Of a DNA stretch of 64,000 nt, positions 1 to 64,000 are shown piece by piece. Below the pieces are notes generated by a model that saw nothing but the letters and a program-made list of their open reading frames with translations, searched no databases and was not told the DNA's origin. Location of the stretch: the NCBI RefSeq assembly GCF_014395225.1, contig NZ_CP060723.1, forward strand, positions 3,720,001 through 3,784,000, given 5' to 3'. The position numbers were made by a program, and so were the translations under genes. The stretch's first letter is position 1, and the number at the start of each line of letters is the position of its first letter. Origin of the DNA: Pedobacter roseus (GTDB lineage: Bacteria > Bacteroidota > Bacteroidia > Sphingobacteriales > Sphingobacteriaceae).

Positions 1-1510
1 CATCAATTGGGCGCACATTTGCCCTGTTTCTAATCCCTGTATTCCTATACCAGGGCGATTTGTAATCTGAATTGCTTCTGGCATCAAAATAATAGGGCGA
101 TGAGGTAGGATAAGGTGTTTGCATGGTATTGATCTCGGCAGTAGAAACAGGAGATTTTGCACCACTTAAATAAGTTCCTGTATAATAAGTATCCTGGATC
201 CCGATATTTAAAAAGGCCCAGCCCAATTTGCCCTGTCCATCACGGTTTGCCGCTTCCGAAAAACGCAGATGTAAAAGACCTGCGCGATAAATGCCCCATT
301 TACCACCTTTATTAAAACTGCTCAGAATGGTATTGTTATCGGTTAATTTGGTAATCACCGGACCAGCTGCCGAGTTTTCGTAAGATAATCTTCCTCTTGC
401 GTCGTAAGGGATGCCGCTATATTGCCTTTGAGCAGCCCAGTTATCTATCGCAGCCTGCGAAGGTTTGATTAAATATTTGCCATATATGGAAGAGCAAACA
501 TCAACCATTGGATTACCGGGTTTATAACTTGGGTTATAGGGTATGCCCCAAAAGAACTCCGAATTCCAGGTAATATTATTAGTGGGCTGTATAAACATAT
601 TGCGCCAACCACCATCGGTAATTAAAGCACCTTCATCCTGGGCCCTGGTATAACGAACCACCAGATCGTTATAGGCAGAGCTTAAATAACCAACTACTTT
701 ATACGCATCAAACTGTACATTGATATTGCTATTGGTATTTTCAACATTCATCACCTTAGCATAATTCTCTGCAGCCTTTAAATAATTGCCTTTCCACAAA
801 TATAAATCGCCCAGGATAAAAGGTTTACAGATGAATATTTTTTGGGTGTTTTGTCCGTCGATGGCCACATTTAATGCATTGCCTGCCGGATAAGAATAAA
901 CCTCTTTGTAAGGCAGTTTTTCGGTAAAATCAATTAGTCGGGTTAACAGTTCATCGAAAGATATGCGAGGGTAAAGGCTTAAATTTTTAACATCTTCTAC
1001 CTTCTCTACCGGTTCGGTGATATAGGGAACGCTACCGTACTGTGCACCCAGCTGTAAATAGATAAAACTGCGCAAAGCACCCAAATCGGAATAATGTTTA
1101 TTGTAATCATCAACACTCATCCTATGGTCGGCAAGCATTAAATTAAAGTTTTTGAGTGCGTCGTTAATATTTAAGATTACCGCGTAGTAAGGCCTTGGAT
1201 CGATATAAGGATTATCTTTGCTGGTGGTGTGGTTTGATAGTTGCTTTAAATAAGCATCGGCATTACCTGTAGCCTCTACCAGATCGCCACGCAGTTCGTT
1301 TTGTAAAATGTATAACTTTTCGAGCCCCAAAAACTGGCCATAAGCACCAATTACGGCTGCATCTGCATCACCCACATTCCGATAAGCATTGGTAATATCC
1401 AATTTATCTTCGGGTACTTCGTCTGTAATTTTTTTGCACGACCATGAACCTATTGCAAGCAGGGCTACCGCTAATAGGGCAATAACTTTTTTATTAAAAT
1501 CCATCTTCAT
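1..1510 (-). CDS. SusD-like outer-membrane glycan-binding lipoprotein, C-terminus off the window
   Basis: RagB/SusD-family surface lipoprotein that would cap the SusC channel encoded just upstream. The frame opens with ATG at 1510 (a second in-frame ATG is at 1504) and stays open to base 1, about 503 codons, so the C-terminus is missing. The N-terminus is hydrophobic and ends in a lipobox-like GSWSC (Cys about residue 25) followed by KKITDEVPEDKLD, typical of SusD proteins. The last visible residues, YRNTGIRNRANVRPID, resemble the conserved C-terminal part of the family. The start lies 18 bp after the SusC stop, so the two are cotranscribed. It is the last visible gene of the operon that begins at 15171. 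Family assignment is firm; the ligand is inferred. Confidence 0.9.
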   Translation of the reverse strand, partial: MKMDFNKKVIALLAVALLAIGSWSCKKITDEVPEDKLDITNAYRNVGDADAAVIGAYGQFLGLEKLYILQNELRGDLVEATGNADAYLKQLSNHTTSKDNPYIDPRPYYAVILNINDALKNFNLMLADHRMSVDDYNKHYSDLGALRSFIYLQLGAQYGSVPYITEPVEKVEDVKNLSLYPRISFDELLTRLIDFTEKLPYKEVYSYPAGNALNVAIDGQNTQKIFICKPFILGDLYLWKGNYLKAAENYAKVMNVENTNSNINVQFDAYKVVGYLSSAYNDLVVRYTRAQDEGALITDGGWRNMFIQPTNNITWNSEFFWGIPYNPSYKPGNPMVDVCSSIYGKYLIKPSQAAIDNWAAQRQYSGIPYDARGRLSYENSAAGPVITKLTDNNTILSSFNKGGKWGIYRAGLLHLRFSEAANRDGQGKLGWAFLNIGIQDTYYTGTYLSGAKSPVSTAEINTMQTPYPTSSPYYFDARSNSDYKSPWYRNTGIRNRANVRPID

Positions 1511-1528
1511 CTTTTTATACATTATCAA

Positions 1529-4500
1529 TTATAAACCAATTCTAACGCCCAGTTGGAACGACCTGAACTGAGGCTCTAAGGTGGTATCTACACCTTGTGT
1601 GAAGATACTGCCCGAGGCACTAAACTCAGGATCGTAACCTAAGTAATTGGTTAAGGTAAATACATTATTGGCTGTTGCATAAAGCCTGGCATATTTAATT
1701 GCCTTTGCTTTTAGCGGTACATTATAGGTTAAATTCAGGGTGCGCAAACGTAGGTAAGCGCCGTCTTCGATCCACCGGTCAGAAAATTGTGCGTTGCCCA
1801 TTGGGTCGCCAAAACTTGCTTTTGGCACATTGGTTACCTGGCCTTCTCCACGCCAGCGGTTCCGAACAATATCAGTCTGGTTATAGTAACTGTTTCCCGA
1901 TTCCAATACCGAACGGGTATAGTTGTAAATGTCGTTGCCCGCCACAAAAGAGAAGAACACATCTAAACTCCAGTTTTTATAACTGAACGTATTGTTAATA
2001 CTCCCATATATATCGGGGTTAGGATCGCCGATTACCACACGGTCTGCATCATTAATGATCTTATCGCCATTGGTATCGATAAACCTGGTATCTCCACCTG
2101 TAAATGGAACCAATGCACCTGAACTATTCCTGATTGACAGCCCTGCAGCAGTAGCTTCGGCAGTGGTGGCATACACACCATTGGTACGTTGCCCGTAAAA
2201 TAAATTCGCCGTTTGGCCCACCCTTGTTAAATAGGTGCCATTGGCATAACTGGTTAAAATATCTATGTTGCCTGGCAAACTGTTTATTTTATTCTTGTAC
2301 GTACCCAGGGTAATGCCTAAATCCCATTTTAAGGTTTTATTTAAAATGCGGCTGTTTAAACCAAAATCCAATCCTGAGGTACGCATACCACCCTGGTTAT
2401 CGATATAAGAATTGATACCGCCCACTGATGCAACAGGCACATAAGCCAACATTTTACTGGTGGTATGGATGTAATAATCGAGGCTCAGGCTTAAACGCTC
2501 ATTAAAAAATGAAGCATCTATACCGGTATTGAATTTGGCTACCTGCTCCCACTGGATGCCCGGGTTGGCGATGTTGCCACGAACAAGCCCCTGTAAGCCC
2601 AACAGGTTTTGAGAAACATAATATTGCCTGTTGTTGTAGTTACCAATATCATCGTTACCAACCAAACCATAGCTTAACCTGAATTTCAATAAATCGATGT
2701 ATTTATAATCGCGCATAAAATTCTCCGAAGAGATTAACCACGCAGCACTTAACGCAGGCAAAATAGCCGATTTATTACCGAGGATATCTAAACCATAACC
2801 GCCAATGTAGCGTACTGAAGAAGAAATATCTTTTCGGCCAAACCTCGACGACTGATCTACAGCAGCGTTAAGGCTTAAATAATACTTGTCCTTATAGTTA
2901 TAATTGGCTGTGAAATAACTATTCAAATTGCTCCATTTACCAATATCACCTCCAAAATAGCGCAGGGCGGCATTACTGTTGCCAATACTGATCAATACAT
3001 CAGTTGCGGAGTTGTAACCAATGGCATAATCCTGCTCGCTCTGGCTCGAAGTATACCGTGTACCCAATGCCGCATGTAAAGTATGATCATTACCAAACCT
3101 ACGGTCGAAGCTTAAATGCAAATCGTCGAAAACACTGAAGTAACGAATCACCTGCGTTCCCAGTTTACTATCGCCAATGGTTGTTGGCAAAATTTCGTTG
3201 GTTACTCCTTTACGCGGAATAAATAAAGTTTCCTGTGTTTTATCGTAGGTTACACCAGTTAGATTAGAAAGCTTGAAGGTTTTATTAAAGGCATAATCAA
3301 AATTAATATTACCAAAAAAGCGATAGGCTTTTTTCTGGTTCAGGCCTTTTTCTATTAACGCCCGCGGGTTACTTACGCCCAAAGTATCCGCTTCGGCCAG
3401 GTTTGGCGAAACCGCTCCGGTTGCACTAATTTCGTTTACGGCCAAAAACGGAGCCTTAACCAGCGACAGGAAGATGGGGTTTGAACGGGCCGATAAACCC
3501 TGGTCTTTTAATCGCTGCTCGGTATAGGTAAATGATAAATTGGTATTCCCGGTAAGTTTCTTGGTTAAATTCAGGTCGCTGTTAAAACGCATTGAATATT
3601 TATTGTTGCTAGTCGAATCTATAATGCCCTTATCAGCCGAGTAGCCTGCCGAAAGTGCATATTTGGCAATGTTATCGCCGCCACTTACTTTCAGAAAATA
3701 ACTCTGATCGATGCTATTTTTAAATACCTCATCCTGCCAATCGGTATTTTGATGATACATGTGGTATGTTGGATTGGTTACCGGATTTGGATCATCGTTC
3801 ATATAGGGTTTAGCGGCAATAACACTTGCGCTTAAACCCTGGCTTTTCAACACATCAGATAAATAACTACGATAATCGTCTACCCCCATTACATTAATTT
3901 TTTTAGGCTTTAAATTGATCCCTGTATAGGCAGAAAAATCGATCAATGTAGCCAGATCTTTAGCATGGCTGGTGGTAATGATCATTACGCCATTAGCAGC
4001 CTTGGTACCATAAACCGCAGCGGCCGATGCATCTTTAATCAGAGTGATGTTTTCGATATCCCGAACATCGATAAACTGTAAAGGATTGTTTTTGTGACCG
4101 GTAGTAAGCGATGTACCATAAGAATTGGCATCGTAAACCATTCCATCAACAACATATAATGGCTGGTTCGAGGCATACAGGGAAGTAAAACCGCGTACAA
4201 ACACATCGGCACCAATACCTGGTGTTCCCGATCTTCTTATCGAGTTAACCCCAGCCATGCGGCCTTGCAGGTAACTGTCTGGCGTTTCCGAATTAACGTT
4301 CCAGCCGCCCTGAGGGTTCAGATAACTTAAGGCTGATTGAGAACGGGCCAGGTTTTGTGTACCAGTAGGCAATACTACCTCGGTAAATAAAGAGTTGTAG
4401 GTAGCTGGATAAATTTTAATGGTAACTAACTTGCCTTTATGTACCGGTAATAATTTGGTGTGGTAATTGGTAAAACTGACTAAGATAGTCGCGTTAAAAT

Positions 4501-4792
4501 CGGGAACAACAATGCTGAACTTCCCATTATTATCGGTTAAAGCACCCGAAAAATCGGTTACGGTAAGTTTGGCTCCGGTGATGGGCTTATTGGTATATCC
4601 ATCTACCACAACGCCTGCTATTTTCTGGCCTACCAATTTTTTCTGTCTCACCTTTACCGTTGTGGTATCGGTACTGTATTGGCTCGAATCTGTTTTGCTG
4701 GTATCGGTTTGCTGAGCAAGAGCCATAGCGGAGCACATCAGCCCAAACAGCGCGAGTAAAATTCCTTTTCTTATGATGGTAAAATTATGCAT
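1529..4792 (-). CDS. SusC-like TonB-dependent outer-membrane transporter
   Basis: SusC/RagA-type TonB-dependent receptor of 1087 residues that imports oligosaccharides across the outer membrane. Visible parts in order: signal peptide ending near AMALAQ (residues 1-26); a Ser/Thr/Asp-rich linker of about 25 residues; a carboxypeptidase-regulatory-like beta-sandwich (about 53-140, GVVVDGYTNKPITGAKLTV); a plug domain (about 150-280) with the family signatures VDGMVYD and IKDASAAAVYGTKAANGVMII; and a beta-barrel to the C-terminus ending RSFQLGVRIGL. The Ser/Thr-rich linker before the regulatory domain is absent from the other complete SusC proteins in this window. It lies downstream of two FAS1 lipoproteins and 18 bp upstream of its SusD, and is the second SusC of the same operon. 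Confidence 0.95.
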   Translation of the reverse strand: MHNFTIIRKGILLALFGLMCSAMALAQQTDTSKTDSSQYSTDTTTVKVRQKKLVGQKIAGVVVDGYTNKPITGAKLTVTDFSGALTDNNGKFSIVVPDFNATILVSFTNYHTKLLPVHKGKLVTIKIYPATYNSLFTEVVLPTGTQNLARSQSALSYLNPQGGWNVNSETPDSYLQGRMAGVNSIRRSGTPGIGADVFVRGFTSLYASNQPLYVVDGMVYDANSYGTSLTTGHKNNPLQFIDVRDIENITLIKDASAAAVYGTKAANGVMIITTSHAKDLATLIDFSAYTGINLKPKKINVMGVDDYRSYLSDVLKSQGLSASVIAAKPYMNDDPNPVTNPTYHMYHQNTDWQDEVFKNSIDQSYFLKVSGGDNIAKYALSAGYSADKGIIDSTSNNKYSMRFNSDLNLTKKLTGNTNLSFTYTEQRLKDQGLSARSNPIFLSLVKAPFLAVNEISATGAVSPNLAEADTLGVSNPRALIEKGLNQKKAYRFFGNINFDYAFNKTFKLSNLTGVTYDKTQETLFIPRKGVTNEILPTTIGDSKLGTQVIRYFSVFDDLHLSFDRRFGNDHTLHAALGTRYTSSQSEQDYAIGYNSATDVLISIGNSNAALRYFGGDIGKWSNLNSYFTANYNYKDKYYLSLNAAVDQSSRFGRKDISSSVRYIGGYGLDILGNKSAILPALSAAWLISSENFMRDYKYIDLLKFRLSYGLVGNDDIGNYNNRQYYVSQNLLGLQGLVRGNIANPGIQWEQVAKFNTGIDASFFNERLSLSLDYYIHTTSKMLAYVPVASVGGINSYIDNQGGMRTSGLDFGLNSRILNKTLKWDLGITLGTYKNKINSLPGNIDILTSYANGTYLTRVGQTANLFYGQRTNGVYATTAEATAAGLSIRNSSGALVPFTGGDTRFIDTNGDKIINDADRVVIGDPNPDIYGSINNTFSYKNWSLDVFFSFVAGNDIYNYTRSVLESGNSYYNQTDIVRNRWRGEGQVTNVPKASFGDPMGNAQFSDRWIEDGAYLRLRTLNLTYNVPLKAKAIKYARLYATANNVFTLTNYLGYDPEFSASGSIFTQGVDTTLEPQFRSFQLGVRIGL

Positions 4793-4818
4793 AGTCTTTT
4801 TTTGAGTCAGATTACTTA

Positions 4819-6243
4819 TTAAGGAAGAATAGGTTCAAATCGCAGGTAATCTAAAATGAGCGTATTTTGGTTAACCGAAGTGGTATTGGCAGCCGTTAAG
4901 CGTAGTTGCAATGTCCCATATTGTTGAGGAGTGTAATCGCCAAGGTAAACCTCTGCGTAATTTAAAGGCGTTACAGTCTGTGTGGCAAATAAATCGAAAA
5001 CCAAAGTTGTTGGGTTGTAAATAAAATACCTTTGGGTAAAATTAGCTACCTGGGCATCACCTGGTCCGCCTGATATGGCCCTTGCATATACTTTGTATTT
5101 AACTGAGGCAACGGTTGATAGGTACTGAACATAATATTCGGCAACGCCATGGTTGTACACTTCAATATCTTTATAGGAGATGCCCTTATCATCCAGCTTT
5201 AGCCGGTAAAGTGTATTGCCTGTTCTATCCGACCTAAAACTAAAAGGAAATTCGCCCTCGATTTTAAAGGTAGGCACTTTATCTTTGGTTCTGAAAGGCA
5301 ATGCATTCATGACGTATACTATTCCGTTACTGGCGCGGTACGATTTTACAATAGCCGATTTTTTGATGGGAATTTTAACACCCCTTGTCGAAATCAGGGT
5401 ATCAGGTAATTTATCCAAAGTGTATAAACCTTTTGCTACCAGATCGCGCACCAAAATAAATGCGCCTCCATTTGGGTAAAATGGCTCTAAACGGTTGCGC
5501 TCAGTATTGAATGTAGCATCCTGCAACATAAAAAAGGTGTATTGCTGGCTTTCTGTCCTCAAATCGGCAACACTGTTCCAATAGGCATTTCTTGATACCA
5601 TTGGTGGGTTGGGTGCAAATATCGGATTGCCCAAAGCATTGTAACCAATAATGGTTGCATTGGCGGTATCGATAACCTGTATAGATAAATTGGCAATGTA
5701 CTTGGTTTGGATGGCTGCATCGGTACTGCTAAGCATAAAATCCCAAACATTTAACTTGGTTGGCACCGCTTTATCAATCACATATAAAGCACCGTTCTTT
5801 ACAAAAGCAGGTTTACCTACAATAGCCGCTTCTTCGAAAGTAGGCCCCACCATGGTGGCGTATTTTGTATTTTGAAGTAGTACCTTAACTGTATCGGTAA
5901 GCCCTTTAGGTGCAGCGGTAGCGGTTAAACCGATGTGGTTGGCCACAAAATCTTTCAGTTTAACAGGATCGCTCACAATGGCGGCATCAAGCGTTGCCAA
6001 TGCATCATTTGTTGGCGCCCACACCGTATAGGTTTGGGATGAAGTGAGCAGTTTATCATAACCGGTACTCCTCACGTATTCGGCAAACTTACTTAAGTTA
6101 GACTGGCTGGCAATTTTTTGCAACAGATCAGTGGAATTGTCCACATTCACAATCTCGCTATGCTCCTCCAATGCATTTTTACAACTCCCCAGCCAAAACA
6201 CAGCGCTCAGTAATAATATGATATGTAGTATATTTCTTTTCAT
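4819..6243 (-). CDS. Fasciclin (FAS1)-domain lipoprotein with C-terminal beta-sandwich-like region
   Basis: Predicted surface lipoprotein of 474 residues. The frame is open from 6318, but the start at 6243 is preferred because it gives MKRNILHIILLLSAVFWLGS followed by a lipobox Cys (residue 21). Residues about 35-165 form a FAS1 domain: LSKFAEYVRSTGYDKLL, then VWAPTNDALATL, then GALYVIDKAVPT. The rest (about 170-474) is less clear. Its end, NTLILDYLRFEPILP, resembles the closing strand of galactose-binding-like beta-sandwiches found in DUF5108-type FAS1 proteins. It lies between the 611-residue FAS1 gene and a SusC gene. FAS1 domains mediate adhesion in other proteins; glycan binding here is inferred from context and no enzyme motif is seen. 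Confidence 0.85.
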   Translation of the reverse strand: MKRNILHIILLLSAVFWLGSCKNALEEHSEIVNVDNSTDLLQKIASQSNLSKFAEYVRSTGYDKLLTSSQTYTVWAPTNDALATLDAAIVSDPVKLKDFVANHIGLTATAAPKGLTDTVKVLLQNTKYATMVGPTFEEAAIVGKPAFVKNGALYVIDKAVPTKLNVWDFMLSSTDAAIQTKYIANLSIQVIDTANATIIGYNALGNPIFAPNPPMVSRNAYWNSVADLRTESQQYTFFMLQDATFNTERNRLEPFYPNGGAFILVRDLVAKGLYTLDKLPDTLISTRGVKIPIKKSAIVKSYRASNGIVYVMNALPFRTKDKVPTFKIEGEFPFSFRSDRTGNTLYRLKLDDKGISYKDIEVYNHGVAEYYVQYLSTVASVKYKVYARAISGGPGDAQVANFTQRYFIYNPTTLVFDLFATQTVTPLNYAEVYLGDYTPQQYGTLQLRLTAANTTSVNQNTLILDYLRFEPILP

Positions 6244-6335
6244 TTTTATTCTTTTATTCCCTTTTACAGGTCTATTATTTTTCTGTAATATGAGGTTGTA
6301 CCACCATGTATGTGGCACAACCTCCTATTTAATGG

Positions 6336-8171
6336 TTAGGGTTTTTGAAAAATCAGGCCGTCTTTACCTGGTGAAAACCTTGGATAGTTCTGGTCATCAT
6401 TTTCTGGTATAAAATGAATCATATCGAGCCAGGTATTGCTGCTCGCTTCTGCACCGCCAACCATGGTTAACCTGATCCAGTGCCTGTCGGTAGTAGTAAT
6501 ATTTACTGTTCCAGCTAATCTGCCTGTTGCTGTAGGCCAGTTATTTTTAACAGCAGGCTGAATTAAACCCGCATTGCCATTTTTATCTTTATCATTTGTG
6601 GTAGCCAGATAACGTTTAAAGCCCTGGGCCAGCATTAAGGGGTCGGAACTCGCTAAGGCCGCACCAGCATCTGTCATTCCAGATGACCCGAGTGTTTGTC
6701 TAAAATCTATCAGATTTGGCAATACCTGAGCATCAGGCGTTCCAACATCCATAGCAATCTGACAAAGTGGTCCGCTACCAAATTGGCTATAACATATCCA
6801 AACTTTGTATTTACCTTTTACCAACATTGGCGTTTTCAGTTCAACCCAAATTGCACGGTTTGCATTTGTTAAACCTAATGATAGGTTTAACTTATCATCA
6901 TAAGCGATCCTTCTTGTAGCACCAAAAACAGATACAAAATAGTCGTAATTCTGAGGAAGTGTTGCTTTTGCCGGATTGTTCACCCTCATTCCCGAAAGAA
7001 TAGGCGCACCATTTGCAATTAAGGGGATTGTACCCCCTGTTGCACCGTTTCGGCCTCTCCAGATCGGATTTGCTTTTAACTCGGGTTGGTCGCAAACATC
7101 GAAGAATACGCCAGTTGGGTAACGTACTTTAATGGCATATAGGTTTTTAGTTTCGTGCAGTACGCCATTGGCTGTAGTAATGTTGCTAAAAGTTCTGTTT
7201 ACTTCTACCCCAGGTTCTAACACACCGTTAAACTCATCGTCGTTAAGTAAAATCCGTTGATTAACATATTTAGTAGTTACTACTTCTTTTGGCGCTAAAG
7301 TATTAATCGTTGATGAGGCAATAATATCAGGTGTGTATGTTGCACCGGCCGAAAGGTGGTAGGCAATGTATAACCACAAACTATCGCTATGGTTTTTGGG
7401 ATCGCCCGTTTTAGAAAATTTAGCTTTAAACGCTTCATAACTGGAGTAACCAGCTTTTACCAAAGCAGAATCTGATTCGATAATGGCAGTTTGAAGGCGA
7501 CGGGTGGTATCTTTTACTGCCGATGAGGCCACATTTAACGAATCATAGAAACCGGTTTCTTTTAAGGCCTGCGTAAAATATTTATATCGGCCGCTTGCCT
7601 CGATGGTTTGGGCCGTTGTTAATGTTGCGGGAATGAGAACGTGATCTATCACATGGATAATCCCATTTCCCAGCCTTACATTGGATTGGCTAATTTTCGC
7701 CTGTTTATTTACAATATAGCTACTTACACCGCCGTCGTTTATTGCACCTGTTTGCAGGTACTGGCCATATAATGTAATCTGAGGCAATTTTCCATCAGTA
7801 AAGCGATTGGTTGCAACCGTATCGGGCAGCAAATGGAATTTAACCATATCCTTCGATTGCTCAACAGTTAAATCGGAAACATTTGCTTTGCCAATGCCTT
7901 TAAGCCAGGCGGTTACTGCATCATTTGTAGGCGTAAATAAGGTATATCGGCCATAAGCGCCCAAATAGCCCGCTGTTCCCGAGCGCTCTACAATCTGCCT
8001 CATCATCGAGAACTTCTCCGGGTATTTATCTAAATAACCGGTAATGTTTACATCATCTGTAGTGGCTAAAGTGTACGATTCTCTTTTACATGCATTTATA
8101 AATATAAAAGCAATAACGCATATCACCATCAATATGGCGAAGCTGCGTACATTTGGATTATTTTTCATCAT
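6336..8171 (-). CDS. Fasciclin (FAS1)-domain lipoprotein, two FAS1-like units
   Basis: Predicted surface lipoprotein of 611 residues. A hydrophobic N-terminus ends in IFINAC (lipobox Cys about residue 28). The first FAS1 unit (about 40-185) contains FSMMRQIVERSG, LFTPTNDAVTAWL and NGIIHVIDHVLIP. A second, more diverged unit (about 190-355) starts near RYKYFTQALKETGFYDSLN and ends near NGVLHETKNLYAIK. The C-terminal 250 residues finish with WIRLTMVGGAEASSNTWLD and IHFIPEN, which look like a carbohydrate-binding-type beta-sandwich (inference). The start is 8 bp after the SusD stop and the stop is 92 bp before the next FAS1 gene, so it belongs to the same operon. MM at the start leaves a one-codon ambiguity. 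No catalytic motif is recognised. Confidence 0.85.
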   Translation of the reverse strand: MMKNNPNVRSFAILMVICVIAFIFINACKRESYTLATTDDVNITGYLDKYPEKFSMMRQIVERSGTAGYLGAYGRYTLFTPTNDAVTAWLKGIGKANVSDLTVEQSKDMVKFHLLPDTVATNRFTDGKLPQITLYGQYLQTGAINDGGVSSYIVNKQAKISQSNVRLGNGIIHVIDHVLIPATLTTAQTIEASGRYKYFTQALKETGFYDSLNVASSAVKDTTRRLQTAIIESDSALVKAGYSSYEAFKAKFSKTGDPKNHSDSLWLYIAYHLSAGATYTPDIIASSTINTLAPKEVVTTKYVNQRILLNDDEFNGVLEPGVEVNRTFSNITTANGVLHETKNLYAIKVRYPTGVFFDVCDQPELKANPIWRGRNGATGGTIPLIANGAPILSGMRVNNPAKATLPQNYDYFVSVFGATRRIAYDDKLNLSLGLTNANRAIWVELKTPMLVKGKYKVWICYSQFGSGPLCQIAMDVGTPDAQVLPNLIDFRQTLGSSGMTDAGAALASSDPLMLAQGFKRYLATTNDKDKNGNAGLIQPAVKNNWPTATGRLAGTVNITTTDRHWIRLTMVGGAEASSNTWLDMIHFIPENDDQNYPRFSPGKDGLIFQKP

Positions 8172-8179
8172 GCTAAAAT

Positions 8180-9652
8180 TTATTTGGTGTAAAATGGATT
8201 TTGGACAAGTTTTGAATCAGCAAAAAGCTCGTTTTCATTAATTGGTAAATAATGGCTGTTTACATCCCTAAATTTGGCTATAGCCGATTGTTGTACAGCT
8301 GGTGATACCGTTCGGGCGACCATTTCGAGCAGTACGTTTAAACGGCGATAATTTTCATGTTTTGCTATGCGCAATAAATCATACCAGCGTTTGCCTTCAA
8401 AAGCAAACTCCCTCGATCGTTCTGCCAATATATAATCGCATATCGCATCCTTATCATTTTCATCAGGGCTTTGCTCGGTCATTTTAACCGCGTTTCTTTT
8501 CAACCTCAAATCTTTAATGAGGTTAATGGCATCTGCCCCTGCCCCCGTATAAGCCAAAGCCTCTGCTTTTAGCATCCAGATATCGGATAAGCGGTAAGCC
8601 TGCCAGTTTACATACGAAGGGTTTTCGGTACCATATTTAACAATACTGTTATCGCCACTGTAAAATGCCGAAGCCCGGATGTCATAAATGCGGTCGGGAT
8701 CCACATCATCCGGAGTGAATATATCGGAGGTTAAAATACCCGAAGCAATAAAGCGTTTTTTAGATTGTACGAGTAAATTATAGAATACGTTGTTTACCGA
8801 ATTCTTGTTCGAGAATTCGAAAATGGTTTCTGTCGAACTGCCATTGTAAAATACGTTAGTATACCAACCAGAACCTGCGCCCTGAACGGCAAATTTCTGC
8901 GAATCCATAATTTTGTTGCATTCGGTAATGCAGCCGGTAAAATTATCCATCCATAAATACACATCGGCCAACAAGGCATTAACCGTAAATTTTGTAATTC
9001 GTCCCTTATCTGATACAGTATTGCCATACGTGTTTACCGCACCGGCCTCAGCCTTTTTTAAGTCGGCTACGATCTGATTCAGAATATCAGCACCAGGTGT
9101 TTTAGTAAGCTCCTGCAAATCGGTATCTTTTGATGAAGACGTTAATTTTAAGGGTACATCCCTAAAATTCCTGACCAGATAAAAATACATCATGCTCCTG
9201 AGGGCGAGTGCCTCACTGATATAGGCATTTAATTGTGCATCGGTTAAGGTAGGATCGGTTTCCTTTACCGCAGGTGCAAAATCCAGTACGGTATTGCAAA
9301 AGTTAATGGTTCGGTAAAAAGCAGCCCAGCTGGTTAAGGTATTGCTTTGAACAATATTGTTGTCAAAAATATCCTTCTCCTCAATGGTTCCATTTGGTCC
9401 GGCATCAATCATGTCAGCCCGTATTTCGCCATATATAAATATATATTCGGTTAAAGCTTTATCTGTAATATTCGGTGGAGAGGCCAATAAAGAAGCGTAA
9501 CAGCCTGCAACCGCGGCCTGAATATCTTCTTTGGTTTTCCAAAAGCCCTGACGGGTAATGCCATCCCGGGGCTGTAAATCCAACCATTTTTTACATGAGC
9601 TGCTCATGATCAGCATCACGATTATGCCAATACTATATAAAATCTTTTTCAT
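8180..9652 (-). CDS. SusD-like glycan-binding lipoprotein
   Basis: RagB/SusD-family lipoprotein of 490 residues, partner of the SusC encoded 11 bp upstream. The N-terminus MKKILYSIGIIVMLIMSSSC is a signal peptide with lipobox Cys20, followed by KKWLDLQPRDGITRQGFWKT, the standard start of SusD proteins. TPR-like helices with the family pattern ALALRSMMYFYLVRNFRDVP lie near 150-170, and the C-terminal RSREFAFEGKRWYDLLR and YLPINENELFAD are hallmark SusD segments. Length is in the usual range for the family. Its place between SusC and FAS1 genes suggests that SusD and the FAS1 lipoproteins share the cell surface around one transporter. Confidence 0.95.
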   Translation of the reverse strand: MKKILYSIGIIVMLIMSSSCKKWLDLQPRDGITRQGFWKTKEDIQAAVAGCYASLLASPPNITDKALTEYIFIYGEIRADMIDAGPNGTIEEKDIFDNNIVQSNTLTSWAAFYRTINFCNTVLDFAPAVKETDPTLTDAQLNAYISEALALRSMMYFYLVRNFRDVPLKLTSSSKDTDLQELTKTPGADILNQIVADLKKAEAGAVNTYGNTVSDKGRITKFTVNALLADVYLWMDNFTGCITECNKIMDSQKFAVQGAGSGWYTNVFYNGSSTETIFEFSNKNSVNNVFYNLLVQSKKRFIASGILTSDIFTPDDVDPDRIYDIRASAFYSGDNSIVKYGTENPSYVNWQAYRLSDIWMLKAEALAYTGAGADAINLIKDLRLKRNAVKMTEQSPDENDKDAICDYILAERSREFAFEGKRWYDLLRIAKHENYRRLNVLLEMVARTVSPAVQQSAIAKFRDVNSHYLPINENELFADSKLVQNPFYTK

Positions 9653-9663
9653 GATGTTGCTGA

Positions 9664-12600
9664 TTAAAAATTTGCGGTTAAACCAAGGGTAATTGTTTTG
9701 ATCGGAGGCGTGGTAGAGTTATCAACTACGGTAGAAAACGCGGTTAGTTTTACTGGTACTTCCGGATCCTGACCCGTATATTTGGTAAAGGTTAAAATAT
9801 TCTCCACCATCAAATTGGCACTTAAACTTTTCATCCCCAGTCTTTTCATAAAGTTTTTACTGAAATCATATTTCAAGGTTACACTGCGCAAACGCAGGTA
9901 GGAGCCATCTTCTACATAGCGGTCTGATCCTAAGAAGTTATAGCCAGTGGCATAAACTGCCCTGGGCATATCGGTTACATCGCCTTCGGCCCTCCACCTT
10001 CTTAATACCGCGGTACTTTGATTACTAAAACCGTTCATATTGGTAGTGGTAATCTTTGTGCCGTTGATGATCTGATAACCGGTACGGTAACTAAAATTGG
10101 CACCAAAGCGGATGTTGCCATTGATGGTAATCCCTGTGCCAAAACCTCCAGTTAAGTTTGGATTACTGTTGCCCAAATACACAATATCCTTATAGTCGAT
10201 ATTTCCGTCGTGGTTAATGTCTTCATACATGGCATCACCAGGCTGGAATACGTAATCGATTGATGGATAAGCAAAACGCATATACACCCTTTGGCCGTTG
10301 GGACCAACAATCTGGTTGCCACTTTCATCCAGGGCAATTGTTGAGTTCAGATCTTTGTAAACGCCTTTGAACTTAAATCCATAAAAAGAGCCAAAGGGGT
10401 TATTTTCCTGGATGTAAACCTTGAATACATTGTTAGCCGTAATTTTCCCTTTATTTTCGCGGGGATAAAGCGGATCGATTTCGCGGATGATATTTTCATT
10501 GTGCGAAATATTAAAGCTAAAGTCCCATCTAAAATTTTTCTTTCTGATCAGGGTGGCGTTGAGGTTAAATTCCCAACCCTGGTTATCCATGGTACCCACG
10601 TTCAGATCTACACCCGAATAACCGTTGTAGGTTGGGATGGCAATACCTGGATAAAATAAATCCGTTGTGCGCTTCCGGTAGATGTCGAAATCCATATTAA
10701 TCGCATTTTTGAACATATTAAGTGTAAGTCCAAGGTTAGATTGTGCTACTTTTTCCCACCTTAAATCTGATAATTCCAGATTGCTGGAGTATACGCCAGA
10801 CATGCCCAGGTAACTGAAACCATAATTCTGATAGGTGTTTAAATAAGTATAATCGCCACGGGGTGCATTGCCCACAATACCATAACTGGCCCTGAAACTA
10901 AAATCGTCGATGTATTTTTCAGTCCTTTTCATAAATGGCTCACCCGAAATCCTCCACCGGAGAGATGCCGAAGGGAATACACCATAACGGTTATTCGGAC
11001 CAAACTTAGAGTTACCATCGCCCCTGATACCGGCATTAAAAATATAGCGGTCTAAAAATTTGTATTGTGCATTTAGCAACAAACCCACCGAACGGCTTTG
11101 TGCATACGATGAAGACGCAGAGCCAACAGCATTTGTACGCCCATCAATTGAAGGATCTGCGAGGAAAGATGATGCCGTATTGGTGGCAAACATACTTTGT
11201 CCGGTTCTACGGCTATCGTTACTATCAAACCTGGCAAAGGCAATTAAATCGTGCTTTTTTCCTAATTCTGGCGTATATGCAAGTGTTATATTGGTGGCCA
11301 TAGTAAAAGCATCACCATCCGAATCGCTGGCATAATTTACAACCTGCTCTGAAAATGGTCTGCCCGTTGCAATTTGGGGTAAAAATGTTTTAATTTTTGT
11401 GTTGTTAATATCAGCCTGAAAATTTGCATTCAGTCTCAAACGATCCGGGATGATTTGGTATTGCAAACCGAATTTTGGTATTATCCTTTCTCCCAGCTGG
11501 TGGTTACTTGCTGCCATGGCCATAGCCAGAGGATTGTAAGTGCCAGATATTTTGTTTTTACCAAAGTCGTATCCAAAACTACCCTGAGCAGTAGTGGCAG
11601 GACTAAAGTAATTTGAGGTTAAGTTTCCATATTCATCATATTCGTAAACAGCTTGATTTGGCATTTTACTATAGGCCACATCTCTCACCCCAGGAGAATA
11701 TAGGTTTTGATTATCAATGTGGGTATACACAATATCGGCACTGAACTTAATTTTAGTGGATACCTGATAATCTAAATTCACCCTGGCACTTAAACGGCCC
11801 AAACTCGTACCTTTAGTAGTACCTTCCTGGTTAAAATAATTTACCGAGGCACGATATCTGGCTTTTTCGCCACCACCAGAAATGGACAGGTTATGGTCCT
11901 GAAGGTATCCAATTTGGGTTATTGATTTTAACCAATCGGTATTGTTGCTGTAATTATAAAAATTGTACGGATCGTTCGGATCGTACTGGAATTGTTTAGC
12001 AAAATCTGATGTAGAAAACTGGCGGCCCGCATTATAAAATTCTTCAAGAACCAACGATGAATATTGGTTACCATTAAGCATTGGGATAGGGCTGGGCTGT
12101 TTTGAATAAGAACCTTTAAAATTGTAAGAAATACTAGGCGGCCCCATGGTTCCCCTTTTGGTATTGATCACCAAAACGCCATTTGCTGCTCTCGAACCCC
12201 AGATAGCAGTGGCCGCAGCATCTTTTAGTACACTAATATCCTTAATATCTGATGGGGCGATGTTTAATAACTGCCCGTAATTGGTTTCATCAGAAGTTGC
12301 AAAGTTAAAGTCAGTTGGGATGGAAATATCGTAAGGCATACCATCTACTACGATCAATGGATCTACAGCACCATTAATGGAAGATGTACCGCGGATACGG
12401 ATCTGCATTGGGGCACCGGGATCGCCACTGCTCGCCGCAATATCCAAACCGGCTAAACGGCCCTGCAAAGCCTGATCAATAGAGGCGGCCTGCATATCTT
12501 CCAGTTCTTTGGCATTGATGGTGCCTATAGCGGAAGTTTGATCGCGCTTATCGATACTCATCCCGCTGCCATTATCAGCCTTGGCTTTCGAAACGATCTG

Positions 12601-12942
12601 CACTTCGTCCATCTGGTTATCGGAAGCCTCTAATTGAAAGTTAATTGTGGCTTTATCAATCGCAATAGGCGCAGTTGATTTATAGCCAATGTAAGAAACC
12701 GAAATCCGGTAGGTTTTATCAGCCACAGGCAGCGTGTAGTTACCATCAATATCAGATGATACACCTTTTATTACCCTGCGGTCTTTATCAACAATTACCA
12801 CCGAAGCACCAATAATGGGCTGTTTATCTTTTTTATCAATAATCTTACCCCGCACGTAGTTAATTTGCTGCGCACCGGCAATAGCAGACGCAAATAAAAA
12901 GCACAGCAAGGCAAATAAACGTAAAGTATATTTTTTAGTCAT
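9664..12942 (-). CDS. SusC-like TonB-dependent outer-membrane transporter
   Basis: SusC/RagA-family receptor of 1092 residues. A signal peptide ending near IAGAQ (residues 1-25) precedes a carboxypeptidase-regulatory-like domain (about 28-110, VRGKIIDKKDKQPIIGASVVI). The plug domain follows (about 115-265) with VVDGMPYD and LKDAAATAIWGSRAANGVLVI, then a beta-barrel ending TITLGLTANF. The gene starts 6 bp after the stop of the four-domain FAS1 gene and is followed 11 bp later by susD, so translation is probably coupled along the operon. This is one of four SusC genes in the window and the first of two in this operon. Ligand unknown; pectic oligosaccharides are inferred from the shared promoter element described at 15351. 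Confidence 0.95.
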   Translation of the reverse strand: MTKKYTLRLFALLCFLFASAIAGAQQINYVRGKIIDKKDKQPIIGASVVIVDKDRRVIKGVSSDIDGNYTLPVADKTYRISVSYIGYKSTAPIAIDKATINFQLEASDNQMDEVQIVSKAKADNGSGMSIDKRDQTSAIGTINAKELEDMQAASIDQALQGRLAGLDIAASSGDPGAPMQIRIRGTSSINGAVDPLIVVDGMPYDISIPTDFNFATSDETNYGQLLNIAPSDIKDISVLKDAAATAIWGSRAANGVLVINTKRGTMGPPSISYNFKGSYSKQPSPIPMLNGNQYSSLVLEEFYNAGRQFSTSDFAKQFQYDPNDPYNFYNYSNNTDWLKSITQIGYLQDHNLSISGGGEKARYRASVNYFNQEGTTKGTSLGRLSARVNLDYQVSTKIKFSADIVYTHIDNQNLYSPGVRDVAYSKMPNQAVYEYDEYGNLTSNYFSPATTAQGSFGYDFGKNKISGTYNPLAMAMAASNHQLGERIIPKFGLQYQIIPDRLRLNANFQADINNTKIKTFLPQIATGRPFSEQVVNYASDSDGDAFTMATNITLAYTPELGKKHDLIAFARFDSNDSRRTGQSMFATNTASSFLADPSIDGRTNAVGSASSSYAQSRSVGLLLNAQYKFLDRYIFNAGIRGDGNSKFGPNNRYGVFPSASLRWRISGEPFMKRTEKYIDDFSFRASYGIVGNAPRGDYTYLNTYQNYGFSYLGMSGVYSSNLELSDLRWEKVAQSNLGLTLNMFKNAINMDFDIYRKRTTDLFYPGIAIPTYNGYSGVDLNVGTMDNQGWEFNLNATLIRKKNFRWDFSFNISHNENIIREIDPLYPRENKGKITANNVFKVYIQENNPFGSFYGFKFKGVYKDLNSTIALDESGNQIVGPNGQRVYMRFAYPSIDYVFQPGDAMYEDINHDGNIDYKDIVYLGNSNPNLTGGFGTGITINGNIRFGANFSYRTGYQIINGTKITTTNMNGFSNQSTAVLRRWRAEGDVTDMPRAVYATGYNFLGSDRYVEDGSYLRLRSVTLKYDFSKNFMKRLGMKSLSANLMVENILTFTKYTGQDPEVPVKLTAFSTVVDNSTTPPIKTITLGLTANF

Positions 12943-12948
12943 ATCGGT

Positions 12949-15171
12949 TTAGAATTGATATTTTAAGTAATTATTGATCTGATGGATTACCGTACGGTTT
13001 GATAATACATTACTCCTGTCTGCCGGGTTTAAAAGCACGTTAGCCGTTCTGCCGATTACATCCCTAAGCATTAAAGAAGTGGTCGTATTAATGGCAACGG
13101 TAATCTTGGCGGCATCGCCACCATCGTTTTTCATTAGGGTTTCAAACTGTCCGATCTTTTGCCCATCGCTTGCAATGGTATTTTTATTGATAATATGGTA
13201 GAGCAGGAATTTACTCACTTTGGTTACGTCCAAACCATCGGTTGGTGCGGTAGTTGGGATCCCTGTAGTTACGTTACCTGGTAAAATACCGTCTTTTACA
13301 GCCTGCATAATGGCTGAATTGGTAGGGATAAAAACCGTATAATTTACGCCCTCTACAGTGCCCTGTATTACACCAGTAGCTTTAGTGTAAATAATGTTGT
13401 TGTTTAACAGCTGGAAGAAGTAATAATATGGATCGGTGGTGAGGGTACCATATTTTTCGATATGTTTACCAATGTTAAGCACGGTATAGGTAAGTGCCTC
13501 TTTTCCGTAAACTGCTACACCATTAACCGGTGTGGTACTGATAGAATCGACAGGGATACTTTGCTTGGCAACAGCAACACTATCCTGTGTACCCGCTGAA
13601 ATCAGTTTGCCAGCAGCATATTTAACATATTCGCCGTTTGAGGCTTCTAAAATTCCAGATCCCGTGCTAAAGTTAGGGATTTCCCTATCGCCCAAAGCAA
13701 TAATATGGGTTTGCAAAATGCGTTTCAGCGCGACTAAATCACCTCTGATCGGTGCTGATGCATAGAACGGATCATAATTGAATCCCATTCTCCTGAGCGT
13801 TACGTCAGGGATCATTACAACTACATAACGCAATGTTGGTGTTTTTAAAGCAGGAATCAACCCGAAATAAATCAAGGCCTGTTTCATCACACTGTAATCG
13901 GGATCCAGGTTTACGTTGCCATAAACCGTTGCAAATACATTCGCATTCTGGGCCTTATTTATACCATATAAAAAGCCATTGCTCAGGGCTTGTTTATCTA
14001 CCACATCGGCCGCAACACGGGTTGTAAAATCATTTAGTGCATTGGGCGTAGTAGCAAACTTGCTTGGCCAAACGGTAGTGGTAAACAAATGTGAATTAAC
14101 AAAATCCTTAATTACATCAGGTGCCACCACATAGAGGTCGTTCAGATTGTTTACGCCCTTTTTCTTCCAATATTTAAGCAATACATTTTGTGCATAAGCA
14201 TTTACGGCAGCATTGGTAGGTGCAAAAATGCTATACGAACCCTGTTGTGCATCATTTGCGTCTACTTTTAAATAATTTTCATTGTTTGGCGAGAAAGCCA
14301 GCAAGGTGCTATAGGTTTTGGCATAAACATTGGCTGCCTTGCCACTCAGTACCTCGTAACGGTGAGAGATGTCGATATTTAAAGAATAAGTGACAAACTT
14401 ATCCAGTAAGCCTTTAAAAATACTGTAATCGGGCTTTTCGTTAATGTACTGATCGATACTTTGAGGTGGGGTTAATACCCTGTCGATTACATGGATTACG
14501 CCATTTTCGGCTACAATATTTTGTTGTCCATCAATTAATCGTGCTGCACCTATATTGTTGCCATTGTAAGCACTGTTTGGATAGAAGAAATTATAATCGG
14601 CAGCCGACAGACCATTAAATGTCATGTAAGGCGATAAAAAATAGGTAATATTCTTATTGTTGAAATCAGTTGCGAGATAAGAACCGTTACGGTTTGCTGC
14701 AATTACCTTAATTGCATTTCCATTATTATCCTTTCCATCATAAACAAAATCGTAATAAACGCTTCTTCGTCTAAAGGCGCTATTTTTGATAAATCCCTTA
14801 ACAGAGAAAAAATCGCTTAAACGCTCCACCTTCTCTCCATCGTAGATCATGGCATAACGAACAATTTTGGAAGCCAGATCTGCTGAAACTTCAGTTAGGT
14901 TATTATCTTTTAGATAAGAAGCAAAAGCCTCATCTGTAGGCGCAAAAACAGTCCAGGAACCTGCCGCACTAAGCGTTTCTTTATAACCCGCTTTATCGAT
15001 ACAATCTAAAAACTTACTAAAATTACCCTTAGCCTGAAGTTGTTGATAAATAGGGTCTCCGAGGTTTTCGGGACGACCGTAAAAGTCATCGAATTCTTTT
15101 TTCCTGCAGCTACTCAGAAAAAAAATAAATGTTAACCCGACGATTAAAAATTTTGGTAAAATTTTACTCAT
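12949..15171 (-). CDS. Four-domain fasciclin (FAS1) lipoprotein, operon head
   Basis: Predicted surface lipoprotein of 740 residues and first gene of the FAS1-SusCD operon. The signal peptide ends at FFLSSC (lipobox Cys22). Four FAS1-like units can be traced: about 41-233 (FSKFLDCIDKAGYKETL, WTVFAPTDEAF, NGVIHVIDRVLTP); about 239-415 (YSIFKGLLDKF, SIFAPTNAAVNAY, NGFLYGINKA); about 420-560, more diverged (YSVMKQALIYFGLIPAL); and about 570-740 (YYYFFQLLNNNIIYT, FIPTNSAIMQAV, RTVIHQINNYL). There is no catalytic signature. A 179-nt leader separates the start from the -7 element at 15351. Possible roles are glycan binding or scaffolding around SusCD (inference); adhesion to plant cell wall is an alternative. 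Confidence 0.88.
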   Translation of the reverse strand: MSKILPKFLIVGLTFIFFLSSCRKKEFDDFYGRPENLGDPIYQQLQAKGNFSKFLDCIDKAGYKETLSAAGSWTVFAPTDEAFASYLKDNNLTEVSADLASKIVRYAMIYDGEKVERLSDFFSVKGFIKNSAFRRRSVYYDFVYDGKDNNGNAIKVIAANRNGSYLATDFNNKNITYFLSPYMTFNGLSAADYNFFYPNSAYNGNNIGAARLIDGQQNIVAENGVIHVIDRVLTPPQSIDQYINEKPDYSIFKGLLDKFVTYSLNIDISHRYEVLSGKAANVYAKTYSTLLAFSPNNENYLKVDANDAQQGSYSIFAPTNAAVNAYAQNVLLKYWKKKGVNNLNDLYVVAPDVIKDFVNSHLFTTTVWPSKFATTPNALNDFTTRVAADVVDKQALSNGFLYGINKAQNANVFATVYGNVNLDPDYSVMKQALIYFGLIPALKTPTLRYVVVMIPDVTLRRMGFNYDPFYASAPIRGDLVALKRILQTHIIALGDREIPNFSTGSGILEASNGEYVKYAAGKLISAGTQDSVAVAKQSIPVDSISTTPVNGVAVYGKEALTYTVLNIGKHIEKYGTLTTDPYYYFFQLLNNNIIYTKATGVIQGTVEGVNYTVFIPTNSAIMQAVKDGILPGNVTTGIPTTAPTDGLDVTKVSKFLLYHIINKNTIASDGQKIGQFETLMKNDGGDAAKITVAINTTTSLMLRDVIGRTANVLLNPADRSNVLSNRTVIHQINNYLKYQF

Positions 15172-15350
15172 AGCAATTTTATTGGATGCGGAACGGCCAT
15201 CAAAAGATTATGCAAAGAAGGTTTCTACGAGCGTATCGGGTAAGGGAAAAAAAGTAAGAAGAAGGGATGTAGATTTCTACTGCATAGATTCTGTTTAACG
15301 AACGTTAATTAAATATTTGGTTAAAGTTTATTTGGTTAGTAATAGTTGAA

Positions 15351-15396
15351 TAAATATATACAGATTGCAAGCTACCCCCATCCTGTACTATCCTGC
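15351..15396 (-). promoter_or_regulatory. Shared pectin-regulon promoter, copy 1 (FAS1-SusCD operon)
   Basis: The plus strand reads TCCTGTACTATCCTGC at 15381-15396, two TCCTG half-sites 10 bp apart in direct orientation. On the minus strand, 22 bp downstream, is TATATTTA (15351-15358), a match to the Bacteroidota -7 element TAnnTTTG except for the last base. The same site with the same 22-bp spacing occurs at 28674, 35242, 36855 and 47671. It drives the operon starting at 15171. It may be an activator site covering the -33 region; the regulator is not in the window. Confidence 0.72.
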
Positions 15397-15478
15397 CGAT
15401 TTATTATAAAATATTACCATAAAGCACATTTCTTCATCAAAACTTCATATAAATCGATTTAGCTGAATAACTAAATCC

Positions 15479-15508
15479 AAAAAAAAATTGCTTTTCAGCA
15501 ATTTTTTA
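15479..15508 (-). terminator. Rho-independent terminator after GH106
   Basis: On the minus strand the stem AAAAATTGC / GCAATTTTT (15498-15506 and 15483-15491) with loop TGAAAA is followed by further T residues. It begins about 22 bp after the GH106 stop, so it closes the RhaM-GH106 transcript before the promoter of the FAS1-SusCD operon. Confidence 0.75.
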
Positions 15509-15529
15509 ACATAAAAACTTATTAACAAG

Positions 15530-18298
15530 TTAAAAATATGGGGTAATGGTAACCGGACCAATCAAACCTGAAGGCATAACAGACCAGCCTGAAGCGTCAA
15601 ATTCTTTATAATTGATATTCACAAAATTAATTTCGTGATAAATTCTCCACTGAATTTTCTTCTGATCCATATCCCTGATGCGGTTGGCCATCAGATTTAC
15701 CACCTCTACTTTAATGGTATTGTTTCCTTTTTTTAAATATTTACCAATGCGGGCTTCAAAGGGGATGCTCCATAGTAATCCTACCTCCTGTCCATTGATC
15801 CAAACCCTGGCACTTTCATCTACCTGATTTAAATTTAACACATACTCTCTGGCATTTTTAGCAGTTAAATTAAAATTGGAAGTATATACACCGGTGCCCG
15901 AAAATGCTGCAAGCCTAGGATCTTTTAAATCCGTCCAGGAGCTTAGTTTATCGAGCTTTTGATCTGCAGGAAGTGCTGGTCCTCCGGCAGTAAAATGCAA
16001 GGCCCATGGATTATTCAGGTTGATTTTACTACCTGCTTTATTGAGGTAATTCCAGGCAATATTTTGTGGCTGATTTTGAGCTACGTTTAAGAAAAGGGCC
16101 TCCCCTGATTTAATTTGTACCCTTACTTTACCATTTTGCATGGCCCCGGCACCAATCATCCCACTTTGTGGATCGAGCAAAGTGATTTTTCCAGCAGCAT
16201 TAAGGGCTAAATAAGTATCGATATTTTTGGCGGTATGGTTAACGAGGTAATAATAGGTTTCGTCATTATTTTTCCTTCTGATAAATTGCAGACCTGTATC
16301 GGTTAAACTTTCGCGGTTGATTGAATTTTGCACCAATGCCTGCTGAACATCGCCAGCCAGGAGAATTTTACCCTTGCCAATTTTATAGCCGGAAGTTCCG
16401 TTTTCACCAGTAAAAACAAATTTTGATAAAGTCGTTTTCAGTTTTGCCCTCCTTTTTTCGAGGTCGTTTAAGCCGGGTACATCTTGCGGTAATTCCTGAA
16501 AAATAACGGTTGCACCATCGCTTGCCAATTGTACGATATGATCTAAAGTTTCGGGGCTCATTAGCTTACTGGCTGGAATAATAAGCACTTGATATGGCGA
16601 TGCATTTTCGGCGGTTTTAATTCCGTTAGGGGCAACTTTTGATCTGCTCAATAAACGATCGGAGGCAAAATCGAATGAATAACCTGCTTTTGATAAATCT
16701 TTAGCCAGTTTATAAAAGGGCGTGGGGTGTAACCATTCATCAACATCGTGCACTTTAAGCGCCATATCCAAACCTTTAGCTTTGTTCCAAACGTCGTAAA
16801 TCGGCCAATAAATCAATAACTCATTATCGGCTTTTCCGGCTTGTAAAATAGACTGGCAACGGGCAATGTAATTATTCAGTCCCTGCGCATGCGGCCACAA
16901 ACTATTGTTTGGGTTCATTTCTACCGAGGCATAAAATAACCAACCTGGCCAGGGCACATTTACTGGTGAATTTGTAGTGCCATGATAAAAAATGTGATTG
17001 ATACCCGCTAAAAACAATTGCTCGGCTTCGGGTTTACACTGCGAATACGAAGTTTTAAAATGTTCGGTGAGCCAGGTAAAGGTTTCGGATGAAACAAGGC
17101 TTTTACCCCCTGTATGTGCAGCCGAAGATGCAAATTTACTCATCATCGGATCGGGATCGACATTCCTCACATCAGCCGGATCCCGGCGTAAACCCGGGAT
17201 ATCAAAAGCACTGGAACCAAAAGTTTCGGTTTCTGGTATGTCTACAGCTCCATAAAGATCGAGCAGGTTACCAGGTGAGCCATGTGATTGATTTTTAGTC
17301 AGCGATTGAAGTCCATGTGCCCAGTTCGTCCAGTTTTTGGTAAAATTATCTAATAACAATTCATCCATGGTTTGGCGGTAATCGGATTTTAAACGCGCAA
17401 TCTGCCCGCTGGTTGAATCTTTACTCACCAGATCTTTTATGTGTTTAGCCAGGTCGTAACCCCTGTTTTTTTTAAATTCAGCAAAAAAAGTCGGTGTCCA
17501 GGTGGCGCCATATACTTCATAACTGTCGTTAAAAAACGATCTTACTCCTTGTGGTTTATTTCCGAAAGCATCTGTAAATCTTTTCAGGTAAACATCAACC
17601 GATTTTTGATCAAGATGGTCTAAAGTAAAACCCTCGCCACCCGGGGCAGCTCGTTTAACCATTTGTCGTGTTTTTCCTGCAAAAGCAGCATAAATAGTCC
17701 AGGTACCCGATTTTGGCGACCAATTTAAAACGCCATTCTGTTGAACAAGAGGCAATAAATCTTCGGTTTCCCCATTTGGGCCATAAGCGGTAAGGGCCTG
17801 CAGCTTTGCAAAATCTTGTTTGGTTTCTTTTACCTTGATGCTTTCGGTTAATTTTTCGCCTGCATTTAATTTATAATCCTGAACAATCAGTTTGGTTGCG
17901 GCATTTTCTGGTTTTACCTGCGGACCGCCAAATGGCCAGCCTGTGCCGGTGTTCATATCAACCGCCATCCCCAAGGCATTGGCCTTTTTTACTGTATAAT
18001 GCAAGGCATTCATCCATTCGGGAGAAAGAAACTGCAGGTATTGTTTTTCGAAGCCTACCGCGCCATAAATCGGGGTAATTTCTACACCCCCAAGGCCTGC
18101 GGCAGCATATTTCTCCAAAACGAGATTTAAATTCTGCTCATCAACCGCATTTCCCATCCACCACCACCTGGTCCATGGTTTCATCTGCGCTTCAATTTTT
18201 GGCCAGGCAACGGCTTTTTTAGCCGGGAGTTGAGCTGATGCCTGATTAAAGACTGAAATACAGATTAAAAACAGGAAAAAAAATCGTTTGGTGTTCAT
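15530..18298 (-). CDS. GH106 alpha-L-rhamnosidase
   Basis: Secreted or periplasmic enzyme of 922 residues that removes terminal alpha-L-rhamnose from rhamnogalacturonan fragments. The signal peptide ends near NQASAQ (residues 1-23). The strongest family signature is near the N-terminus: WTRWWWMGNAVD followed by LEKYAAAGLGGVEITPIYG and MAVDMNTGTGWPFGGP, characteristic of GH106 (alpha)8-barrel-like proteins. The C-terminal 150 residues (ARVWINGQEVGLLWSIPFEA) form a GH2-like sugar-binding beta-sandwich seen in the family. It starts 5 bp after the rhamnose mutarotase stop, so rhamnose release and rhamnose epimer interconversion are encoded together. Family assignment is firm; linkage (Rha-1,4-GalA or a rhamnogalacturonan-II side chain) cannot be told from sequence. 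Confidence 0.9.
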   Translation of the reverse strand: MNTKRFFFLFLICISVFNQASAQLPAKKAVAWPKIEAQMKPWTRWWWMGNAVDEQNLNLVLEKYAAAGLGGVEITPIYGAVGFEKQYLQFLSPEWMNALHYTVKKANALGMAVDMNTGTGWPFGGPQVKPENAATKLIVQDYKLNAGEKLTESIKVKETKQDFAKLQALTAYGPNGETEDLLPLVQQNGVLNWSPKSGTWTIYAAFAGKTRQMVKRAAPGGEGFTLDHLDQKSVDVYLKRFTDAFGNKPQGVRSFFNDSYEVYGATWTPTFFAEFKKNRGYDLAKHIKDLVSKDSTSGQIARLKSDYRQTMDELLLDNFTKNWTNWAHGLQSLTKNQSHGSPGNLLDLYGAVDIPETETFGSSAFDIPGLRRDPADVRNVDPDPMMSKFASSAAHTGGKSLVSSETFTWLTEHFKTSYSQCKPEAEQLFLAGINHIFYHGTTNSPVNVPWPGWLFYASVEMNPNNSLWPHAQGLNNYIARCQSILQAGKADNELLIYWPIYDVWNKAKGLDMALKVHDVDEWLHPTPFYKLAKDLSKAGYSFDFASDRLLSRSKVAPNGIKTAENASPYQVLIIPASKLMSPETLDHIVQLASDGATVIFQELPQDVPGLNDLEKRRAKLKTTLSKFVFTGENGTSGYKIGKGKILLAGDVQQALVQNSINRESLTDTGLQFIRRKNNDETYYYLVNHTAKNIDTYLALNAAGKITLLDPQSGMIGAGAMQNGKVRVQIKSGEALFLNVAQNQPQNIAWNYLNKAGSKINLNNPWALHFTAGGPALPADQKLDKLSSWTDLKDPRLAAFSGTGVYTSNFNLTAKNAREYVLNLNQVDESARVWINGQEVGLLWSIPFEARIGKYLKKGNNTIKVEVVNLMANRIRDMDQKKIQWRIYHEINFVNINYKEFDASGWSVMPSGLIGPVTITPYF

Positions 18299-18303
18299 GC
18301 TGA

Positions 18304-18612
18304 TTAATCTAGGTGAAATACCATTTCTAAAGGAAAACTTTTAGGTGAATTATCGGGATTGGTTTCCATAATATCAGCCATATAAGCCCACCATTTCTGC
18401 ACAATTTTGGTGCTACCCAAATCCTGTGATGAATTCCCGTTTTGCTGTTGAACGGCAAACAGGGTATTGGTTTCTTCGTCTAAAAAAATTGAATAATCGC
18501 TGATCCCATTTTCTTTGAGTAAAGCTGATAATTCAGGCCAAATTTGATCGTGACGGGATTTATATTCGGCTTCAAATCCTGGTTTAAGTTTCATTTTAAA
18601 TGCTATTTTCAT
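18304..18612 (-). CDS. rhaM: L-rhamnose mutarotase
   Basis: Small cytoplasmic protein of about 102 residues of the RhaM/YiiL family, which interconverts the alpha and beta anomers of L-rhamnose. The frame extends to 18663, but the start at 18612 ([12 protein letters not shown]) matches the family length and removes an N-terminal tail without homology. Conserved features are [12 protein letters not shown] near the N-terminus, containing the family's catalytic His, [14 protein letters not shown] in the middle and [11 protein letters not shown] near the C-terminus. There is no signal peptide, unlike the neighbouring enzymes. It is separated from GH31 upstream by a 1-kb repeat array and lies 5 bp before GH106. 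No other rhamnose catabolic genes are in the window. Confidence 0.93.
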
Positions 18613-18698
18613 TTTTGTTAATGGTTTGTTCCGTTTATGTTTTTGTTCCCACTGATTACGCAAAATACGCAGATTTTGTTTTCGGCGTAAAATAGAAA

Positions 18699-18838
18699 GG
18701 TCGTCATTCCCGCGCAGGCGGGAATCTTAAAGCTTATTGCATTACAATTATTCATAAGCTTCCCTTGTTTCAAAGGTATTCATGAGCACTCCGTGGTTCC
18801 CAATCGACCCGATAGCTATCGGGTTGGGAATGACGACC
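18699..18838. repeat. REP-like intergenic palindromic element
   Basis: The element is bounded by a perfect 13-bp inverted repeat, GGTCGTCATTCCC (18699-18711) and GGGAATGACGACC (18826-18838). It holds CGCGCAGGCGGGAATC at the left and the palindrome CCCGATAGCTATCGGG at 18808-18823. Related pieces occur at 28826, 44566 and 56072. It is a non-coding dispersed repeat; short frames crossing it are not genes. Confidence 0.75.
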
Positions 18839-18882
18839 GCCCCGCCCTAACTATCCGAAGAAGAATCTCTTGCCTATTAGTA

Positions 18883-19579
18883 CTAAGATTGCCATCTTAT
18901 CTTTCCTTTTGTGGGTTGGAAGAACCCTAGTTTCATCGCAAACAGTTTCTTCGCTGCCCTACCATAGACAGAATCCATTAGTGCGCTCGTTGTTGCGAGG
19001 AGGAACGACGAAGCAATCTTTCCTGCCAGCGATCCTTGCTAGAAAGATTGCTTCGTCGGCTGAAAAAGCCTTTCTCGCAATGACGATCACCCACACTAAG
19101 ATTCTCATCTTCCCTTTTGTGGGTTGGCAGAACCCTAGTTTCATCGCTAACAGATTCTTCGCTGCCCTACCATAGACAGAATCCATTAGTGCGGACGTCA
19201 TTGCGAGGAGGAACGACGAAGCAATCTTTCCTGCTAGCGATCCTTGCTAGAAAGATTGCTTCGTCGGCTGAAAAGCCTTTCTCGCAATGACGACCACCCA
19301 TACTAAGATTGTCATCTTGCCTTTTGTGGGTTGGAAGAACCCTAGTTTCATCGCTAACAGATTCTTCGCTGCCCTACCATAGACAGAATCCATTAGTGCG
19401 GTCGTCATTGCGAGGAGGAACGACGAAGCAATCTTTCCTGCCAGCGATCCTTGCTAGAAAGATTGCTTCGTCGGCTGAAAAAGCCTTTCTCGCAATGACG
19501 ACCACCCATACTAAGATTGTCATCTTTCCTTTTGTGGGTTGGAAAAACCCTAGTTTCATCGCTAAAAGATTCTTCGCTG
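18883..19579. repeat. Tandem array, unit 207-213 bp, three full copies and a partial
   Basis: Copies begin with CTAAGATTG(C/T)CATCT-like sequence at 18883, 19096, 19303 and 19511. Each full unit contains a perfect 16-bp inverted repeat, GACGAAGCAATCTTTC / GAAAGATTGCTTCGTC (19007-19022 and 19042-19057 in copy 1), flanked by TTGCGAG and CTCGCAA that extend the fold. Small open frames on both strands repeat with the unit and are by-products. The array splits GH31 from rhaM in an otherwise tightly packed operon. The downstream part, 19580-19612, ends the last partial copy with an unrelated GCGCTCAGAATGACA fragment. Confidence 0.9.
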
Positions 19580-19612
19580 CGCTCAGAATGACAAAACGCT
19601 TGCTAACCTATT

Positions 19613-22060
19613 CTAATTAATTTTGAAACTAACATCCCTACCATTATCCCCTCCTGATTTTATCCAAAGTATTTTTTGCTGCTCATCGTAAAACCAACCT
19701 GCATTTTTATCCAACAGATCGGCATTGCCAACGGGGTTAAGTTTCGTATCATTTTCTACCACCAATTTTGGTTTTGCATTACCCGTCCAATGGATTTTTG
19801 CCAGATACTTGTGCTTGCCTGGCTTAAATTGTCCGGCTGGCTTTGCTATTTTTAAAACCAAACCTAAAGTTGTTAAGGATGAAGTAATTTTAGTGATCGC
19901 AAAATTCCCTGTTTTATAATCAGCACTTAAATTATCATCTTCGTAAAGGTCATATTTAGATTCGCCAAAAGGGAAAATATCCAGGGTAATGACATCAACC
20001 GGTTTTTGGCCACTATAAATCATTTCGGGTTGCATCGGAATAATACTTCCTCCTTTTATAAATAATGGAATGGTATCTAACGGGGCCACCACATGGCGGT
20101 AACTTTTGCCTTCATACTTTTCGCCCGTCCAGTAGTTAAACCAGGTGCCTTCAGGCAAGTAAACCGAACGGGTAATGGCACCTTTTGTTGTAACCGGCGC
20201 CACCATTAAATTATCGCCAAACAGATACTGATCGCCAATTTCGTACACATTTTCATCATCCTGATGATTCAAAACCAAGGCACGCATCATGGGTAAACCC
20301 GTTTCATATTGCTGGTGCATACTGGTGTATAAATATGGGAAAAGCCTGTAGCGTAAAAGGTCGTATTTTTTGAAGTTCCTTAATGCATCATCGCCATATT
20401 TCCAGGGTTCTTTGTAGCCTGGGTGATCCATTCCAAAAACCAAAGCAATGGGACTGAACATGCCAAACTGTACCCAACGGATGTACAATTCGGGATCGGC
20501 CTGATGCTCGAAACCACCCATGCAATGCGCCCAGGAACCTACCCCAGAGAGGCCGATATTTAAACCTGCTTTAATTACAGGAGCAAAATATTGCCATTCG
20601 CTCGGCCAGTCGCCTGCAAAAATGTAAGGGTAACGTTGTATGCCTGAGTAACCCTCACGCGTTTGGTTTAAACCTCTAAAACCATTAAACTTTTCGAATG
20701 CTAAAAAAGGTGCTTTGGCATAGGCCACCGGAAAAACATTATGCAAACGCTCTGCATCTTTACCTGTTGGGCCCACTTTTTCGCTTTCGTTTGCTAATGC
20801 GCCGAAAGCACTTCCCTCGTCGGTTTTTAGAAATTTAGCCCCTAATTTAGCTACACGCATTACGCCGTTATCCCACCACCACTGGGTTGCTTTTTCATCA
20901 AAGAAGTTTACAAATTCGCCAGGTTTTCCATTTTCGGGATAGGTATAACCTTTTTCCCGGGCCTGATCCAATAAATTTAATTTTTTGGCATTATCAAACC
21001 TTGGGCGGAGGTGCAGACCTACCATTTTATAGTTCATGGCGTAAATGCTATCGAACATACTTTTGGGGTCTTTAAAAGTCTCTCTCCACTCAAAAGAGGT
21101 TGCTCCTTTACCTCCAATTTCTCCAAATAAACGCCAGGTAGAATCGAGCCAAAGTAAATCGACAGGAATGCCGAGTTCTCTGTATTTTTTGGCCAGTTCG
21201 ACTACATAATGGTCTGAAGTTTTTTCTTCGTGCCCCCATGTACCGCCACTGTAGGTACCCGCATGAAGACCTAATGCAAACTGTGGTAACATCGGAGATT
21301 TACCTGTTATCGAAGTATAAGAGTTTAAAATTGCCGGAAAGGTTGGTCCGTAAATGAAATAATAATCCAGTTCACCATCTGCGGCTTTAAAGCTGTATTG
21401 TGTTTTGTTTGATGCACCCATATCCCACTCCGTGGCAAAAGAATTATGCAGGAAAATGCCATAACCTTTGGTGCTCATAAAAAATGGAACGGGACAATAG
21501 TTGGCTTCTAAAATATTGTAGGCACCAATGGCATGCGGCAAACCTTTGCCACGACCAACGTTTAAGGTTACTTTTTTGAAGCGGCGGTCCATAAAATCCA
21601 TGCGCTCTCCAAAACCGAAGAAATGCTCATCGGCCTGCAGTTTTTTGGTTACGCCAACCTTTGTATTTTCTTTAGTAACTGATCCATTGTTTTCAGCGCT
21701 CAATAACTTTCCTTTTGAGTCAAAAACATCGATTTTAAACGGTGATTTGTTTAATTTAACAATCAACCTGGAAGTGGTGATGGTAATCTGATCTTTCTTT
21801 TCTTCTACTTTGGCCGAAACATCTGGCCAATTATAATTGATGACCATCAGGTTTTCATTCTTTTCAAACGCACCGCTCCAGCTGGTTCTTAACCTGAACA
21901 TTTCGGCGGTACATAAATCGAATTTCACCTCACCTTTAGAGGTTGAAAATGAAATGGCGTTCCCCTGCCTTTTAAAACCGCCTTTGTAATCGCCTATGCT
22001 TTGCGAAAAGGCTGAAAAAGACAACAGCAATAAAAGAAGGGTTAAATATTTCTTCCACAT
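19613..22060 (-). CDS. GH31 alpha-glycosidase (alpha-glucosidase/alpha-xylosidase type)
   Basis: Secreted retaining alpha-glycosidase of 815 residues. The signal peptide is residues 1-20 (ending SFSAFSQ). The N-terminal beta-sandwich contains FFGFGERMDFMDRR (147-160). The (beta/alpha)8 catalytic domain includes LWLDSTW near 303-309, FLKTDEG with the likely nucleophile Asp414, and FAGDWPSEW with the likely acid/base Asp484. C-terminal strands (VYLPEGTWFNYWTGEKYEG, then FPFGESKYDLYEDDN) match GH31 architecture. It starts 1 bp before the GH115 stop region in the transcript order GH115 then GH31, so the two are cotranscribed. The exact substrate cannot be read from sequence; alpha-xyloside, alpha-glucoside and alpha-galactoside activities are all known in GH31. 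Confidence 0.88.
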   Translation of the reverse strand: MWKKYLTLLLLLLSFSAFSQSIGDYKGGFKRQGNAISFSTSKGEVKFDLCTAEMFRLRTSWSGAFEKNENLMVINYNWPDVSAKVEEKKDQITITTSRLIVKLNKSPFKIDVFDSKGKLLSAENNGSVTKENTKVGVTKKLQADEHFFGFGERMDFMDRRFKKVTLNVGRGKGLPHAIGAYNILEANYCPVPFFMSTKGYGIFLHNSFATEWDMGASNKTQYSFKAADGELDYYFIYGPTFPAILNSYTSITGKSPMLPQFALGLHAGTYSGGTWGHEEKTSDHYVVELAKKYRELGIPVDLLWLDSTWRLFGEIGGKGATSFEWRETFKDPKSMFDSIYAMNYKMVGLHLRPRFDNAKKLNLLDQAREKGYTYPENGKPGEFVNFFDEKATQWWWDNGVMRVAKLGAKFLKTDEGSAFGALANESEKVGPTGKDAERLHNVFPVAYAKAPFLAFEKFNGFRGLNQTREGYSGIQRYPYIFAGDWPSEWQYFAPVIKAGLNIGLSGVGSWAHCMGGFEHQADPELYIRWVQFGMFSPIALVFGMDHPGYKEPWKYGDDALRNFKKYDLLRYRLFPYLYTSMHQQYETGLPMMRALVLNHQDDENVYEIGDQYLFGDNLMVAPVTTKGAITRSVYLPEGTWFNYWTGEKYEGKSYRHVVAPLDTIPLFIKGGSIIPMQPEMIYSGQKPVDVITLDIFPFGESKYDLYEDDNLSADYKTGNFAITKITSSLTTLGLVLKIAKPAGQFKPGKHKYLAKIHWTGNAKPKLVVENDTKLNPVGNADLLDKNAGWFYDEQQKILWIKSGGDNGRDVSFKIN

Positions 22061-22061
22061 A

Positions 22062-24569
22062 TTATTTGATTTCCAATTGATTGATTACTACCCCAGGATC
22101 GAGCAAATAAATTTTTATCACTGATTTTCCTGCTTTAGCAACCTGATGTTTTGTAATTCCTGAGGCATAACCCTGCAGTACATTTTGTTTCCAGGTGTTA
22201 TTTTCGGATGCTGGCGCCACATTTACTACTTGAGCCTGATCGCCATTGACGGCAATCGCATAACGCACTTTAATGCCGTTATTTACACCCTGAGTAGGCA
22301 AACATTTCACTTCTACCTGATGTTCACCAGCGGTTTCAAAATCGACCTGATAGGTTAAAAACGGAGCTGTATTTAGTGCATTTTCTGATATGCTTTTAGT
22401 GGTAAAGGGATAAACCGACATGCCACTACCGCCGATTCCCAAACCATTTATCGATTGTAACACAGTTCCTTTTGCTGCAAATTTATCCTTAAATTTTGCC
22501 GCACTGATCAAAACCGGTTTATTTTCTTTGGTTTGAGCTGTAGGTTGAGCCGCAATGCTTTCAGCCACTTTTGGCATGTCAAAAACAGGTAATTTGCGTG
22601 GTCTGTAATCCATTATTCCATTCCATTTGCCGCCAGCAATTTCTTCATTGTATTTTTTGGTGATGAGCTTGATCTGCTCAAAAGCATCTTTAGCTTTTTT
22701 AGAATAGCTTAAAGCAATTTGATCTCCTTTTGCTGCCAGTAACAAACTTTTTTTTGCATATAAAATCTTTTGGTTCATCAAATAAGCACCTTGAACCGGA
22801 TAGAAAATCAGTTCGAAATAGGCATCCTTTAAACGTTCGGGCATTTGATCAGCCAGTTTTTTGGCCTGGTTGTAAATTTTTTCGTAAGCCATCAATCGTT
22901 CATCAGCCTGTGCATCGGTAATGTTTACACTGCCGATATGTTCAGGTTTGGCCTCGTGACCTAAACGGTAATAAACAGCTTTAATATCGGCAATTGGTTT
23001 TGCAAAGGCTGCGCCAAAAATTTCTGCCGCCCAGCTTTCGGCATATAAATATGCTTTTTGAGGCTCCCATCGATGAATATCCCAGGCCAAATCCATGGCA
23101 AACTGTGTTTCCATTTCGGCAGGCTTAATATCACCGACATTAATGACCCATAAACGGTCGGCTTTATATTGATAGGCCTTGGTTAATTCGTAAGAGATCA
23201 GTGATGGAGAAATAGACGAAAGCCACAAATAATCGTGAGGTGCACCCCAATAAGAAATATGGTAATAAACACCACTCCCGCCTGAACGTTTCTGCTCTTC
23301 GGGATTTGAAAGCTGACGAACATAACCATGGTTATCATCAGCCCACACAATCGTCACATCATCAGGCAATTTTAACCCCGCCTGGTAAAGCGACAAAACC
23401 TCTTTGTAAGGACAAAATATCTGGGGAATTGAATTAACAGGTTTGGTGCTATATTTATTTAAAATTTCACGCTGATCGGTAATGACCTGCCCGAGCAATT
23501 TTACTTTTTCGTTTTTGTCTTTTGGTCCTGGCATACTGCCATCATGAATGCCACGCATACCAACGGTATAAACCGATTCGTAGTTTTTGGCCTGCTGAAC
23601 ACGGTCTGTCCAATATTTTGCAATTTCGGGTTTATTGAGATCGTAACGCCATTCGCCGGGTTTCTTGCCATATTCATGCTCAAAATTCTCGGCCCACTCA
23701 AAAACATTGTTCCTCAGCATGGGTTCGCAATGGCTTGATCCTAAAACAATGGCATATTGATCGGCAATTTTTGGATTATCGGCATAAAAATAAAAAGCTT
23801 TTGTGGAGGGGTGCATGCCCGGCCAGATGTAATTGGCTTTTAACCGCAACAACAGTTCGAAGATTTTAGTATAAGTTTTTGGACCAATGTCTTTTACATC
23901 GGTATCCATATTTTTAGCGGCCCAAGGCTGAATGCCCCAATCTTCATCGTTGATGAAAATGCCGCGGTACTTTACTGATGGCGGACCAACCACACTTTCT
24001 CCAGCTTTAATATATAGTGCTTTCTTTAAAGCGGGTTTTACATCGGCCCACCAATTAAGGGGAGATACGCCAAGCATGCGCGACAATTCGAAAACACCAA
24101 AAGCTGTTCCCCGCCTGTCGCTGCCTGCAATTACCAATGCCCTTTTTACACCTTTGGTGGGATTTTCGATTACTGAAATGGAAAAGGTTTCCCATTTGCC
24201 CTGTAAACTCAGCGGATTTATTTTCCTGGTTTTTGCCAAATGATCAATCACTTTCGATTGCCCCAGCGTACCGATAATTACTGGATAAGCGCTTAAATTT
24301 TCATTGCCTTTTTTAACGGAAGGTGTAAGGTTGGTGAGTAGATGAATATCATTTTTAAAAGCTTCGGCGGCTATTGCAACTACCTCAGCATCCTTGGCAT
24401 CGATATAAATGGTAGCGGCTTTATCCTGTTCTACGAGTGGGAAAGATAAGGGGATATTAGTTTCAGAAATACCAATTTTAACGCCAGGCATTTTTTGTGC
24501 CGAAAGTAATTGCGGTACTAAAAGCGACAAAATGATTATTGATAAAAATTGAAAATTTCTGAACTTCAT
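22062..24569 (-). CDS. GH115 alpha-glucuronidase-like enzyme
   Basis: Secreted enzyme of 835 residues of family GH115, whose characterised members remove alpha-1,2-linked (4-O-methyl)glucuronic acid from polysaccharides. The signal peptide ends near QLLSAQ (1-25). Family signatures are PPSVKYRGIFINDEDWGIQPW, LLRLKANYIWPGMHP, VVLGSSHCEPMLRNN and VYTVGMRGIHDG, then WADDNHGYVRQL. The last 120 residues lack these motifs and are probably the C-terminal accessory domain of the family. Neighbours are GH105 (5 bp gap) and GH31 (1 bp gap). GH115 is best known from xylan; within a rhamnogalacturonan locus it may instead act on glucuronic acid of pectic or arabinogalactan side chains (inference). Confidence 0.9.
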   Translation of the reverse strand: MKFRNFQFLSIIILSLLVPQLLSAQKMPGVKIGISETNIPLSFPLVEQDKAATIYIDAKDAEVVAIAAEAFKNDIHLLTNLTPSVKKGNENLSAYPVIIGTLGQSKVIDHLAKTRKINPLSLQGKWETFSISVIENPTKGVKRALVIAGSDRRGTAFGVFELSRMLGVSPLNWWADVKPALKKALYIKAGESVVGPPSVKYRGIFINDEDWGIQPWAAKNMDTDVKDIGPKTYTKIFELLLRLKANYIWPGMHPSTKAFYFYADNPKIADQYAIVLGSSHCEPMLRNNVFEWAENFEHEYGKKPGEWRYDLNKPEIAKYWTDRVQQAKNYESVYTVGMRGIHDGSMPGPKDKNEKVKLLGQVITDQREILNKYSTKPVNSIPQIFCPYKEVLSLYQAGLKLPDDVTIVWADDNHGYVRQLSNPEEQKRSGGSGVYYHISYWGAPHDYLWLSSISPSLISYELTKAYQYKADRLWVINVGDIKPAEMETQFAMDLAWDIHRWEPQKAYLYAESWAAEIFGAAFAKPIADIKAVYYRLGHEAKPEHIGSVNITDAQADERLMAYEKIYNQAKKLADQMPERLKDAYFELIFYPVQGAYLMNQKILYAKKSLLLAAKGDQIALSYSKKAKDAFEQIKLITKKYNEEIAGGKWNGIMDYRPRKLPVFDMPKVAESIAAQPTAQTKENKPVLISAAKFKDKFAAKGTVLQSINGLGIGGSGMSVYPFTTKSISENALNTAPFLTYQVDFETAGEHQVEVKCLPTQGVNNGIKVRYAIAVNGDQAQVVNVAPASENNTWKQNVLQGYASGITKHQVAKAGKSVIKIYLLDPGVVINQLEIK

Positions 24570-24574
24570 TTTAA

Positions 24575-25699
24575 TTATTTTTTCAATTTGTAAACCTCTG
24601 TTCCGGCTAATAAGAAACAGCCTAAACCATAGTCTTCAAAATCTGGTTTGCTGGTGTAAGTTACCGGCTGACCATCTTTAGGTTCTTTTCCGGTACCCTG
24701 TAAAAACCCTATAAAACCATTTTCCTGAACCGCATCTTTGGTCATTCCGTTCCATGCTTTTACGATCACGGGCAAATAAGTGGCTTTGTCTAAAATTCCC
24801 TGATTTACACCCCAGGCCATGCCGTACACAAATAATGCTGTGCCTGAGGTTTCTTTACCGCCAAAATGACCGTCATCGTGCAAGCTCACATTCCAGAAAC
24901 CGTCGGTACGTTGCAGCGGCACCAGGGCTTTAATCATTTCGTGATAGGTTTTTAAATATTCATCACGGCCCACCGCATCTTTTGGCATGGTTTCCAGCAC
25001 GCGAACGAAAGCAGCTACTACCCAGCCATTGCCCCGCGACCAATAACAATCTTCGCCATTGGGCTCTTTATATGGTGGCACAAAATCTTTATCCCTGCAC
25101 CAAAGTCCATCTTTTGCATTGTATAAACCTCCACCTTCTACATTTTTGCTGTGCAGGTACATTTTATACATGTAATCGTAATAGGTGTTATCGTTATATA
25201 ACTTCCCCAATTTGGCAAAAACGGGCATCGCCATTTGCAAAGCATCAATCCAGGTCCAATCGTTTACCTTGCCCGATTGAATCATCAGGTCAATTGATGC
25301 CTTGATGTCTTTAATACGCTCCGGCTTTTTATCGATGTTGTATAAATCAATGTAGGTTTGCCCACAGGCCTGGTCGTCGCCATTCCGGGTCTGGATGCCA
25401 TTTCTCAAACCCCAGTTGTGTTTTTCGCCCCATTGTACAGCATAATCGTAATATTTTTGATCGGGGTTGATCTTGTTCAAAGCCATTAAACCTTCGTAAT
25501 AAACGGCCCTTGTCCAGATATTGCTTGGCCTTTCCTTATTGGTAATGATTGATTTCCCGGCATCAGGCCACTTATTCATAAAATAAGCATTGGTTGATTT
25601 TAAAACTTTTAAAACCGCCTTTTTATTGGGCAGTTTTTGGGCAAATAGCTGCGTACTGATGATCAATAAAAATGCGGAACAGGATATAAATTTCTTCAT
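24575..25699 (-). CDS. GH105 unsaturated rhamnogalacturonyl hydrolase
   Basis: Enzyme of 374 residues that hydrolyses the 4,5-unsaturated galacturonic acid left at the non-reducing end of rhamnogalacturonan-lyase products (YteR/RhiN family, (alpha/alpha)6 barrel). The signal peptide is residues 1-20 (ending STQLFAQ). Recognisable motifs are WTRAVYYEGLMAL, DDQACGQTYIDLY, WTWIDALQMAMPVFAKLG (family catalytic Asp within WIDALQM), and WSRGNGWVVAAFVRVLE, then TSGTALFVYGMAWGVNQG. It sits 17 bp after GH2 and 5 bp before GH115 in transcript order. It matches the PL11 lyase in the next operon, whose products it would process. Substrate-level assignment is well supported by family and context. Confidence 0.93.
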   Translation of the reverse strand: MKKFISCSAFLLIISTQLFAQKLPNKKAVLKVLKSTNAYFMNKWPDAGKSIITNKERPSNIWTRAVYYEGLMALNKINPDQKYYDYAVQWGEKHNWGLRNGIQTRNGDDQACGQTYIDLYNIDKKPERIKDIKASIDLMIQSGKVNDWTWIDALQMAMPVFAKLGKLYNDNTYYDYMYKMYLHSKNVEGGGLYNAKDGLWCRDKDFVPPYKEPNGEDCYWSRGNGWVVAAFVRVLETMPKDAVGRDEYLKTYHEMIKALVPLQRTDGFWNVSLHDDGHFGGKETSGTALFVYGMAWGVNQGILDKATYLPVIVKAWNGMTKDAVQENGFIGFLQGTGKEPKDGQPVTYTSKPDFEDYGLGCFLLAGTEVYKLKK

Positions 25700-25716
25700 G
25701 GCAATGTTTTTATTCG

Positions 25717-28623
25717 TTATTTCGATTTTGGCTTTGGCTTTAACTCATCAGGACTATCTTTTGTAAAAGTATCGAACTGAATTTTTGAAGGACTTTCGAA
25801 AATATCTTTGACGGTGTTAAAGGCTACTTCGTATTTTGGGTTAAATTGATCAGACATCATATATTGCTGTAAGCTAAAATAAAGCTGTTGTGCAGCAGGC
25901 GATTCTTTTAAATCGGGTGAAAGATTAGCACTGGATACAATCAGTTTTCCTTTGCCTACTTTGGCTTCTAAAACCAATGCCAGCCTTCGGTTTAGAAACC
26001 AGGTATCGATGGGCTGAATAACCGGTTTAAAGCCTGAAGGAAAATCTTCGAGATTCATGACCTGGGCTTTATTTACAATTTCCCACCATTGCATATCACT
26101 ATGGCCTTCAGTAGGGAAGTTGTTAAATGCAGCATGTTTGGGATCGCAAAGAATGCCCAACGTATGTGGCGGGCGCATTTTAAACCACGATGTATTCCAA
26201 AAAACGGGTAAAAATGTCTGCACCACTTCTTTACCTTTTACTACTTTGCCTGCGGCATTCAGGAACACATTTCCACCCTCATCCAATACTTTTTTTGCCT
26301 GCTCATCCAGTTTATCAGTATAATAGAAACTGGTTTTAAGCTTCGGAAGCGTAGCCGGATAAACCCAGAAATTCCAGTCGTTGGCGTATTCTGTTCCTTC
26401 AATTTTAACTTCAAGGTTGAGCTGGCTTGCCTTTTGAATGTTATTCAATGCAAAATGTATATCGCCAATCTGGATGCAATTGCTTACCGGTAAAGTTTTC
26501 TGATCGAAATTCCCCTGACCTAAAACAATCCCCGTTCTATCTTTTATGGTCCACGAAATTTTAGCGTTAGTTAATGGAGCCTTTCCAAAATGGGCCACTT
26601 CTACAGCGGCATCTAAACTTTCGTTGTTGGTATAAACAAATTTTGGAGCTTTAAGCAAAGGCACCGTACTGTTTGAGAAACGTTTAAATTCTTTAGCCGT
26701 AATGTATCCTTTCTCGTCCCAAAAGGCATCCAAAACACCAACTAATGCTGTTCCCTGCCCAGGGTAATCATTTAAAGAGAGTAACTGATAGCCATTGTAA
26801 TTGGGCGTTCTTAACGCTTTTTCGATTTCGTTTTTGTAGCATAAGGCCTGCAATTTACCTGATGCCATTAAAAAATCTTTTGCCTGACCGGCCATATCAT
26901 GATCAGCCAGGTCTTCCTGAAACATTTCAAAGTTTTTAGCCCGGTAAACGCCGGTATATTTTTTGATTTCTTCAAAATTTGGAAACACACAGTACTGGCC
27001 CATTTCATGCGCTACAAAGGGAACGGTAAACTGTTCGATCTGTTTAGCGTAGGTAGAAATACTTTCAGGTTTCCGGCCCCAATCTAAGCCCCTGGCCCCG
27101 GCACGTACCATGTATTCGTTGTTCGGAATAACCGGCCAGCTACCGCCAACAGATGCACCTGTGTATAACCGCCTCGAATCTTTGGCTTTCCAATAGTTAT
27201 TAAATTTGGTTAAATACTCTACCTGTTTACCGCGGGGCTCGTTGCCATAAGCCATCATGCAAAATGAAGCATAATTGCCATAGTTTTTTGTCATGCGGTT
27301 AGTTTCATCATAAATAAACTGATCGATGGGTTTTCCATCACCAATGGATGTACCGTGGTTTGCCCAGCTTGGCCCCTCGGGCTGCAAATAAAAGCCTGCT
27401 AAATCAGCAGCAATAAAAGCGGCCTCAGGCGGACACCAGGAGTGAAAACGCATGTGGTTTAAACCATGGTCTTTTGAGATTTTGAAAATTCTTTCCCAGG
27501 CCGCCACATCCATTGAGGGGTATCCGGTTAATGGGAATTCGCAGTTATTAACGGTACCGCGTAAAAAAACCGGGCGTCCGTTAATTTCGAAACTTCTGCC
27601 AACCGCTTTAAATTCGCGCATTCCAAACTGTACCTGCTTTTCATCTTTCTTGCCATCTTTAGACTGTAATGATGCGGTTAAGCGGTACAATGCCGGATCA
27701 AACTCGTCCCAGGTGGCAATTTTATCGCCCATTGGCAATTCAATTTCCACATTTCCTGTTCCGTTTTTTATTTGATAAGGAACCGTTACAGGTTTTACAT
27801 TGAGGATATTTTTGGTATTAAAACTTTTGGCCGAAAGGGTTATTTTTCCGCTGGAGGCCATACCCGCACCGGCCTGAAGCTGAATTTTAACGTTAACCGA
27901 TTTTTTCTTCAGGTCTGGATAAACCTGGATGTCTTCAAAATAAACCGGAGACCCTGCCTGCAAAAACATTTTGCCCACCACGCCGTTCCAGTTTCCCTGG
28001 GTATGATCGGTTAGGCTATGCGAATCCTGCCCCACATTGATGGCTTTAATCCGGTTATCGATCAATAAGGTGATGGTATGTTTACCTGCTTTTAGCTTGG
28101 CGGGGAGTTCGAAATTCTGCGCAACAACAAAAGTATACTGCGTACCAATTTCGATGTCATCAATCCAAACACGGGTTTCGGAATGTGGATATTCTAAAGA
28201 TAAAACTACCCGCTGGCCTTTCCAGTTTGCAGGAATTTCCACATCTTTCTGATACCAGGCAGCACCGGTATAATGCTTGGCAGGTGTTAACCAAAAAGGG
28301 ATTTTTATATTGCCCGGTTTACGGTATTTTGCCAGGCGGGGATGAAAAAAGTAAGAACTGTCGTAAATGCTGCCTGTCCATTTGGTTTTTAGGGTAATAT
28401 CATCACCTTTCAGGTTTTCGGCCATTGAACCTGGCAGATTGATGGTTTCAGGCAATACACTTGAATACCATTTTCCTTTAACCCCCTCATCATTGGCATC
28501 GATTTTAAAGCGCCATTTACCTTTTAAAGAAATGCTTTGTCCTACAACGCCGGTAGAAAATAAGAAAATCAAACCTATAGTTGCTACTATCCATTTGGTA
28601 AATGCGAATGCCTTTATCTGCAT
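25717..28623 (-). CDS. GH2 beta-galactosidase-like enzyme, operon head
   Basis: Large secreted GH2 enzyme of 968 residues. The signal peptide covers about residues 1-29 (ending TGVVGQ). A sugar-binding jelly-roll domain (about 30-225) contains AAWYQKDVEIPANW and RVWIDDIEIG; an immunoglobulin-like domain follows; then the TIM barrel. The likely acid/base is Glu462 in YGNEP and the likely nucleophile Glu540 in VAHEMGQY. A long C-terminal extension (about 650-968) of unknown function ends in the Lys/Pro-rich DELKPKPKSK. It heads the operon GH2-GH105-GH115-GH31 and has the shared promoter element 50 bp upstream. Beta-galactosidase is the likeliest activity in a pectin locus; other GH2 activities cannot be excluded. 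Confidence 0.87.
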   Translation of the reverse strand: MQIKAFAFTKWIVATIGLIFLFSTGVVGQSISLKGKWRFKIDANDEGVKGKWYSSVLPETINLPGSMAENLKGDDITLKTKWTGSIYDSSYFFHPRLAKYRKPGNIKIPFWLTPAKHYTGAAWYQKDVEIPANWKGQRVVLSLEYPHSETRVWIDDIEIGTQYTFVVAQNFELPAKLKAGKHTITLLIDNRIKAINVGQDSHSLTDHTQGNWNGVVGKMFLQAGSPVYFEDIQVYPDLKKKSVNVKIQLQAGAGMASSGKITLSAKSFNTKNILNVKPVTVPYQIKNGTGNVEIELPMGDKIATWDEFDPALYRLTASLQSKDGKKDEKQVQFGMREFKAVGRSFEINGRPVFLRGTVNNCEFPLTGYPSMDVAAWERIFKISKDHGLNHMRFHSWCPPEAAFIAADLAGFYLQPEGPSWANHGTSIGDGKPIDQFIYDETNRMTKNYGNYASFCMMAYGNEPRGKQVEYLTKFNNYWKAKDSRRLYTGASVGGSWPVIPNNEYMVRAGARGLDWGRKPESISTYAKQIEQFTVPFVAHEMGQYCVFPNFEEIKKYTGVYRAKNFEMFQEDLADHDMAGQAKDFLMASGKLQALCYKNEIEKALRTPNYNGYQLLSLNDYPGQGTALVGVLDAFWDEKGYITAKEFKRFSNSTVPLLKAPKFVYTNNESLDAAVEVAHFGKAPLTNAKISWTIKDRTGIVLGQGNFDQKTLPVSNCIQIGDIHFALNNIQKASQLNLEVKIEGTEYANDWNFWVYPATLPKLKTSFYYTDKLDEQAKKVLDEGGNVFLNAAGKVVKGKEVVQTFLPVFWNTSWFKMRPPHTLGILCDPKHAAFNNFPTEGHSDMQWWEIVNKAQVMNLEDFPSGFKPVIQPIDTWFLNRRLALVLEAKVGKGKLIVSSANLSPDLKESPAAQQLYFSLQQYMMSDQFNPKYEVAFNTVKDIFESPSKIQFDTFTKDSPDELKPKPKSK

Positions 28624-28673
28624 ATTTTTAAAAGAAATGAATGCAAAAGCATTCGGTATATCTGGTTAATCCA

Positions 28674-28719
28674 CTATTATAAGGTTTAAAACAAACATGG
28701 GCAACCTGTAGTGTCCTGC
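28674..28719 (-). promoter_or_regulatory. Shared pectin-regulon promoter, copy 2 (GH2 operon)
   Basis: The plus strand carries ACCTGTAGTGTCCTGC at 28704-28719. The minus-strand -7 candidate TATAATAG is at 28674-28681, again 22 bp away, and 50 bp from the GH2 start. This is the weakest -7 match of the five to TAnnTTTG (TA, one T and the final G). Confidence 0.7.
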
Positions 28720-28825
28720 TTCATGGTTTCGAACTGCTTTAAACCGTTTAAACAACGTTTATTAATTTGTAAAATATTTGCGACTGGTTAGTTGCACTAC
28801 TACATTTAGTTTTTTCCTTAACATT

Positions 28826-29069
28826 GCGTCATTGCCGAGCAGGCGGGAATCTTAAAGCTTTTGTGTTTCATTCCGTTGACGATCTTTCTACTGATGTAGA
28901 AAAATCGTTCATTGCGAGGAGACTTTTTCTGCCGACAAGTATGGACTCCATCTCAACTGGCGCAACGCGAAATGGAGAGATCTTTGAATGTTATTACCGA
29001 AAAGTTTAAAGATTTCTCCATTACGCTACCGATGAAGAATCGGTAAGCTTCAGTCGAAATGACGATACC
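28826..29069. repeat. Mosaic of dispersed intergenic repeats
   Basis: The gene-free stretch 28720-29112 contains GCGTCATTGCCGAGCAGGCGGGAATC-type sequence from 28826, a TTCATTGCGAGGAG piece near 28910, a GGAGAGATCTTTGAA piece near 28974 and an inverted TTTCTCCATTACG...GAAATGACGA end near 29010-29065. The same building blocks recur at 18699, 44566 and 56072. A 28751-28790 AT-rich stretch with AACGTTTATTA resembles one at 37077. No gene is visible. Confidence 0.65.
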
Positions 29070-29112
29070 ATATCGATTTACACAATAAATTATCCCTCAG
29101 CAAAACAGATTA

Positions 29113-29904
29113 TTATTTCAAATAACTTTTCAGTTTACTCGTTTTCAATGCCTTTAAGCCCTCTACAACAGCTGCTGCGTTTACTTTTGCACCTTCTTCA
29201 TTGGTATGGGTATGGTCTTTTTCGGTAAAATATGTTTTCACCTGAGCAGCAGACAAACCTGCATATTTATCTTTAATCAATTGATTTAAGGGGATAAAAT
29301 CTACCTTTTCTGCCTGGGCAACCTCTTGCGCCCAACCGGCATAACTATCGTTAACCAACACCACCTGATCATCTTTAACTGGATTACGCGGAATGGAAGA
29401 GCAAACAATCGGGGTAGCGCCTTTTGCTTTAATATCATTAATAAATTTGCGCATGTACCAGCCGTAAGTATACACCACTTCCTGTTTTTTCTTAATGGGG
29501 TTATAGGTATCCTTACTTTCCATACCAATACCTTTAATTGTACCGCGGGCACGGGCGGTATCATCCAGCGGACTACTATCATTATGGCCAAACTGCATCA
29601 TTACAAAATCGCCTTTTTTTACTTTCGCTAAAACAGCATCCCAAAGGCCATTGGTTTGGAAAGTCCTGCTGCTTGTTCCGCCTAGGGCATCATTTTCGAC
29701 ATTAATTTTATCAGTATCGAAGAAATTCGCGATAAAACTACCCCAGCCCCATAAAGCGCCATCGCCTTTACCTTTGCCATTTTTAACGGTAGAATCGCCG
29801 ATGAGGAATAAAGTTGGCTTATCTTTTTGCTTTAGGATAATGCAGGAAGAAAAAGTGATAAAAGCGATTACAAGGATTGGATATAGGTATTTAGTTGATT
29901 TCAT
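29113..29904 (-). CDS. CE12 rhamnogalacturonan acetylesterase (SGNH hydrolase)
   Basis: GDSL/SGNH esterase of 263 residues that removes acetyl groups from galacturonate in rhamnogalacturonan-I. The N-terminus has a lipobox-like ITFSSC (Cys21), so it is probably a lipoprotein. Block I is LIGDSTV with catalytic Ser38; block II includes NDALGGTSSRTF; block III is MMQFGHND with the oxyanion-hole Asn; block V is EKDHTHTNEEG with the Asp-His pair. It has family-typical length. It is the last gene of the MG2-PL11-CE12-CE12 cluster and lies 88 bp after the second CE12 gene, with a strong hairpin between them, so expression may differ from the upstream genes. Confidence 0.92.
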   Translation of the reverse strand: MKSTKYLYPILVIAFITFSSCIILKQKDKPTLFLIGDSTVKNGKGKGDGALWGWGSFIANFFDTDKINVENDALGGTSSRTFQTNGLWDAVLAKVKKGDFVMMQFGHNDSSPLDDTARARGTIKGIGMESKDTYNPIKKKQEVVYTYGWYMRKFINDIKAKGATPIVCSSIPRNPVKDDQVVLVNDSYAGWAQEVAQAEKVDFIPLNQLIKDKYAGLSAAQVKTYFTEKDHTHTNEEGAKVNAAAVVEGLKALKTSKLKSYLK

Positions 29905-29953
29905 GGTTTATTTTTCCCTTCGCGGTTAATTACACAGATTGATTATTTCTATA

Positions 29954-29986
29954 AAACCCCGCAGGTTTTAAAAACCTGCGGGGTTT
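29954..29986 (-). terminator. Hairpin between the two CE12 genes
   Basis: AAACCCCGCAGGTTTT and AAAACCTGCGGGGTTT form a near-perfect palindrome of 33 bp lying just downstream of the CE12 gene that ends at 29993. It can act as a terminator or attenuator on either strand. Position suggests partial termination before the last CE12 gene; such hairpins are also common dispersed elements, so function is uncertain. Confidence 0.55.
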
Positions 29987-29992
29987 GGAAAA

Positions 29993-30760
29993 TTAAAGCA
30001 GGTAGTTTTTTAGTTTACAGTCTTTTAATTGTTTGATGCCTTCTACAACCGATTCGGCATTTAATTTTGCACCTTCGAGGTTGGTATGGGTATGATCTCC
30101 GGGGAAAAAAGTTTTTACTTTCCCGGGGCCCATGGCGTCGTATTTATCGGCAGTAATTTTATTGAGGTCGACAAAATAAGCGTTTTCCTGTTGTGCAACT
30201 TCGGCAGCCCATTTGCCAAAACTTTGATCGGCGCGAAGCACTTTGCCTTCTTTGAATTCGTTTCTTGGTATCATGGAAACAACAATGGGTGTTGCGCCTT
30301 TGGCTTTGGTTTCGCGGACAAATTTGCGGATGTACCAACCATAAGTATGCACCGTTTCTACTTTACCATCAGGCCAGGTTAATACTTTTGTTTCTTCTCC
30401 GGTTCCTTTTAAAACACCTCTTCTGCCTGCTTTTGTGGTGTCGGGTTCGCTGCCATCGTTATGGCCAAATTGCATGGTGACAAAATCGCCAGGTTTTAAG
30501 GTTTCCAGAACCTTGTCCCACCTGCCTTCTGAAAGAAATGTCCGGGTGCTTCTGCCGGCCATCGCATTATTTTCGACGTGGATTTTTGTGGTATCGAACA
30601 ATGCTGCAATAGGTGTTCCCCAGCCCCAGGTTTCTTTATTTGAATTCCTAACGGTTGAATCGCCAATGGTATGGAGGGCTGGTTTACCAGGCTTGATGAA
30701 AGCCGAGACCATGCTGATGATACCGATAACAGCCAGAAGTTTAAGTGATATTGATTTCAT
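29993..30760 (-). CDS. CE12 rhamnogalacturonan acetylesterase (SGNH hydrolase)
   Basis: SGNH esterase of 255 residues, paralogue of the neighbour at 29113 and clearly alignable with it throughout. A signal peptide covers about residues 1-22 (ISMVSAFIKPG) without a lipobox Cys, so unlike its paralogue it is probably soluble in the periplasm or secreted. The catalytic Ser35 lies in TIGDSTV, block II is NNAMAGRSTRTF, block III is TMQFGHND and the C-terminal Asp-His pair is in GDHTHTNLEG. It starts 36 bp after the PL11 stop. Two differently anchored copies suggest deacetylation both at the surface and inside the envelope (inference). Confidence 0.92.
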   Translation of the reverse strand: MKSISLKLLAVIGIISMVSAFIKPGKPALHTIGDSTVRNSNKETWGWGTPIAALFDTTKIHVENNAMAGRSTRTFLSEGRWDKVLETLKPGDFVTMQFGHNDGSEPDTTKAGRRGVLKGTGEETKVLTWPDGKVETVHTYGWYIRKFVRETKAKGATPIVVSMIPRNEFKEGKVLRADQSFGKWAAEVAQQENAYFVDLNKITADKYDAMGPGKVKTFFPGDHTHTNLEGAKLNAESVVEGIKQLKDCKLKNYLL

Positions 30761-30796
30761 TTTATTATACTATTTTTTTTAAAATGCTCCTTTTGC

Positions 30797-32644
30797 CTAT
30801 TTACGGGGCTCTACAAGTATGATATTGGGTTTTGGTGCTTTTTTCATCCCATAACCGAAATAAAACCCGGTATGCGGTGGTTGGTTGTAACCATCATTTT
30901 GCCAGGCAATGCTTAAACGGTATTGTGGATCGTGCATTAAGGTATAATTCCGGTAATCGGTTGGGATGGTTGTGGTATAAATCCTTAAACTTTGATTGTC
31001 GTAGGCCCTCAAAATCAGTTCCTCCCGCCAATCACCAAAAATATCGGCGCTTAAAGCCGGGGTAGATTTTGTGCCATTATTGGAAACAGCGCCATTAGCC
31101 GTCAACAAGCGACCACCGTTATACTTATCGATGTGGTTTCCATCCAAAAGTTCACGGGAAAGATCGCCATCCCAATAAATCAGGAAATTTGTAGAACGGG
31201 GCTGTTCGCCGATTCTGTTTCCTTTGATATCAAACAAACCATTTGAGCCCGACCACCACATTTGTGCACCCATGCGGGTATTATCTATATTATCGGCCAC
31301 CCCTCTGCCCACATCTTCATCGTCTGATCCATGCCATAAAATTACTCCTGTTTTAGCATCATAAAGTGCAGCACCAGGGCCTTTCGTCCCTTCTTCAATT
31401 TCGTGTATGCCGAAAACCTCTAAACCAGGTCGCTCCGGATCGAGATCGGAAACGTGCAGGGCATCGCCATGCCTTAAACCTGTGGTATATAAACCTTTGC
31501 CATTATCATCCACACACATGGAGCCGTAAATAATTTCATCTTTCCCGTCACCATCTACATCGGCCACGCTTAAGTTGTGGTTGCCCATTCCGGAATAAGG
31601 GTTTTTACCATTTTTTGTATCGAAAACCCAGCGGGAAGTTAATTTTCCCCCTCTCCAATCCCAGGCAGCCAAAACCGTACGTCCATAATATCCGCGGCAC
31701 ATCACCACGCTGGGGTGTATCCCATCCAGATAAGCAATGCAGGCATTAAAACGATCTACCCTGTTGCCTGTGTTGTCGGTTTTACCATTTCCTCCGCTCC
31801 CTCCCCAGCCACTAATATCGCCTCTGGCCGGGATGTAATCTGTGGTAGCCAGGGCTTCTCCGGTTTTTCCGCTAAAAATGGTAAAAAACTCAGGACCATC
31901 TAATATTTTCCCGTTTTTGTTCCGATAATCCTTAGTCGAATCGCCAATTACTTTTCCTTTACCGTCTATTGTGCCATCAGCTGTTTTACAGGCAAATTCA
32001 GCAATTCCATCTCCATCTAAATCGTACACCATAAATTGGGTATAATGTGCCCCTTCCCTGATATTTTTGCCCAAATTAATTTCCCATAAAAAAGTGCCAT
32101 CAAGTTTATAGGCCTGAAAAATTGGTGGATCTGTAAGCCCGTTTGAAGAGTTATCGCGACCCCGGCCGGTTTGATGCAGGATGATTTCGTATTCGCCATC
32201 GCCATCAAGATCACCAACTGAAGCATCGTTCGGACTATAACCGGGTGGTGTACGCAAAGGAATAGTTAAATACTGTTGGATGGGGGTTTTTGCGGCTAAA
32301 ACAAAGGCTCTACTGGCCTCCTGTTCGTGGTTTTTGATAACCGGTTTTACAAAATAACTATTGTCTGCACTGGTATTTACACCAACATCGGTAAAATTTG
32401 TGCCTTTGGTCAATGGTGTCGGGTTTAATTTCTTTGGGCTTCCGCTACCCGTTTTACGGTAAAGGTTAAAAGCGATATCATCCGGTTCGGTGCCTAAAAT
32501 CCGCCAGCTTACAAAAACAGAATCTGCACCCTGTTTAACAGCTACCATGCCACGCCCTAATTTTTCCATTTGCCGCTGGGCGAAAGTGGTGATGGAACAA
32601 AAGCTGATCATTAACAGCAAAAAGTATTTTAAAGGTTTAATCAT
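30797..32644 (-). CDS. PL11 rhamnogalacturonan lyase
   Basis: Secreted polysaccharide lyase of 615 residues (YesW/YesX family, eight-bladed beta-propeller) that cleaves the Rha-alpha-1,4-GalA bond of the rhamnogalacturonan-I backbone by beta-elimination, giving the unsaturated products used by GH105. The signal peptide ends near TTFAQ (1-22). An N-terminal fibronectin-like region (AVKQGADSVFVSWRILGTEP) is followed by propeller blades carrying calcium-binding DxDGDG motifs: VGDLDGDGEYEI, YDLDGDGIAEF and ADVDGDGKDEI. MVAVKQG, ARGDISGWGGSGGNG and GNHNLSVADVDGDG are close to family consensus. It begins 8 bp after the stop of the MG2-like gene, indicating coupled expression. Confidence 0.95.
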   Translation of the reverse strand: MIKPLKYFLLLMISFCSITTFAQRQMEKLGRGMVAVKQGADSVFVSWRILGTEPDDIAFNLYRKTGSGSPKKLNPTPLTKGTNFTDVGVNTSADNSYFVKPVIKNHEQEASRAFVLAAKTPIQQYLTIPLRTPPGYSPNDASVGDLDGDGEYEIILHQTGRGRDNSSNGLTDPPIFQAYKLDGTFLWEINLGKNIREGAHYTQFMVYDLDGDGIAEFACKTADGTIDGKGKVIGDSTKDYRNKNGKILDGPEFFTIFSGKTGEALATTDYIPARGDISGWGGSGGNGKTDNTGNRVDRFNACIAYLDGIHPSVVMCRGYYGRTVLAAWDWRGGKLTSRWVFDTKNGKNPYSGMGNHNLSVADVDGDGKDEIIYGSMCVDDNGKGLYTTGLRHGDALHVSDLDPERPGLEVFGIHEIEEGTKGPGAALYDAKTGVILWHGSDDEDVGRGVADNIDNTRMGAQMWWSGSNGLFDIKGNRIGEQPRSTNFLIYWDGDLSRELLDGNHIDKYNGGRLLTANGAVSNNGTKSTPALSADIFGDWREELILRAYDNQSLRIYTTTIPTDYRNYTLMHDPQYRLSIAWQNDGYNQPPHTGFYFGYGMKKAPKPNIILVEPRK

Positions 32645-32652
32645 TTCGGATA

Positions 32653-35082
32653 TTATTGAACGGTATAGCTTGTTTTTGAGGATAAGGCTGCACCTTTTTG
32701 GGTAATGCCATCTGCCCTGATTACGATGTTTCCTTTGTTATCGCTATTGTAAAAGCTCACTTTAGCCTCCCCGTTTTCGTTGGTTTTTATTAATGGCGAC
32801 CAAAAAACAGTAGTGCGTAAATCTCTATTCGCGTTTGCAGGATTACTGTAATTGGGCGAATAAAAATCGCGGGCAGTGTAATATCCGGTAAGGTTAATGT
32901 TTAGCAGATTGAGGCTGGTACCCCTTAATGCACTGTCTTTTAAATTGAGGCTGATGACGTACACATCATTACCGCTGTTGTTCACCAGGTGCTGAACTTT
33001 TACCTGGTTAACCTGGTCCATGGTTAAACTGTAATAATCGAGGCGCTCGGCTACCAATTCTTCCCTGTTATTCACTTTAATCCGCGGACGGATTTTTTTA
33101 CCGTTTGAGATAAATGTGATGCCTTCATTCCCAATAGAATCGGCATCATCAACCGGTTGGGCACCACTTACTTTAGTGAGTAAAAAATGCTCGAGCCCTT
33201 TATAACTGTAATCGGCGTTTGTGATGTCGAATACCTGATCGGGATAACCAAAAGTCATCAGGGTTTGATCGAACATTTCGACATTTTTGCCTTTATTTGC
33301 TTTTACGTCTACATCATTTAAGGTTATGGAATCGCCAAACTTATAGGTGCGGTTATAATCCATGCGTTTGCTTATTTCAGCATCAATCTTTTTTGCAAAA
33401 TCCTGCAATCCGTTTTTAAACTGGATGGCAACCGGTTTTTCTACCGAATCAATCTGCAGCCACCCTCCTTTTTTTCCTTTTCCATCCTGAGAAGAGATTT
33501 TTATGGGCTGATTCCCGTACCATTTTAATCCGTCGAAAAAGTAGTGCCCGTTCTGATCGGTTTGCGTTGCAAATAGCTTATCGCCATTAAAACCCGAGCC
33601 AAACAGCGTAACATTCATATTGGGCAATGGTTTATTGGCCAGTTTCTCGCGCACCAGGCCTTTAATGCCTAATCCGGCCTCGGGCAGATATTTTATTTTG
33701 ATGGCACTATCTGCCAGTTTTTTCCATACATAATCCCTCCAGCCCTGTGTTAATAAAAGTAAATCAAGCTGTTTTAATCTGGCCGGATTATTATGATCGA
33801 AATATTGACCGGCATTTTTAATCTCGCCCTTAATTTCAGATTGGAGCAATAAATAGGATTCGATATTGGATCCATCGTCTGGGATCAGGCCATCTACTAC
33901 AGCCAACGATAAAGCCATTTTTGCAGGCTGGCCCATCAAATCGGTAGCTTTAATATTCAGTTCTACTTTTTCGCGGGTTTTGTAGCTCGTTTTACCTGGT
34001 GTTATGGTCAGTCTGTTTTTGCTTTCCCCGTTAATAAAAACCAGGCGCTCACAATTTGGCCTTCCGGCATCATCAATTAGGGTAAGTACCGAAATGCCCT
34101 GGGGAATATCTTTTGTTGGAATAGAAACTGAAATAGCCTGTTTTGTCATTTTAGCCGTGCCGCTGTACACATTGTCTCCTGCATGTTTGATGATAATGGA
34201 TAACGATTTCCCGTTAATTTCATTAAACAACGTTTCGTTTGCACTTATCGTTACTTTAAGCTGAAGGGAATCGCTGCTGAGGTGTAAGGCCAGGCCCTTT
34301 TTCAAAATCTGCGGTAATACCGCCGAAAACGGCTCCTTTCCGAATAATCCAACTACCTTATAACTTTCGTTTGCCTTAGGGTTAAAAGCGAAAATCCCCA
34401 TGCCTGCATCGGTACTTTGAAAGGTGGTAACGGTATCGCCTTTTGAAGAGATTACACTTCCGCTTGCTTTAAGGCCATTGCCCAGGTCATCGTTGGTTTT
34501 AAAAGCCACCAAACTATTTAATCCTTCTACCAATGAACCGCCCTCGGGGAAAAACATGATGGATTTCTGCTTACCCGGATTTGCAGCTCCCGGAGGTTTT
34601 TTGTCAGCATTGCGGGTGGCGTAAGTGGCATTTTCTTTTAAATGATTGGTGATGAAAATACTTTTCTGAAACACAAAGTTGGTTCCAAAATTACGCATCC
34701 AGTTGGTATAGGCCCTGATGTTGTACCAACCTGATGGAATGGTATCGGCTATTTTGAAGTCGCCTTTACCCAAACCATTATCTAAACGGATGGTTTTTTT
34801 ATCCAAAATGGCTGATTGAGGTGAAATCAATTCTACATATAAATTGTTGCTGGTTGAGGTTAAACTCGTGCTTTTTGCATTAACCAGATAGGCGCTAAAC
34901 CAAATCTCCTCACCAGCGCTGTAATAAGTGCGGTCGGTTTGCAGGTACGTTTTTTCGAAAAACAATTTTATGGTTTCAGGAGGGCTAGTCTGCGCTACAG
35001 GCCTTTGCTGGGCAAAGCTGTAGGCTGATAATCCTAAAATCAGGGTCAGAACAGATAATTTCTTAATTGTCATCGCGTTCAA
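32653..35082 (-). CDS. Macroglobulin (MG2)-like secreted protein with plug-like domain, no barrel
   Basis: Envelope protein of 809 residues; start at 35082 or 35073 (MTIKKLSVLTL). The signal peptide ends near SAYSFAQ. Residues about 40-135 form an MG2-type macroglobulin domain (KTYLQTDRTYYSAGEEIWF), followed by more macroglobulin-like sandwiches (about 172-400), LLLLTQGWRDYVWKKL at 440-455, a carboxypeptidase-regulatory-like domain (about 471-530) and a TonB-plug-like region (about 587-715). The C-terminus, RDLRTTVFWSPLIKTNENGE, resembles the alpha-2-macroglobulin domain. There is no thioester motif and no beta-barrel. It heads the operon with PL11. Function is unknown; a surface partner of a SusC transporter or a substrate-processing scaffold is inference. 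Confidence 0.8.
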   Translation of the reverse strand: MNAMTIKKLSVLTLILGLSAYSFAQQRPVAQTSPPETIKLFFEKTYLQTDRTYYSAGEEIWFSAYLVNAKSTSLTSTSNNLYVELISPQSAILDKKTIRLDNGLGKGDFKIADTIPSGWYNIRAYTNWMRNFGTNFVFQKSIFITNHLKENATYATRNADKKPPGAANPGKQKSIMFFPEGGSLVEGLNSLVAFKTNDDLGNGLKASGSVISSKGDTVTTFQSTDAGMGIFAFNPKANESYKVVGLFGKEPFSAVLPQILKKGLALHLSSDSLQLKVTISANETLFNEINGKSLSIIIKHAGDNVYSGTAKMTKQAISVSIPTKDIPQGISVLTLIDDAGRPNCERLVFINGESKNRLTITPGKTSYKTREKVELNIKATDLMGQPAKMALSLAVVDGLIPDDGSNIESYLLLQSEIKGEIKNAGQYFDHNNPARLKQLDLLLLTQGWRDYVWKKLADSAIKIKYLPEAGLGIKGLVREKLANKPLPNMNVTLFGSGFNGDKLFATQTDQNGHYFFDGLKWYGNQPIKISSQDGKGKKGGWLQIDSVEKPVAIQFKNGLQDFAKKIDAEISKRMDYNRTYKFGDSITLNDVDVKANKGKNVEMFDQTLMTFGYPDQVFDITNADYSYKGLEHFLLTKVSGAQPVDDADSIGNEGITFISNGKKIRPRIKVNNREELVAERLDYYSLTMDQVNQVKVQHLVNNSGNDVYVISLNLKDSALRGTSLNLLNINLTGYYTARDFYSPNYSNPANANRDLRTTVFWSPLIKTNENGEAKVSFYNSDNKGNIVIRADGITQKGAALSSKTSYTVQ

Positions 35083-35241
35083 TGCTTTGCTGTAATGGAA
35101 TTCCCTTTTAAAGTCCGTTTTCTACCAACGATCTCACTGCACAGCAGCAGATCATCCATACAGGTTGATTGAATAACTCGAGGTCTCATAAATGTAATTT
35201 GGTTAGGGCAAGCTCAATTTAGAAACGGGCCTGATTGATGA

Positions 35242-35287
35242 CCAATTTAGAGAGTAAATTTTAAACCCGCGTCCTGTAGTATCCTGC
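35242..35287 (-). promoter_or_regulatory. Shared pectin-regulon promoter, copy 3 (MG2-PL11 operon)
   Basis: TCCTGTAGTATCCTGC at 35272-35287 on the plus strand, with minus-strand -7 element TAAATTGG at 35242-35249, again 22 bp apart. The leader to the MG2-like start is about 160 nt. Ten bases beyond the site is GTTAATATACTATAGT (35297-35312), repeated in copy 4. Confidence 0.75.
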
Positions 35288-35372
35288 TTTTTTAATGTTA
35301 ATATACTATAGTGATGTTTTAAAAGCGTTATACATACGTTATTTCAAAACATCAATGCAAAAGTTACTTAAA

Positions 35373-36791
35373 CTACAGTTTGATGGCTGTTGAGTTGCTT
35401 ACTTTAAGCTTCGAGCCATCTGCTGCCTGTATGCTAACATTGTAGAATTTCCAGTCGGCACAAAAATCAATCGTTCCGGCTGTTGCCCCATCTATCGCAA
35501 TTTGCGACAATGTGAAGTTTTTTAACGTAGATTCGGGTAAACCAACTGCGTTGATTGCTTTTTTAGCGCCGGTTGCTTTTACATTGTAAAGATGGATATC
35601 CTGTATTTTTGGAATCCCTCTTTCTTTAGGTTCTACGTGGGTCAGCATTTTTTTCCAGTGCGCAGGCACGGTTTCCAGACTATAACCCGCGGGCAAAGTA
35701 GAATAGCTGTATGTTGGGTTCCAATTGGGGTTTACCTGCAGTACATTGCCCACGCCATGCATGGTAATGTTATTAAAATAGACATCCTCTACCGTTCCGC
35801 CCCTTATGGTGGCCGATTTAATATTCAGCGCATTTCCGGTATCATAACCTGTTAAATCGGTGGCCCAAACATGGCGGATTCCACCAGAAGTTTCGCTGCC
35901 CAGGGTTAACAATCCGGCACCCTTTCTGGCAATGCTGTTTCTGATCACCACGTATTCAGTTGGTTTATTTACCCTTAAGCCGTCCCAATCACGGCCGGCT
36001 TTTAAGCAGAAATTATCGTCGTTACAGTCTATATCGCAGTTTTGAACCAGTATCCAGGTAGATGAATCAATATCTATCCCATCCGTGCTCGGTCCATGCC
36101 CATCTACATTATTTCTAATGGTGACTTGATCAACCGTTACATAAGCCGAATAAAGTACCTGTACCGTCCAAAAACCAGCTTGTTGTATGTTTACCTCTTT
36201 TAAAACTACGTCAGCAGATTCGGCAATCAGTATGGTGCGTGGCCTTTTGGCATCGTAATCAACAATCCAGCGTAAACCTTTTGGTTCATATTCTTTACGC
36301 AAATTCCAGTAGTAATCCCAAAATACCTTTCCCTGTGCGTTAATTAATCCGCTCCCCGAGATAGTTGCCTTATTTTGTTTGATAATGTTGATCAGGGCAG
36401 CAGGCCATTTCATCTCAATCCCCGCAACCCTGGTATCAATTTCCGGATAATCTTTAATGTTTTCACTGCCCAATAGCTCTACGCCTTTGCCTATATTGAG
36501 GTTAACCCCTTTTTTAATAAACAGCGATCCGGTTAAATATTTTCCGGGTTCGAAAGTAACTATACCCCCACCCTTTGCTGCGCAATCATCAATCGCTTGC
36601 TGAATAAATACCGTGTTTAATGTTTTTCCATTGCCAATCGCTCCATATTTCTTTGTTAAAAAAACGTTGCTTTTGTATTGGGTATTGCGGTGGCCAACCT
36701 TAGCCACCCAATCGGGGGTTTTAGGCTGCGCCTTAGCAACAGATTGAAAAAACAGGGCAATAATCAAAAAACTGATTTTAAAGATATTCAT
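35373..36791 (-). CDS. GH28 family glycosidase (polygalacturonase-like), His of GHG replaced
   Basis: Secreted right-handed beta-helix protein of 472 residues. The signal peptide ends near SVAKAQ (1-21). GH28 acidic motifs are present: STDGID (235-240) and CNDDNFCLKAG with the Asp pair 258-259. The segment that reads GHG in most polygalacturonases is KGAGLLTLGSETSGG here, giving Ala292; the codon is GCC, so this is not a misread frame. The GH28 basic motif is NIKSA at 323-327. Loss of the His suggests a rhamnogalacturonan hydrolase-like or other non-polygalacturonase activity, or a changed mechanism (inference). It is a single-gene unit with the shared promoter 63 bp upstream and is divergent from the GH51 operon. 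Confidence 0.88.
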   Translation of the reverse strand: MNIFKISFLIIALFFQSVAKAQPKTPDWVAKVGHRNTQYKSNVFLTKKYGAIGNGKTLNTVFIQQAIDDCAAKGGGIVTFEPGKYLTGSLFIKKGVNLNIGKGVELLGSENIKDYPEIDTRVAGIEMKWPAALINIIKQNKATISGSGLINAQGKVFWDYYWNLRKEYEPKGLRWIVDYDAKRPRTILIAESADVVLKEVNIQQAGFWTVQVLYSAYVTVDQVTIRNNVDGHGPSTDGIDIDSSTWILVQNCDIDCNDDNFCLKAGRDWDGLRVNKPTEYVVIRNSIARKGAGLLTLGSETSGGIRHVWATDLTGYDTGNALNIKSATIRGGTVEDVYFNNITMHGVGNVLQVNPNWNPTYSYSTLPAGYSLETVPAHWKKMLTHVEPKERGIPKIQDIHLYNVKATGAKKAINAVGLPESTLKNFTLSQIAIDGATAGTIDFCADWKFYNVSIQAADGSKLKVSNSTAIKL

Positions 36792-36854
36792 GCTTGTGGA
36801 CTGGTATTTGGTTAGTATTGGCTGTAATATTTGTGTTTTACATTTACCAGCAGG

Positions 36855-36900
36855 CTAACTTAGCAACTAATCCGGCAATAAGCATCCTGTGGTATCCTGT
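36855..36900 (-). promoter_or_regulatory. Shared pectin-regulon promoter, copy 4 (GH28)
   Basis: TCCTGTGGTATCCTGT at 36885-36900 on the plus strand, with minus-strand -7 element TAAGTTAG at 36855-36862, 22 bp apart and 63 bp from the GH28 start. Eleven bases beyond is GTTAATATGCTATAGT (36911-36926), nearly identical to the box upstream of copy 3. The site points at GH28, but it lies in the intergenic region shared with the divergent GH51 operon. Confidence 0.73.
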
Positions 36901-37043
36901 TTTTTTACATGTTAATATGCTATAGTAAAATATTCTCCCCAAATAGATGATCTGTTGGCGAATCAGCAATTATCATTCTTTCAGCTAAATTTATAATACC
37001 CTGATCAGGAAAGTTTGTTTTACTGCAGATGATAACATTGTAG

Positions 37044-37107
37044 ATTATTTTATTTCAAAATAATAATCGTACAAATAACGTTTATTATTTTAAATATTTT
37101 ACTTTTA
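37044..37107 (+). promoter_or_regulatory. Candidate promoter and operator of the GH51-GH97-GH43 operon
   Basis: An inverted repeat ATTATTTT (37044-37051) and AAAATAAT (37057-37064) lies upstream of TACTTTTA (37100-37107), a possible TAnnTTTG-like -7 element 29 bp before the GH51 start. The region is very AT-rich, so both may arise by chance. The tandem TCCTG site is not seen in this orientation. Confidence 0.35.
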
Positions 37108-37136
37108 CAATTAGAATCGACCAAATATTAAAACCA

Positions 37137-39137
37137 ATGAAACTAAACGCACTTAAAAAAAGCGTGTTAAACGCCTGTTTTGCTTCTTCGCTCAGTTTTA
37201 CAGCCATCCCACTGTTGCTGCAGGCTCAAAGCCCGAAAGTGGTCAAAATCAAGTTAGATCAATCCGTTGCCAGGGTTCAGCCCAATATGTGGGGTGTTTT
37301 TTTTGAGGATATCAACTTTGGGGCTGACGGTGGAATTTATGCTGAACTGATTAAAAACAGGTCGTTCGAGTTTACTAAACCCTTAATGGGCTGGAGCATT
37401 CAGCGAAAAAAAGCAAATGAAGGCGAAATTTTGGTCGTTAACCGCAAGGAAGTAAATACAGCTAACCCACGTTACCTGCAGGTTAACAACGAAAACGGCC
37501 CTTTTGGCATCACCAATGAGGGTTTTAAAGGCATTGGTGTTAAAAAAGGCTTACGCTATGATTTCTCGGTGATGTACCGTCAGAAAAGCCCTGGCGTAAC
37601 CCTGCACCTGCAGTTGTTAAGTGCAAACAATAAAGTAATTGGAGAAGGAAATCTTGTTCCTGAGCAAAGCGGCGGCAGTTGGAAAAAACAATCGGCCAGT
37701 TTTACCGCTACAGAAACGGATCCAAAGGCAAAATTCGCCATCATTTTCGAAGGAAAAGGTCAAATTGATTTAGATATGATCTCGCTCTTTCCCGGCGATA
37801 CCTGGAAAGGCCGCAAGCAAGGTTTAAGGGCCGATATGGTTCAGCTTTTAGCAGATATGAAACCTGGCTTTATCCGCTTCCCGGGCGGCTGCATTGTAGA
37901 AGGCACCGATTTGGCCAACCGCTATCAATGGAAAAAAACAATAGGCCCGATAGAAAACAGGCAATTGATCATCAACCGGTGGAATACTGAATTTGCCTAC
38001 CGCTCAGCACCAGATTATTACCAGAGTTTTGGTTTGGGATTTTTCGAATATTTCCAGCTGGCAGAAGATATTGGTTCGGATGCCCTGCCCATTTTAAACT
38101 GCGGCATGGCCTGCCAGTTTAATACCGGTGAAGTGGCTGCCCTGGATGAACTTGACCCTTATGTACAGGATGCCCTTGACCTGATCGAATTTGCCAATGG
38201 CGATGTAAATACCAAATGGGGTAAAATGAGGGCAGATCTGGGGCACCCTAAACCTTTTAATTTAAAAATGATGGGTATTGGAAATGAAAACTGGGGTCCT
38301 CAATACCTGGAGCGATTAGCCATTTTCACCAAGGCCATTAAAGCAAAATATCCTGATTTTAAACTCATCAACAGTTCGGGCACTGATCCGGAGGGCGACC
38401 GTTTTAACCTGCTTAATACTTCGTTAAGAGAAAATAAGGCCGATTTTATAGATGAACATTACTATCGCCCGGCAGATTGGTTTTTGAAAAATGCAGGACG
38501 CTATGATAATTATCCACGGAACGAATCGAAGGTTTTTGTAGGAGAATACGCAGTTCATGCCGATAAAAACTTTGTTGGCAGCAACCGTAATAACTGGCAA
38601 AGTGCATTGGCTTCAGCAGCTTTAATGACGGGTTTGGAGCGCAACGCCGATGTGGTTCAAATGGCTTCTTACGCACCCCTTTTTGCACATATTGATGCCT
38701 GGCAGTGGGCCCCGGATATGATTTGGGTGGATAACCTGAATATTTATGGTACACCCGATTATTATGTGCAAAAACTTTTTGCCACCAATAAAGGAACTGA
38801 CGTGGTTTCAATCACTTTGGATGATAAAAATATCATCGGACAGGATGGATTATATGCCTCTTCGGTACTCGATAAAAACAAAAAAGAGCTGATTATCAAA
38901 ATAGCCAACAATACTGATAAAAGCCAGTCGATTGATTTTGAACTGGATGGAAAAACCAAATTAAAAAGTAGCGGAACAGTAGAAGAACTGGCAGATTCGA
39001 ACCTCAACCAGGTAAATTCATTCGATAATCCACAGGCTTTAAGTCCGAAAGTTTCAGCAATAAATGTAAAAGGCAAAAAACTAAACACCAGCCTAAAACC
39101 CTATTCTTTCAGCGTGATCAAAATCCCTTTCAATTAA
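37137..39137 (+). CDS. GH51 alpha-L-arabinofuranosidase with CBM4-like domain
   Basis: Secreted arabinofuranosidase of 666 residues that removes alpha-L-arabinofuranose from arabinan or arabinogalactan. The signal peptide ends near PLLLQAQ (about 1-31). Family motifs are NMWGVFFEDINFGADGGIY, a carbohydrate-binding (CBM4-like) insertion about 75-220, FIRFPGGCIVEG, the acid/base Glu384 in GIGNENWG and the likely nucleophile Glu470 in FVGEYAVH. A C-terminal beta-sandwich completes the protein. It is the first of five plus-strand genes and lies 37 bp before a second, structurally different GH51. The presence of the CBM-like insertion distinguishes it from that neighbour. Confidence 0.94.
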   Translation: MKLNALKKSVLNACFASSLSFTAIPLLLQAQSPKVVKIKLDQSVARVQPNMWGVFFEDINFGADGGIYAELIKNRSFEFTKPLMGWSIQRKKANEGEILVVNRKEVNTANPRYLQVNNENGPFGITNEGFKGIGVKKGLRYDFSVMYRQKSPGVTLHLQLLSANNKVIGEGNLVPEQSGGSWKKQSASFTATETDPKAKFAIIFEGKGQIDLDMISLFPGDTWKGRKQGLRADMVQLLADMKPGFIRFPGGCIVEGTDLANRYQWKKTIGPIENRQLIINRWNTEFAYRSAPDYYQSFGLGFFEYFQLAEDIGSDALPILNCGMACQFNTGEVAALDELDPYVQDALDLIEFANGDVNTKWGKMRADLGHPKPFNLKMMGIGNENWGPQYLERLAIFTKAIKAKYPDFKLINSSGTDPEGDRFNLLNTSLRENKADFIDEHYYRPADWFLKNAGRYDNYPRNESKVFVGEYAVHADKNFVGSNRNNWQSALASAALMTGLERNADVVQMASYAPLFAHIDAWQWAPDMIWVDNLNIYGTPDYYVQKLFATNKGTDVVSITLDDKNIIGQDGLYASSVLDKNKKELIIKIANNTDKSQSIDFELDGKTKLKSSGTVEELADSNLNQVNSFDNPQALSPKVSAINVKGKKLNTSLKPYSFSVIKIPFN

Positions 39138-39173
39138 AAACCGAGAACCACAAAAAGAAACCCATATAAACAG

Positions 39174-40715
39174 ATGAAAAAATTAATCCTTTCTATCGCT
39201 CTGCTCTGCAGTGGCCTGTTTGCTGATGCACAAACCGAAACTTTGCTCAGCATTAAACCAGCAGGAAATCAAATTGTTAGCAAACACATTTATGGCCATT
39301 TCTCCGAGCATTTGGGCCGATGTATTTACGATGGTTTTTGGGTGGGTGAAAACTCCAGCATCCCAAATAAAGGCAGAATCAGATTAGATGTGGTGGATGC
39401 CTTAAAAAAAATAAAAGTGCCTAACCTGCGTTGGCCAGGGGGTTGTTTTGCCGATGAATACCATTGGCGGGATGGCATAGGCCCGAGAAACGAACGTCCC
39501 AAAATGGTAAATACCAACTGGGGAGGCGTAATTGAAGATAATAGTTTTGGTACGCACGAGTTTCTGGACCTTTGTAAAATGCTCGATTGTGAACCGTACA
39601 TTGCCGGCAATGTAGGTAGCGGAACCGTTGAGGAAATGGCCAAATGGGTAGAATACCTCAATTTTGACGGCGTAAGCCCAATGACAGCCATCCGCAAACA
39701 AAACGGAATGGATAAACCCTGGAAAGTTTCGTTTTGGGGTGTTGGCAACGAGAGCTGGGGCTGCGGAGGAAATATGACTCCTGAATATTACAGCGATTTA
39801 TATAGAAGATACGCTACTTATGCAAGAGATTATGCAGGTGCACCTTTAAAAAGAATTGCCAGTGGTGCCAGTTCTGATGATTACCATTGGACAGAAACCT
39901 GTATGAAAAACATTGGTCCAGGTAGAATGTGGGGATTAACCCTGCATTATTATACCCTACCTACGGGCAATTGGGGCGCCAAAGGTTCGGCCACCAAATT
40001 TGATGAAGAGCAGTATTTCAACACCATGAAAAACTGTTTGCGTATGGAAGAAATTGTGAGCAAACACGCTGCTATTATGGATAAATACGATCCAAAAAAG
40101 AAAGTAGCACTGATTGTTGATGAATGGGGAATCTGGACTGATGTGGAGCCTGGCACAAATCCTGGTTTTCTTTACCAGCAAAACAGCCTGCGCGATGCTT
40201 TAATTGCCGGAACAACGCTTAATATTTTCAACAACCATTCTGACCGTGTGAGAATGGCAAACCTGGCGCAAACCATCAATGTATTACAGGCTTTAATTTT
40301 AACTGAAAAAGATAAAATGGTGCTTACCCCTACTTATCACGTTTTCGATCTGTATAAAGTGCACATGGATGCCAAATACCTGCCCATTAATTTCACCAGC
40401 CCTGATTATAGTTTAGGAGACAAAAAAATCCTGGCGTTGAATGTTTCAGCATCGCAGGATAGTACAGGTGCCATCCACATTTCGCTGGTTAACCTCGATC
40501 CTAAAAACAAAATTGCTTTAAACACCGATTTGGGAGAATTAAAATGGAAAACCGTTACCGGCCAGATTTTAACATCGGCACAGCTTACTGATGTAAATAC
40601 GTTTACAAATGCCAATAAAGTGCACAATGCAAAATTTACCGGAGCTAAAAAATCAGGAAATACATTGAAAGTTGAGCTTCCTGCACAATCTGTTGTCGTA
40701 CTCGAATTAAAATAA
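39174..40715 (+). CDS. GH51 alpha-N-arabinofuranosidase (AbfA type)
   Basis: Arabinofuranosidase of 513 residues with a signal peptide (1-20, ending FADAQ). Motifs match the compact AbfA subgroup: [40 protein letters not shown], acid/base Glu193 in [20 protein letters not shown] and the nucleophile Glu317 in VDEWGIW. It lacks the CBM4-like insertion of the preceding GH51. Length is typical. Two GH51 types in one operon suggest division between linkages or between polymer and oligosaccharide arabinan (inference). The next gene starts 7 bp after the stop. Confidence 0.95.
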
Positions 40716-40722
40716 TCCCGTG

Positions 40723-42654
40723 ATGAAATATAAAGCCCTTGCCCTGGCATTTTCAATAATTGCCACCATGCAGACGCTCCATGCGCAAAACAGATACGAA
40801 ATCAGTAGTCCTGATAAAACCCTTAAGGTTACCGTTGTTTTAGCGCAGCAGCAATTATCTTATACCATCAGCCGCAATGGTGCCGAAGTGCTTAATACTT
40901 CAAGCTTGGGCTTGGTCCGCGCCGACGAAGATTTTTCAAAAAAACTTTCCATTTTATCGGTTTCTAAAAATGAGCTGGTTAAAGACAGTTATACTTTAAA
41001 AAACGCAAAGCGCTTGCTTAACAATTATGCCGCTAACAAAAGAATAATCCATTTGCAGACACCATCAAAGCAGAAAATGGATGTCATCTTCCAGGTATCT
41101 GATGATGGTGTTGCCTTCCGATATTATTTCCCTGACCGCGATGCAAAAATTAAAAAATTAGCAGAAGAAAAAACCTCTTTTCACTTTTTTAACGGTGCTA
41201 AAGCCTGGATGCAACCCATGTCGGTCGCAAAAACAGGCTGGGAAAGTACGAACCCATCTTACGAAGAATATTACAAAAAGGAAATTAATGTGGGTACCCC
41301 TGCCCCAACAAATGCAGGCTGGGTTTATCCGGCTTTGTTCAACTATAAAGATACCTGGCTTTTGATCTCAGAAAGTGGCCTGGATGGCAATTATTGCGCA
41401 ACACGCCTTAAACAAAATTCAGCCGATGGAAATTATGAAGTCGGTTTTCCTGATCAAAGAGAAGCTTTTACAGGGCAAAATGTAAACCCCGAATCTGAAT
41501 TGCCATGGTACACGCCCTGGCGCATTATTGCCATCGGCAGTTTAAAAACCATCACCGGATCTACCCTTGGGACCGATCTGGCCTACCCTGCCAAAAGCAA
41601 TATCAACCCCGATTTATTTCAGTTGGGCAAGGCCTCATGGAGCTGGATTATTTTAAAGGATAACTCCATCACTTATGATGTACAAAAGAAATACATCGAT
41701 TTTGCTGCAGATATGAAATGGGAGTTTTGCCTGATCGATGTAGACTGGGACACCAAAATTGGTTTTGATAAAATGCAGGAACTGGCAGATTATGCTAAAT
41801 CAAAAAATGTGGGTTTAATCCTCTGGTATAATTCTGCAGGCGATTGGAATACCGTAAAATACACGCCCAGAAACAAACTTAATGTTAAAGAAAGCCGCTT
41901 GAAAGAATTTGCAATGCTCCAAAAAATGGGTATTAAAGGCATTAAGGTCGACTTTTTTGGTGGCGATGGGCAATCGATGATTAAATATTACCTTGAAATT
42001 TTTGAAGATGCCGCCAAATTCGGTTTAAGTGTAAACTGCCATGGTGCCACCTTACCAAGAGGCTGGCAACGTACCTACCCTAACCTGGTAACCATGGAAT
42101 CGATTAGAGGAATGGAATTTATTACTTTCGAACAGGAGAATGCCAATGAAGAACCGCTGCATGCCACCACCATCCCTTTTACCAGGAATGTGTTCGACCC
42201 CATGGATTTTACCCCAATGACCTTGAACAAACTCCCAAAAATAAACCGTAATACCACAAATGGTTTCGAACTTGCCTTACCTGTAATTTTCCAGTCGGGA
42301 GTACAGCATTTGGCAGAAACGCCTGATGGAATGGCTAAAGTACCTGCTTACGTTAAAACATTTTTGCAAAACTTTCCATCCAGCTGGTCAGATACGAAAC
42401 TGATTGACGGTTATCCGGGCAAATTTGTGGTAATGGCCAGAAAATCGGGCAACAAATGGTACATCGGCGGCATAAACGGCGAAACTTTTGCGAAAGAAAT
42501 CAGTTTTGATGGTAATAAATTTGGAGGAAAAACAGCCACATTGATTACAGATGGAAATGAAGATCTTTCATTTGTTAAAAGCGAACTCACCTCAAACGCA
42601 ACTATTAAAATTACCATGAAACCACATGGAGGATTTGTTTTAGTGATAGAATAA
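40723..42654 (+). CDS. GH97 retaining alpha-galactosidase-type enzyme
   Basis: Secreted enzyme of 643 residues. ATG at 40723 is preferred over an in-frame GTG at 40720. The signal peptide ends near MQTLHAQ (1-22). The N-terminal beta-sandwich (YEISSPDKTLKVTV, FQVSDDGVAFRYYF) and the (beta/alpha)8 barrel (ASWSWIILKD, CLIDVDWD, GLILWYNSAGDW) are typical GH97. KGIKVDFFGGDGQ places an Asp (410) where retaining members such as the Bacteroides alpha-galactosidase carry their nucleophile; inverting SusB-type alpha-glucosidases lack it. Alpha-galactosidase or beta-L-arabinopyranosidase activity is therefore likeliest. Its stop is 1 bp from the next start. Confidence 0.9.
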   Translation: MKYKALALAFSIIATMQTLHAQNRYEISSPDKTLKVTVVLAQQQLSYTISRNGAEVLNTSSLGLVRADEDFSKKLSILSVSKNELVKDSYTLKNAKRLLNNYAANKRIIHLQTPSKQKMDVIFQVSDDGVAFRYYFPDRDAKIKKLAEEKTSFHFFNGAKAWMQPMSVAKTGWESTNPSYEEYYKKEINVGTPAPTNAGWVYPALFNYKDTWLLISESGLDGNYCATRLKQNSADGNYEVGFPDQREAFTGQNVNPESELPWYTPWRIIAIGSLKTITGSTLGTDLAYPAKSNINPDLFQLGKASWSWIILKDNSITYDVQKKYIDFAADMKWEFCLIDVDWDTKIGFDKMQELADYAKSKNVGLILWYNSAGDWNTVKYTPRNKLNVKESRLKEFAMLQKMGIKGIKVDFFGGDGQSMIKYYLEIFEDAAKFGLSVNCHGATLPRGWQRTYPNLVTMESIRGMEFITFEQENANEEPLHATTIPFTRNVFDPMDFTPMTLNKLPKINRNTTNGFELALPVIFQSGVQHLAETPDGMAKVPAYVKTFLQNFPSSWSDTKLIDGYPGKFVVMARKSGNKWYIGGINGETFAKEISFDGNKFGGKTATLITDGNEDLSFVKSELTSNATIKITMKPHGGFVLVIE

Positions 42655-42655
42655 C

Positions 42656-43591
42656 ATGAAAAAACTGATATACTTTTCAATCGCATTGCTCTTTGCGGCT
42701 ATTCAGGCAAAGGCCCAAACCCAAAAGGATGTTTATCTTTTTGCTTATTTCAAAAATAACGGAGAGGATGGTTTACATCTTGCTTATAGTACCGACGCTT
42801 ACAAATGGAGCGCGCTTAAAAATGACTCTTCCTTTTTGAAACCAACGGTGAGTAAGGATAAATTAATGAGGGATCCTTGTATTATCCGCGGTGCTGATGG
42901 TTTATTCCACATGGTTTGGACGGTAAGCTGGAAAGATAAAGGCATTGGTTATGCCAGCTCTAAAGATTTAATTACCTGGAGCGAACAACAGTTTATTCCG
43001 GTAATGGCCAAAGAAGATGGCGCCAGAAATACCTGGGCACCCGAAATTACTTACGATAGTAAAAGCAAACTGTACATGATTTACTGGGCAAGTACCATCA
43101 CCGGCAGATTTACCGAAACGGCCTCTAAAATGGAAGATGGCTACAACCATCGCATTTATTATGTGACCACCAAAGATTTTAAAAGTTTTTCTGATACCAA
43201 ATTGCTTTATGAGCCTGGTTTTAATGTAATTGACGCCACCATTGTAAATAATGATGGAAGATTTGTGATGTTTTTAAAAGATGAAACCCGCGAGCCTGCT
43301 CAAAAAAACATCAAAGTGGCTTATGCAAAACAACTAATTGGTCCCTATTCGAAAGCAAGCGCAGCCATTACCGGAAATTACTGGGCCGAAGGACCAACAA
43401 CCCTAAGAAAAGGTAACGATTGGCTGGTTTATTTTGATAAATACCGCGATCATAAATATGGCGCCATTCTATCAACAGATTTAAAAAACTGGACCGATGT
43501 TTCTGAAAAAATCTCTCTTCCAAAAGGATTAAGACACGGAACAATTTTAAACATTAGCCATAACGAATTAAAAGCGCTATTAACCCAATAA
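42656..43591 (+). CDS. GH43 arabinosidase-type enzyme
   Basis: Five-bladed beta-propeller glycosidase of 311 residues with a signal peptide (1-21, ending IQAKAQ). Likely catalytic residues are the base Asp in LMRDPCIIR, the pKa-modulating position near NVIDATIVNNDG, and the acid Glu in YWAEGPTTLR; NTWAPEI is also conserved. The short length means there is no C-terminal beta-sandwich. It follows GH97 by one base and precedes another GH43 by two, so the genes are translationally coupled. Alpha-L-arabinofuranosidase is the likely activity given the two GH51 neighbours; other GH43 activities remain possible. Confidence 0.88.
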   Translation: MKKLIYFSIALLFAAIQAKAQTQKDVYLFAYFKNNGEDGLHLAYSTDAYKWSALKNDSSFLKPTVSKDKLMRDPCIIRGADGLFHMVWTVSWKDKGIGYASSKDLITWSEQQFIPVMAKEDGARNTWAPEITYDSKSKLYMIYWASTITGRFTETASKMEDGYNHRIYYVTTKDFKSFSDTKLLYEPGFNVIDATIVNNDGRFVMFLKDETREPAQKNIKVAYAKQLIGPYSKASAAITGNYWAEGPTTLRKGNDWLVYFDKYRDHKYGAILSTDLKNWTDVSEKISLPKGLRHGTILNISHNELKALLTQ

Positions 43592-43593
43592 GC

Positions 43594-44559
43594 ATGAAAA
43601 AAATATTCTTATCGATCTTAGGTTTTTCCATGAGTTTACTCAGTGTAAAAGCACAAGAGAAAATTATCGTTTCAAAAGGCAACCCGATTATTACGGATAA
43701 ATACACTGCCGACCCGGCTGCTTTTGTTCATGGCGATTCGGTTTACTTATATACCGGGCATGATGTGGCGCCCAAAGGCAAAGAACGTTACGAAATGCAC
43801 GAATGGTTATGTTATTCATCGGCCGATATGGTAACCTGGAAGGAACATCCATCGCCATTAAATGTAAAAAATTTCGCCTGGGCCAGCGATGATGCGTGGG
43901 CTTCGCAGGTTATTGAACGTGATGGAAAGTTTTACTGGTATGTGGCCATCCAGCACGGCACCATCCATGGTAAATCAATTGGTGTGGCAGTGGCCGATAA
44001 TCCCCGCGGACCTTTTAAAGATGCAATTGGAAAAGCTTTGATTACGAACGATATGACCACTGATGTAAAAATTAGCTGGGATGATATTGACCCAACGGTA
44101 ATTATTGATGATGACGGACAGGCATATTTATTTTGGGGCAATCAACAATGTTACTATGCCAAATTGAAAAAAAATATGATTGAATTGGATGGTCCCATTC
44201 AGAAAGTAAACGTTCCCGGATTTACAGAAGCACCATGGATCCATAAACGCAAAAACTGGTATTATTTATCTTATGCATCTGGTTTCCCTGAAAAGATTGT
44301 TTATGCCATGAGCAAGAATGTGAATGGTCCCTGGGAGTATAAAGGGATTTTAAATGAAATTGCCGGAAACTCGAACACCAACCACCAGGCCATCATTGAT
44401 TTTAAAGGAAAATCGTATTTCATTTACCATAACGGTGCCATTAATACCGATGGTGGTAGCTTTAGAAGATCAGTTTGCATTGATTATTTAAACTATAACA
44501 GCGATGGAACGATTAAAAGAATTGTAATGACGAGTGAGGGGGTGAAGAAGGCGAGATAA
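43594..44559 (+). CDS. GH43 arabinofuranosidase/xylosidase-type enzyme
   Basis: GH43 enzyme of 321 residues, last gene of the plus-strand operon. The signal peptide ends near LLSVKAQ (1-20). The three acidic residues are visible: base Asp in YTADPAAFVHGDSVYLYTGHD, the middle Asp in WDDIDPTVIIDDDG and the acid Glu in GFTEAPWIHKR. NHQAIIDFKGKSYFIYHN is a typical C-terminal GH43 stretch. It belongs to a different GH43 subgroup from the preceding gene. A gene-free repeat region follows and the next gene is convergent. Confidence 0.9.
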   Translation: MKKIFLSILGFSMSLLSVKAQEKIIVSKGNPIITDKYTADPAAFVHGDSVYLYTGHDVAPKGKERYEMHEWLCYSSADMVTWKEHPSPLNVKNFAWASDDAWASQVIERDGKFYWYVAIQHGTIHGKSIGVAVADNPRGPFKDAIGKALITNDMTTDVKISWDDIDPTVIIDDDGQAYLFWGNQQCYYAKLKKNMIELDGPIQKVNVPGFTEAPWIHKRKNWYYLSYASGFPEKIVYAMSKNVNGPWEYKGILNEIAGNSNTNHQAIIDFKGKSYFIYHNGAINTDGGSFRRSVCIDYLNYNSDGTIKRIVMTSEGVKKAR

Positions 44560-44565
44560 AAATAG

Positions 44566-44875
44566 TGCCTTCATTCCCGCGCAGGCGAGAATCTTAAAGC
44601 CCTTGCATTAAGATCCTCAATCAACCCGATAGCTATCGGGTAGGGAATGACGAACTCCACTTTTTAATCTGCTGGTTTATTTTCAAAAAGAGTTAAAGTA
44701 ATATTAGAAAAATCGTCATCTCGACCGAAGCAACGCGCAGTGGAGAGATCTTTGAACTATATTAAAAGATTTCTTCCCTAATCTTCGGGATCGAAAAGGA
44801 CGCCACAGCTATACATAAAAAAATAACGCCATCATTCCCTCGCAAGCGGGAATCTTAAAGCCCTTGAATTACGAC
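44566..44875. repeat. Mosaic of REP-like elements between convergent operons
   Basis: The 320-bp gap between convergent genes holds a CATTCCCGCGCAGGCGAGAATC copy (about 44573), the palindrome CCCGATAGCTATCGGG at 44625-44640 followed by GGGAATGACGA, a CGTCATCTCGACCGAAGCAACGCGCAG-like block near 44710, and a third CATTCCCTCGCAAGCGGGAATC copy near 44830. These match elements at 18699, 28826 and 56072. No protein-coding signal is seen, and the folds may serve as terminators for both operons. Confidence 0.7.
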
Positions 44876-44879
44876 AAAA

Positions 44880-46207
44880 TTAATTCCCATCTGGTTTAAC
44901 CAAACTACTTTTAGGACTTTCCGGCCATTTCCAAGCATTCGGATCATCAGGTTTTGCAGGATTAAAATCGGGCAGATCGTTAACCAGGTACTGAGCAATG
45001 CCCAGTTTTTGCGATTTGATGCCTAAGATGATGCATTGCGCAATTTCATAAGCGCCGTAAGGGTTAAAGTGCGTATTATCGGCCAAAGGTTTATCCTGCC
45101 CCGGGTAGCTATTTGCCGGATAATGTACAAAAGCTTTGATCGAATTTTGTTCTCCCAAAGCATTAAACAGTTCGGTTGTCATGGCATTAAGATCAATTAA
45201 AGCTACATTTTCGTCCGCAGCAACTTTTCTTGCCGCTTCAGGAAAATCGCCCAGGGAGTTTTGTATTTTACCATCGGCACCAAAAGACCGCCTGCTGGTT
45301 GAAGTTACCACCACCGGAATTCCACCTTTTTTCTTTACCTCAGTTATAAATGTTTTCAAGCGCTCCGTGTACGATTTATATGCACCATCATTAGGTCCCT
45401 TCTCTTTCTGATCATTGTGCCCAAATTCAATAAATAAATAATCGCCGGGCTTCATTACACTCAATACTTTAGCTAACCGTTTACTGCCTAAAAATGAGCC
45501 AAGCGTTAAGCCCGATTCTGCATGGTTGGCTATCGCTACGCCTGGTTTAAAAAACCGGGGATCATCTGTCCCCATGATGCCCATGGCTCATCGTCCTGGT
45601 TAACCACTGTTGAGTTCCCCGCTAAAAATACCGTTATCTGATCCTTAACCTGCTCAATTTCCATGGCCGCTAATGCCGTATTCTGATCAAATTCGAGTGT
45701 AAGTTTATCATCCCAATCAAGTTTTGTTAATTCGCGTGGTTTTAATGTCACCACCTGTCCACCGCTGATATTTCTGTTTTTAATATTGACAATAAAAGTT
45801 CTGGTGATCAACTCGCCAGCTTTTGTTTTAACGTTTTCGAGCATCAAGCGGCGCGATTCGGCTTTAACAGTTGTTACAGCAGCAGCTTTCGGATCGCCTA
45901 AGGTTAAGGTGATTTTATAATTTCCTTCAGGTACGGCAACAGAAAAGTAAAATGGCCTGGTACTTTTAACCAGATCGGCAGTGAGTGCATTTTTACCGCC
46001 ATAATCAACAGCTTCTACTTTTGTATCAAAATCAAATCCATATTTCTGATTACCGGAAAAACTTGTTTCGGGTAGGATCTGAATATAATCCTTAGCTACT
46101 TTTCCCGGGCCAAAATCAAATTTATAGGCCAGTTTCTGTTGGGCAGAACCTTCATTATAAAAGAACACAGCTAATGTGCTTAATAAAAATATCCTTTTGA
46201 TTGTCAT
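44880..46207 (-). pseudogene. Frameshifted CE12-type acetylesterase with N-terminal beta-sandwich
   Basis: Two overlapping frames encode one esterase. The upstream frame starts at 46207 with a signal peptide (ending EGSAQ), a galactose-binding-like sandwich (YKFDFGPGKVAKDY, about 25-165) and the SGNH start VFLAGNSTVV, then ends at 45536 after WASWGQMIPGFLNQA. The downstream frame continues the family consensus RFFKPGVAIANHAESG, then FIEFGHNDQ and DNTHFNPYG with the Asp-His pair. One missing base in the CCCC run (plus-strand GGGG 45557-45560) would join them as MIPRFFKPG. It follows GH28 by 40 bp in one operon. A true mutation, a sequencing error or frameshifting at TTTAAAC (45545-45551) are alternatives. 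Confidence 0.85.
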
Positions 46208-46247
46208 ACCGTAATTTTTACTTTATATGTTTTTTGAGTGATACCCA

Positions 46248-47615
46248 TTATTTTTGCTCCACAAAACCGTTCACATTTTCATGAATGCTAGCTGGGCCGC
46301 TAACTACATCAGCAGTGACCTTTTTTAAGGAAATATGCTCAATTGGCTGTTTTTTCTCTCCCAAAATCCTGGATATAAACTTTACCTCTTTTGCCCTAAT
46401 CTGCTCTAAAAAAACATCCTTTATGGGGGTTAACCTCACTTCGACGGTTGGCACCAGGGTTTTCCATTGATAAAGCACATTGGTTTCGATGCCCAATATT
46501 CCAAGATCTATTTTACCTGACGTAATGTTTTTCGCAAAAATATTTTTCACATAACCGCCCATGCGTTCGTTGGTTTTGATAAAAATGAGGTGATTCAGTT
46601 TTGCACCATCCTGAACTTTGCAGTTTTCGATAAATATATTTTCAATCCCGCCCGAAAGTTCACTCCCTATGGCCAACAGCTGATGTCCGTTTTTAACCAG
46701 GCAATTCCTGATCACGATATTTTTAGAAGGCGTTTTTAACCGCCACCCTTCGGGATTTCGTCCTGATTTTATCGCAATTGCATCATCGCCCTGATCGAAC
46801 ACACAATCTTCAATGAGCACGTTTTGGCTCATTTCTGGATCAATACCATCATTGTTATGTCCATGTGCAAAAACATTGATTTTCCTGATGACCACATTTT
46901 TTGAAAGATAAGGATGTATGGTCCAAAATGGGCTATTGGTGATCTTTATTCCTTCGAGTAATACATTTTCGCAGCGGTTAAACTGGATAAACTGCGGGCG
47001 CAGATGTGCAGAATCATTGGCCATTTGCCTTTTTTCCACCGGGTTGTAGGCCGCCGCCATATTGTACAGTTTTTTTATACTTTCTAAATGGGCCTGAGGC
47101 CTGGCAAACCAGCCTTTCCATACCTCCATTTTTGCTTTTATTTCGCCTTCACCGGTAATCGCTATATTTTTGCATTGGTAAGCATAAATCAATGGCGAGT
47201 AATTGTAACACTCAAGCCCCTCCCAGGAACTGGGTACTGCAGGTAAGTAATCTTCAGGATCATCAGAAAATAAAAGGACAGCCCCTTTGTTTAAATGAAG
47301 ATTAACGTTACTCATTAAATGAATTTTACCCGTTAACCATTCGCCCTCAGGGATCACAACAATGCCTCCCTTTTCTTTATTTGCCTGGATAATTGCGCTA
47401 GAAATCGCTTTTGATGTTTTTACTTTATCTCCCTGAACGGCGCCAAAATCTGCAATGGAAAATTGTTTGCTTACTGAAAAATCGGGAATTTTAATGGCAG
47501 GCATATTAAATGGCGCATCGACCTTTACCGCTATGATTTTAATCGGTAACCTTTTATTAATGAAGGATAGGCCGAGGAGGGATACAAAAATCAGAAGTAA
47601 TTTCTTTTTACTCAT
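46248..47615 (-). CDS. GH28 polygalacturonase-like enzyme
   Basis: GH28 beta-helix enzyme of 455 residues. The N-terminal hydrophobic stretch (LLLIFVSLLGLSFI) is a signal peptide or anchor. Canonical motifs are present: NNDGID (254-259), GDDAIAIKSG (276-285) and VKNGHQLLAIGSELSGG with His311 at the GHG position. It is therefore a better match to active polygalacturonases than the other GH28 in the window (35373). A loop with NMAAAYNPVEKRQ around 185-200 is characteristic of a Bacteroidota subgroup of unclear specificity. It heads a two-gene operon with the CE12-type esterase and has the shared promoter 55 bp upstream. Galacturonate release from pectic backbone is likely. Confidence 0.9.
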   Translation of the reverse strand: MSKKKLLLIFVSLLGLSFINKRLPIKIIAVKVDAPFNMPAIKIPDFSVSKQFSIADFGAVQGDKVKTSKAISSAIIQANKEKGGIVVIPEGEWLTGKIHLMSNVNLHLNKGAVLLFSDDPEDYLPAVPSSWEGLECYNYSPLIYAYQCKNIAITGEGEIKAKMEVWKGWFARPQAHLESIKKLYNMAAAYNPVEKRQMANDSAHLRPQFIQFNRCENVLLEGIKITNSPFWTIHPYLSKNVVIRKINVFAHGHNNDGIDPEMSQNVLIEDCVFDQGDDAIAIKSGRNPEGWRLKTPSKNIVIRNCLVKNGHQLLAIGSELSGGIENIFIENCKVQDGAKLNHLIFIKTNERMGGYVKNIFAKNITSGKIDLGILGIETNVLYQWKTLVPTVEVRLTPIKDVFLEQIRAKEVKFISRILGEKKQPIEHISLKKVTADVVSGPASIHENVNGFVEQK

Positions 47616-47670
47616 AAGCTGGGAATACGCATGCCTTTCGACAGGGTAAGAATTAATACCTGGTTAAAAT

Positions 47671-47716
47671 CAAATATGCATATTCTATTTTGGCAATCCA
47701 TCCTGTAGTCACCTGC
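47671..47716 (-). promoter_or_regulatory. Shared pectin-regulon promoter, copy 5 (GH28-CE12 operon)
   Basis: TCCTGTAGTCACCTGC at 47701-47716 on the plus strand, with minus-strand CATATTTG at 47671-47678 (TAnnTTTG with only the first T changed). The spacing is 22 bp, as in the other four copies, and the -7 element is 55 bp from the GH28 start. Confidence 0.73.
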
Positions 47717-47740
47717 ATGATTTAAAACAGTGCTAAAGCA

Positions 47741-47785
47741 CAAAAAAAACCGGAAAGAATGTTTCGTAAAACGCCCTTTCCGGTT
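47741..47785 (-). terminator. Rho-independent terminator after the SusCD-DUF5000-DUF4998 operon
   Basis: On the minus strand AACCGGAAAG (47776-47785) and CTTTCCGGTT (47748-47757) form a 10-bp stem with an 18-nt loop, followed directly by a run of T residues (47741-47749). It lies 55 bp after the stop at 47841 and just upstream of the GH28 promoter. Confidence 0.8.
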
Positions 47786-47840
47786 AATACCGGTCAACAA
47801 AAAATCTCTTTAATGTTAATAGCTACTGTTTTTCATTGGC

Positions 47841-49028
47841 TTAAAGTGATTTCAGCGTAACTGATTTTACAATCCAAAACTGGTTGCCTGTAGTCATAGA
47901 GGCTAAGAAACCAACTGAAACTTTTGTAGGTTGCGCCAGGCTAAACTGAAATTTGTTGTTTGCAAAATTGGTGTAACCCAATGAAGTTGCTACATCCGCA
48001 ACATCAGGTAGTGTATCTCCGGCGGCAGCTACAATGTACACAGGATCGAGGGCTTCGTTTTTGGCCATCACAATTTCAAAACTGTAATTTCCGGCAGGTA
48101 GTGTAAAGCTCTGATAAATTTTACCATTTACAATTTTAGCCGTGCCGTCCCAGCCCATTTCCATGGCTAAACAGCCGCCCGAATCGGAACACCAACCACC
48201 CAGGCCGCCATGGTTTTTAATGTTTGCTGTAACTGTCCAATCGGCAATATTGCGCCACCTCCCTCCGCTGGCTGCAGCCAAAAATGGATTACCACTATTT
48301 TTGAAATAGGTTGCGGTAATATCTGCGCCTACACGTTGTGACTGAAATTCGGTAGAAAAGGTATCGATAGATATGGTATCTGGCAAAAATAAAGTACGGT
48401 ACCTGATTCCTGTACCCGGTTTAATATCCGCTATTGACGTGGTGTTGTCATCGATTTTTGTCCTGATTTTTTTGACCACATTACTCAATGCGGTGTACTC
48501 AATTTCTGTTGCAAAAACCCCGGTTAAACGGTCCATGCCCAGCCAGGTAATTTTGGTTGCGCCCGATGCATCTGTAAAAGCCGATTCGATCGGCCTGTTA
48601 AAGAGTGAAGCCTGGTACCTTGCCCCGTACGATCGGCCTGTTTTATAAACCGGAATCGATTTATTACCCGCCGCATCGTAAGTATAAATCACAAAATTCT
48701 GTACTCCTTCGGTCACTTTCTCAACAAAATACTTCAGGGTATCGGTAGCATATTTTTTCTTTACCGGGATCACCACCGAATCTGCTTTATTATTCCAGAA
48801 TATTTTGCAAATGGTAACTTTCGGATCTGCCAGGAAAAGCCCTTGTATAAATACCCTGTTATTACCCGATTTGATATTAATGGAATCTAATTTACCTGTA
48901 TAAGAAATTTCGCCGCCCTGCGTAAACTTTTTATACTCGTCTGATTTTGTACAGGCACTAAAAATAACTGCTGCCAGGGCCAGAACAGTTAATGTTAACC
49001 TGTTTTTATATATGCTTTGCTTATTCAT
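47841..49028 (-). CDS. DUF4998-type SusCD-associated lipoprotein
   Basis: Predicted surface lipoprotein of 395 residues; signal peptide with lipobox IFSAC (Cys about 26). The N-terminal two thirds (about 30-200) consist of Ig/fibronectin-like repeats (SGNNRVFIQGLFLADPKVT, TEGVQNFVIYTYDAAGNKSIP) that I recognise as the DUF4998 type found after SusD in Bacteroidota loci. The C-terminal part (about 245-395) contains GGLGGWCSDSGGCLAMEMGW, LPAGNYSFEIVMAKNE and a final FWIVKSVTLKSL, a galactose-binding-like sandwich perhaps of DUF5013 type. It is last in the operon. It likely acts as a surface glycan-binding protein (SusE/F-like role, inferred). Domain names are from memory. Confidence 0.72.
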   Translation of the reverse strand: MNKQSIYKNRLTLTVLALAAVIFSACTKSDEYKKFTQGGEISYTGKLDSINIKSGNNRVFIQGLFLADPKVTICKIFWNNKADSVVIPVKKKYATDTLKYFVEKVTEGVQNFVIYTYDAAGNKSIPVYKTGRSYGARYQASLFNRPIESAFTDASGATKITWLGMDRLTGVFATEIEYTALSNVVKKIRTKIDDNTTSIADIKPGTGIRYRTLFLPDTISIDTFSTEFQSQRVGADITATYFKNSGNPFLAAASGGRWRNIADWTVTANIKNHGGLGGWCSDSGGCLAMEMGWDGTAKIVNGKIYQSFTLPAGNYSFEIVMAKNEALDPVYIVAAAGDTLPDVADVATSLGYTNFANNKFQFSLAQPTKVSVGFLASMTTGNQFWIVKSVTLKSL

Positions 49029-49054
49029 TTCTAAATTTCTTTTAAGTAAATGCC

Positions 49055-50254
49055 TTATCTCGGGTCGCCGTAAACCTGTACTTCCGATACACTCATGAAA
49101 GTGGTACCCTGCCAGTTATTGATCGATTTGATCCTCAGGTATCTGACCTTTTTAAGGCCCACAGCGAAATTGTAGCTTATCCCTGCATTGGCAAAGGCAT
49201 AATCTTCGCTGGTTTGAACGCCATAGGCACTTTTTGATGGTTTTTGCGAATTGTATTTACCCAACAATACCCAGTTGTTGTAACTTCCATCTGCAGGTGG
49301 ACTATCAGTTCCCCATACTTCGAACTCTTTTAAATTACCTCCGTAATAATAGGTTCTGCCGGCATTCAGGTATTCAGGATAGTTCCAGATCACGATACGG
49401 CTCAGCGTAGCGAGCTTTCCGAGGTCGAAGGTTACCCATTGCGGAACCAATACCCCTGGTTTGGTTAAACATACACTTGGCCAATCGATAATATTACCAT
49501 CCCACATTTTCGAGACGCCGGTATTGCTATATTCCTGCGGACTATCGCCAGGCAAAATCACTTCTTTATAGGTAGATTTTGGGATTGTAGTTTCATAAAG
49601 GGGTTTTAATGTAGCAAATAGGGTATCGGTATAATTTAACCACCTATCCCTGATCCTGATGGCAAATTTCTGTGTCAACGTATCCAGACCGCGAACCGAT
49701 TGATCAATATCAATGGCAGCGGTATAAATGTTTTTCGAAGTGGGCACATATTTGCCTTTAGACTGGACAAATACCTCTATTGACAAATCTGCTTTTGAAG
49801 GGTTGGTTGCTTTGAAGTTAAGTCCACCGAAATCGGCAACCGCTTTTAAACTTCTATATACACCCCAGATTGGATTTTCAAGCGGTTTTACCTTGATTAC
49901 ATAAGGCGCCGAAGCCACTTCGCTCCTGCTTACGGCATAAATTTTAACCTCATGTTCATTGGTATCGCCAAAACCTTCAACCAGCAGGCTATTGCCATAA
50001 TACGATGATTTAACCTCCATCTCCTGACCGTTAGACAGGTTGTAAACGGCCTTTACGTAAAGCAGGTCTTTATCGTTAGGCAGGCTAAAAGTAAGTGTTG
50101 CGTTACCGGGACCATTGGTTACCGAAACATTGGATACCTGACCTGGTACGGTGGTACTGTTTTCCAATGGGCCGATGGTATCTTGTTTACAGCCCGAAAA
50201 AAAGGCTACCGTGCTTAAAAGCAGCAATAACAGGTTTTTATTTATTTTTTTCAT
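49055..50254 (-). CDS. DUF5000/DUF4959-type SusCD-associated lipoprotein
   Basis: Predicted surface lipoprotein of 399 residues; lipobox AFFSGC (Cys about 22). Three parts are visible: an Ig-like N-domain (about 38-125, VSNVSVTNGPGNATLTFSLP; DUF4959 type), a central sandwich (about 128-225; DUF5126 type) and a C-terminal discoidin/F5-8C-like domain (about 240-399; WVTFDLGKLATLSRIVIWN, FEVWGTD, VRYLRIKSINNW, MSVSEVQVYG; DUF5000 type). The last domain is a common sugar-binding fold. It lies between SusD and the DUF4998-type protein. It is absent from operon A, where FAS1 proteins occupy the comparable position. Domain names are from memory; no catalytic residues are seen. Confidence 0.82.
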   Translation of the reverse strand: MKKINKNLLLLLLSTVAFFSGCKQDTIGPLENSTTVPGQVSNVSVTNGPGNATLTFSLPNDKDLLYVKAVYNLSNGQEMEVKSSYYGNSLLVEGFGDTNEHEVKIYAVSRSEVASAPYVIKVKPLENPIWGVYRSLKAVADFGGLNFKATNPSKADLSIEVFVQSKGKYVPTSKNIYTAAIDIDQSVRGLDTLTQKFAIRIRDRWLNYTDTLFATLKPLYETTIPKSTYKEVILPGDSPQEYSNTGVSKMWDGNIIDWPSVCLTKPGVLVPQWVTFDLGKLATLSRIVIWNYPEYLNAGRTYYYGGNLKEFEVWGTDSPPADGSYNNWVLLGKYNSQKPSKSAYGVQTSEDYAFANAGISYNFAVGLKKVRYLRIKSINNWQGTTFMSVSEVQVYGDPR

Positions 50255-50278
50255 CTTGATATGCTTTTAAAATTGATA

Positions 50279-52258
50279 TTACCAACCTGGATTTTGTACC
50301 AGTTTAGGGTTAACAGTTAAATCGTAAGTTCTTAAAGGCCATAAATAATCGCGTGGTGAAACAAAATTCTGGTTAAAAATGGTCCTTACACGATAATATT
50401 CCGAGTTAGTGGGCTGGTACACACTCCATCCGGTGATGGCTTGGTTGAGTACCTCTGCGGCACGTTTCCATCTCCTGATGTCCCAAAAACGACTGCCTTC
50501 AAAAGCCATTTCGATCAGTCTTTCCTGCTGGATGATTTCCCTCATGCCGTTTTTGTTGCTGAATTTGCCGGGGTTGTTCGAAAAATTAGTCCAGGCGGCT
50601 TGTACGGTTGCGAGTCCGGCCCTGGCCCTGATCCGGTTAAGGTATTCGTAAACATCTGCTGATGGACTAGCCAATGTTTCGTTCAGTGCTTCGGCATACA
50701 TCAGATAAAGATCTGCCAACCTTACCTGCGGCCATGGATAATCCCTGTAACTTGCACCGTTAGAACCATTAATCATGTTCCAGTCTATCAGTTTTTTAAC
50801 AAAATATCCGGTTTCGTTATACCAGCCAAAGTTATTGGCACCCGCCACCTGGTTCGATTTCGCCTCCACAGAGAAGGTACCTTCATCAGAATTGGTCGGG
50901 CTGTCGTATTTATACCAAACGCCACCATCAAAACCTAAATCAGCATAAAACCTTGGCTCCCTATCGAAGTTGATCCTGGCGGTGGTGTAGCCCTCTTTGA
51001 TGTAAAAGCGTTCACTTTTAACCGCAGTACGAAGTGTATATTTATTGGTAAAATCCAAAGTTTTATCTTCAGTGATAGGCACACCGTTTCTGCTGTAAAA
51101 CATTTCGGCAATTTTTAATGGTGGTGCCAGTTGTTGCCTTGCGCTACCCACTACAACCGTAGTGGCCAAACGTGGCATAGCAGTACGCTGCAGGGTACCT
51201 GTCCTACTGTTGGGATTTGCCCAAATGTGTTCGAGATTTATATTAAAACGTTCGGTTACAGCACCTTTAATGGTCAACTGCCTTAAAGTCGTATCAGAAA
51301 GTTTAAAAGTAGTGCCAGGGAACTGGTAAAGTTTAAAACCGGCAGCTTCAGCGGCGTCAATAGCGGCTTTTGCTGCATCTGCAGCTTTTTTCCACTTGTT
51401 GGCATCGTAGGTGGTGTTAAATAGTTTAACCCCATCTTTATCTGCAAAACCACTATAATCGGCATTGCCATTAAATAAAGGGCTTGCAGCAGTAAGCAAT
51501 AGTTTTGCTTTAATAGCCAGGGCAATGGGTTTGGTAATGCGGCCTAGCTCGGTACTTTTATCGGTAATAATCTGTGGCAGGTTCGGTATTGCCTGATCGA
51601 GCAAACCCTCTACATAGGTTACACATTCGTCAAATGGTGCGCGTTTTACCCTTACCTCATCCTCATTGGCACTGATGCCTAAATTGGTATCGATAATCGG
51701 GATGGGTCCATACATCCTCATCAGGTAAAAATTGTAATACGCCTTTAAAAACTTTACTTCAGCGATCCAGCGTTCGCGTTCTGACATGCTTAAATCAGGG
51801 ATTTTGGATAAATCCTGCACATTCTCCAAAAAGATGTTACAGTTTCTGATCGCTTTGAAAAGGCCAAAGTTATCGCCGGCACCACCACCCTGATAGCGGC
51901 CGTTCCAGGCATCGAGGTATGGATTTTCTGCACCCTGACCTCCCCGGGCTGCCCTCCAGCCATAAGAGATAAATTCGCGTTCATCTAAAGAGGTCCAGAT
52001 TTCGTCCCCGGCCATAAAACCTACATTCAATAAGGGGTCACCATCCTTTGGAAGAAAGGAATAACAGGTAAAAAGATATTTTTCGGCCTCATTCCTTAAA
52101 GTAAAGGCATTATCTATCGTGGCCACATTATCGGGAACGATATCGAGGTATTTTTTACAGGATGTGATGGACAGTACACTTAACAAAAGGCCGAGTGCCA
52201 ATGTTGCCAAAGCGGGCTTTGCCATATTTTTTTGAAATAAATGATAGTTGGTCTTCAT
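50279..52258 (-). CDS. SusD-like glycan-binding lipoprotein
   Basis: RagB/SusD-family lipoprotein of 659 residues, on the long side for the family. The lipobox is VLSITSC (about residue 34); a start at internal Met12 is also possible. KKYLDIVPDNVATIDNAF is a typical SusD N-terminus, AEVKFLKAYYNFYLMRMYGPIPIID the central TPR-like signature, and VRLADLYLMYAEALNE and LIEMAFEGSRFWDIRRWKRA the conserved C-terminal helices. It starts 21 bp after the SusC stop. Length and sequence differ strongly from the SusD proteins of operon A, pointing to a different ligand. Confidence 0.95.
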   Translation of the reverse strand: MKTNYHLFQKNMAKPALATLALGLLLSVLSITSCKKYLDIVPDNVATIDNAFTLRNEAEKYLFTCYSFLPKDGDPLLNVGFMAGDEIWTSLDEREFISYGWRAARGGQGAENPYLDAWNGRYQGGGAGDNFGLFKAIRNCNIFLENVQDLSKIPDLSMSERERWIAEVKFLKAYYNFYLMRMYGPIPIIDTNLGISANEDEVRVKRAPFDECVTYVEGLLDQAIPNLPQIITDKSTELGRITKPIALAIKAKLLLTAASPLFNGNADYSGFADKDGVKLFNTTYDANKWKKAADAAKAAIDAAEAAGFKLYQFPGTTFKLSDTTLRQLTIKGAVTERFNINLEHIWANPNSRTGTLQRTAMPRLATTVVVGSARQQLAPPLKIAEMFYSRNGVPITEDKTLDFTNKYTLRTAVKSERFYIKEGYTTARINFDREPRFYADLGFDGGVWYKYDSPTNSDEGTFSVEAKSNQVAGANNFGWYNETGYFVKKLIDWNMINGSNGASYRDYPWPQVRLADLYLMYAEALNETLASPSADVYEYLNRIRARAGLATVQAAWTNFSNNPGKFSNKNGMREIIQQERLIEMAFEGSRFWDIRRWKRAAEVLNQAITGWSVYQPTNSEYYRVRTIFNQNFVSPRDYLWPLRTYDLTVNPKLVQNPGW

Positions 52259-52279
52259 ATTTTATTTTCAGCTAAATCG

Positions 52280-55200
52280 TTAAAAAGATACACTTGCACC
52301 TATGTTGTACACGGTTTGGACAGGATATCCCAAGCCATTTCCGCCCATTTCTGGGTCCCAAAGTTTAAAGGAGCTTAGTGCACCAAGGTTGGTGGCGTTA
52401 ACATAAACCCTTGTACTGTTGAGGCCCAATCTTTTGAGCAGTTTGTTTTGCAGGTTATAGCCCACTTCGACACTCTTTAGCCTTAAAAAAGCGCCATTAC
52501 GCATCCACCAGGTAGAGGTACGTGTATTATTATCTACAAAGTTGGGACTTAAGCGTGGCCAGAAAGCGTAGGTATCCCTGTTCTGTTCAGACCAGTGGCT
52601 ATCAGCAATTACTTCCAGCAATCCATTTTGGGTTGCATTTGGATTCCCCTCTTCCTTATTGAGTACAAATGGAGAAATATTGCCCGGGTTAATAAAGAAA
52701 GATGACCTTGCAGAGCCCTGAAAGAAAGCTGAGATATCAAATCCTTTAAAACCGAATGTTCCGCCAAATCCATAAACAATTTCAGGGCTTGTAGGTAAAC
52801 CAATCGGAACCTGATCGGCATCTGAAATGATCCCATCGCCATTTACATCGCGGTATTTGATATCTCCACCACCATAATTTACACCGGGTACGCCAGAAAA
52901 TTGTACTGGCGAATTTTTAGCCTCAGCATCATCAATAAACAAACGCTCTGCAATTAAACCAAAGGCCTGGGTTGTAGGTAAACCAACATGATAACGGTAT
53001 GCTTCATTCGCATTAAAAGAAGGTTCATCATAAATCAGAATTTTATTGGTGGCATAAGTAAAGTTTCCACGGAGCGATAAAAACATGCTGTTGCTGAAAG
53101 ACTTGTTATAACTGGCTGCAAAATCGACACCTTTACTCTCTGCTTTATTGGTATTTGCCCTTATGGCGGCCTGTAAACCCATGGTGCTTGGAATGAAAGT
53201 CCTGTCGGTTAAAATATTGGAACGTTCGTTTTTATAAACATCAAACGTCAGGCTCAGGTCGTTGAAAAGTGTCATATCCATACCCAGGTTAATTTGTTTA
53301 GATCTTTCCCAGGTAATTAATGGATTTGAATAACGTGATATCGAAATACCATTTCGGTAATACAGACCATCTTCGCCAAAATTTGCCCCATAGGTACCAT
53401 TGTTCATATTTACTTCAGAGAGGTAAAAGAAACGGTCGTCTGCATTTCCGATCTGATCGTTACCCACCAAACCATAAGTTGCCCTCAGTTTCAGGCTGGT
53501 AATTACTTTGGTTAAGGGTTTAAAAAACTTCTCGTTAGAAACATTGTAACCTAAACCGAAGGAAGGGAAGAAACCGAAGCGGTTATTTGCCGCAAAACGT
53601 TCAGAACCGTTGTAACCAAAGTTAAACTCGGCCAGGTAACGGTTATCGTAGCCGTAGGTTGCCCTACCCGAAACCCCTTGATTACGCGAAGGCAAAGAAA
53701 GCTGTAAACTGCCTGGGTTTGCCGCCAGGTAATTGCGCATGGTGGTAATTAACATGGCGCTAACCGCATGTTTTTGTGCTAACGTACGGCTATAATTACC
53801 AGAAAATTCGGCATAAAAAGTAGAGTTCAGGTCTTTTTTACCTTCAGAGTAACCTAAGTACTCTGTTCCTACCGGACCGATTGATAAAGCTCCGCCACCA
53901 TTGATCAGCGTTAAACCGATTGATTTATCAGGCTGTTCTGTTGCCGAGTAATAAAATGGATTGTAGGCCCGCGAAATATCGAAATATGAATACCTGCGTG
54001 CGTAACTCATCAGCCTGGCCGTTAAACCCGGGGTAATAAATTTCAGGTCTTGTTTAATCTCGATTTGCGTTTGTAAAGTAGAGGCATTTTTATCCTGATA
54101 ACCTTTTACCATCTCTGCATAAGGATTCATATATAATGCGCCTGTTGGCGATACAGCATTACCAAATAAAGGGTGATTGCTGTAAGGCGATAAACTGGCC
54201 GGGTAAACGGCCGGAAACATCACCGGGTTAGACCATATTGCGCGGTTAAAAGTGGCACCGCCACCGCCTACCGGCCCGGTATAATCATCAAACTGTCCGT
54301 AAACCCTAAGAATGGCCTCGGTGGTATTGGTAAGGTTGATATTAATGTTTGAGCGTACCGAATAATTTTTCAGTTTGATATTGCTGTTAAAATTATTGAG
54401 ATCGGCCACTTTAAGCACCCCATTATCGATATTATAGGTACCAGCAATATAATAACTAGCCTTGGTGCCCCCTCCGGAAATATTGAGGTTGTACCTTTGG
54501 TTAACCGTATAATCTTTTATTAGCTGTTCGATCCAGTTGTTATTTGGATAAAGCAGTTCGTTTTCGCCCGCTGCCGTAGCATCTATCTTGGTTTGCAGGT
54601 AAGGTAAAATGGCAAGCCTGTTTCTGGTCAGCGCGGCTTCGTTTGCGAGTTTCATATAGGTGACGTTATCTGCAAACTTGAAATTTTTGGTATTGGAAGA
54701 TAAAGACGATTCGGCCCTGAAGCTAAATTTGGTTAAACCGGCCTGACCAGATTTTGTGAGGATGAGCACGACTCCGTTGGCTCCCCTGGCTCCATAAACA
54801 GCAGAAGCGGTAGCATCTTTAAGTACGTTGAACGAAGAAATATCATCAGGCTGTAGTCGGGCCATATCATTTTGTGTCGATTCTACCCCGTCAATCAAAA
54901 TCAAAGGATCCTGTTTACCCGCGCCGAAAGTTCCTAGTCCCCTGATAAAGAACTGGGCATTATCGGCACCGGGTTCGCCACTTCTTTGGTAGGCGATCAT
55001 CCCGGCAACACGCCCGGCCATCATAGTGGTAAGGTTACTCGTTGGCCCTTTAAGTTCTTTCGGATTAATGGCCGTAATCGAACTGATTACACTGGTTTTC
55101 TTTTGCGTTCCGAAACCTACTACGGCTACTTCATCGAGCGAGTTGGCATCCGACAAAAGCGTTACATTAATGGTATAACTTCCATCTGCTCCGCGATCGT

Positions 55201-55513
55201 AATCGGCAACAGTTTTATTTTGAGGTTTATAACCCACCAGCGAGAAGAGCAATTTTCCAGATTTTGGAAGTTTAATGCTGTATCTTCCCATTTCGTCGGT
55301 CGAAACTCCCCGGTTGGTTCCGGAAACTTTAATGTTTACACCGGGCAGTCCACCTACGGTATCTTTTACCATACCCTTAACGGTTACCTCCGTTTGGGCT
55401 TTGGCATTTAAGGAGCAGATCAGCATCAATAATCCCAAAACCGTTCGGAATACCAGTTTTGGCGAAAATAAATAGCGGATTACATGAGCTGACTTTTTGT
55501 AGCTTTTTCTCAT
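52280..55513 (-). CDS. SusC-like TonB-dependent outer-membrane transporter, operon head
   Basis: SusC/RagA-family receptor of 1077 residues. A long N-terminal region with a signal sequence (about 1-39, LGLLMLICSLNAKAQ) precedes a carboxypeptidase-regulatory-like domain (about 42-125, VKGMVKDTVGGLPGVNIKVSG). The plug domain (about 130-265) has LILIDGVES and LKDATASAVYGARGANGVVLI; the barrel ends TVYNIGASVSF. It heads the SusC-SusD-DUF5000-DUF4998 operon. The tandem TCCTG promoter is absent upstream; instead an AGGGG(G)TAA direct repeat lies about 300 bp upstream at 55809. That suggests a separate inducer from operon A. Confidence 0.95.
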   Translation of the reverse strand: MRKSYKKSAHVIRYLFSPKLVFRTVLGLLMLICSLNAKAQTEVTVKGMVKDTVGGLPGVNIKVSGTNRGVSTDEMGRYSIKLPKSGKLLFSLVGYKPQNKTVADYDRGADGSYTINVTLLSDANSLDEVAVVGFGTQKKTSVISSITAINPKELKGPTSNLTTMMAGRVAGMIAYQRSGEPGADNAQFFIRGLGTFGAGKQDPLILIDGVESTQNDMARLQPDDISSFNVLKDATASAVYGARGANGVVLILTKSGQAGLTKFSFRAESSLSSNTKNFKFADNVTYMKLANEAALTRNRLAILPYLQTKIDATAAGENELLYPNNNWIEQLIKDYTVNQRYNLNISGGGTKASYYIAGTYNIDNGVLKVADLNNFNSNIKLKNYSVRSNININLTNTTEAILRVYGQFDDYTGPVGGGGATFNRAIWSNPVMFPAVYPASLSPYSNHPLFGNAVSPTGALYMNPYAEMVKGYQDKNASTLQTQIEIKQDLKFITPGLTARLMSYARRYSYFDISRAYNPFYYSATEQPDKSIGLTLINGGGALSIGPVGTEYLGYSEGKKDLNSTFYAEFSGNYSRTLAQKHAVSAMLITTMRNYLAANPGSLQLSLPSRNQGVSGRATYGYDNRYLAEFNFGYNGSERFAANNRFGFFPSFGLGYNVSNEKFFKPLTKVITSLKLRATYGLVGNDQIGNADDRFFYLSEVNMNNGTYGANFGEDGLYYRNGISISRYSNPLITWERSKQINLGMDMTLFNDLSLTFDVYKNERSNILTDRTFIPSTMGLQAAIRANTNKAESKGVDFAASYNKSFSNSMFLSLRGNFTYATNKILIYDEPSFNANEAYRYHVGLPTTQAFGLIAERLFIDDAEAKNSPVQFSGVPGVNYGGGDIKYRDVNGDGIISDADQVPIGLPTSPEIVYGFGGTFGFKGFDISAFFQGSARSSFFINPGNISPFVLNKEEGNPNATQNGLLEVIADSHWSEQNRDTYAFWPRLSPNFVDNNTRTSTWWMRNGAFLRLKSVEVGYNLQNKLLKRLGLNSTRVYVNATNLGALSSFKLWDPEMGGNGLGYPVQTVYNIGASVSF

Positions 55514-55808
55514 TTTTTAATTCAGGCTAGAAATTAGTTATTTGGTTAGTTTGGTCAATAACATGCCATCACCACGGATATAGTTAGTATCTCATGATGG
55601 CATATTCATTTCATACACATACCATAGTGCTTTGCTTATTTTGGTCAACAGGCAAAATTTAACGCTGGTATTGCGGCGGCATCCCGTTACCTGGATGCTA
55701 AAATCTTAATGTTTTTTAGGGGAGTTTGCGTAGTTTTCTTTTTGTCATAGTGGTTAGTTTTTATATCTGGTTATGTAACAAATAACTATAAAAAACCTGC
55801 ACTGTGTG

Positions 55809-55838
55809 AGGGGTAATATGGTAAATATTAGGGGGTAA
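55809..55838 (-). promoter_or_regulatory. Direct repeat upstream of SusC operon, candidate operator
   Basis: AGGGGTAA at 55809-55816 and AGGGGGTAA at 55830-55838 on the plus strand lie in the same orientation, their ends 22 bp apart, about two helical turns. Repeats of this kind are used by AraC-type hybrid two-component regulators of Bacteroidota loci (family knowledge). No convincing -7 element follows; the leader would be about 290 nt. Confidence 0.4.
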
Positions 55839-55978
55839 ATCATGATAAAACATGCCTAAAAGCACTTTTTAGATAAATTTTTCCATTTTTAAACGTTATT
55901 ATAACGATTATTATTTTCCCAATCGGGATTTGATTTTAAATGAAATTGAAGGATACTGTATTTGAGTTAATCATAAAG

Positions 55979-56470
55979 AACCCTTCGACTACGCTCAGGG
56001 TGACAAGCTGCGGGGGATTTTCCGTGTTCTCTGAGCCTCCGTAGCAAATGCGTGGGCTCCATTCCTACAAAGGTCGTCATTCCCGCGCAGGCGGGAATCC
56101 TAATGCTAAAAACATGGTTCATTAAGATTCCCAACCCGATAGCTATTGGGTTGGGAATAACAATTTATCGAAGTGTATTATACGCCCGAATGCCATTGGA
56201 CTATACTCTGGATGACAAGCCGCAGGGGATTTTCCGTGTGCTCTGAGTCTCCGTGGCAAATCTATAACGCTATCTTAAAACGGTCGTCATTCCCGCGCAG
56301 GCGTGAATCCTAATGCTAAAAACATTTTTCATTAAAATTCTCAATCGACGAGATAGCTATCGGGTTGGGGATGACGATCTATCGAAGTGTATTATACGCC
56401 CGAATGCCCTTCGACTACGCTCAGGGTGACAATTTTGGAAGATTTTCACTTATGAGCCTCCGTGGCAAAT
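55979..56470. repeat. Second tandem array, unit about 210 bp, two full copies and a partial
   Basis: Units end in GCCTCCGT(A/G)GCAAAT-type sequence at 56049, 56261 and 56470 (spacing 212 and 209 bp). GGTCGTCATTCCCGCGCAG repeats at 56072 and 56282. The units contain CCTTCGACTACGCTCAGGGTGACAA-like blocks and the GATAGCTAT(C/T)GGG palindrome half. The array fills the gap between GH127 and the upstream region of the 55513 SusC. The rest of 55514-55978 holds only the candidate operator at 55809 and AT-rich DNA. No gene is seen. Confidence 0.88.
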
Positions 56471-56483
56471 AATACTGATAATC

Positions 56484-58448
56484 CTACAATTCAGGGAACC
56501 AGATACTCATTTCTCCTTTACTCCTGTTTGCCCAGGCATAGTATGGAATAAGTTTAAGTGGCACAATTACATTATTTCGGTTAGCTGCAGTTGTTACCGC
56601 ATTACCGCTCAGTTCTGCCACTCCATTTAACAGGTTTGGATTAAATGTATATTTAAACTGTGTATTTTCAGGTACTTTAATCGCACTTATTTTTGCTGTA
56701 TTATCTACCGCTTCCGCACAGAACATCATTGGTCCGCGCTGTATAGCGATCTTGCCTGCATCTTCCTTAAGTTGCGCATTTGCGGTTACTTTTTTCACTT
56801 CCATTGGAAGCACAAATTCTACCTTATCTCCTTTTTTCCAAAGTTTTTGGATGGTTACATAACCTTTTTCGATTTGGTATTTTGCGTTTTTACCATTTAC
56901 TTTTATCGTAAATGCTGCTTTGCCTTTCTGGTTGTAGCTGTAAAGATCAGACGGAATCGCCTCGTTTATTGCCCAGCCCGGCAAGCGTAGTTTAAGACTG
57001 AAATTGCTTGCTTCTTGTGGATCTATATTAAAATTGAGGTTTCCGTCCCAGGGGTAATTGTTCTGCTGGGTAATTTTAACCGATTGGTTATTCACCTTTA
57101 AATCAGTAGAACTGGCCACAAAAAGGTTTACATACACCTGATCTTTGAACTGGGCATAAATATAACCGGGAAGAGATGGTAAAAAGCGCGACATGTTGGT
57201 TGGGCAGCAAGAACATTCGAACCAGCCCGACCTGCCCGGCTCAGCATCTTTATGCAGCGGCCCATCAAAAATCTGCATCGCATTGGTATAGAAAAATGTT
57301 TTCCCATCCAGGCCTACCCCCGAAAGCAATGCATTGTACATCACTTTTTCCATTAAATCAATATACTTTGAATCGCCATGCAACAAAAACATGCGCTGGT
57401 TCCAGTATACGTTGCCAATTGCGGCACAGGTTTCGTTATAAGCAGTGGCATTGGGCAATTCGTAATCATTACCAAAGCGTTCACCATCGGGTACAGCACC
57501 AATGCCACCGTTTACATACATTTTTTTGCCACACATGTTGGCCCATATTTTATCAATGGCATTCAGGTAATCTTTATCTCCGGTTAAGGCAGCAACATCG
57601 GCCATACCAGCGTATAAATACATGGCCCTTACCGCATGTCCAACAGCTTCATCCTGGTTGATTACCGGCGTCTGATCCTGCCAATATGCACCATTTTTCC
57701 AGGGGTTTTTATCCTTTGCATCATACTGCTTTATTCCTCTTTGATCGATAAAAAATTTCGCCAGTTTCAGGTAACTTTCATTGCCAGTAACCCTATATAA
57801 ACGCACGAGGGCCATTTCAACAATCTCATGTCCGGGTGCTACACTCCTTTTGCCCGGCCCAAATGTGGCCACGAGCAGGTTTGCATTTTTTATGGCAATG
57901 TTTAACAGGTTTTTCTTGCCTGTTGATTGGTAATGTGCCACCGCCGATTCGATTAAATGGCCGGAGTTATACAATTCGTGACTCATATTCCCTTCGTTTA
58001 CCCAACGCTCTTTTCCCGACCAGGATGGCGGGTTTGCAGGGTTAATGGTCCTTGCGGTATAGAGGTAACCATCCGGTTCCTGCGCATTGGCAATAACCAC
58101 GATCAGGGAATCGATATAGCCCTCTAGCTTCGCATCCGGATATACGGCCAGCGAGTAAGAAGCACCTTCTATGGTTTTATAAATATCCGTATCATCAAAT
58201 ACAAAAGTGGTACAAAATTTCCCTGTTTTTTTTGCCGCCATTTCGAAGTTTTTTAACCTCCCGGTATTTTCACAACGGGCAAATGAAGTGGGAATGGTAA
58301 CTTCTTTATTGGTTTCTACACGGGGCAGCCAAAATTTATCTGTTAGTTTTACCTTATTAAATTCTACAGGGCTAATGCGATAATCCTGCAGGTTTTGGGC
58401 AAAGCTTAATTTTGCGCAGATCAGTAAAAAAAACAGGCAGTACTTCAT
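56484..58448 (-). CDS. GH127 beta-L-arabinofuranosidase-type enzyme
   Basis: Zinc- and cysteine-dependent glycosidase of 654 residues. ATG at 58448 is preferred (frame opens at 58487) because it gives the signal peptide MKYCLFFLLICAKLSFAQ. GH127 motifs are FDDTDIYKTIEGASY, SGHLIESAVAHYQSTG, PGHEIVEMALVRLYRVTG, DGERFGNDYELP, YNETCAA and FECSCCPTN. Residues Glu339, Cys341, Cys414 and Cys415 fit the Glu-Cys-Cys-Cys zinc set of HypBA1, Cys414 being the nucleophile position. In Bacteroides a GH127 also acts on aceric acid of rhamnogalacturonan-II, so the substrate is uncertain. It is last of the SusCD-GH43-GH35-GH127 row, 108 bp after GH35. Confidence 0.92.
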   Translation of the reverse strand: MKYCLFFLLICAKLSFAQNLQDYRISPVEFNKVKLTDKFWLPRVETNKEVTIPTSFARCENTGRLKNFEMAAKKTGKFCTTFVFDDTDIYKTIEGASYSLAVYPDAKLEGYIDSLIVVIANAQEPDGYLYTARTINPANPPSWSGKERWVNEGNMSHELYNSGHLIESAVAHYQSTGKKNLLNIAIKNANLLVATFGPGKRSVAPGHEIVEMALVRLYRVTGNESYLKLAKFFIDQRGIKQYDAKDKNPWKNGAYWQDQTPVINQDEAVGHAVRAMYLYAGMADVAALTGDKDYLNAIDKIWANMCGKKMYVNGGIGAVPDGERFGNDYELPNATAYNETCAAIGNVYWNQRMFLLHGDSKYIDLMEKVMYNALLSGVGLDGKTFFYTNAMQIFDGPLHKDAEPGRSGWFECSCCPTNMSRFLPSLPGYIYAQFKDQVYVNLFVASSTDLKVNNQSVKITQQNNYPWDGNLNFNIDPQEASNFSLKLRLPGWAINEAIPSDLYSYNQKGKAAFTIKVNGKNAKYQIEKGYVTIQKLWKKGDKVEFVLPMEVKKVTANAQLKEDAGKIAIQRGPMMFCAEAVDNTAKISAIKVPENTQFKYTFNPNLLNGVAELSGNAVTTAANRNNVIVPLKLIPYYAWANRSKGEMSIWFPEL

Positions 58449-58556
58449 GTTCAATAATTTAAGGATGGATAATTTTGGCATTTTCATTACAGTTACCTAA
58501 GGTAAAAAATTATTCAGCGGAATCTGCATTTGCATCCCCTGGTTTACTCCCTCTAA

Positions 58557-60398
58557 TTATTTTTTCAGGCTGTTTAAAATCGGGGTAGATATGGCCTCCA
58601 CCGTAGCTTGTTTATTATCCAGTAATTCTAAAACAGTGATGTCGTTTTTACCAGCTTTTAGCCATTCTTTTGGCAAGTAAATGGTTTGCTGAGGGCCAAT
58701 TGACCAGTATTTCCCTAAATTATGTCCATTTATCCAAACCACGCCTTTACCCCAGGTACGCATATCGAGATAGGTATCGCCGGTTTTGGCAAGGTTAAAA
58801 GTTCCTTTTCTCATCACTGGTCCTTCATTAACCTGATTCACATTTCCTTTAGCACTTATTTCTTTAGTATGGTTAAAAGGCAAACTAAACATTGTCCATT
58901 TTTTTAACTCATTACCATTAAAAAAAACGCTTTCGGTAATGCCTTTTTTATTGTCTAACAGGTATTTACCAAAATTAATCCTTCCCATGTTTTCCACAAA
59001 AATATCAAGTTGCAGGCTGCCATTAGGTAAATCGAGCATGATACTATCCTGATTTAACCTTCTGTCTAAAACCCCTACCCTTTTACCGTTGATAAAAATC
59101 AGGGCATAATCACGCAGTTTATTGATTTTTAGCAATCCTTTTTTTCCACCTTCAATTTTGGTCCGGTAGAGCATATAACCATAATCCTGATTCAAATCTT
59201 CAAAAGTTAGCGGTTTATCGTTCTCAGTACCTTTTGGCAAATGATCAAAAATGTATGACGCATCAGTCAGTTGAAAAGCTTTAATCGCAATTGCAGGTTT
59301 ATCGGCAGGGATGGCCGATAATTTTGTGCCTTTTGGCAGGTGCTTTTCGATCACTGCACGGAACTGCCTGAACTTTTCGGTCGCATTACCTGCTTCGTTT
59401 AAAGGGGCATCGTAATCGTAACTGCTGATCTGTGGTTCGTAAGGCGAAATATCCTTATAATTTGCACCATTCATAAATGCCCTTGTACTGCCGCCATGGA
59501 ACATATACATATTTAAAGAAATGCCCGCAGCCAATACCGAATCGAGTTTGCCGGTATATTTTTCGGCGGGAATGGTATGGTGTGCAGTTCCCCACCAATC
59601 GAACCAGGCTGGGTACCATTCGGCAATAAAGTATGGTCCTTTACCTTCATGGTATTTATTGATGGCGCTTTTAACCTTTTCAGGGTTATCCTGACCGTTG
59701 ATGGCCGGCAGTAAACCTTTTAAGTGTCCACCAACAATATCAATTTCAGGATCGCAGGTGTAGAGTAATCCATCAAAACCTGCTTCGATAAACATTTTGC
59801 GGTTAATATCCAGGTATTCTTTATCGGCGGCATAAGAACCATATTCATTTTCTACCTGTACCATCAGGATATTACCCCCATGGTTAATTTGCAATGGTGC
59901 CAGTTGTTTGCCCACGGCGTTAATGTATTTGCGGTATTCGCTCAGGTATTCTTCCTGTTTGCTGCGTACAACAAGACCTTTTTCGTTCTGTAACCAATAA
60001 GGATAACCACCAAATTCCCACTCGGCACAAACATAAGGACTAGGCCTCAGGATGACCCACAAGCCTTCCTCTTTGGCAATTTTAACAAAGCTTGCAATAT
60101 CGTTATTGCCCGAGAAATCGAATTTTCCTTTCTGGGGTTCGTGCAGGTTCCAGAACACATAAGTGCCTATGGTATTTAAGCCCATGGCTTTTGCCATTTT
60201 CATTCGGTTGCGCCAGGCTTCTTTCGGAACCCTTGGGTAATGTATTTCTCCTGAAATGATCTGAAAAGGCTTGTTGTCTAAAAGGAAATCGCTTTCACCA
60301 AGTTTAAAAGTATGGTTGCCCTGCTGTGCAAATGCCACTCCGGCATAACATAAAGCACTAATAACGAGCAGGTATGTTTTTAATTTTAATGTATTCAT
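58557..60398 (-). CDS. GH35 beta-galactosidase
   Basis: Secreted beta-galactosidase of 613 residues; ATG at 60398 is preferred over 60428 because it opens the signal peptide (MNTLKLKTYLLVISALCYAGVAFAQ split at residue 25). Motifs are FQIISGEIHYPRVP, GLNTIGTYVFWNLHEPQ and RPSPYVCAEWEFGG, with acid/base Glu185 in VQVENEYGSY and nucleophile Glu260 in FIAEWYPAWFDWWG. A C-terminal jelly-roll region ends with VWINGHNLGKYWSIGPQQTIYLP. It is well placed to trim beta-galactosyl residues from galactan or arabinogalactan, next to an exo-galactanase-like GH43. Confidence 0.95.
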   Translation of the reverse strand: MNTLKLKTYLLVISALCYAGVAFAQQGNHTFKLGESDFLLDNKPFQIISGEIHYPRVPKEAWRNRMKMAKAMGLNTIGTYVFWNLHEPQKGKFDFSGNNDIASFVKIAKEEGLWVILRPSPYVCAEWEFGGYPYWLQNEKGLVVRSKQEEYLSEYRKYINAVGKQLAPLQINHGGNILMVQVENEYGSYAADKEYLDINRKMFIEAGFDGLLYTCDPEIDIVGGHLKGLLPAINGQDNPEKVKSAINKYHEGKGPYFIAEWYPAWFDWWGTAHHTIPAEKYTGKLDSVLAAGISLNMYMFHGGSTRAFMNGANYKDISPYEPQISSYDYDAPLNEAGNATEKFRQFRAVIEKHLPKGTKLSAIPADKPAIAIKAFQLTDASYIFDHLPKGTENDKPLTFEDLNQDYGYMLYRTKIEGGKKGLLKINKLRDYALIFINGKRVGVLDRRLNQDSIMLDLPNGSLQLDIFVENMGRINFGKYLLDNKKGITESVFFNGNELKKWTMFSLPFNHTKEISAKGNVNQVNEGPVMRKGTFNLAKTGDTYLDMRTWGKGVVWINGHNLGKYWSIGPQQTIYLPKEWLKAGKNDITVLELLDNKQATVEAISTPILNSLKK

Positions 60399-60482
60399 AG
60401 ATAGAATTTTAGGATAAAAAATATCCATTATCCCGCTTTTTAGCGCAATTTGTATTTTTAATTTTTATTGCTTTTTTCTAGT

Positions 60483-61595
60483 TTATTTGAAGATACTCAG
60501 GTCCCATTTATCGAGCCAGCTGATTTTGATATCTCCTTTATCAAATTTGACCGGTAACCACAAATAGCGGCCATCGATTGCATTTTTAGGTTCCCATTTA
60601 TCGGCCATAAAAATAAATTCTCCTTTTTTACCCGGGGCAGGCAGCACATGGGTACTCTGACCTCCATAAGTAATATTTGATTTTTCGCCTTCACAGGGAT
60701 TGCCCATAAACTCCCATGGACCGAAAATAGATTTTGATTTAAACCACCTGGCCGGGTTAGGTGCCCATCCGGTACAGCCTGAGCCTACCATGTAATAAGT
60801 TCCATCTTTTTTGAACAGCGCAGGTGCTTCGGTTTGATGGCCCACGTATATCCTGATAAATTTTCCGGTATGGCTTAAATAATCTGGCGTTAACTCTGCA
60901 AGGTGAAGGGTAAAGTTTTCTTCGGAAGAGAAAATGTGGTAAGCTTTGCCATCGTCATCAACAAAAACTGTCATATCTCTGGCCATTTGGCCTCCGGGTA
61001 AATCTCTGCAGAAAAAACCATCGCTTTTATTGGCTGGTTTATCACAGTTTACTTGCTCAGTTAAAGGTGTACCACTTGCATAAAATGGCATTTTGCCCGC
61101 ATTTGGCCTGTAACTTTTAATAAATGTATAAGGTCCGGTTGCTTTATCGGCAACGGCCACGCCCGCACGGGCAGCTTCGTAACCTTTGCCCAAAAGCTCT
61201 AAATGGAACCACATCACAAACTTTTTGGTCTTTTTGTTGTACACTACTTTCGGGCGCTCTAAAATACATCCTTTGGCAATATCGCTTTTCAGATCATCAG
61301 AAACGGCAAGAGCAATGCCTTCGTCTTTCCAGTTATATAAATCTTTTGATGAGTAACAGTGTACACCCACCTGCGCTGTATTTCCTTTTTCGCCTTCAAT
61401 TTTATGTTCTCCATACCAATAGTAGGTACCTTTGTATTCTACAATGCCGCCTCCATGTGCATTGATGTGCACACCATTATTGTCTTTCCATATTTTACCG
61501 GGAAAAAAAGCATTGAGCTTTTCCTGTGCCAATAAGCTATTCGAAAATGAAATAAAGAATAAAATCAGTGCCAGGGATAATTTGGTTTTAAGCAT
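60483..61595 (-). CDS. GH43 enzyme of exo-beta-1,3-galactanase-like type
   Basis: GH43 beta-propeller protein of 370 residues; signal peptide ending SNSLLAQ (1-24). The usual base Asp of the first blade is replaced: the segment reads NGVHINAHGGGIVEYKGTYYWYGEHK, as in the GH43 subgroup (24/34) that contains exo-beta-1,3-galactanases. The acid Glu is in HQTEAPALFKKDG. The middle acidic position is not obvious, although ILERPKVVYN lies where it would be expected. It follows SusD by 101 bp and precedes GH35 by 85 bp. Exo-1,3-galactanase is inferred; an arabinogalactan-protein target would fit GH35 and GH127 nearby. Confidence 0.85.
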   Translation of the reverse strand: MLKTKLSLALILFFISFSNSLLAQEKLNAFFPGKIWKDNNGVHINAHGGGIVEYKGTYYWYGEHKIEGEKGNTAQVGVHCYSSKDLYNWKDEGIALAVSDDLKSDIAKGCILERPKVVYNKKTKKFVMWFHLELLGKGYEAARAGVAVADKATGPYTFIKSYRPNAGKMPFYASGTPLTEQVNCDKPANKSDGFFCRDLPGGQMARDMTVFVDDDGKAYHIFSSEENFTLHLAELTPDYLSHTGKFIRIYVGHQTEAPALFKKDGTYYMVGSGCTGWAPNPARWFKSKSIFGPWEFMGNPCEGEKSNITYGGQSTHVLPAPGKKGEFIFMADKWEPKNAIDGRYLWLPVKFDKGDIKISWLDKWDLSIFK

Positions 61596-61696
61596 AATCA
61601 GGTTTTGTTTTGAAAAAAATTTGATGCGGTAAGATAATCAATGTTTTAATTATCGGGCCACCAATTAGCGATGACCCTGATAATCAACTATACTAA

Positions 61697-63322
61697 TTAG
61701 TAACCTGGATTTTGGGTAATAACGGCATCTTTATTCAGTTGTATTTCACCCAATGGGATCGGTAACAATAAATTTTTAGCAGTTAAACCGGTAATCGGTT
61801 TAGAAGCATCGTTTGAGTTTAAACGAAGTGCTCTTTCTACCAGGGTACCTGTTCTCATTAAAGTCATCCTTCTGTTTTCCTCTCCGATCAGTTCGCGGGC
61901 ACGTTCATCCAAAATAAAATCCATTGTCATTTGGGATGCCGAAACCTGATCTGCACCTGCACGCGTTCTCAATACATTAATGGTATTTGCAGCTTCGCTG
62001 GTTTTACCCTGTTTTACCTGTGCTTCGGCAAGCAATAAATAAGTTTCGCCCAGGCGCATCAGGATAAAATCTTTGATCATCGCGTACCCAAAAGTATCGT
62101 TCGGATCAAAAGCACCCCATTTGGTCGTACTCGGACAAATATTGATCAGGGTATCTGGTCCTGTAAAAGGCACCTGTTTGCCATATCTTGCGGCATAAGT
62201 AGGGTTCGGATCATTGTAATAGTATCTTCTACGGATATTGTATTGAGAATTTCTGATATCTTTTCCCTTATACAAGCCATATAAAACCCAGTTACTTAAA
62301 CGCAAACGGCCAATGGAGCGGCCACCCAACGAATCGGCCAATGCCATACCGGCAATATTGTAATAGGCTGCACCCCAAACCCTACGTTGTTGCGGGTTAT
62401 CGGTAATACCGCCTACCACACTGGTTGGATTTTCTTGTTCTAACACCCAAATGGCTTCCGTATTGCCCTGCGAGCGTCTTTGGTTTCCATATTGAAACAT
62501 ATCAGAATAATAGTCGCCGCCAACACTGGTTTTAACGCCATAGCGGTTTTTGATTAAACTGAACTTTCCGCTGGCAATAATGGCCTGCGCCTGCTGTTCG
62601 GCCAAATCTGGTTTATTCATTCTAAGGTACACCTCAGCAAGGAGCTGCATGGCCATAAAACGGTTGGCCCTACCGTACATTTTGCCTTTTGAATTGGTTT
62701 TCACCGCTTCGATATCAGGTAAGTTTGCCGCAGCATAAATAAGATCGCTTACAATAAAATTGTTTACATCATCAAGCGGTGCCCGCACAAAATCGGTTTT
62801 TGGACCGCTTAAGGCATGAACAATCAAAGGCACACCACCATAACAGGTAGCCAGGTTATTATAGGCATAAGCCCTGAAGAATTTAGCTTCGGCACTTACC
62901 TGGCTTTTTCCTTTGGCACTTAACGAATTAACCGAAGGGTTTTCGATCCCATCAACAATAATGTTGGTTAAATTAATCATGATGTAGTTTCTGTTCCAGG
63001 TGCGGGCAGAACCATTATCGGTAGGGGTTAAAGTGGCATAGTTATAATAAGGGATTTCTACGCCCTGCTGGTTATTGGTTGCATTGGCAACATCGGTACC
63101 CACCTGCCAAACACTTGGCCATCCCTGTTGGTCAGACCACGAAAAAATGGTGCTGGTATGGTTATATAAACCGATTAAAGAGGCCTCGAAGCCCAGGGAA
63201 TCGGTGAGGGTTAATGGGGTATATGAAGAAAAGGGTTTTTCATCCAGAAATGCTTTTTTACATGATGAAAATGCAAAAAGTAATACCGCTAATGCTGCTA
63301 TGATGGTTATATTCTTTTTCAT
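61697..63322 (-). CDS. SusD-like glycan-binding lipoprotein
   Basis: RagB/SusD-family lipoprotein of 541 residues. Lipobox LFAFSSC (Cys21) is followed by KKAFLDEKPFSSYTPLTLTDSLG. Conserved TPR-like stretches are AEAKFFRAYAYNNLATCYGGVPLIV near 160-185 and LRLGETYLLLAEAQVKQGK near 430-450; the C-terminus has ILDERARELIGEENRRMTLMRTG and LPIPLGEIQLNKD. It starts 11 bp after the stop of the truncated SusC, forming the fourth SusCD pair of the window, and heads toward GH43, GH35 and GH127, suggesting an (arabino)galactan ligand. Confidence 0.95.
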   Translation of the reverse strand: MKKNITIIAALAVLLFAFSSCKKAFLDEKPFSSYTPLTLTDSLGFEASLIGLYNHTSTIFSWSDQQGWPSVWQVGTDVANATNNQQGVEIPYYNYATLTPTDNGSARTWNRNYIMINLTNIIVDGIENPSVNSLSAKGKSQVSAEAKFFRAYAYNNLATCYGGVPLIVHALSGPKTDFVRAPLDDVNNFIVSDLIYAAANLPDIEAVKTNSKGKMYGRANRFMAMQLLAEVYLRMNKPDLAEQQAQAIIASGKFSLIKNRYGVKTSVGGDYYSDMFQYGNQRRSQGNTEAIWVLEQENPTSVVGGITDNPQQRRVWGAAYYNIAGMALADSLGGRSIGRLRLSNWVLYGLYKGKDIRNSQYNIRRRYYYNDPNPTYAARYGKQVPFTGPDTLINICPSTTKWGAFDPNDTFGYAMIKDFILMRLGETYLLLAEAQVKQGKTSEAANTINVLRTRAGADQVSASQMTMDFILDERARELIGEENRRMTLMRTGTLVERALRLNSNDASKPITGLTAKNLLLPIPLGEIQLNKDAVITQNPGY

Positions 63323-63333
63323 GATAATAAAAT

Positions 63334-64000
63334 TTAACGTAATGAAACATTTAAACCGAATACAAAAGTCCTGGTGATGGGATAGTTATTTACCCAGTCT
63401 AAAGAGCCACGGGTGAAATAATTGTTTTCAGGATCCCAGCCTACCCATTTGGTAAAGGTGTGCAGGTTACGGCCACTGGCGTAAACGGTTAAACTACCCA
63501 GGTGCAGTTTATCTAAAACCGACTGACCAAAAACGTAACTCAACGTAACATCCTTAATGCGGGTATAACTTGCATCCGAAGCATAGCCATATCCTAAAGT
63601 ATTGTTATAAGATAGTGCCGGCCTGGTTTGGCTCATGTTTTCAGGTGTCCAATATCCAATTTCGGCTGGTGTGTTTCTGCGGCCGGTTTCATCACCATAA
63701 GTTAAATCGGGGTTGTTTTTCGTCATTCCCTGTGCAGTTTGGATAAAAATGCTCAGGTTAACATTTTTGTAATGGAAAGTATTGGTAATCCCACCAGTCC
63801 ATTTTGGCGCAATCTGCCCTAGAATGGTCCTGTCATCAGCGGTAATTTTTCCATCACCATTTAAATCAGCAAATTTTAAGCTTCCTGGTTTTGCGGTTGG
63901 ATCCTGTTTTGAAACGTCTTCTCCAGTTTGCCAAACACCCGTCATTTTATAATCGTAAACAACACTAATCGGCTGACCTAAAAACCACCTGTTTCCTAAA
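63334..64000 (-). CDS. SusC-like transporter, C-terminal part only
   Basis: The C-terminal 221 codons of a SusC/RagA-family TonB-dependent receptor. The frame is open to the window edge (LGNRWFLGQPISVVYDYKMTG) so the Met at 63945 is internal and the N-terminus lies outside. Family signatures are LKFADLNGDGKITADDRTILG, NTFHYKNVNLSIFIQ, a LHTFTKWVGWDPE segment and a terminal barrel strand TRTFVFGLNVSLR. The downstream susD starts 11 bp after the stop. Confidence 0.95.
   Translation of the reverse strand, partial: LGNRWFLGQPISVVYDYKMTGVWQTGEDVSKQDPTAKPGSLKFADLNGDGKITADDRTILGQIAPKWTGGITNTFHYKNVNLSIFIQTAQGMTKNNPDLTYGDETGRRNTPAEIGYWTPENMSQTRPALSYNNTLGYGYASDASYTRIKDVTLSYVFGQSVLDKLHLGSLTVYASGRNLHTFTKWVGWDPENNYFTRGSLDWVNNYPITRTFVFGLNVSLR

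Follow-up and report, generated by a model that had tools for sequence, protein, structure and literature searches.

Among the described systems, the rhamnogalacturonan-I (RG-I) locus of Bacteroides thetaiotaomicron, BT4145-BT4183, comes closest to the operon analysed here. Its import genes, BT4164-BT4169, consist of two SusCD pairs (BT4164/65 and BT4168/69) with two genes between them, and one of the two, BT4167, is described in a review as an RG-I-binding surface glycan-binding protein (SGBP) (PMC8002723). Hypothetical proteins and one with DUF5108 appear in the same stretch in a transcriptome study (PMC10434189), and the locus is under HTCS control, the published HTCS motifs being direct-repeat sites about 21 bp apart (PMC3878776). 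In these papers, the accessory proteins are called SGBP, DUF5108 or hypothetical, and FAS1 is not named.

SGBPs of the SusE/SusF type and others are lipoproteins that are encoded beside SusCD, with carbohydrate-binding-like C-terminal domains; those of the SusE/SusF type have Ig-like stems. FAS1 domains, on the other hand, are usually annotated as adhesion modules, and in the open-licence literature we found only passing mentions of FAS1 together with SusCD. A hemicellulase polysaccharide utilisation locus of Gramella (Flavobacteriaceae), for example, has a “FAS1 domain protein” in a figure legend, given without analysis, and its enzymes (GH5, GH9, and GH26) differ from those reported below (PMC4891872).

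The window, that is, the whole stretch of DNA that was analysed, comprises 64,000 nucleotides of the single-contig, 6.33-Mb genome of the soil bacterium Pedobacter roseus. At one end of it, an operon interleaves three FAS1 lipoproteins with two SusCD pairs, and two genes lie between the pairs, as in B. thetaiotaomicron. The operon is probably an RG-I SusCD import module, with FAS1 lipoproteins carrying domains like those of carbohydrate-binding modules (CBM-like) as its predicted binding proteins. In the open-licence literature we found no record of this FAS1–CBM-like architecture, of a fixed module of seven genes, or of the operator, but such a gap is weak evidence.

Layout and conservation of the seven-gene cassette

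The preliminary description had given the gene order as FAS1x4, SusC1, SusD1, FAS1x2, FAS1, SusC2, and SusD2, and it stands as claimed: all seven genes lie on the minus strand and each has its domain matches. The features are as follows:

12949..15171, minus strand: FAS1x4 lipoprotein, 740 aa, four FAS1 domains (Pfam Fasciclin 2.8e-28)
9664..12942, minus strand: SusC1, TonB-linked outer-membrane transporter (TIGR04056 2e-223, 745 bits)
8180..9652, minus strand: SusD1 lipoprotein (PF07980 6e-24, PF14322 4e-15)
6336..8171, minus strand: FAS1x2 lipoprotein, 611 aa, two FAS1 domains and a predicted C-terminal CBM6/35-like domain (Pfam 1.5e-22)
6402..7121, minus strand: predicted CBM-like beta-sandwich of FAS1x2, residues 351-590 (structure matches)
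4819..6243, minus strand: third FAS1 lipoprotein, one clear and one degenerate FAS1 domain and a predicted C-terminal CBM6-like domain (Pfam 1.8e-11)
4822..5280, minus strand: predicted CBM6-like beta-sandwich of the third FAS1 protein, residues 347-499 (structure matches)
1529..4792, minus strand: SusC2, TonB-linked outer-membrane transporter (TIGR04056 1e-195, 653 bits)
1..1528 plus 245 bp beyond the window, minus strand: SusD2 lipoprotein (PF07980 1.7e-9 for the complete gene)

The operon thus has the neighbouring SusC and SusD genes of a SusCD-type polysaccharide utilisation locus, in two pairs. The open reading frame of the third FAS1 gene spans 4819-6318 and has a GTG at its upper end; its true start is probably the ATG at 6243, directly before the signal peptide, and the gap between FAS1x2 and this gene is therefore about 92 bp. 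The remaining gaps, in operon order, are 6, 11, 8, 26, and approximately 0 bp. The reported lack of DUF lipoproteins is true within the operon; 35 kb from it, however, the window has a third SusCD pair (50279-55513), and this one is accompanied by DUF4959/DUF5000 and DUF4998/DUF5013 lipoproteins.

Conservation of the FAS1-SusCD order in other Bacteroidota had been proposed as a check, and it was found. We collected the neighbourhoods of FAS1x2 homologues within the family together with 80 named loci and annotated them by similarity to the proteins of the window genome itself. Of the fetched loci, 98 have the exact order FAS1x4–SusC1–SusD1–FAS1x2–FAS1–SusC2–SusD2 on one strand, and 85 of these are distinct. 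Among the 80 named loci, 72 have it; seven of the other eight are on short or clipped contigs, and L183 has no recognisable FAS1x4. The hosts include Pedobacter, Sphingobacterium, Mucilaginibacter, Arcticibacter, Chitinophaga, Niabella, Niastella, Lacibacter, Pontibacter, and Rufibacter. In a distant family, recognised with a FAS1x4 profile, two genomes have the same order in two copies each, some of which reach the end of the fetched stretch. A six-gene variant with one FAS1 gene fewer occurs at L043, L050, L051, L054, and L201.

The FAS1x2 protein of the window is 93% identical to that of Pedobacter sp. Leaf216. Pedobacter sp. Bi126 and ISL-64 have two cassettes apiece. Between the two species, all seven genes of a cassette are 96-99% identical to those of its counterpart, whereas the two cassettes inside one genome are only 32-55% identical; in other words, paralogous cassettes are kept together as units. 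The distances of the seven genes have rank correlations of 0.66-0.89, and the nearest neighbour is identical for all seven genes in 42 of the 85 loci; such correlations do not prove contact between the proteins, because shared history alone produces them.

FAS1 lipoproteins and their C-terminal domains

All three proteins belong to the FAS1 family, with Pfam scores of 44.8-99 bits against a cut-off of 22, and the FAS1 fold is present in the two structural models. In FAS1x4, each of the four segments matches the FAS1 profile, the lipobox is LSSC-RKKEFDD, and there is no CBM-like domain. The models of the other two proteins, built with AlphaFold2 from 28-sequence alignments, have mean pLDDT values of 84.5 (third FAS1 protein) and 85.4 (FAS1x2). 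The third protein had been described as a single-FAS1 protein, and it does contain one clear FAS1 domain, but a second, degenerate one, below Pfam detection, was recovered by hhalign and by structure. In the model, its residues 50-345 superpose on FAS1 pairs from TGFBIp and periostin. These are the top structural matches (Z 20-21) and have FAS1 domains in tandem like the cassette proteins, although they are animal matrix proteins with four FAS1 domains and without a CBM-like domain.

The C-terminal regions are predicted to adopt the beta-sandwich fold of the CBM6 and CBM35 families. Residues 349-496 of the modelled third FAS1 protein match the CBM6 structure 2cdp (Z 14.4, 2.4 Å over 124 residues), followed by further CBM6, CBM36, and CBM35 entries, and residues 351-590 of modelled FAS1x2 match the xanthan-binding MiXBM 7ehg (Z 12.3, 2.4 Å over 131 residues), with weaker matches to CBM6 and to CBM35 2w47 (Z 8.6), a structure with unsaturated galacturonic acid. 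By hhalign, the C-terminal domains of the two proteins are relatives of one another (92%). With the solved CBM6, CBM35, and CBM36 structures they have the fold in common, but the sequence identity is 10-20% and neither domain has a significant match among the Pfam CBM families; CBM_35_2 was matched by two of the 28 FAS1x2 members (best 0.025) and by none of the third FAS1 proteins. We therefore call these domains CBM-like and do not count them as CBM members, and it should be mentioned that a predicted CBM6/35-like fold alone does not establish glycan binding. Relatives of solved structure, sought by sequence, were only FAS1 proteins of other contexts, and the plasmid search returned only Cupriavidus FAS1 proteins with one domain matched.

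A lipobox is present, by pattern, in most FAS1 proteins of the cassettes, and in most FAS1x4 and FAS1 proteins the lipid cysteine is followed by acidic residues, which is no proof of surface exposure. The lipoprotein signal (by pattern alone) and the site beside SusCD are those of SGBPs, and according to the models FAS1x2 and the third FAS1 protein look like SGBPs with FAS1 stems. The proposal that FAS1 proteins take the place of SusE/F-like lipoproteins is supported in that they occupy the SGBP position; the likely glycan-binding part, however, is the CBM6/35-like C-terminal domain that had been overlooked, and the FAS1 repeats may be stems or docking units only. Compared with the Ig-like stems of the SusE/SusF type, the cassette has FAS1 pairs, and three FAS1 lipoproteins interleaved with two SusCD pairs. 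In this cassette, the supposed adhesion modules would be recurrent stems of glycan-binding-like proteins.

A distant FAS1x2 member consists of FAS1 followed by a full-length DUF5108 at its C-terminus, while over 395 genomes DUF5108 gave only four weak matches. By analogy of gene order and this one domain name, the BT4164-BT4169 region is very probably this cassette, with BT4166 very probably corresponding to FAS1x2 and BT4167 to the last FAS1 protein. If this equivalence is right, the main idea of the preliminary description already has an experimental counterpart in the RG-I binder BT4167, in the matching position (PMC8002723); the novelty of a glycan-binding role is lowered to that extent, and the FAS1–CBM-like nature of the accessory proteins goes unrecognised in these papers. 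For the proteins annotated as “fasciclin domain-containing” or “DUF5108” in pectin loci of the Bacteroidota, the recurrence of FAS1 domains as such stems provides a testable role.

Operator and neighbouring enzymes

In the window, FAS1x4 and four enzyme transcription units are each preceded by a 10-bp direct repeat:

15379..15395, minus strand: operator CAGGATAGTACAGGATG ahead of FAS1x4, kept in 60 of the 85 distinct cassettes
15351..15358, minus strand: promoter-like box TATATTTA, 20 bp past the FAS1x4 operator (TAnnTT spacing, 57 aligned sites)
28702..28718, minus strand: same operator upstream of GH2 (repeat motif)
35270..35286, minus strand: same operator upstream of the gene for an MG2-domain protein that precedes PL11 (repeat motif)
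36883..36899, minus strand: same operator upstream of GH28 (repeat motif)
47699..47715, minus strand: variant operator CAGGTGACTACAGGATG upstream of the second GH28 (repeat motif)

Tightened to CAGGAYNNNNCAGGWYG, the motif matches the 6.33-Mb genome exactly five times, always within 49 kb (3,707,790-3,756,899), and its reversed control pattern has no match. That the rhamnogalacturonan enzymes and the operon have an operator in common, as had been stated, is confirmed by these five sites, all around the locus. Ahead of FAS1x4, a CAGG-n(6-8)-CAGG repeat occurs in 69 of 97 cassettes against 0.45 expected from shuffling, and the strict spacing is kept in 60 of the 85 distinct cassettes, distant ones included. 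In 57 aligned cassette sites, TAnnTT follows 20 bp past the end of the operator. The -7 box of the Bacteroidota is TAnnTTTG, and TAnnTT lies where this box would be; the operator looks like an activator site.

The nearest candidate regulator seen, about 57 kb away, is a complete HTCS at 3,792,830-3,796,876 (L186:8830-12876), with Reg_prop, Y_Y_Y, HisKA, HATPase, receiver, and AraC-type HTH domains. The locus thus has an HTCS gene nearby, as an HTCS regulon would, and the B. thetaiotaomicron RG-I locus is HTCS-controlled (PMC3878776). However, the cassettes have a repeat with a period of 10 bp and no second conserved block at 21 bp; what is conserved next is the promoter box. Because this period is unlike the published HTCS motifs, the identity of the regulator, including the HTCS, is a guess.

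The enzymes encoded in the window are GH106, GH31, GH115, GH105/88, GH2, GDSL esterases, PL11, two GH28, GH51, GH97, GH43, GH127, GH35, and an L-rhamnose mutarotase. By the families assigned, this is the RG-I and arabinan set, and the operon therefore lies among linked enzymes for a single substrate, as in a polysaccharide utilisation locus. In a sample of 48 cassettes from 35 genomes, 21 have a PL11 gene within 50 kb (2.2 expected) and 27 a GH106 gene (2.7 expected), both an approximately tenfold enrichment, whereas the control family GH92, among the matches listed, is near four (3.6 expected) and is not enriched. The claim that the FAS1 proteins belong to a rhamnogalacturonan locus is borne out by both the enzyme set and this enrichment. 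Neither PL11 nor GH106 is within 50 kb of 19 of the 48 cassettes, which is partly due to short contigs; these other copies may therefore serve other, probably acidic, glycans. By eye, about five of the 19 have a GH28 or GH88/105 within 50 kb, which is no excess given the high copy number of these families.

Proposed function and its alternatives

We consider it probable that the operon is the outer-membrane capture-and-import module of an RG-I utilisation locus, in which FAS1x2 and the third FAS1 lipoprotein act as SGBPs at the cell surface. In each, a pair of FAS1 domains would form a stem or docking unit carrying the CBM6/35-like domain, and this domain would bind the acidic pectin chain; FAS1x4, composed of FAS1 domains only, would most likely serve the first SusCD pair as a scaffold or partner. 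Once the lyase and glycosidases encoded in the locus have cut the bound polymer, its fragments would enter through the two SusCD pairs, perhaps with a division of labour between them; the preliminary description had proposed different products for the two pairs and one common surface patch, which may be the case. A regulator recognising the CAGGAY-n4-CAGG operator, for which the HTCS is the nearest candidate, would switch on the cassette and the enzymes together. On the other side of the balance for this explanation are FAS1x4, with its lack of a CBM-like domain, the C-terminal domains of the other two proteins, which the Pfam CBM families do not match, and the 19 of 48 cassettes that have neither PL11 nor GH106 nearby.

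The same 19 cassettes bear on the possibility, which we rate clearly below the capture-and-import module, that the cassette is a general importer of acidic glycans, RG-I being the substrate of this copy only while paralogues serve other uronic-acid polymers. The low identity of 32-55% between paralogous cassettes of the same genome, one distant copy adjoining GH67, and the xanthan- and uronic-acid-binding CBMs among the fold matches point in this direction, but PL11 and GH106 are tenfold enriched overall, and the same operator is found ahead of most cassettes, even the distant ones. For the copy in the window itself, a general importer and an RG-I module are compatible. An unlikely explanation is that the FAS1 proteins are structural, joining the two SusCD pairs and surface enzymes into a utilisome with little or no glycan binding of their own and leaving capture to SusD1 and SusD2. 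The FAS1 fold is chiefly known from protein contacts and adhesion, FAS1x4 is made up of nothing else, and the seven genes are kept as a single block; the predicted CBM6/35-like domains in two of the three FAS1 proteins and the RG-I binding reported for BT4167, in the matching position (PMC8002723), argue for the SGBP role instead.

It is more improbable still that the FAS1 proteins are adhesins which anchor the cell to plant surfaces and simply share a transcript with the importers. FAS1 is an adhesion module elsewhere, and the best structural matches include stabilin, TGFBIp, and periostin, but an unlinked adhesin would not be expected to keep its fixed, interleaved place among two SusCD pairs in several families. 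As for a chance neighbourhood or a misannotation of FAS1, which we regard as negligible, no supporting point was found: chance adjacency of the seven genes is ruled out by the 98 loci with the exact order, and misannotation is refuted by the Pfam and structural FAS1 matches.

Within the capture-and-import reading, we speculate, with considerable reserve, that both SusCD pairs are united with the three FAS1 lipoproteins in one fixed machine of the outer membrane, where the FAS1 arrays would bridge the two transporters and a single pectin chain, held by two CBM-like heads, would be fed to two channels. If this were true, the strict conservation of the seven-gene block would reflect that assembly. 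The cassette lends itself well to the question of whether two SusCD pairs act together with their accessory proteins as a single machine. With the operator and its promoter spacing, regulons could be predicted in new genomes. One of the five CAGGAYNNNNCAGGWYG sites lies just beyond the window, upstream of another SusCD cluster.

Cassette variants and a second FAS1–SusCD operon

The cassette of FAS1 lipoprotein and SusCD genes takes a six-gene form in five of the fetched loci (L043, L050, L051, L054, and L201), in the order FAS1x4, SusC, SusD, a single FAS1 gene, SusC, and SusD. At the Pontibacter locus L183, FAS1x4 is not recognisable at the site upstream of SusC1, and this site is occupied by an opposite-strand ORF of 737 aa (L183:2945-5158).

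In the P. roseus genome, a second, distant operon also combines two SusCD pairs and a FAS1 protein (L040:4383-18360, genome positions 6140382-6154359). Its order is SusC-SusD-FAS1(+F5/8 type C)-DUF5007-SusC-SusD-...-DUF5008/DUF5122, and a galactose-binding-like domain (F5/8 type C) is again fused to FAS1. The layouts of L044, L045, and L052 seem to resemble this operon.

Candidate regulator

A candidate regulator for the operator shared by the cassette and the enzyme units lies 9 kb past the window, adjoining GH43, GH88, and DUF2264 genes:

L186:8830-12876 (genome 3792830-3796876), hybrid two-component (HTCS) regulator, 1348 aa

A probable split esterase gene and intergenic repeats

Two overlapping ORFs at window 44880-46207, one with an AGA-YXIM galactose-binding domain and the other with a GDSL domain that lacks its start, look like a single esterase gene broken by a frameshift.

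Palindrome-like GTCATTCCCGCGCAGGCGGGAATC elements, probably a REP-type repeat family, recur intergenically at window 18690, 28816, 44558, 44819, 56063, and 56273. The stretch that separates the rhamnose mutarotase gene from GH31 contains a unit of approximately 208 bp in three tandem copies (window 18899-19596).

Follow-up and report, generated by a model that had tools for sequence, protein, structure and literature searches.

In the TonB-dependent transporters known to us, the plug always lies in the same chain as its barrel. SusC transporters such as BT1763 and BT2264 carry an NTE, a Ton box and a plug in this order, the Ton box of BT1763 being given as DEVVVTG in PMC7782687. Macroglobulins form a separate group, in which the bacterial alpha-2-macroglobulins (A2Ms) include E. 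coli ECAM and Salmonella A2M; PMC4498604 places the bait region of E. coli A2M within MG8, which corresponds to MG6 of the eukaryotic count. Here we describe a protein from Pedobacter roseus, termed MGP, that has features of both. MGP shares with the bacterial A2Ms a ring of MG domains equivalent to MG2 to MG6 (Z about 20) and has an insert in the MG domain where they carry the bait region, but it lacks the thioester, TED, CUB and receptor domain, and its insert is a cassette of NTE, Ton-box-like segment and plug. The order of these modules is that of SusC transporters, from which MGP differs in having no barrel, in carrying the modules inside a macroglobulin and in the degenerate sequence of its plug. 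A search of titles and abstract beginnings in the open-licence PMC literature, which leaves out preprints and most subscription journals, returned no macroglobulin with a TonB plug and no role for the MGP family, and the available portion of a BAM-complex paper (PMC12611786) names no macroglobulin.

The MGP gene and its pectin locus

MGP is encoded in a large pectin/RG-I locus within the window, i.e. the whole 64,000-nucleotide stretch of contig NZ_CP060723.1 (positions 3,720,001 to 3,784,000) that was analysed. The locus encodes GH28, GH51, GH97, GH43, GH106, GH105/88, GH115, GH127 and GH35 enzymes along with several SusC/SusD pairs. The reading frame at 32653-35082 (-) is open and gives the 809 residues of the initial annotation when counted from a TTG at 35082; the ATG at 35073, three codons further in, is a better fit to ortholog starts and the more likely start, so that the TTG was dropped and the gene is taken as 32653-35073 (-), stop included, encoding 806 aa. 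The gene for a PL11 rhamnogalacturonan lyase (30797-32644, (-); Pfam RGL11_C 2e-212) lies 8 bp downstream, the gap at 32645-32652 being as first described, and two GDSL esterase genes (29993-30760 and 29113-29904, both (-)) continue the same strand run. They are followed by a 489-bp gap with its own operator copy, then by GH2 and further enzymes. The placement of MGP at the head of its operon holds in the window and in 13 of 27 other Pedobacter genomes, and a GH95 gene precedes MGP in 11 of the 27.

Comparison of the intergenic regions revealed a single shared element, GCAGGATACTACAGGATG, in which CAGGA recurs as a direct repeat at a period of 10 bp. This operator had five intergenic matches in the window at ≤3 mismatches against 0.03 expected, and a scan of the whole 6.33-Mb genome at ≤2 mismatches returned exactly the same five, with none for the reversed control; the shared operator proposed for MGP is thus borne out as a real predicted element. 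The copy upstream of MGP, GCAGGATACTACAGGACG (35270-35287, (-)), lies 197 bp upstream of the ATG. The other four, also (-), are found between GH28 and a divergent GH51 operon (36883-36900) and upstream of GH2 (28702-28719), a second GH28 (47699-47716) and a fasciclin/SusCD operon (15379-15396). As read from positions, the operator precedes the gene run that includes MGP in 22 of the 27 other Pedobacter genomes, and in Pelobium (L104) it occurs with three mismatches between SusC and a divergent MGP gene. A hybrid two-component regulator of 1348 aa with an AraC-type domain, encoded just right of the window (L196:10831-14877), is a candidate reader of the element.

Inheritance of MGP was examined in 119 Pedobacter genomes at an ortholog cut-off of E<=1e-100. 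MGP was present in 28 and PL11 in 38, with PL11 found in 27 of the 28 MGP carriers vs 11 of the 91 non-carriers (Fisher p 7e-17) and MGP absent from 11 of the 38 PL11 genomes. The sole carrier without PL11 (G035) is an assembly that is 81% complete, with MGP on a 5.7-kb contig. In the 27 other genomes the gene next to MGP encoded PL11 in 20 cases and a sulfatase in seven, and PL11 lay within the same-strand run of MGP in 24; in one genome (G040) the PL11 gene has an in-frame stop. Some more distant relatives also occur in pectin contexts. That of Pedobacter puniceum (L094, 40%) neighbours PL11, that of L093 (41%) lies with SusCD, GH51 and GH127, that of Pelobium (L104, 33%) adjoins SusCD and a PL4-type rhamnogalacturonan lyase, and those of two Flavobacterium (L118 and L123, about 30%) have PL11 nearby; others (L089, L095, L101-L103; 31-48%) lie outside pectin loci. 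The co-inheritance with PL11 argues that MGP belongs to RG-I use, and together with the predicted operator it amounts to a conserved linkage with RG-I enzymes, so that the neighbourhood is PL11-linked rather than unrelated to polysaccharide use.

The N-terminus of MGP comprises a hydrophobic helix and a cleavage-like site (..SFAQQ) and has no lipobox in the window protein, a loose lipobox pattern being matched by two of 29 orthologs. As MGP has no lipobox, no barrel and no known sorting tail, it is probably periplasmic and may act on the inner side of the outer membrane.

Some further features of these loci were recorded. The sulfatase genes next to MGP (L044, L059, L060, L062, L063, L064 and L065) start 2-92 bp downstream of it, and 2-3 bp downstream in five; we know of no sulfation of RG-I. 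In the window, an esterase gene at 44880-46207 (-) is broken by a frameshift or a sequencing error into two frames of 234 and 223 aa that overlap, its counterpart in L046 being a single 459-aa ORF. Ahead of GH106, the region 18299-19612 contains three repeats, nearly identical to one another and each about 200-270 bp long, with hairpin-type elements (CGTCATTCCCGCGCAGGCGGGAATC) that are common to other intergenic regions.

A shortened macroglobulin with SusC modules at the bait position

The MGP family was detected at a strict cut-off in 58 of 296 sampled Bacteroidota genomes. The family alignment comprised the window protein and 57 of 69 MGP ORFs, leaving out fragments, near-duplicates and one X-containing ORF, and an AlphaFold2 model of MGP was obtained from these 58 sequences (mean pLDDT 82.5, pTM 0.73). 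When compared using VIA-align, macroglobulins filled all of the first 45-47 rows, with Z falling from 20.6 to 17.1 over the first 45. Specifically, residues 36-806 of the model matched residues 123-826 of C3 (414 aligned, Z 20.3), which by C3 numbering corresponds to MG2 through the last strands of MG6, and residues 384-1018 of E. coli A2M (Z 20.2). VIA ranks are discriminating here and Foldseek E-values alone are not, since long Ig-like strings in viral structures give similar E-values at a TM of about 0.1. In Pfam, MG2 scored above cut-off (6.8e-11), and a carboxypeptidase-like domain (1.4e-5) and the A2M bait-region family (0.0014) fell below it. The MG sandwiches, MG2 included, and their C3/A2M arrangement place MGP in the macroglobulin superfamily.

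The model contains four MG sandwiches, all encoded on the (-) strand: MG2 (residues 36-145; 34639-34968), supported by Pfam and by the fold; an MG4-equivalent (167-261; 34291-34575), assigned by profile; an MG5-equivalent (262-351; 34021-34290), with the A2M_BRD match over 273-397; and an interrupted MG6. Profile alignment with full-length relatives showed that MG3 is missing between the first two. MG6 consists of three strands at 354-394 and five at 723-805, separated by some 330 residues; its first half, placed by model and fold, covers residues 352-398 (33880-34020) and its second half, also placed by profile, residues 719-806 (32656-32919). MGP is therefore a shortened macroglobulin made up of MG2, MG4, MG5 and MG6 without MG1, MG3, MG7, CUB, TED or receptor domain. 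The C-x-x-Q thioester motif is absent from its sequence, which has a single Cys; there is no TED and no C-x-E-Q, the chain stopping at MG6; and no 22-stranded outer-membrane barrel is present in the model. No disordered bait region occurs inside MG6, where folded NTE and plug modules are found at that position.

The insert in MG6, at the bait position, comprises the N-terminal modules of SusC in SusC order, i.e. NTE, Ton-box-like segment and plug. It begins with a helical segment (residues 399-460; 33694-33879, (-)) that bears the family signature LDLLLLTQGWR and is the best-conserved part across the MGP family. It is followed by the carboxypeptidase-regulatory-like domain (461-545; 33439-33693, (-)), which corresponds to the SusC NTE both in Pfam and in the family profile (95.3%, E 2.3e-8). 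The Ton-box-like segment ITLNDVDVKA (583-592; 33298-33327, (-)) lies in a low-confidence linker and aligns with LDEVVVVGYG of a full-length relative. The last module, with a TonB-plug fold and a degenerate sequence (596-718; 32920-33288, (-)), matched the SusC plug in the family profile with 95.3% (E 2.4e-8), whereas barrel and A2M each reached 0.1% and NTE 9.9%. An alignment of plug regions was built from 44 of 56 after removal of short sequences and of one near-duplicate. Pfam Plug was found in four of 58 family members and not in MGP itself, and Pfam and NCBIfam, which both miss this plug, were discarded as a means of finding it on their own.

Modelled in isolation, the plug domain (pLDDT 80.2) matched nothing but TonB-dependent transporters in VIA rows 1-21, with Z of 7.3, 6.5 and 6.4 for the best, the first non-transporter rows appearing at Z 3.4, and Foldseek ranked TbpA first (prob 0.90, E 0.1) and PiuD second (prob 0.80, E 0.18). 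A profile of the 29 orthologs alone showed no match to the SusC plug (0.5%, with 30 shuffled controls reaching up to 1.2%), which points to sequence drift in the PL11-clade plug, and the plug hallmarks YG[SAG] and [NG]GV[IVL] are missing in 29 of 29 PL11-clade orthologs. Plug homology in MGP thus rests on fold and intermediates; the plug fold itself is established at the level of the model, and conservation of plug function, judged from the sequence, is doubtful. At the Ton-box position, [DE][VI]x[IV] is found in 28 of 29 aligned orthologs, and the segment may bind TonB. Family-wide conservation of the segment was 0.54, compared with 0.24, 0.30 and 0.31 for the other three low-confidence stretches and 0.41 for the plug; within the 29 orthologs it was 0.68, above the other disordered stretches and below the protein mean of 0.75.

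The initial annotation, made from the sequence alone, had described MG2-like sandwiches, a carboxypeptidase-regulatory-like domain, a TonB-plug-like region and an A2M-like C-terminal segment, with neither thioester nor barrel. These assignments agree with the Pfam, profile and fold results above, the C-terminal segment now being recognised as the second half of MG6, and the fold comparison that could have shown no similarity to MG2 or plug found both.

Plug-bearing macroglobulins and plug-less barrels in other Bacteroidota

A search of the phylum identified longer members, L170, L171 and L172 (1506-1524 aa), which are complete macroglobulins with MG2, A2M and TED domains, a receptor or MG10 domain, and the thioester GC.EQ. 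Pfam Plug was detected in all three (3e-16, 1.4e-18 and 2.5e-14, respectively), and in L171 the sequence LDEVVVVGYG is followed by a textbook plug. A profile of 58 MGP family members aligned with these full-length A2Ms with prob 100 and E 5.5e-96. The alignment was colinear over MGP 36-806, its whole mature length, with plug and Ton box in place and ITLNDVDVKA falling on the Ton box. Unlike MGP, the full-length proteins retain the thioester and the TED, have a Ton box and plug of canonical sequence and a barrel 3-6 bp upstream, and show no recognised CAZyme neighbour in their annotated flanks.

The gene directly upstream in L170-L172 encodes a SusC-like protein of 919-951 aa with no Plug match and, in two of the three, an NTE match; in the alignment of these plug-less barrels the NTE passes straight into the barrel. 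When all ORFs of the full-length set were scored with plug, barrel and TED profiles, nine of ten plug-bearing macroglobulins had a plug-less barrel ORF (913-951 aa) on the same strand 3-6 bp upstream, vs none of 14 macroglobulins without a plug, the upstream side of one of these being unseen (Fisher 8e-6). The effective number is smaller, since the nine pairs represent four genera and a single genus accounts for six. In this set, 13 of 49 TED-only matches were taken, and the unseen upstream neighbour is that of L195, which starts 278 bp from the contig start. The nine operons are L170:1770-9065, L171:1720-9155, L172:3660-10944 and those of L176 and L178-L182. The plug-bearing A2M without a barrel (L177) is on a 7.2-kb contig, its upstream ORF being a 284-aa non-barrel protein. 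The plug-less-barrel profile was built without six of the nine barrels, and no Pfam Plug was found in the six plug-less barrels checked. From the gene order and the missing parts, these data suggest that such plugs may belong to separate plug-less membrane channels, being supplied in trans.

OMP_b-brl_3 barrels beside two MGP relatives (L110 and L116) were also considered and were rejected as support for a split arrangement because they have their own plugs. Further plugs outside a barrel were observed upstream of the pairs: L170:3-1706 encodes a plug with a von Willebrand A domain and a T9SS sorting tail, and the 156-aa product of L171:1123-1593, directly upstream of the plug-less barrel, looks secreted and contains two plug-like stretches (Pfam Plug 1.6e-9). 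In L171 the pair has an ECF sigma gene as a neighbour, and in L172 such a gene is divergent from it.

Possible roles in RG-I use and in the wider family

In the full-length relatives, the plug of the macroglobulin would close the separate barrel, and TonB would grip the Ton box on the macroglobulin chain and pull the macroglobulin. The short PL11-linked form would then be a descendant specialised for PULs, in which the ring and the TonB-responsive cassette are retained and a dedicated barrel is absent. Taken as a whole, the proposal that Bacteroidota have split TonB-dependent transporters, with plug and Ton box at the macroglobulin bait position and TonB pulling, and that MGP is their barrel-less RG-I descendant, is speculative but worth entertaining. 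If true, a macroglobulin with a Ton box and plug beside a plug-less barrel would be a second kind of target for TonB force, plug-in-trans gating would become directly testable, and, if proven, the arrangement would go beyond a variant of a known system. The present results also offer a structural reading for a widespread Bacteroidota family, one branch of which is tied to rhamnogalacturonan use.

For MGP itself, our working proposal, plausible though tentative, is that of a TonB-responsive periplasmic adaptor for RG-I uptake, which might assist RG-I oligosaccharides, or their enzymes in the periplasm, where transport takes place. We infer this role indirectly, since the plug is degenerate, the operon holds no barrel and the four SusC-type barrels of the locus each have their own plug. 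The initial annotation had suggested that a plug outside a barrel could dock to a SusC channel of the window. The general idea that such a plug can serve a barrel gains indirect support from the relatives, but docking to the window's SusCs is disfavoured by their own plugs, by the lost hallmarks of the PL11-clade plug and by the absence of a plug-less barrel beside PL11-linked MGP in the 27 Pedobacter loci and the window.

A possible if rather doubtful alternative is that the plug is a relic binding surface and that MGP is a periplasmic scaffold or chaperone for PL11, the sulfatase or the esterases, acting without TonB or a channel. Such a role would be consistent with the degenerate plug of the PL11 clade, with the missing barrel partner in the 27 loci, with enzymes as nearest neighbours (PL11 in 20 of 27, sulfatase in seven) and with the helical TQGWR segment being the best-conserved part of the family; it sits less well with the intact order of the cassette and with the pairing of barrels with those relatives that have a canonical plug. 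The adaptor is favoured over a pure scaffold because 28 of 29 orthologs retain the Ton-box-like segment, which family-wide is the best conserved of the low-confidence stretches and better kept than the plug.

A role as a spare stopper or gate, in which the plug of MGP would enter a SusC barrel of the locus once the channel's own plug had been pulled out, is unlikely: PMC7782687 reports that the plug of Bt1763 can be displaced from its SusC barrel in vitro, and MGP and the SusCD operon have an operator in common, but all four SusCs of the locus come with a plug and that of MGP is without the hallmarks. A protease trap protecting the periplasm during pectin degradation, as the macroglobulin fold and the inhibitor role proposed for bacterial A2Ms in PMC4498604 might suggest, is highly improbable and was rejected, since MGP has no thioester, TED or bait region and the genome encodes two other A2Ms with thioester motifs, and MGP is moreover inherited with PL11 behind the operator predicted to regulate RG-I genes. 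The earlier preference for rhamnogalacturonan handling over protease defence is upheld by the PL11 co-occurrence, the operator and the missing thioester, and the two other A2Ms also count in its favour.

Beyond the PL11-linked branch, the P. roseus genome encodes three further family copies (L036, L037 and L038). These TED-less paralogs belong to the MGP family, with 26-29% identity, but two of them are about 100 aa longer, and all three are orphans whose neighbours are housekeeping genes, with no CAZymes, which argues that the role of the family is not glycan-specific. A conserved non-PUL context was also seen in two classes for the distant relatives of L095 and L101-L103, which lie beside glycogen synthase-like genes, named from N-terminal sequence alone. 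Two MGP genes occur in tandem in L060 (6557-11414), with 1 bp between them, and tandem pairs are also present in L089 and L092.
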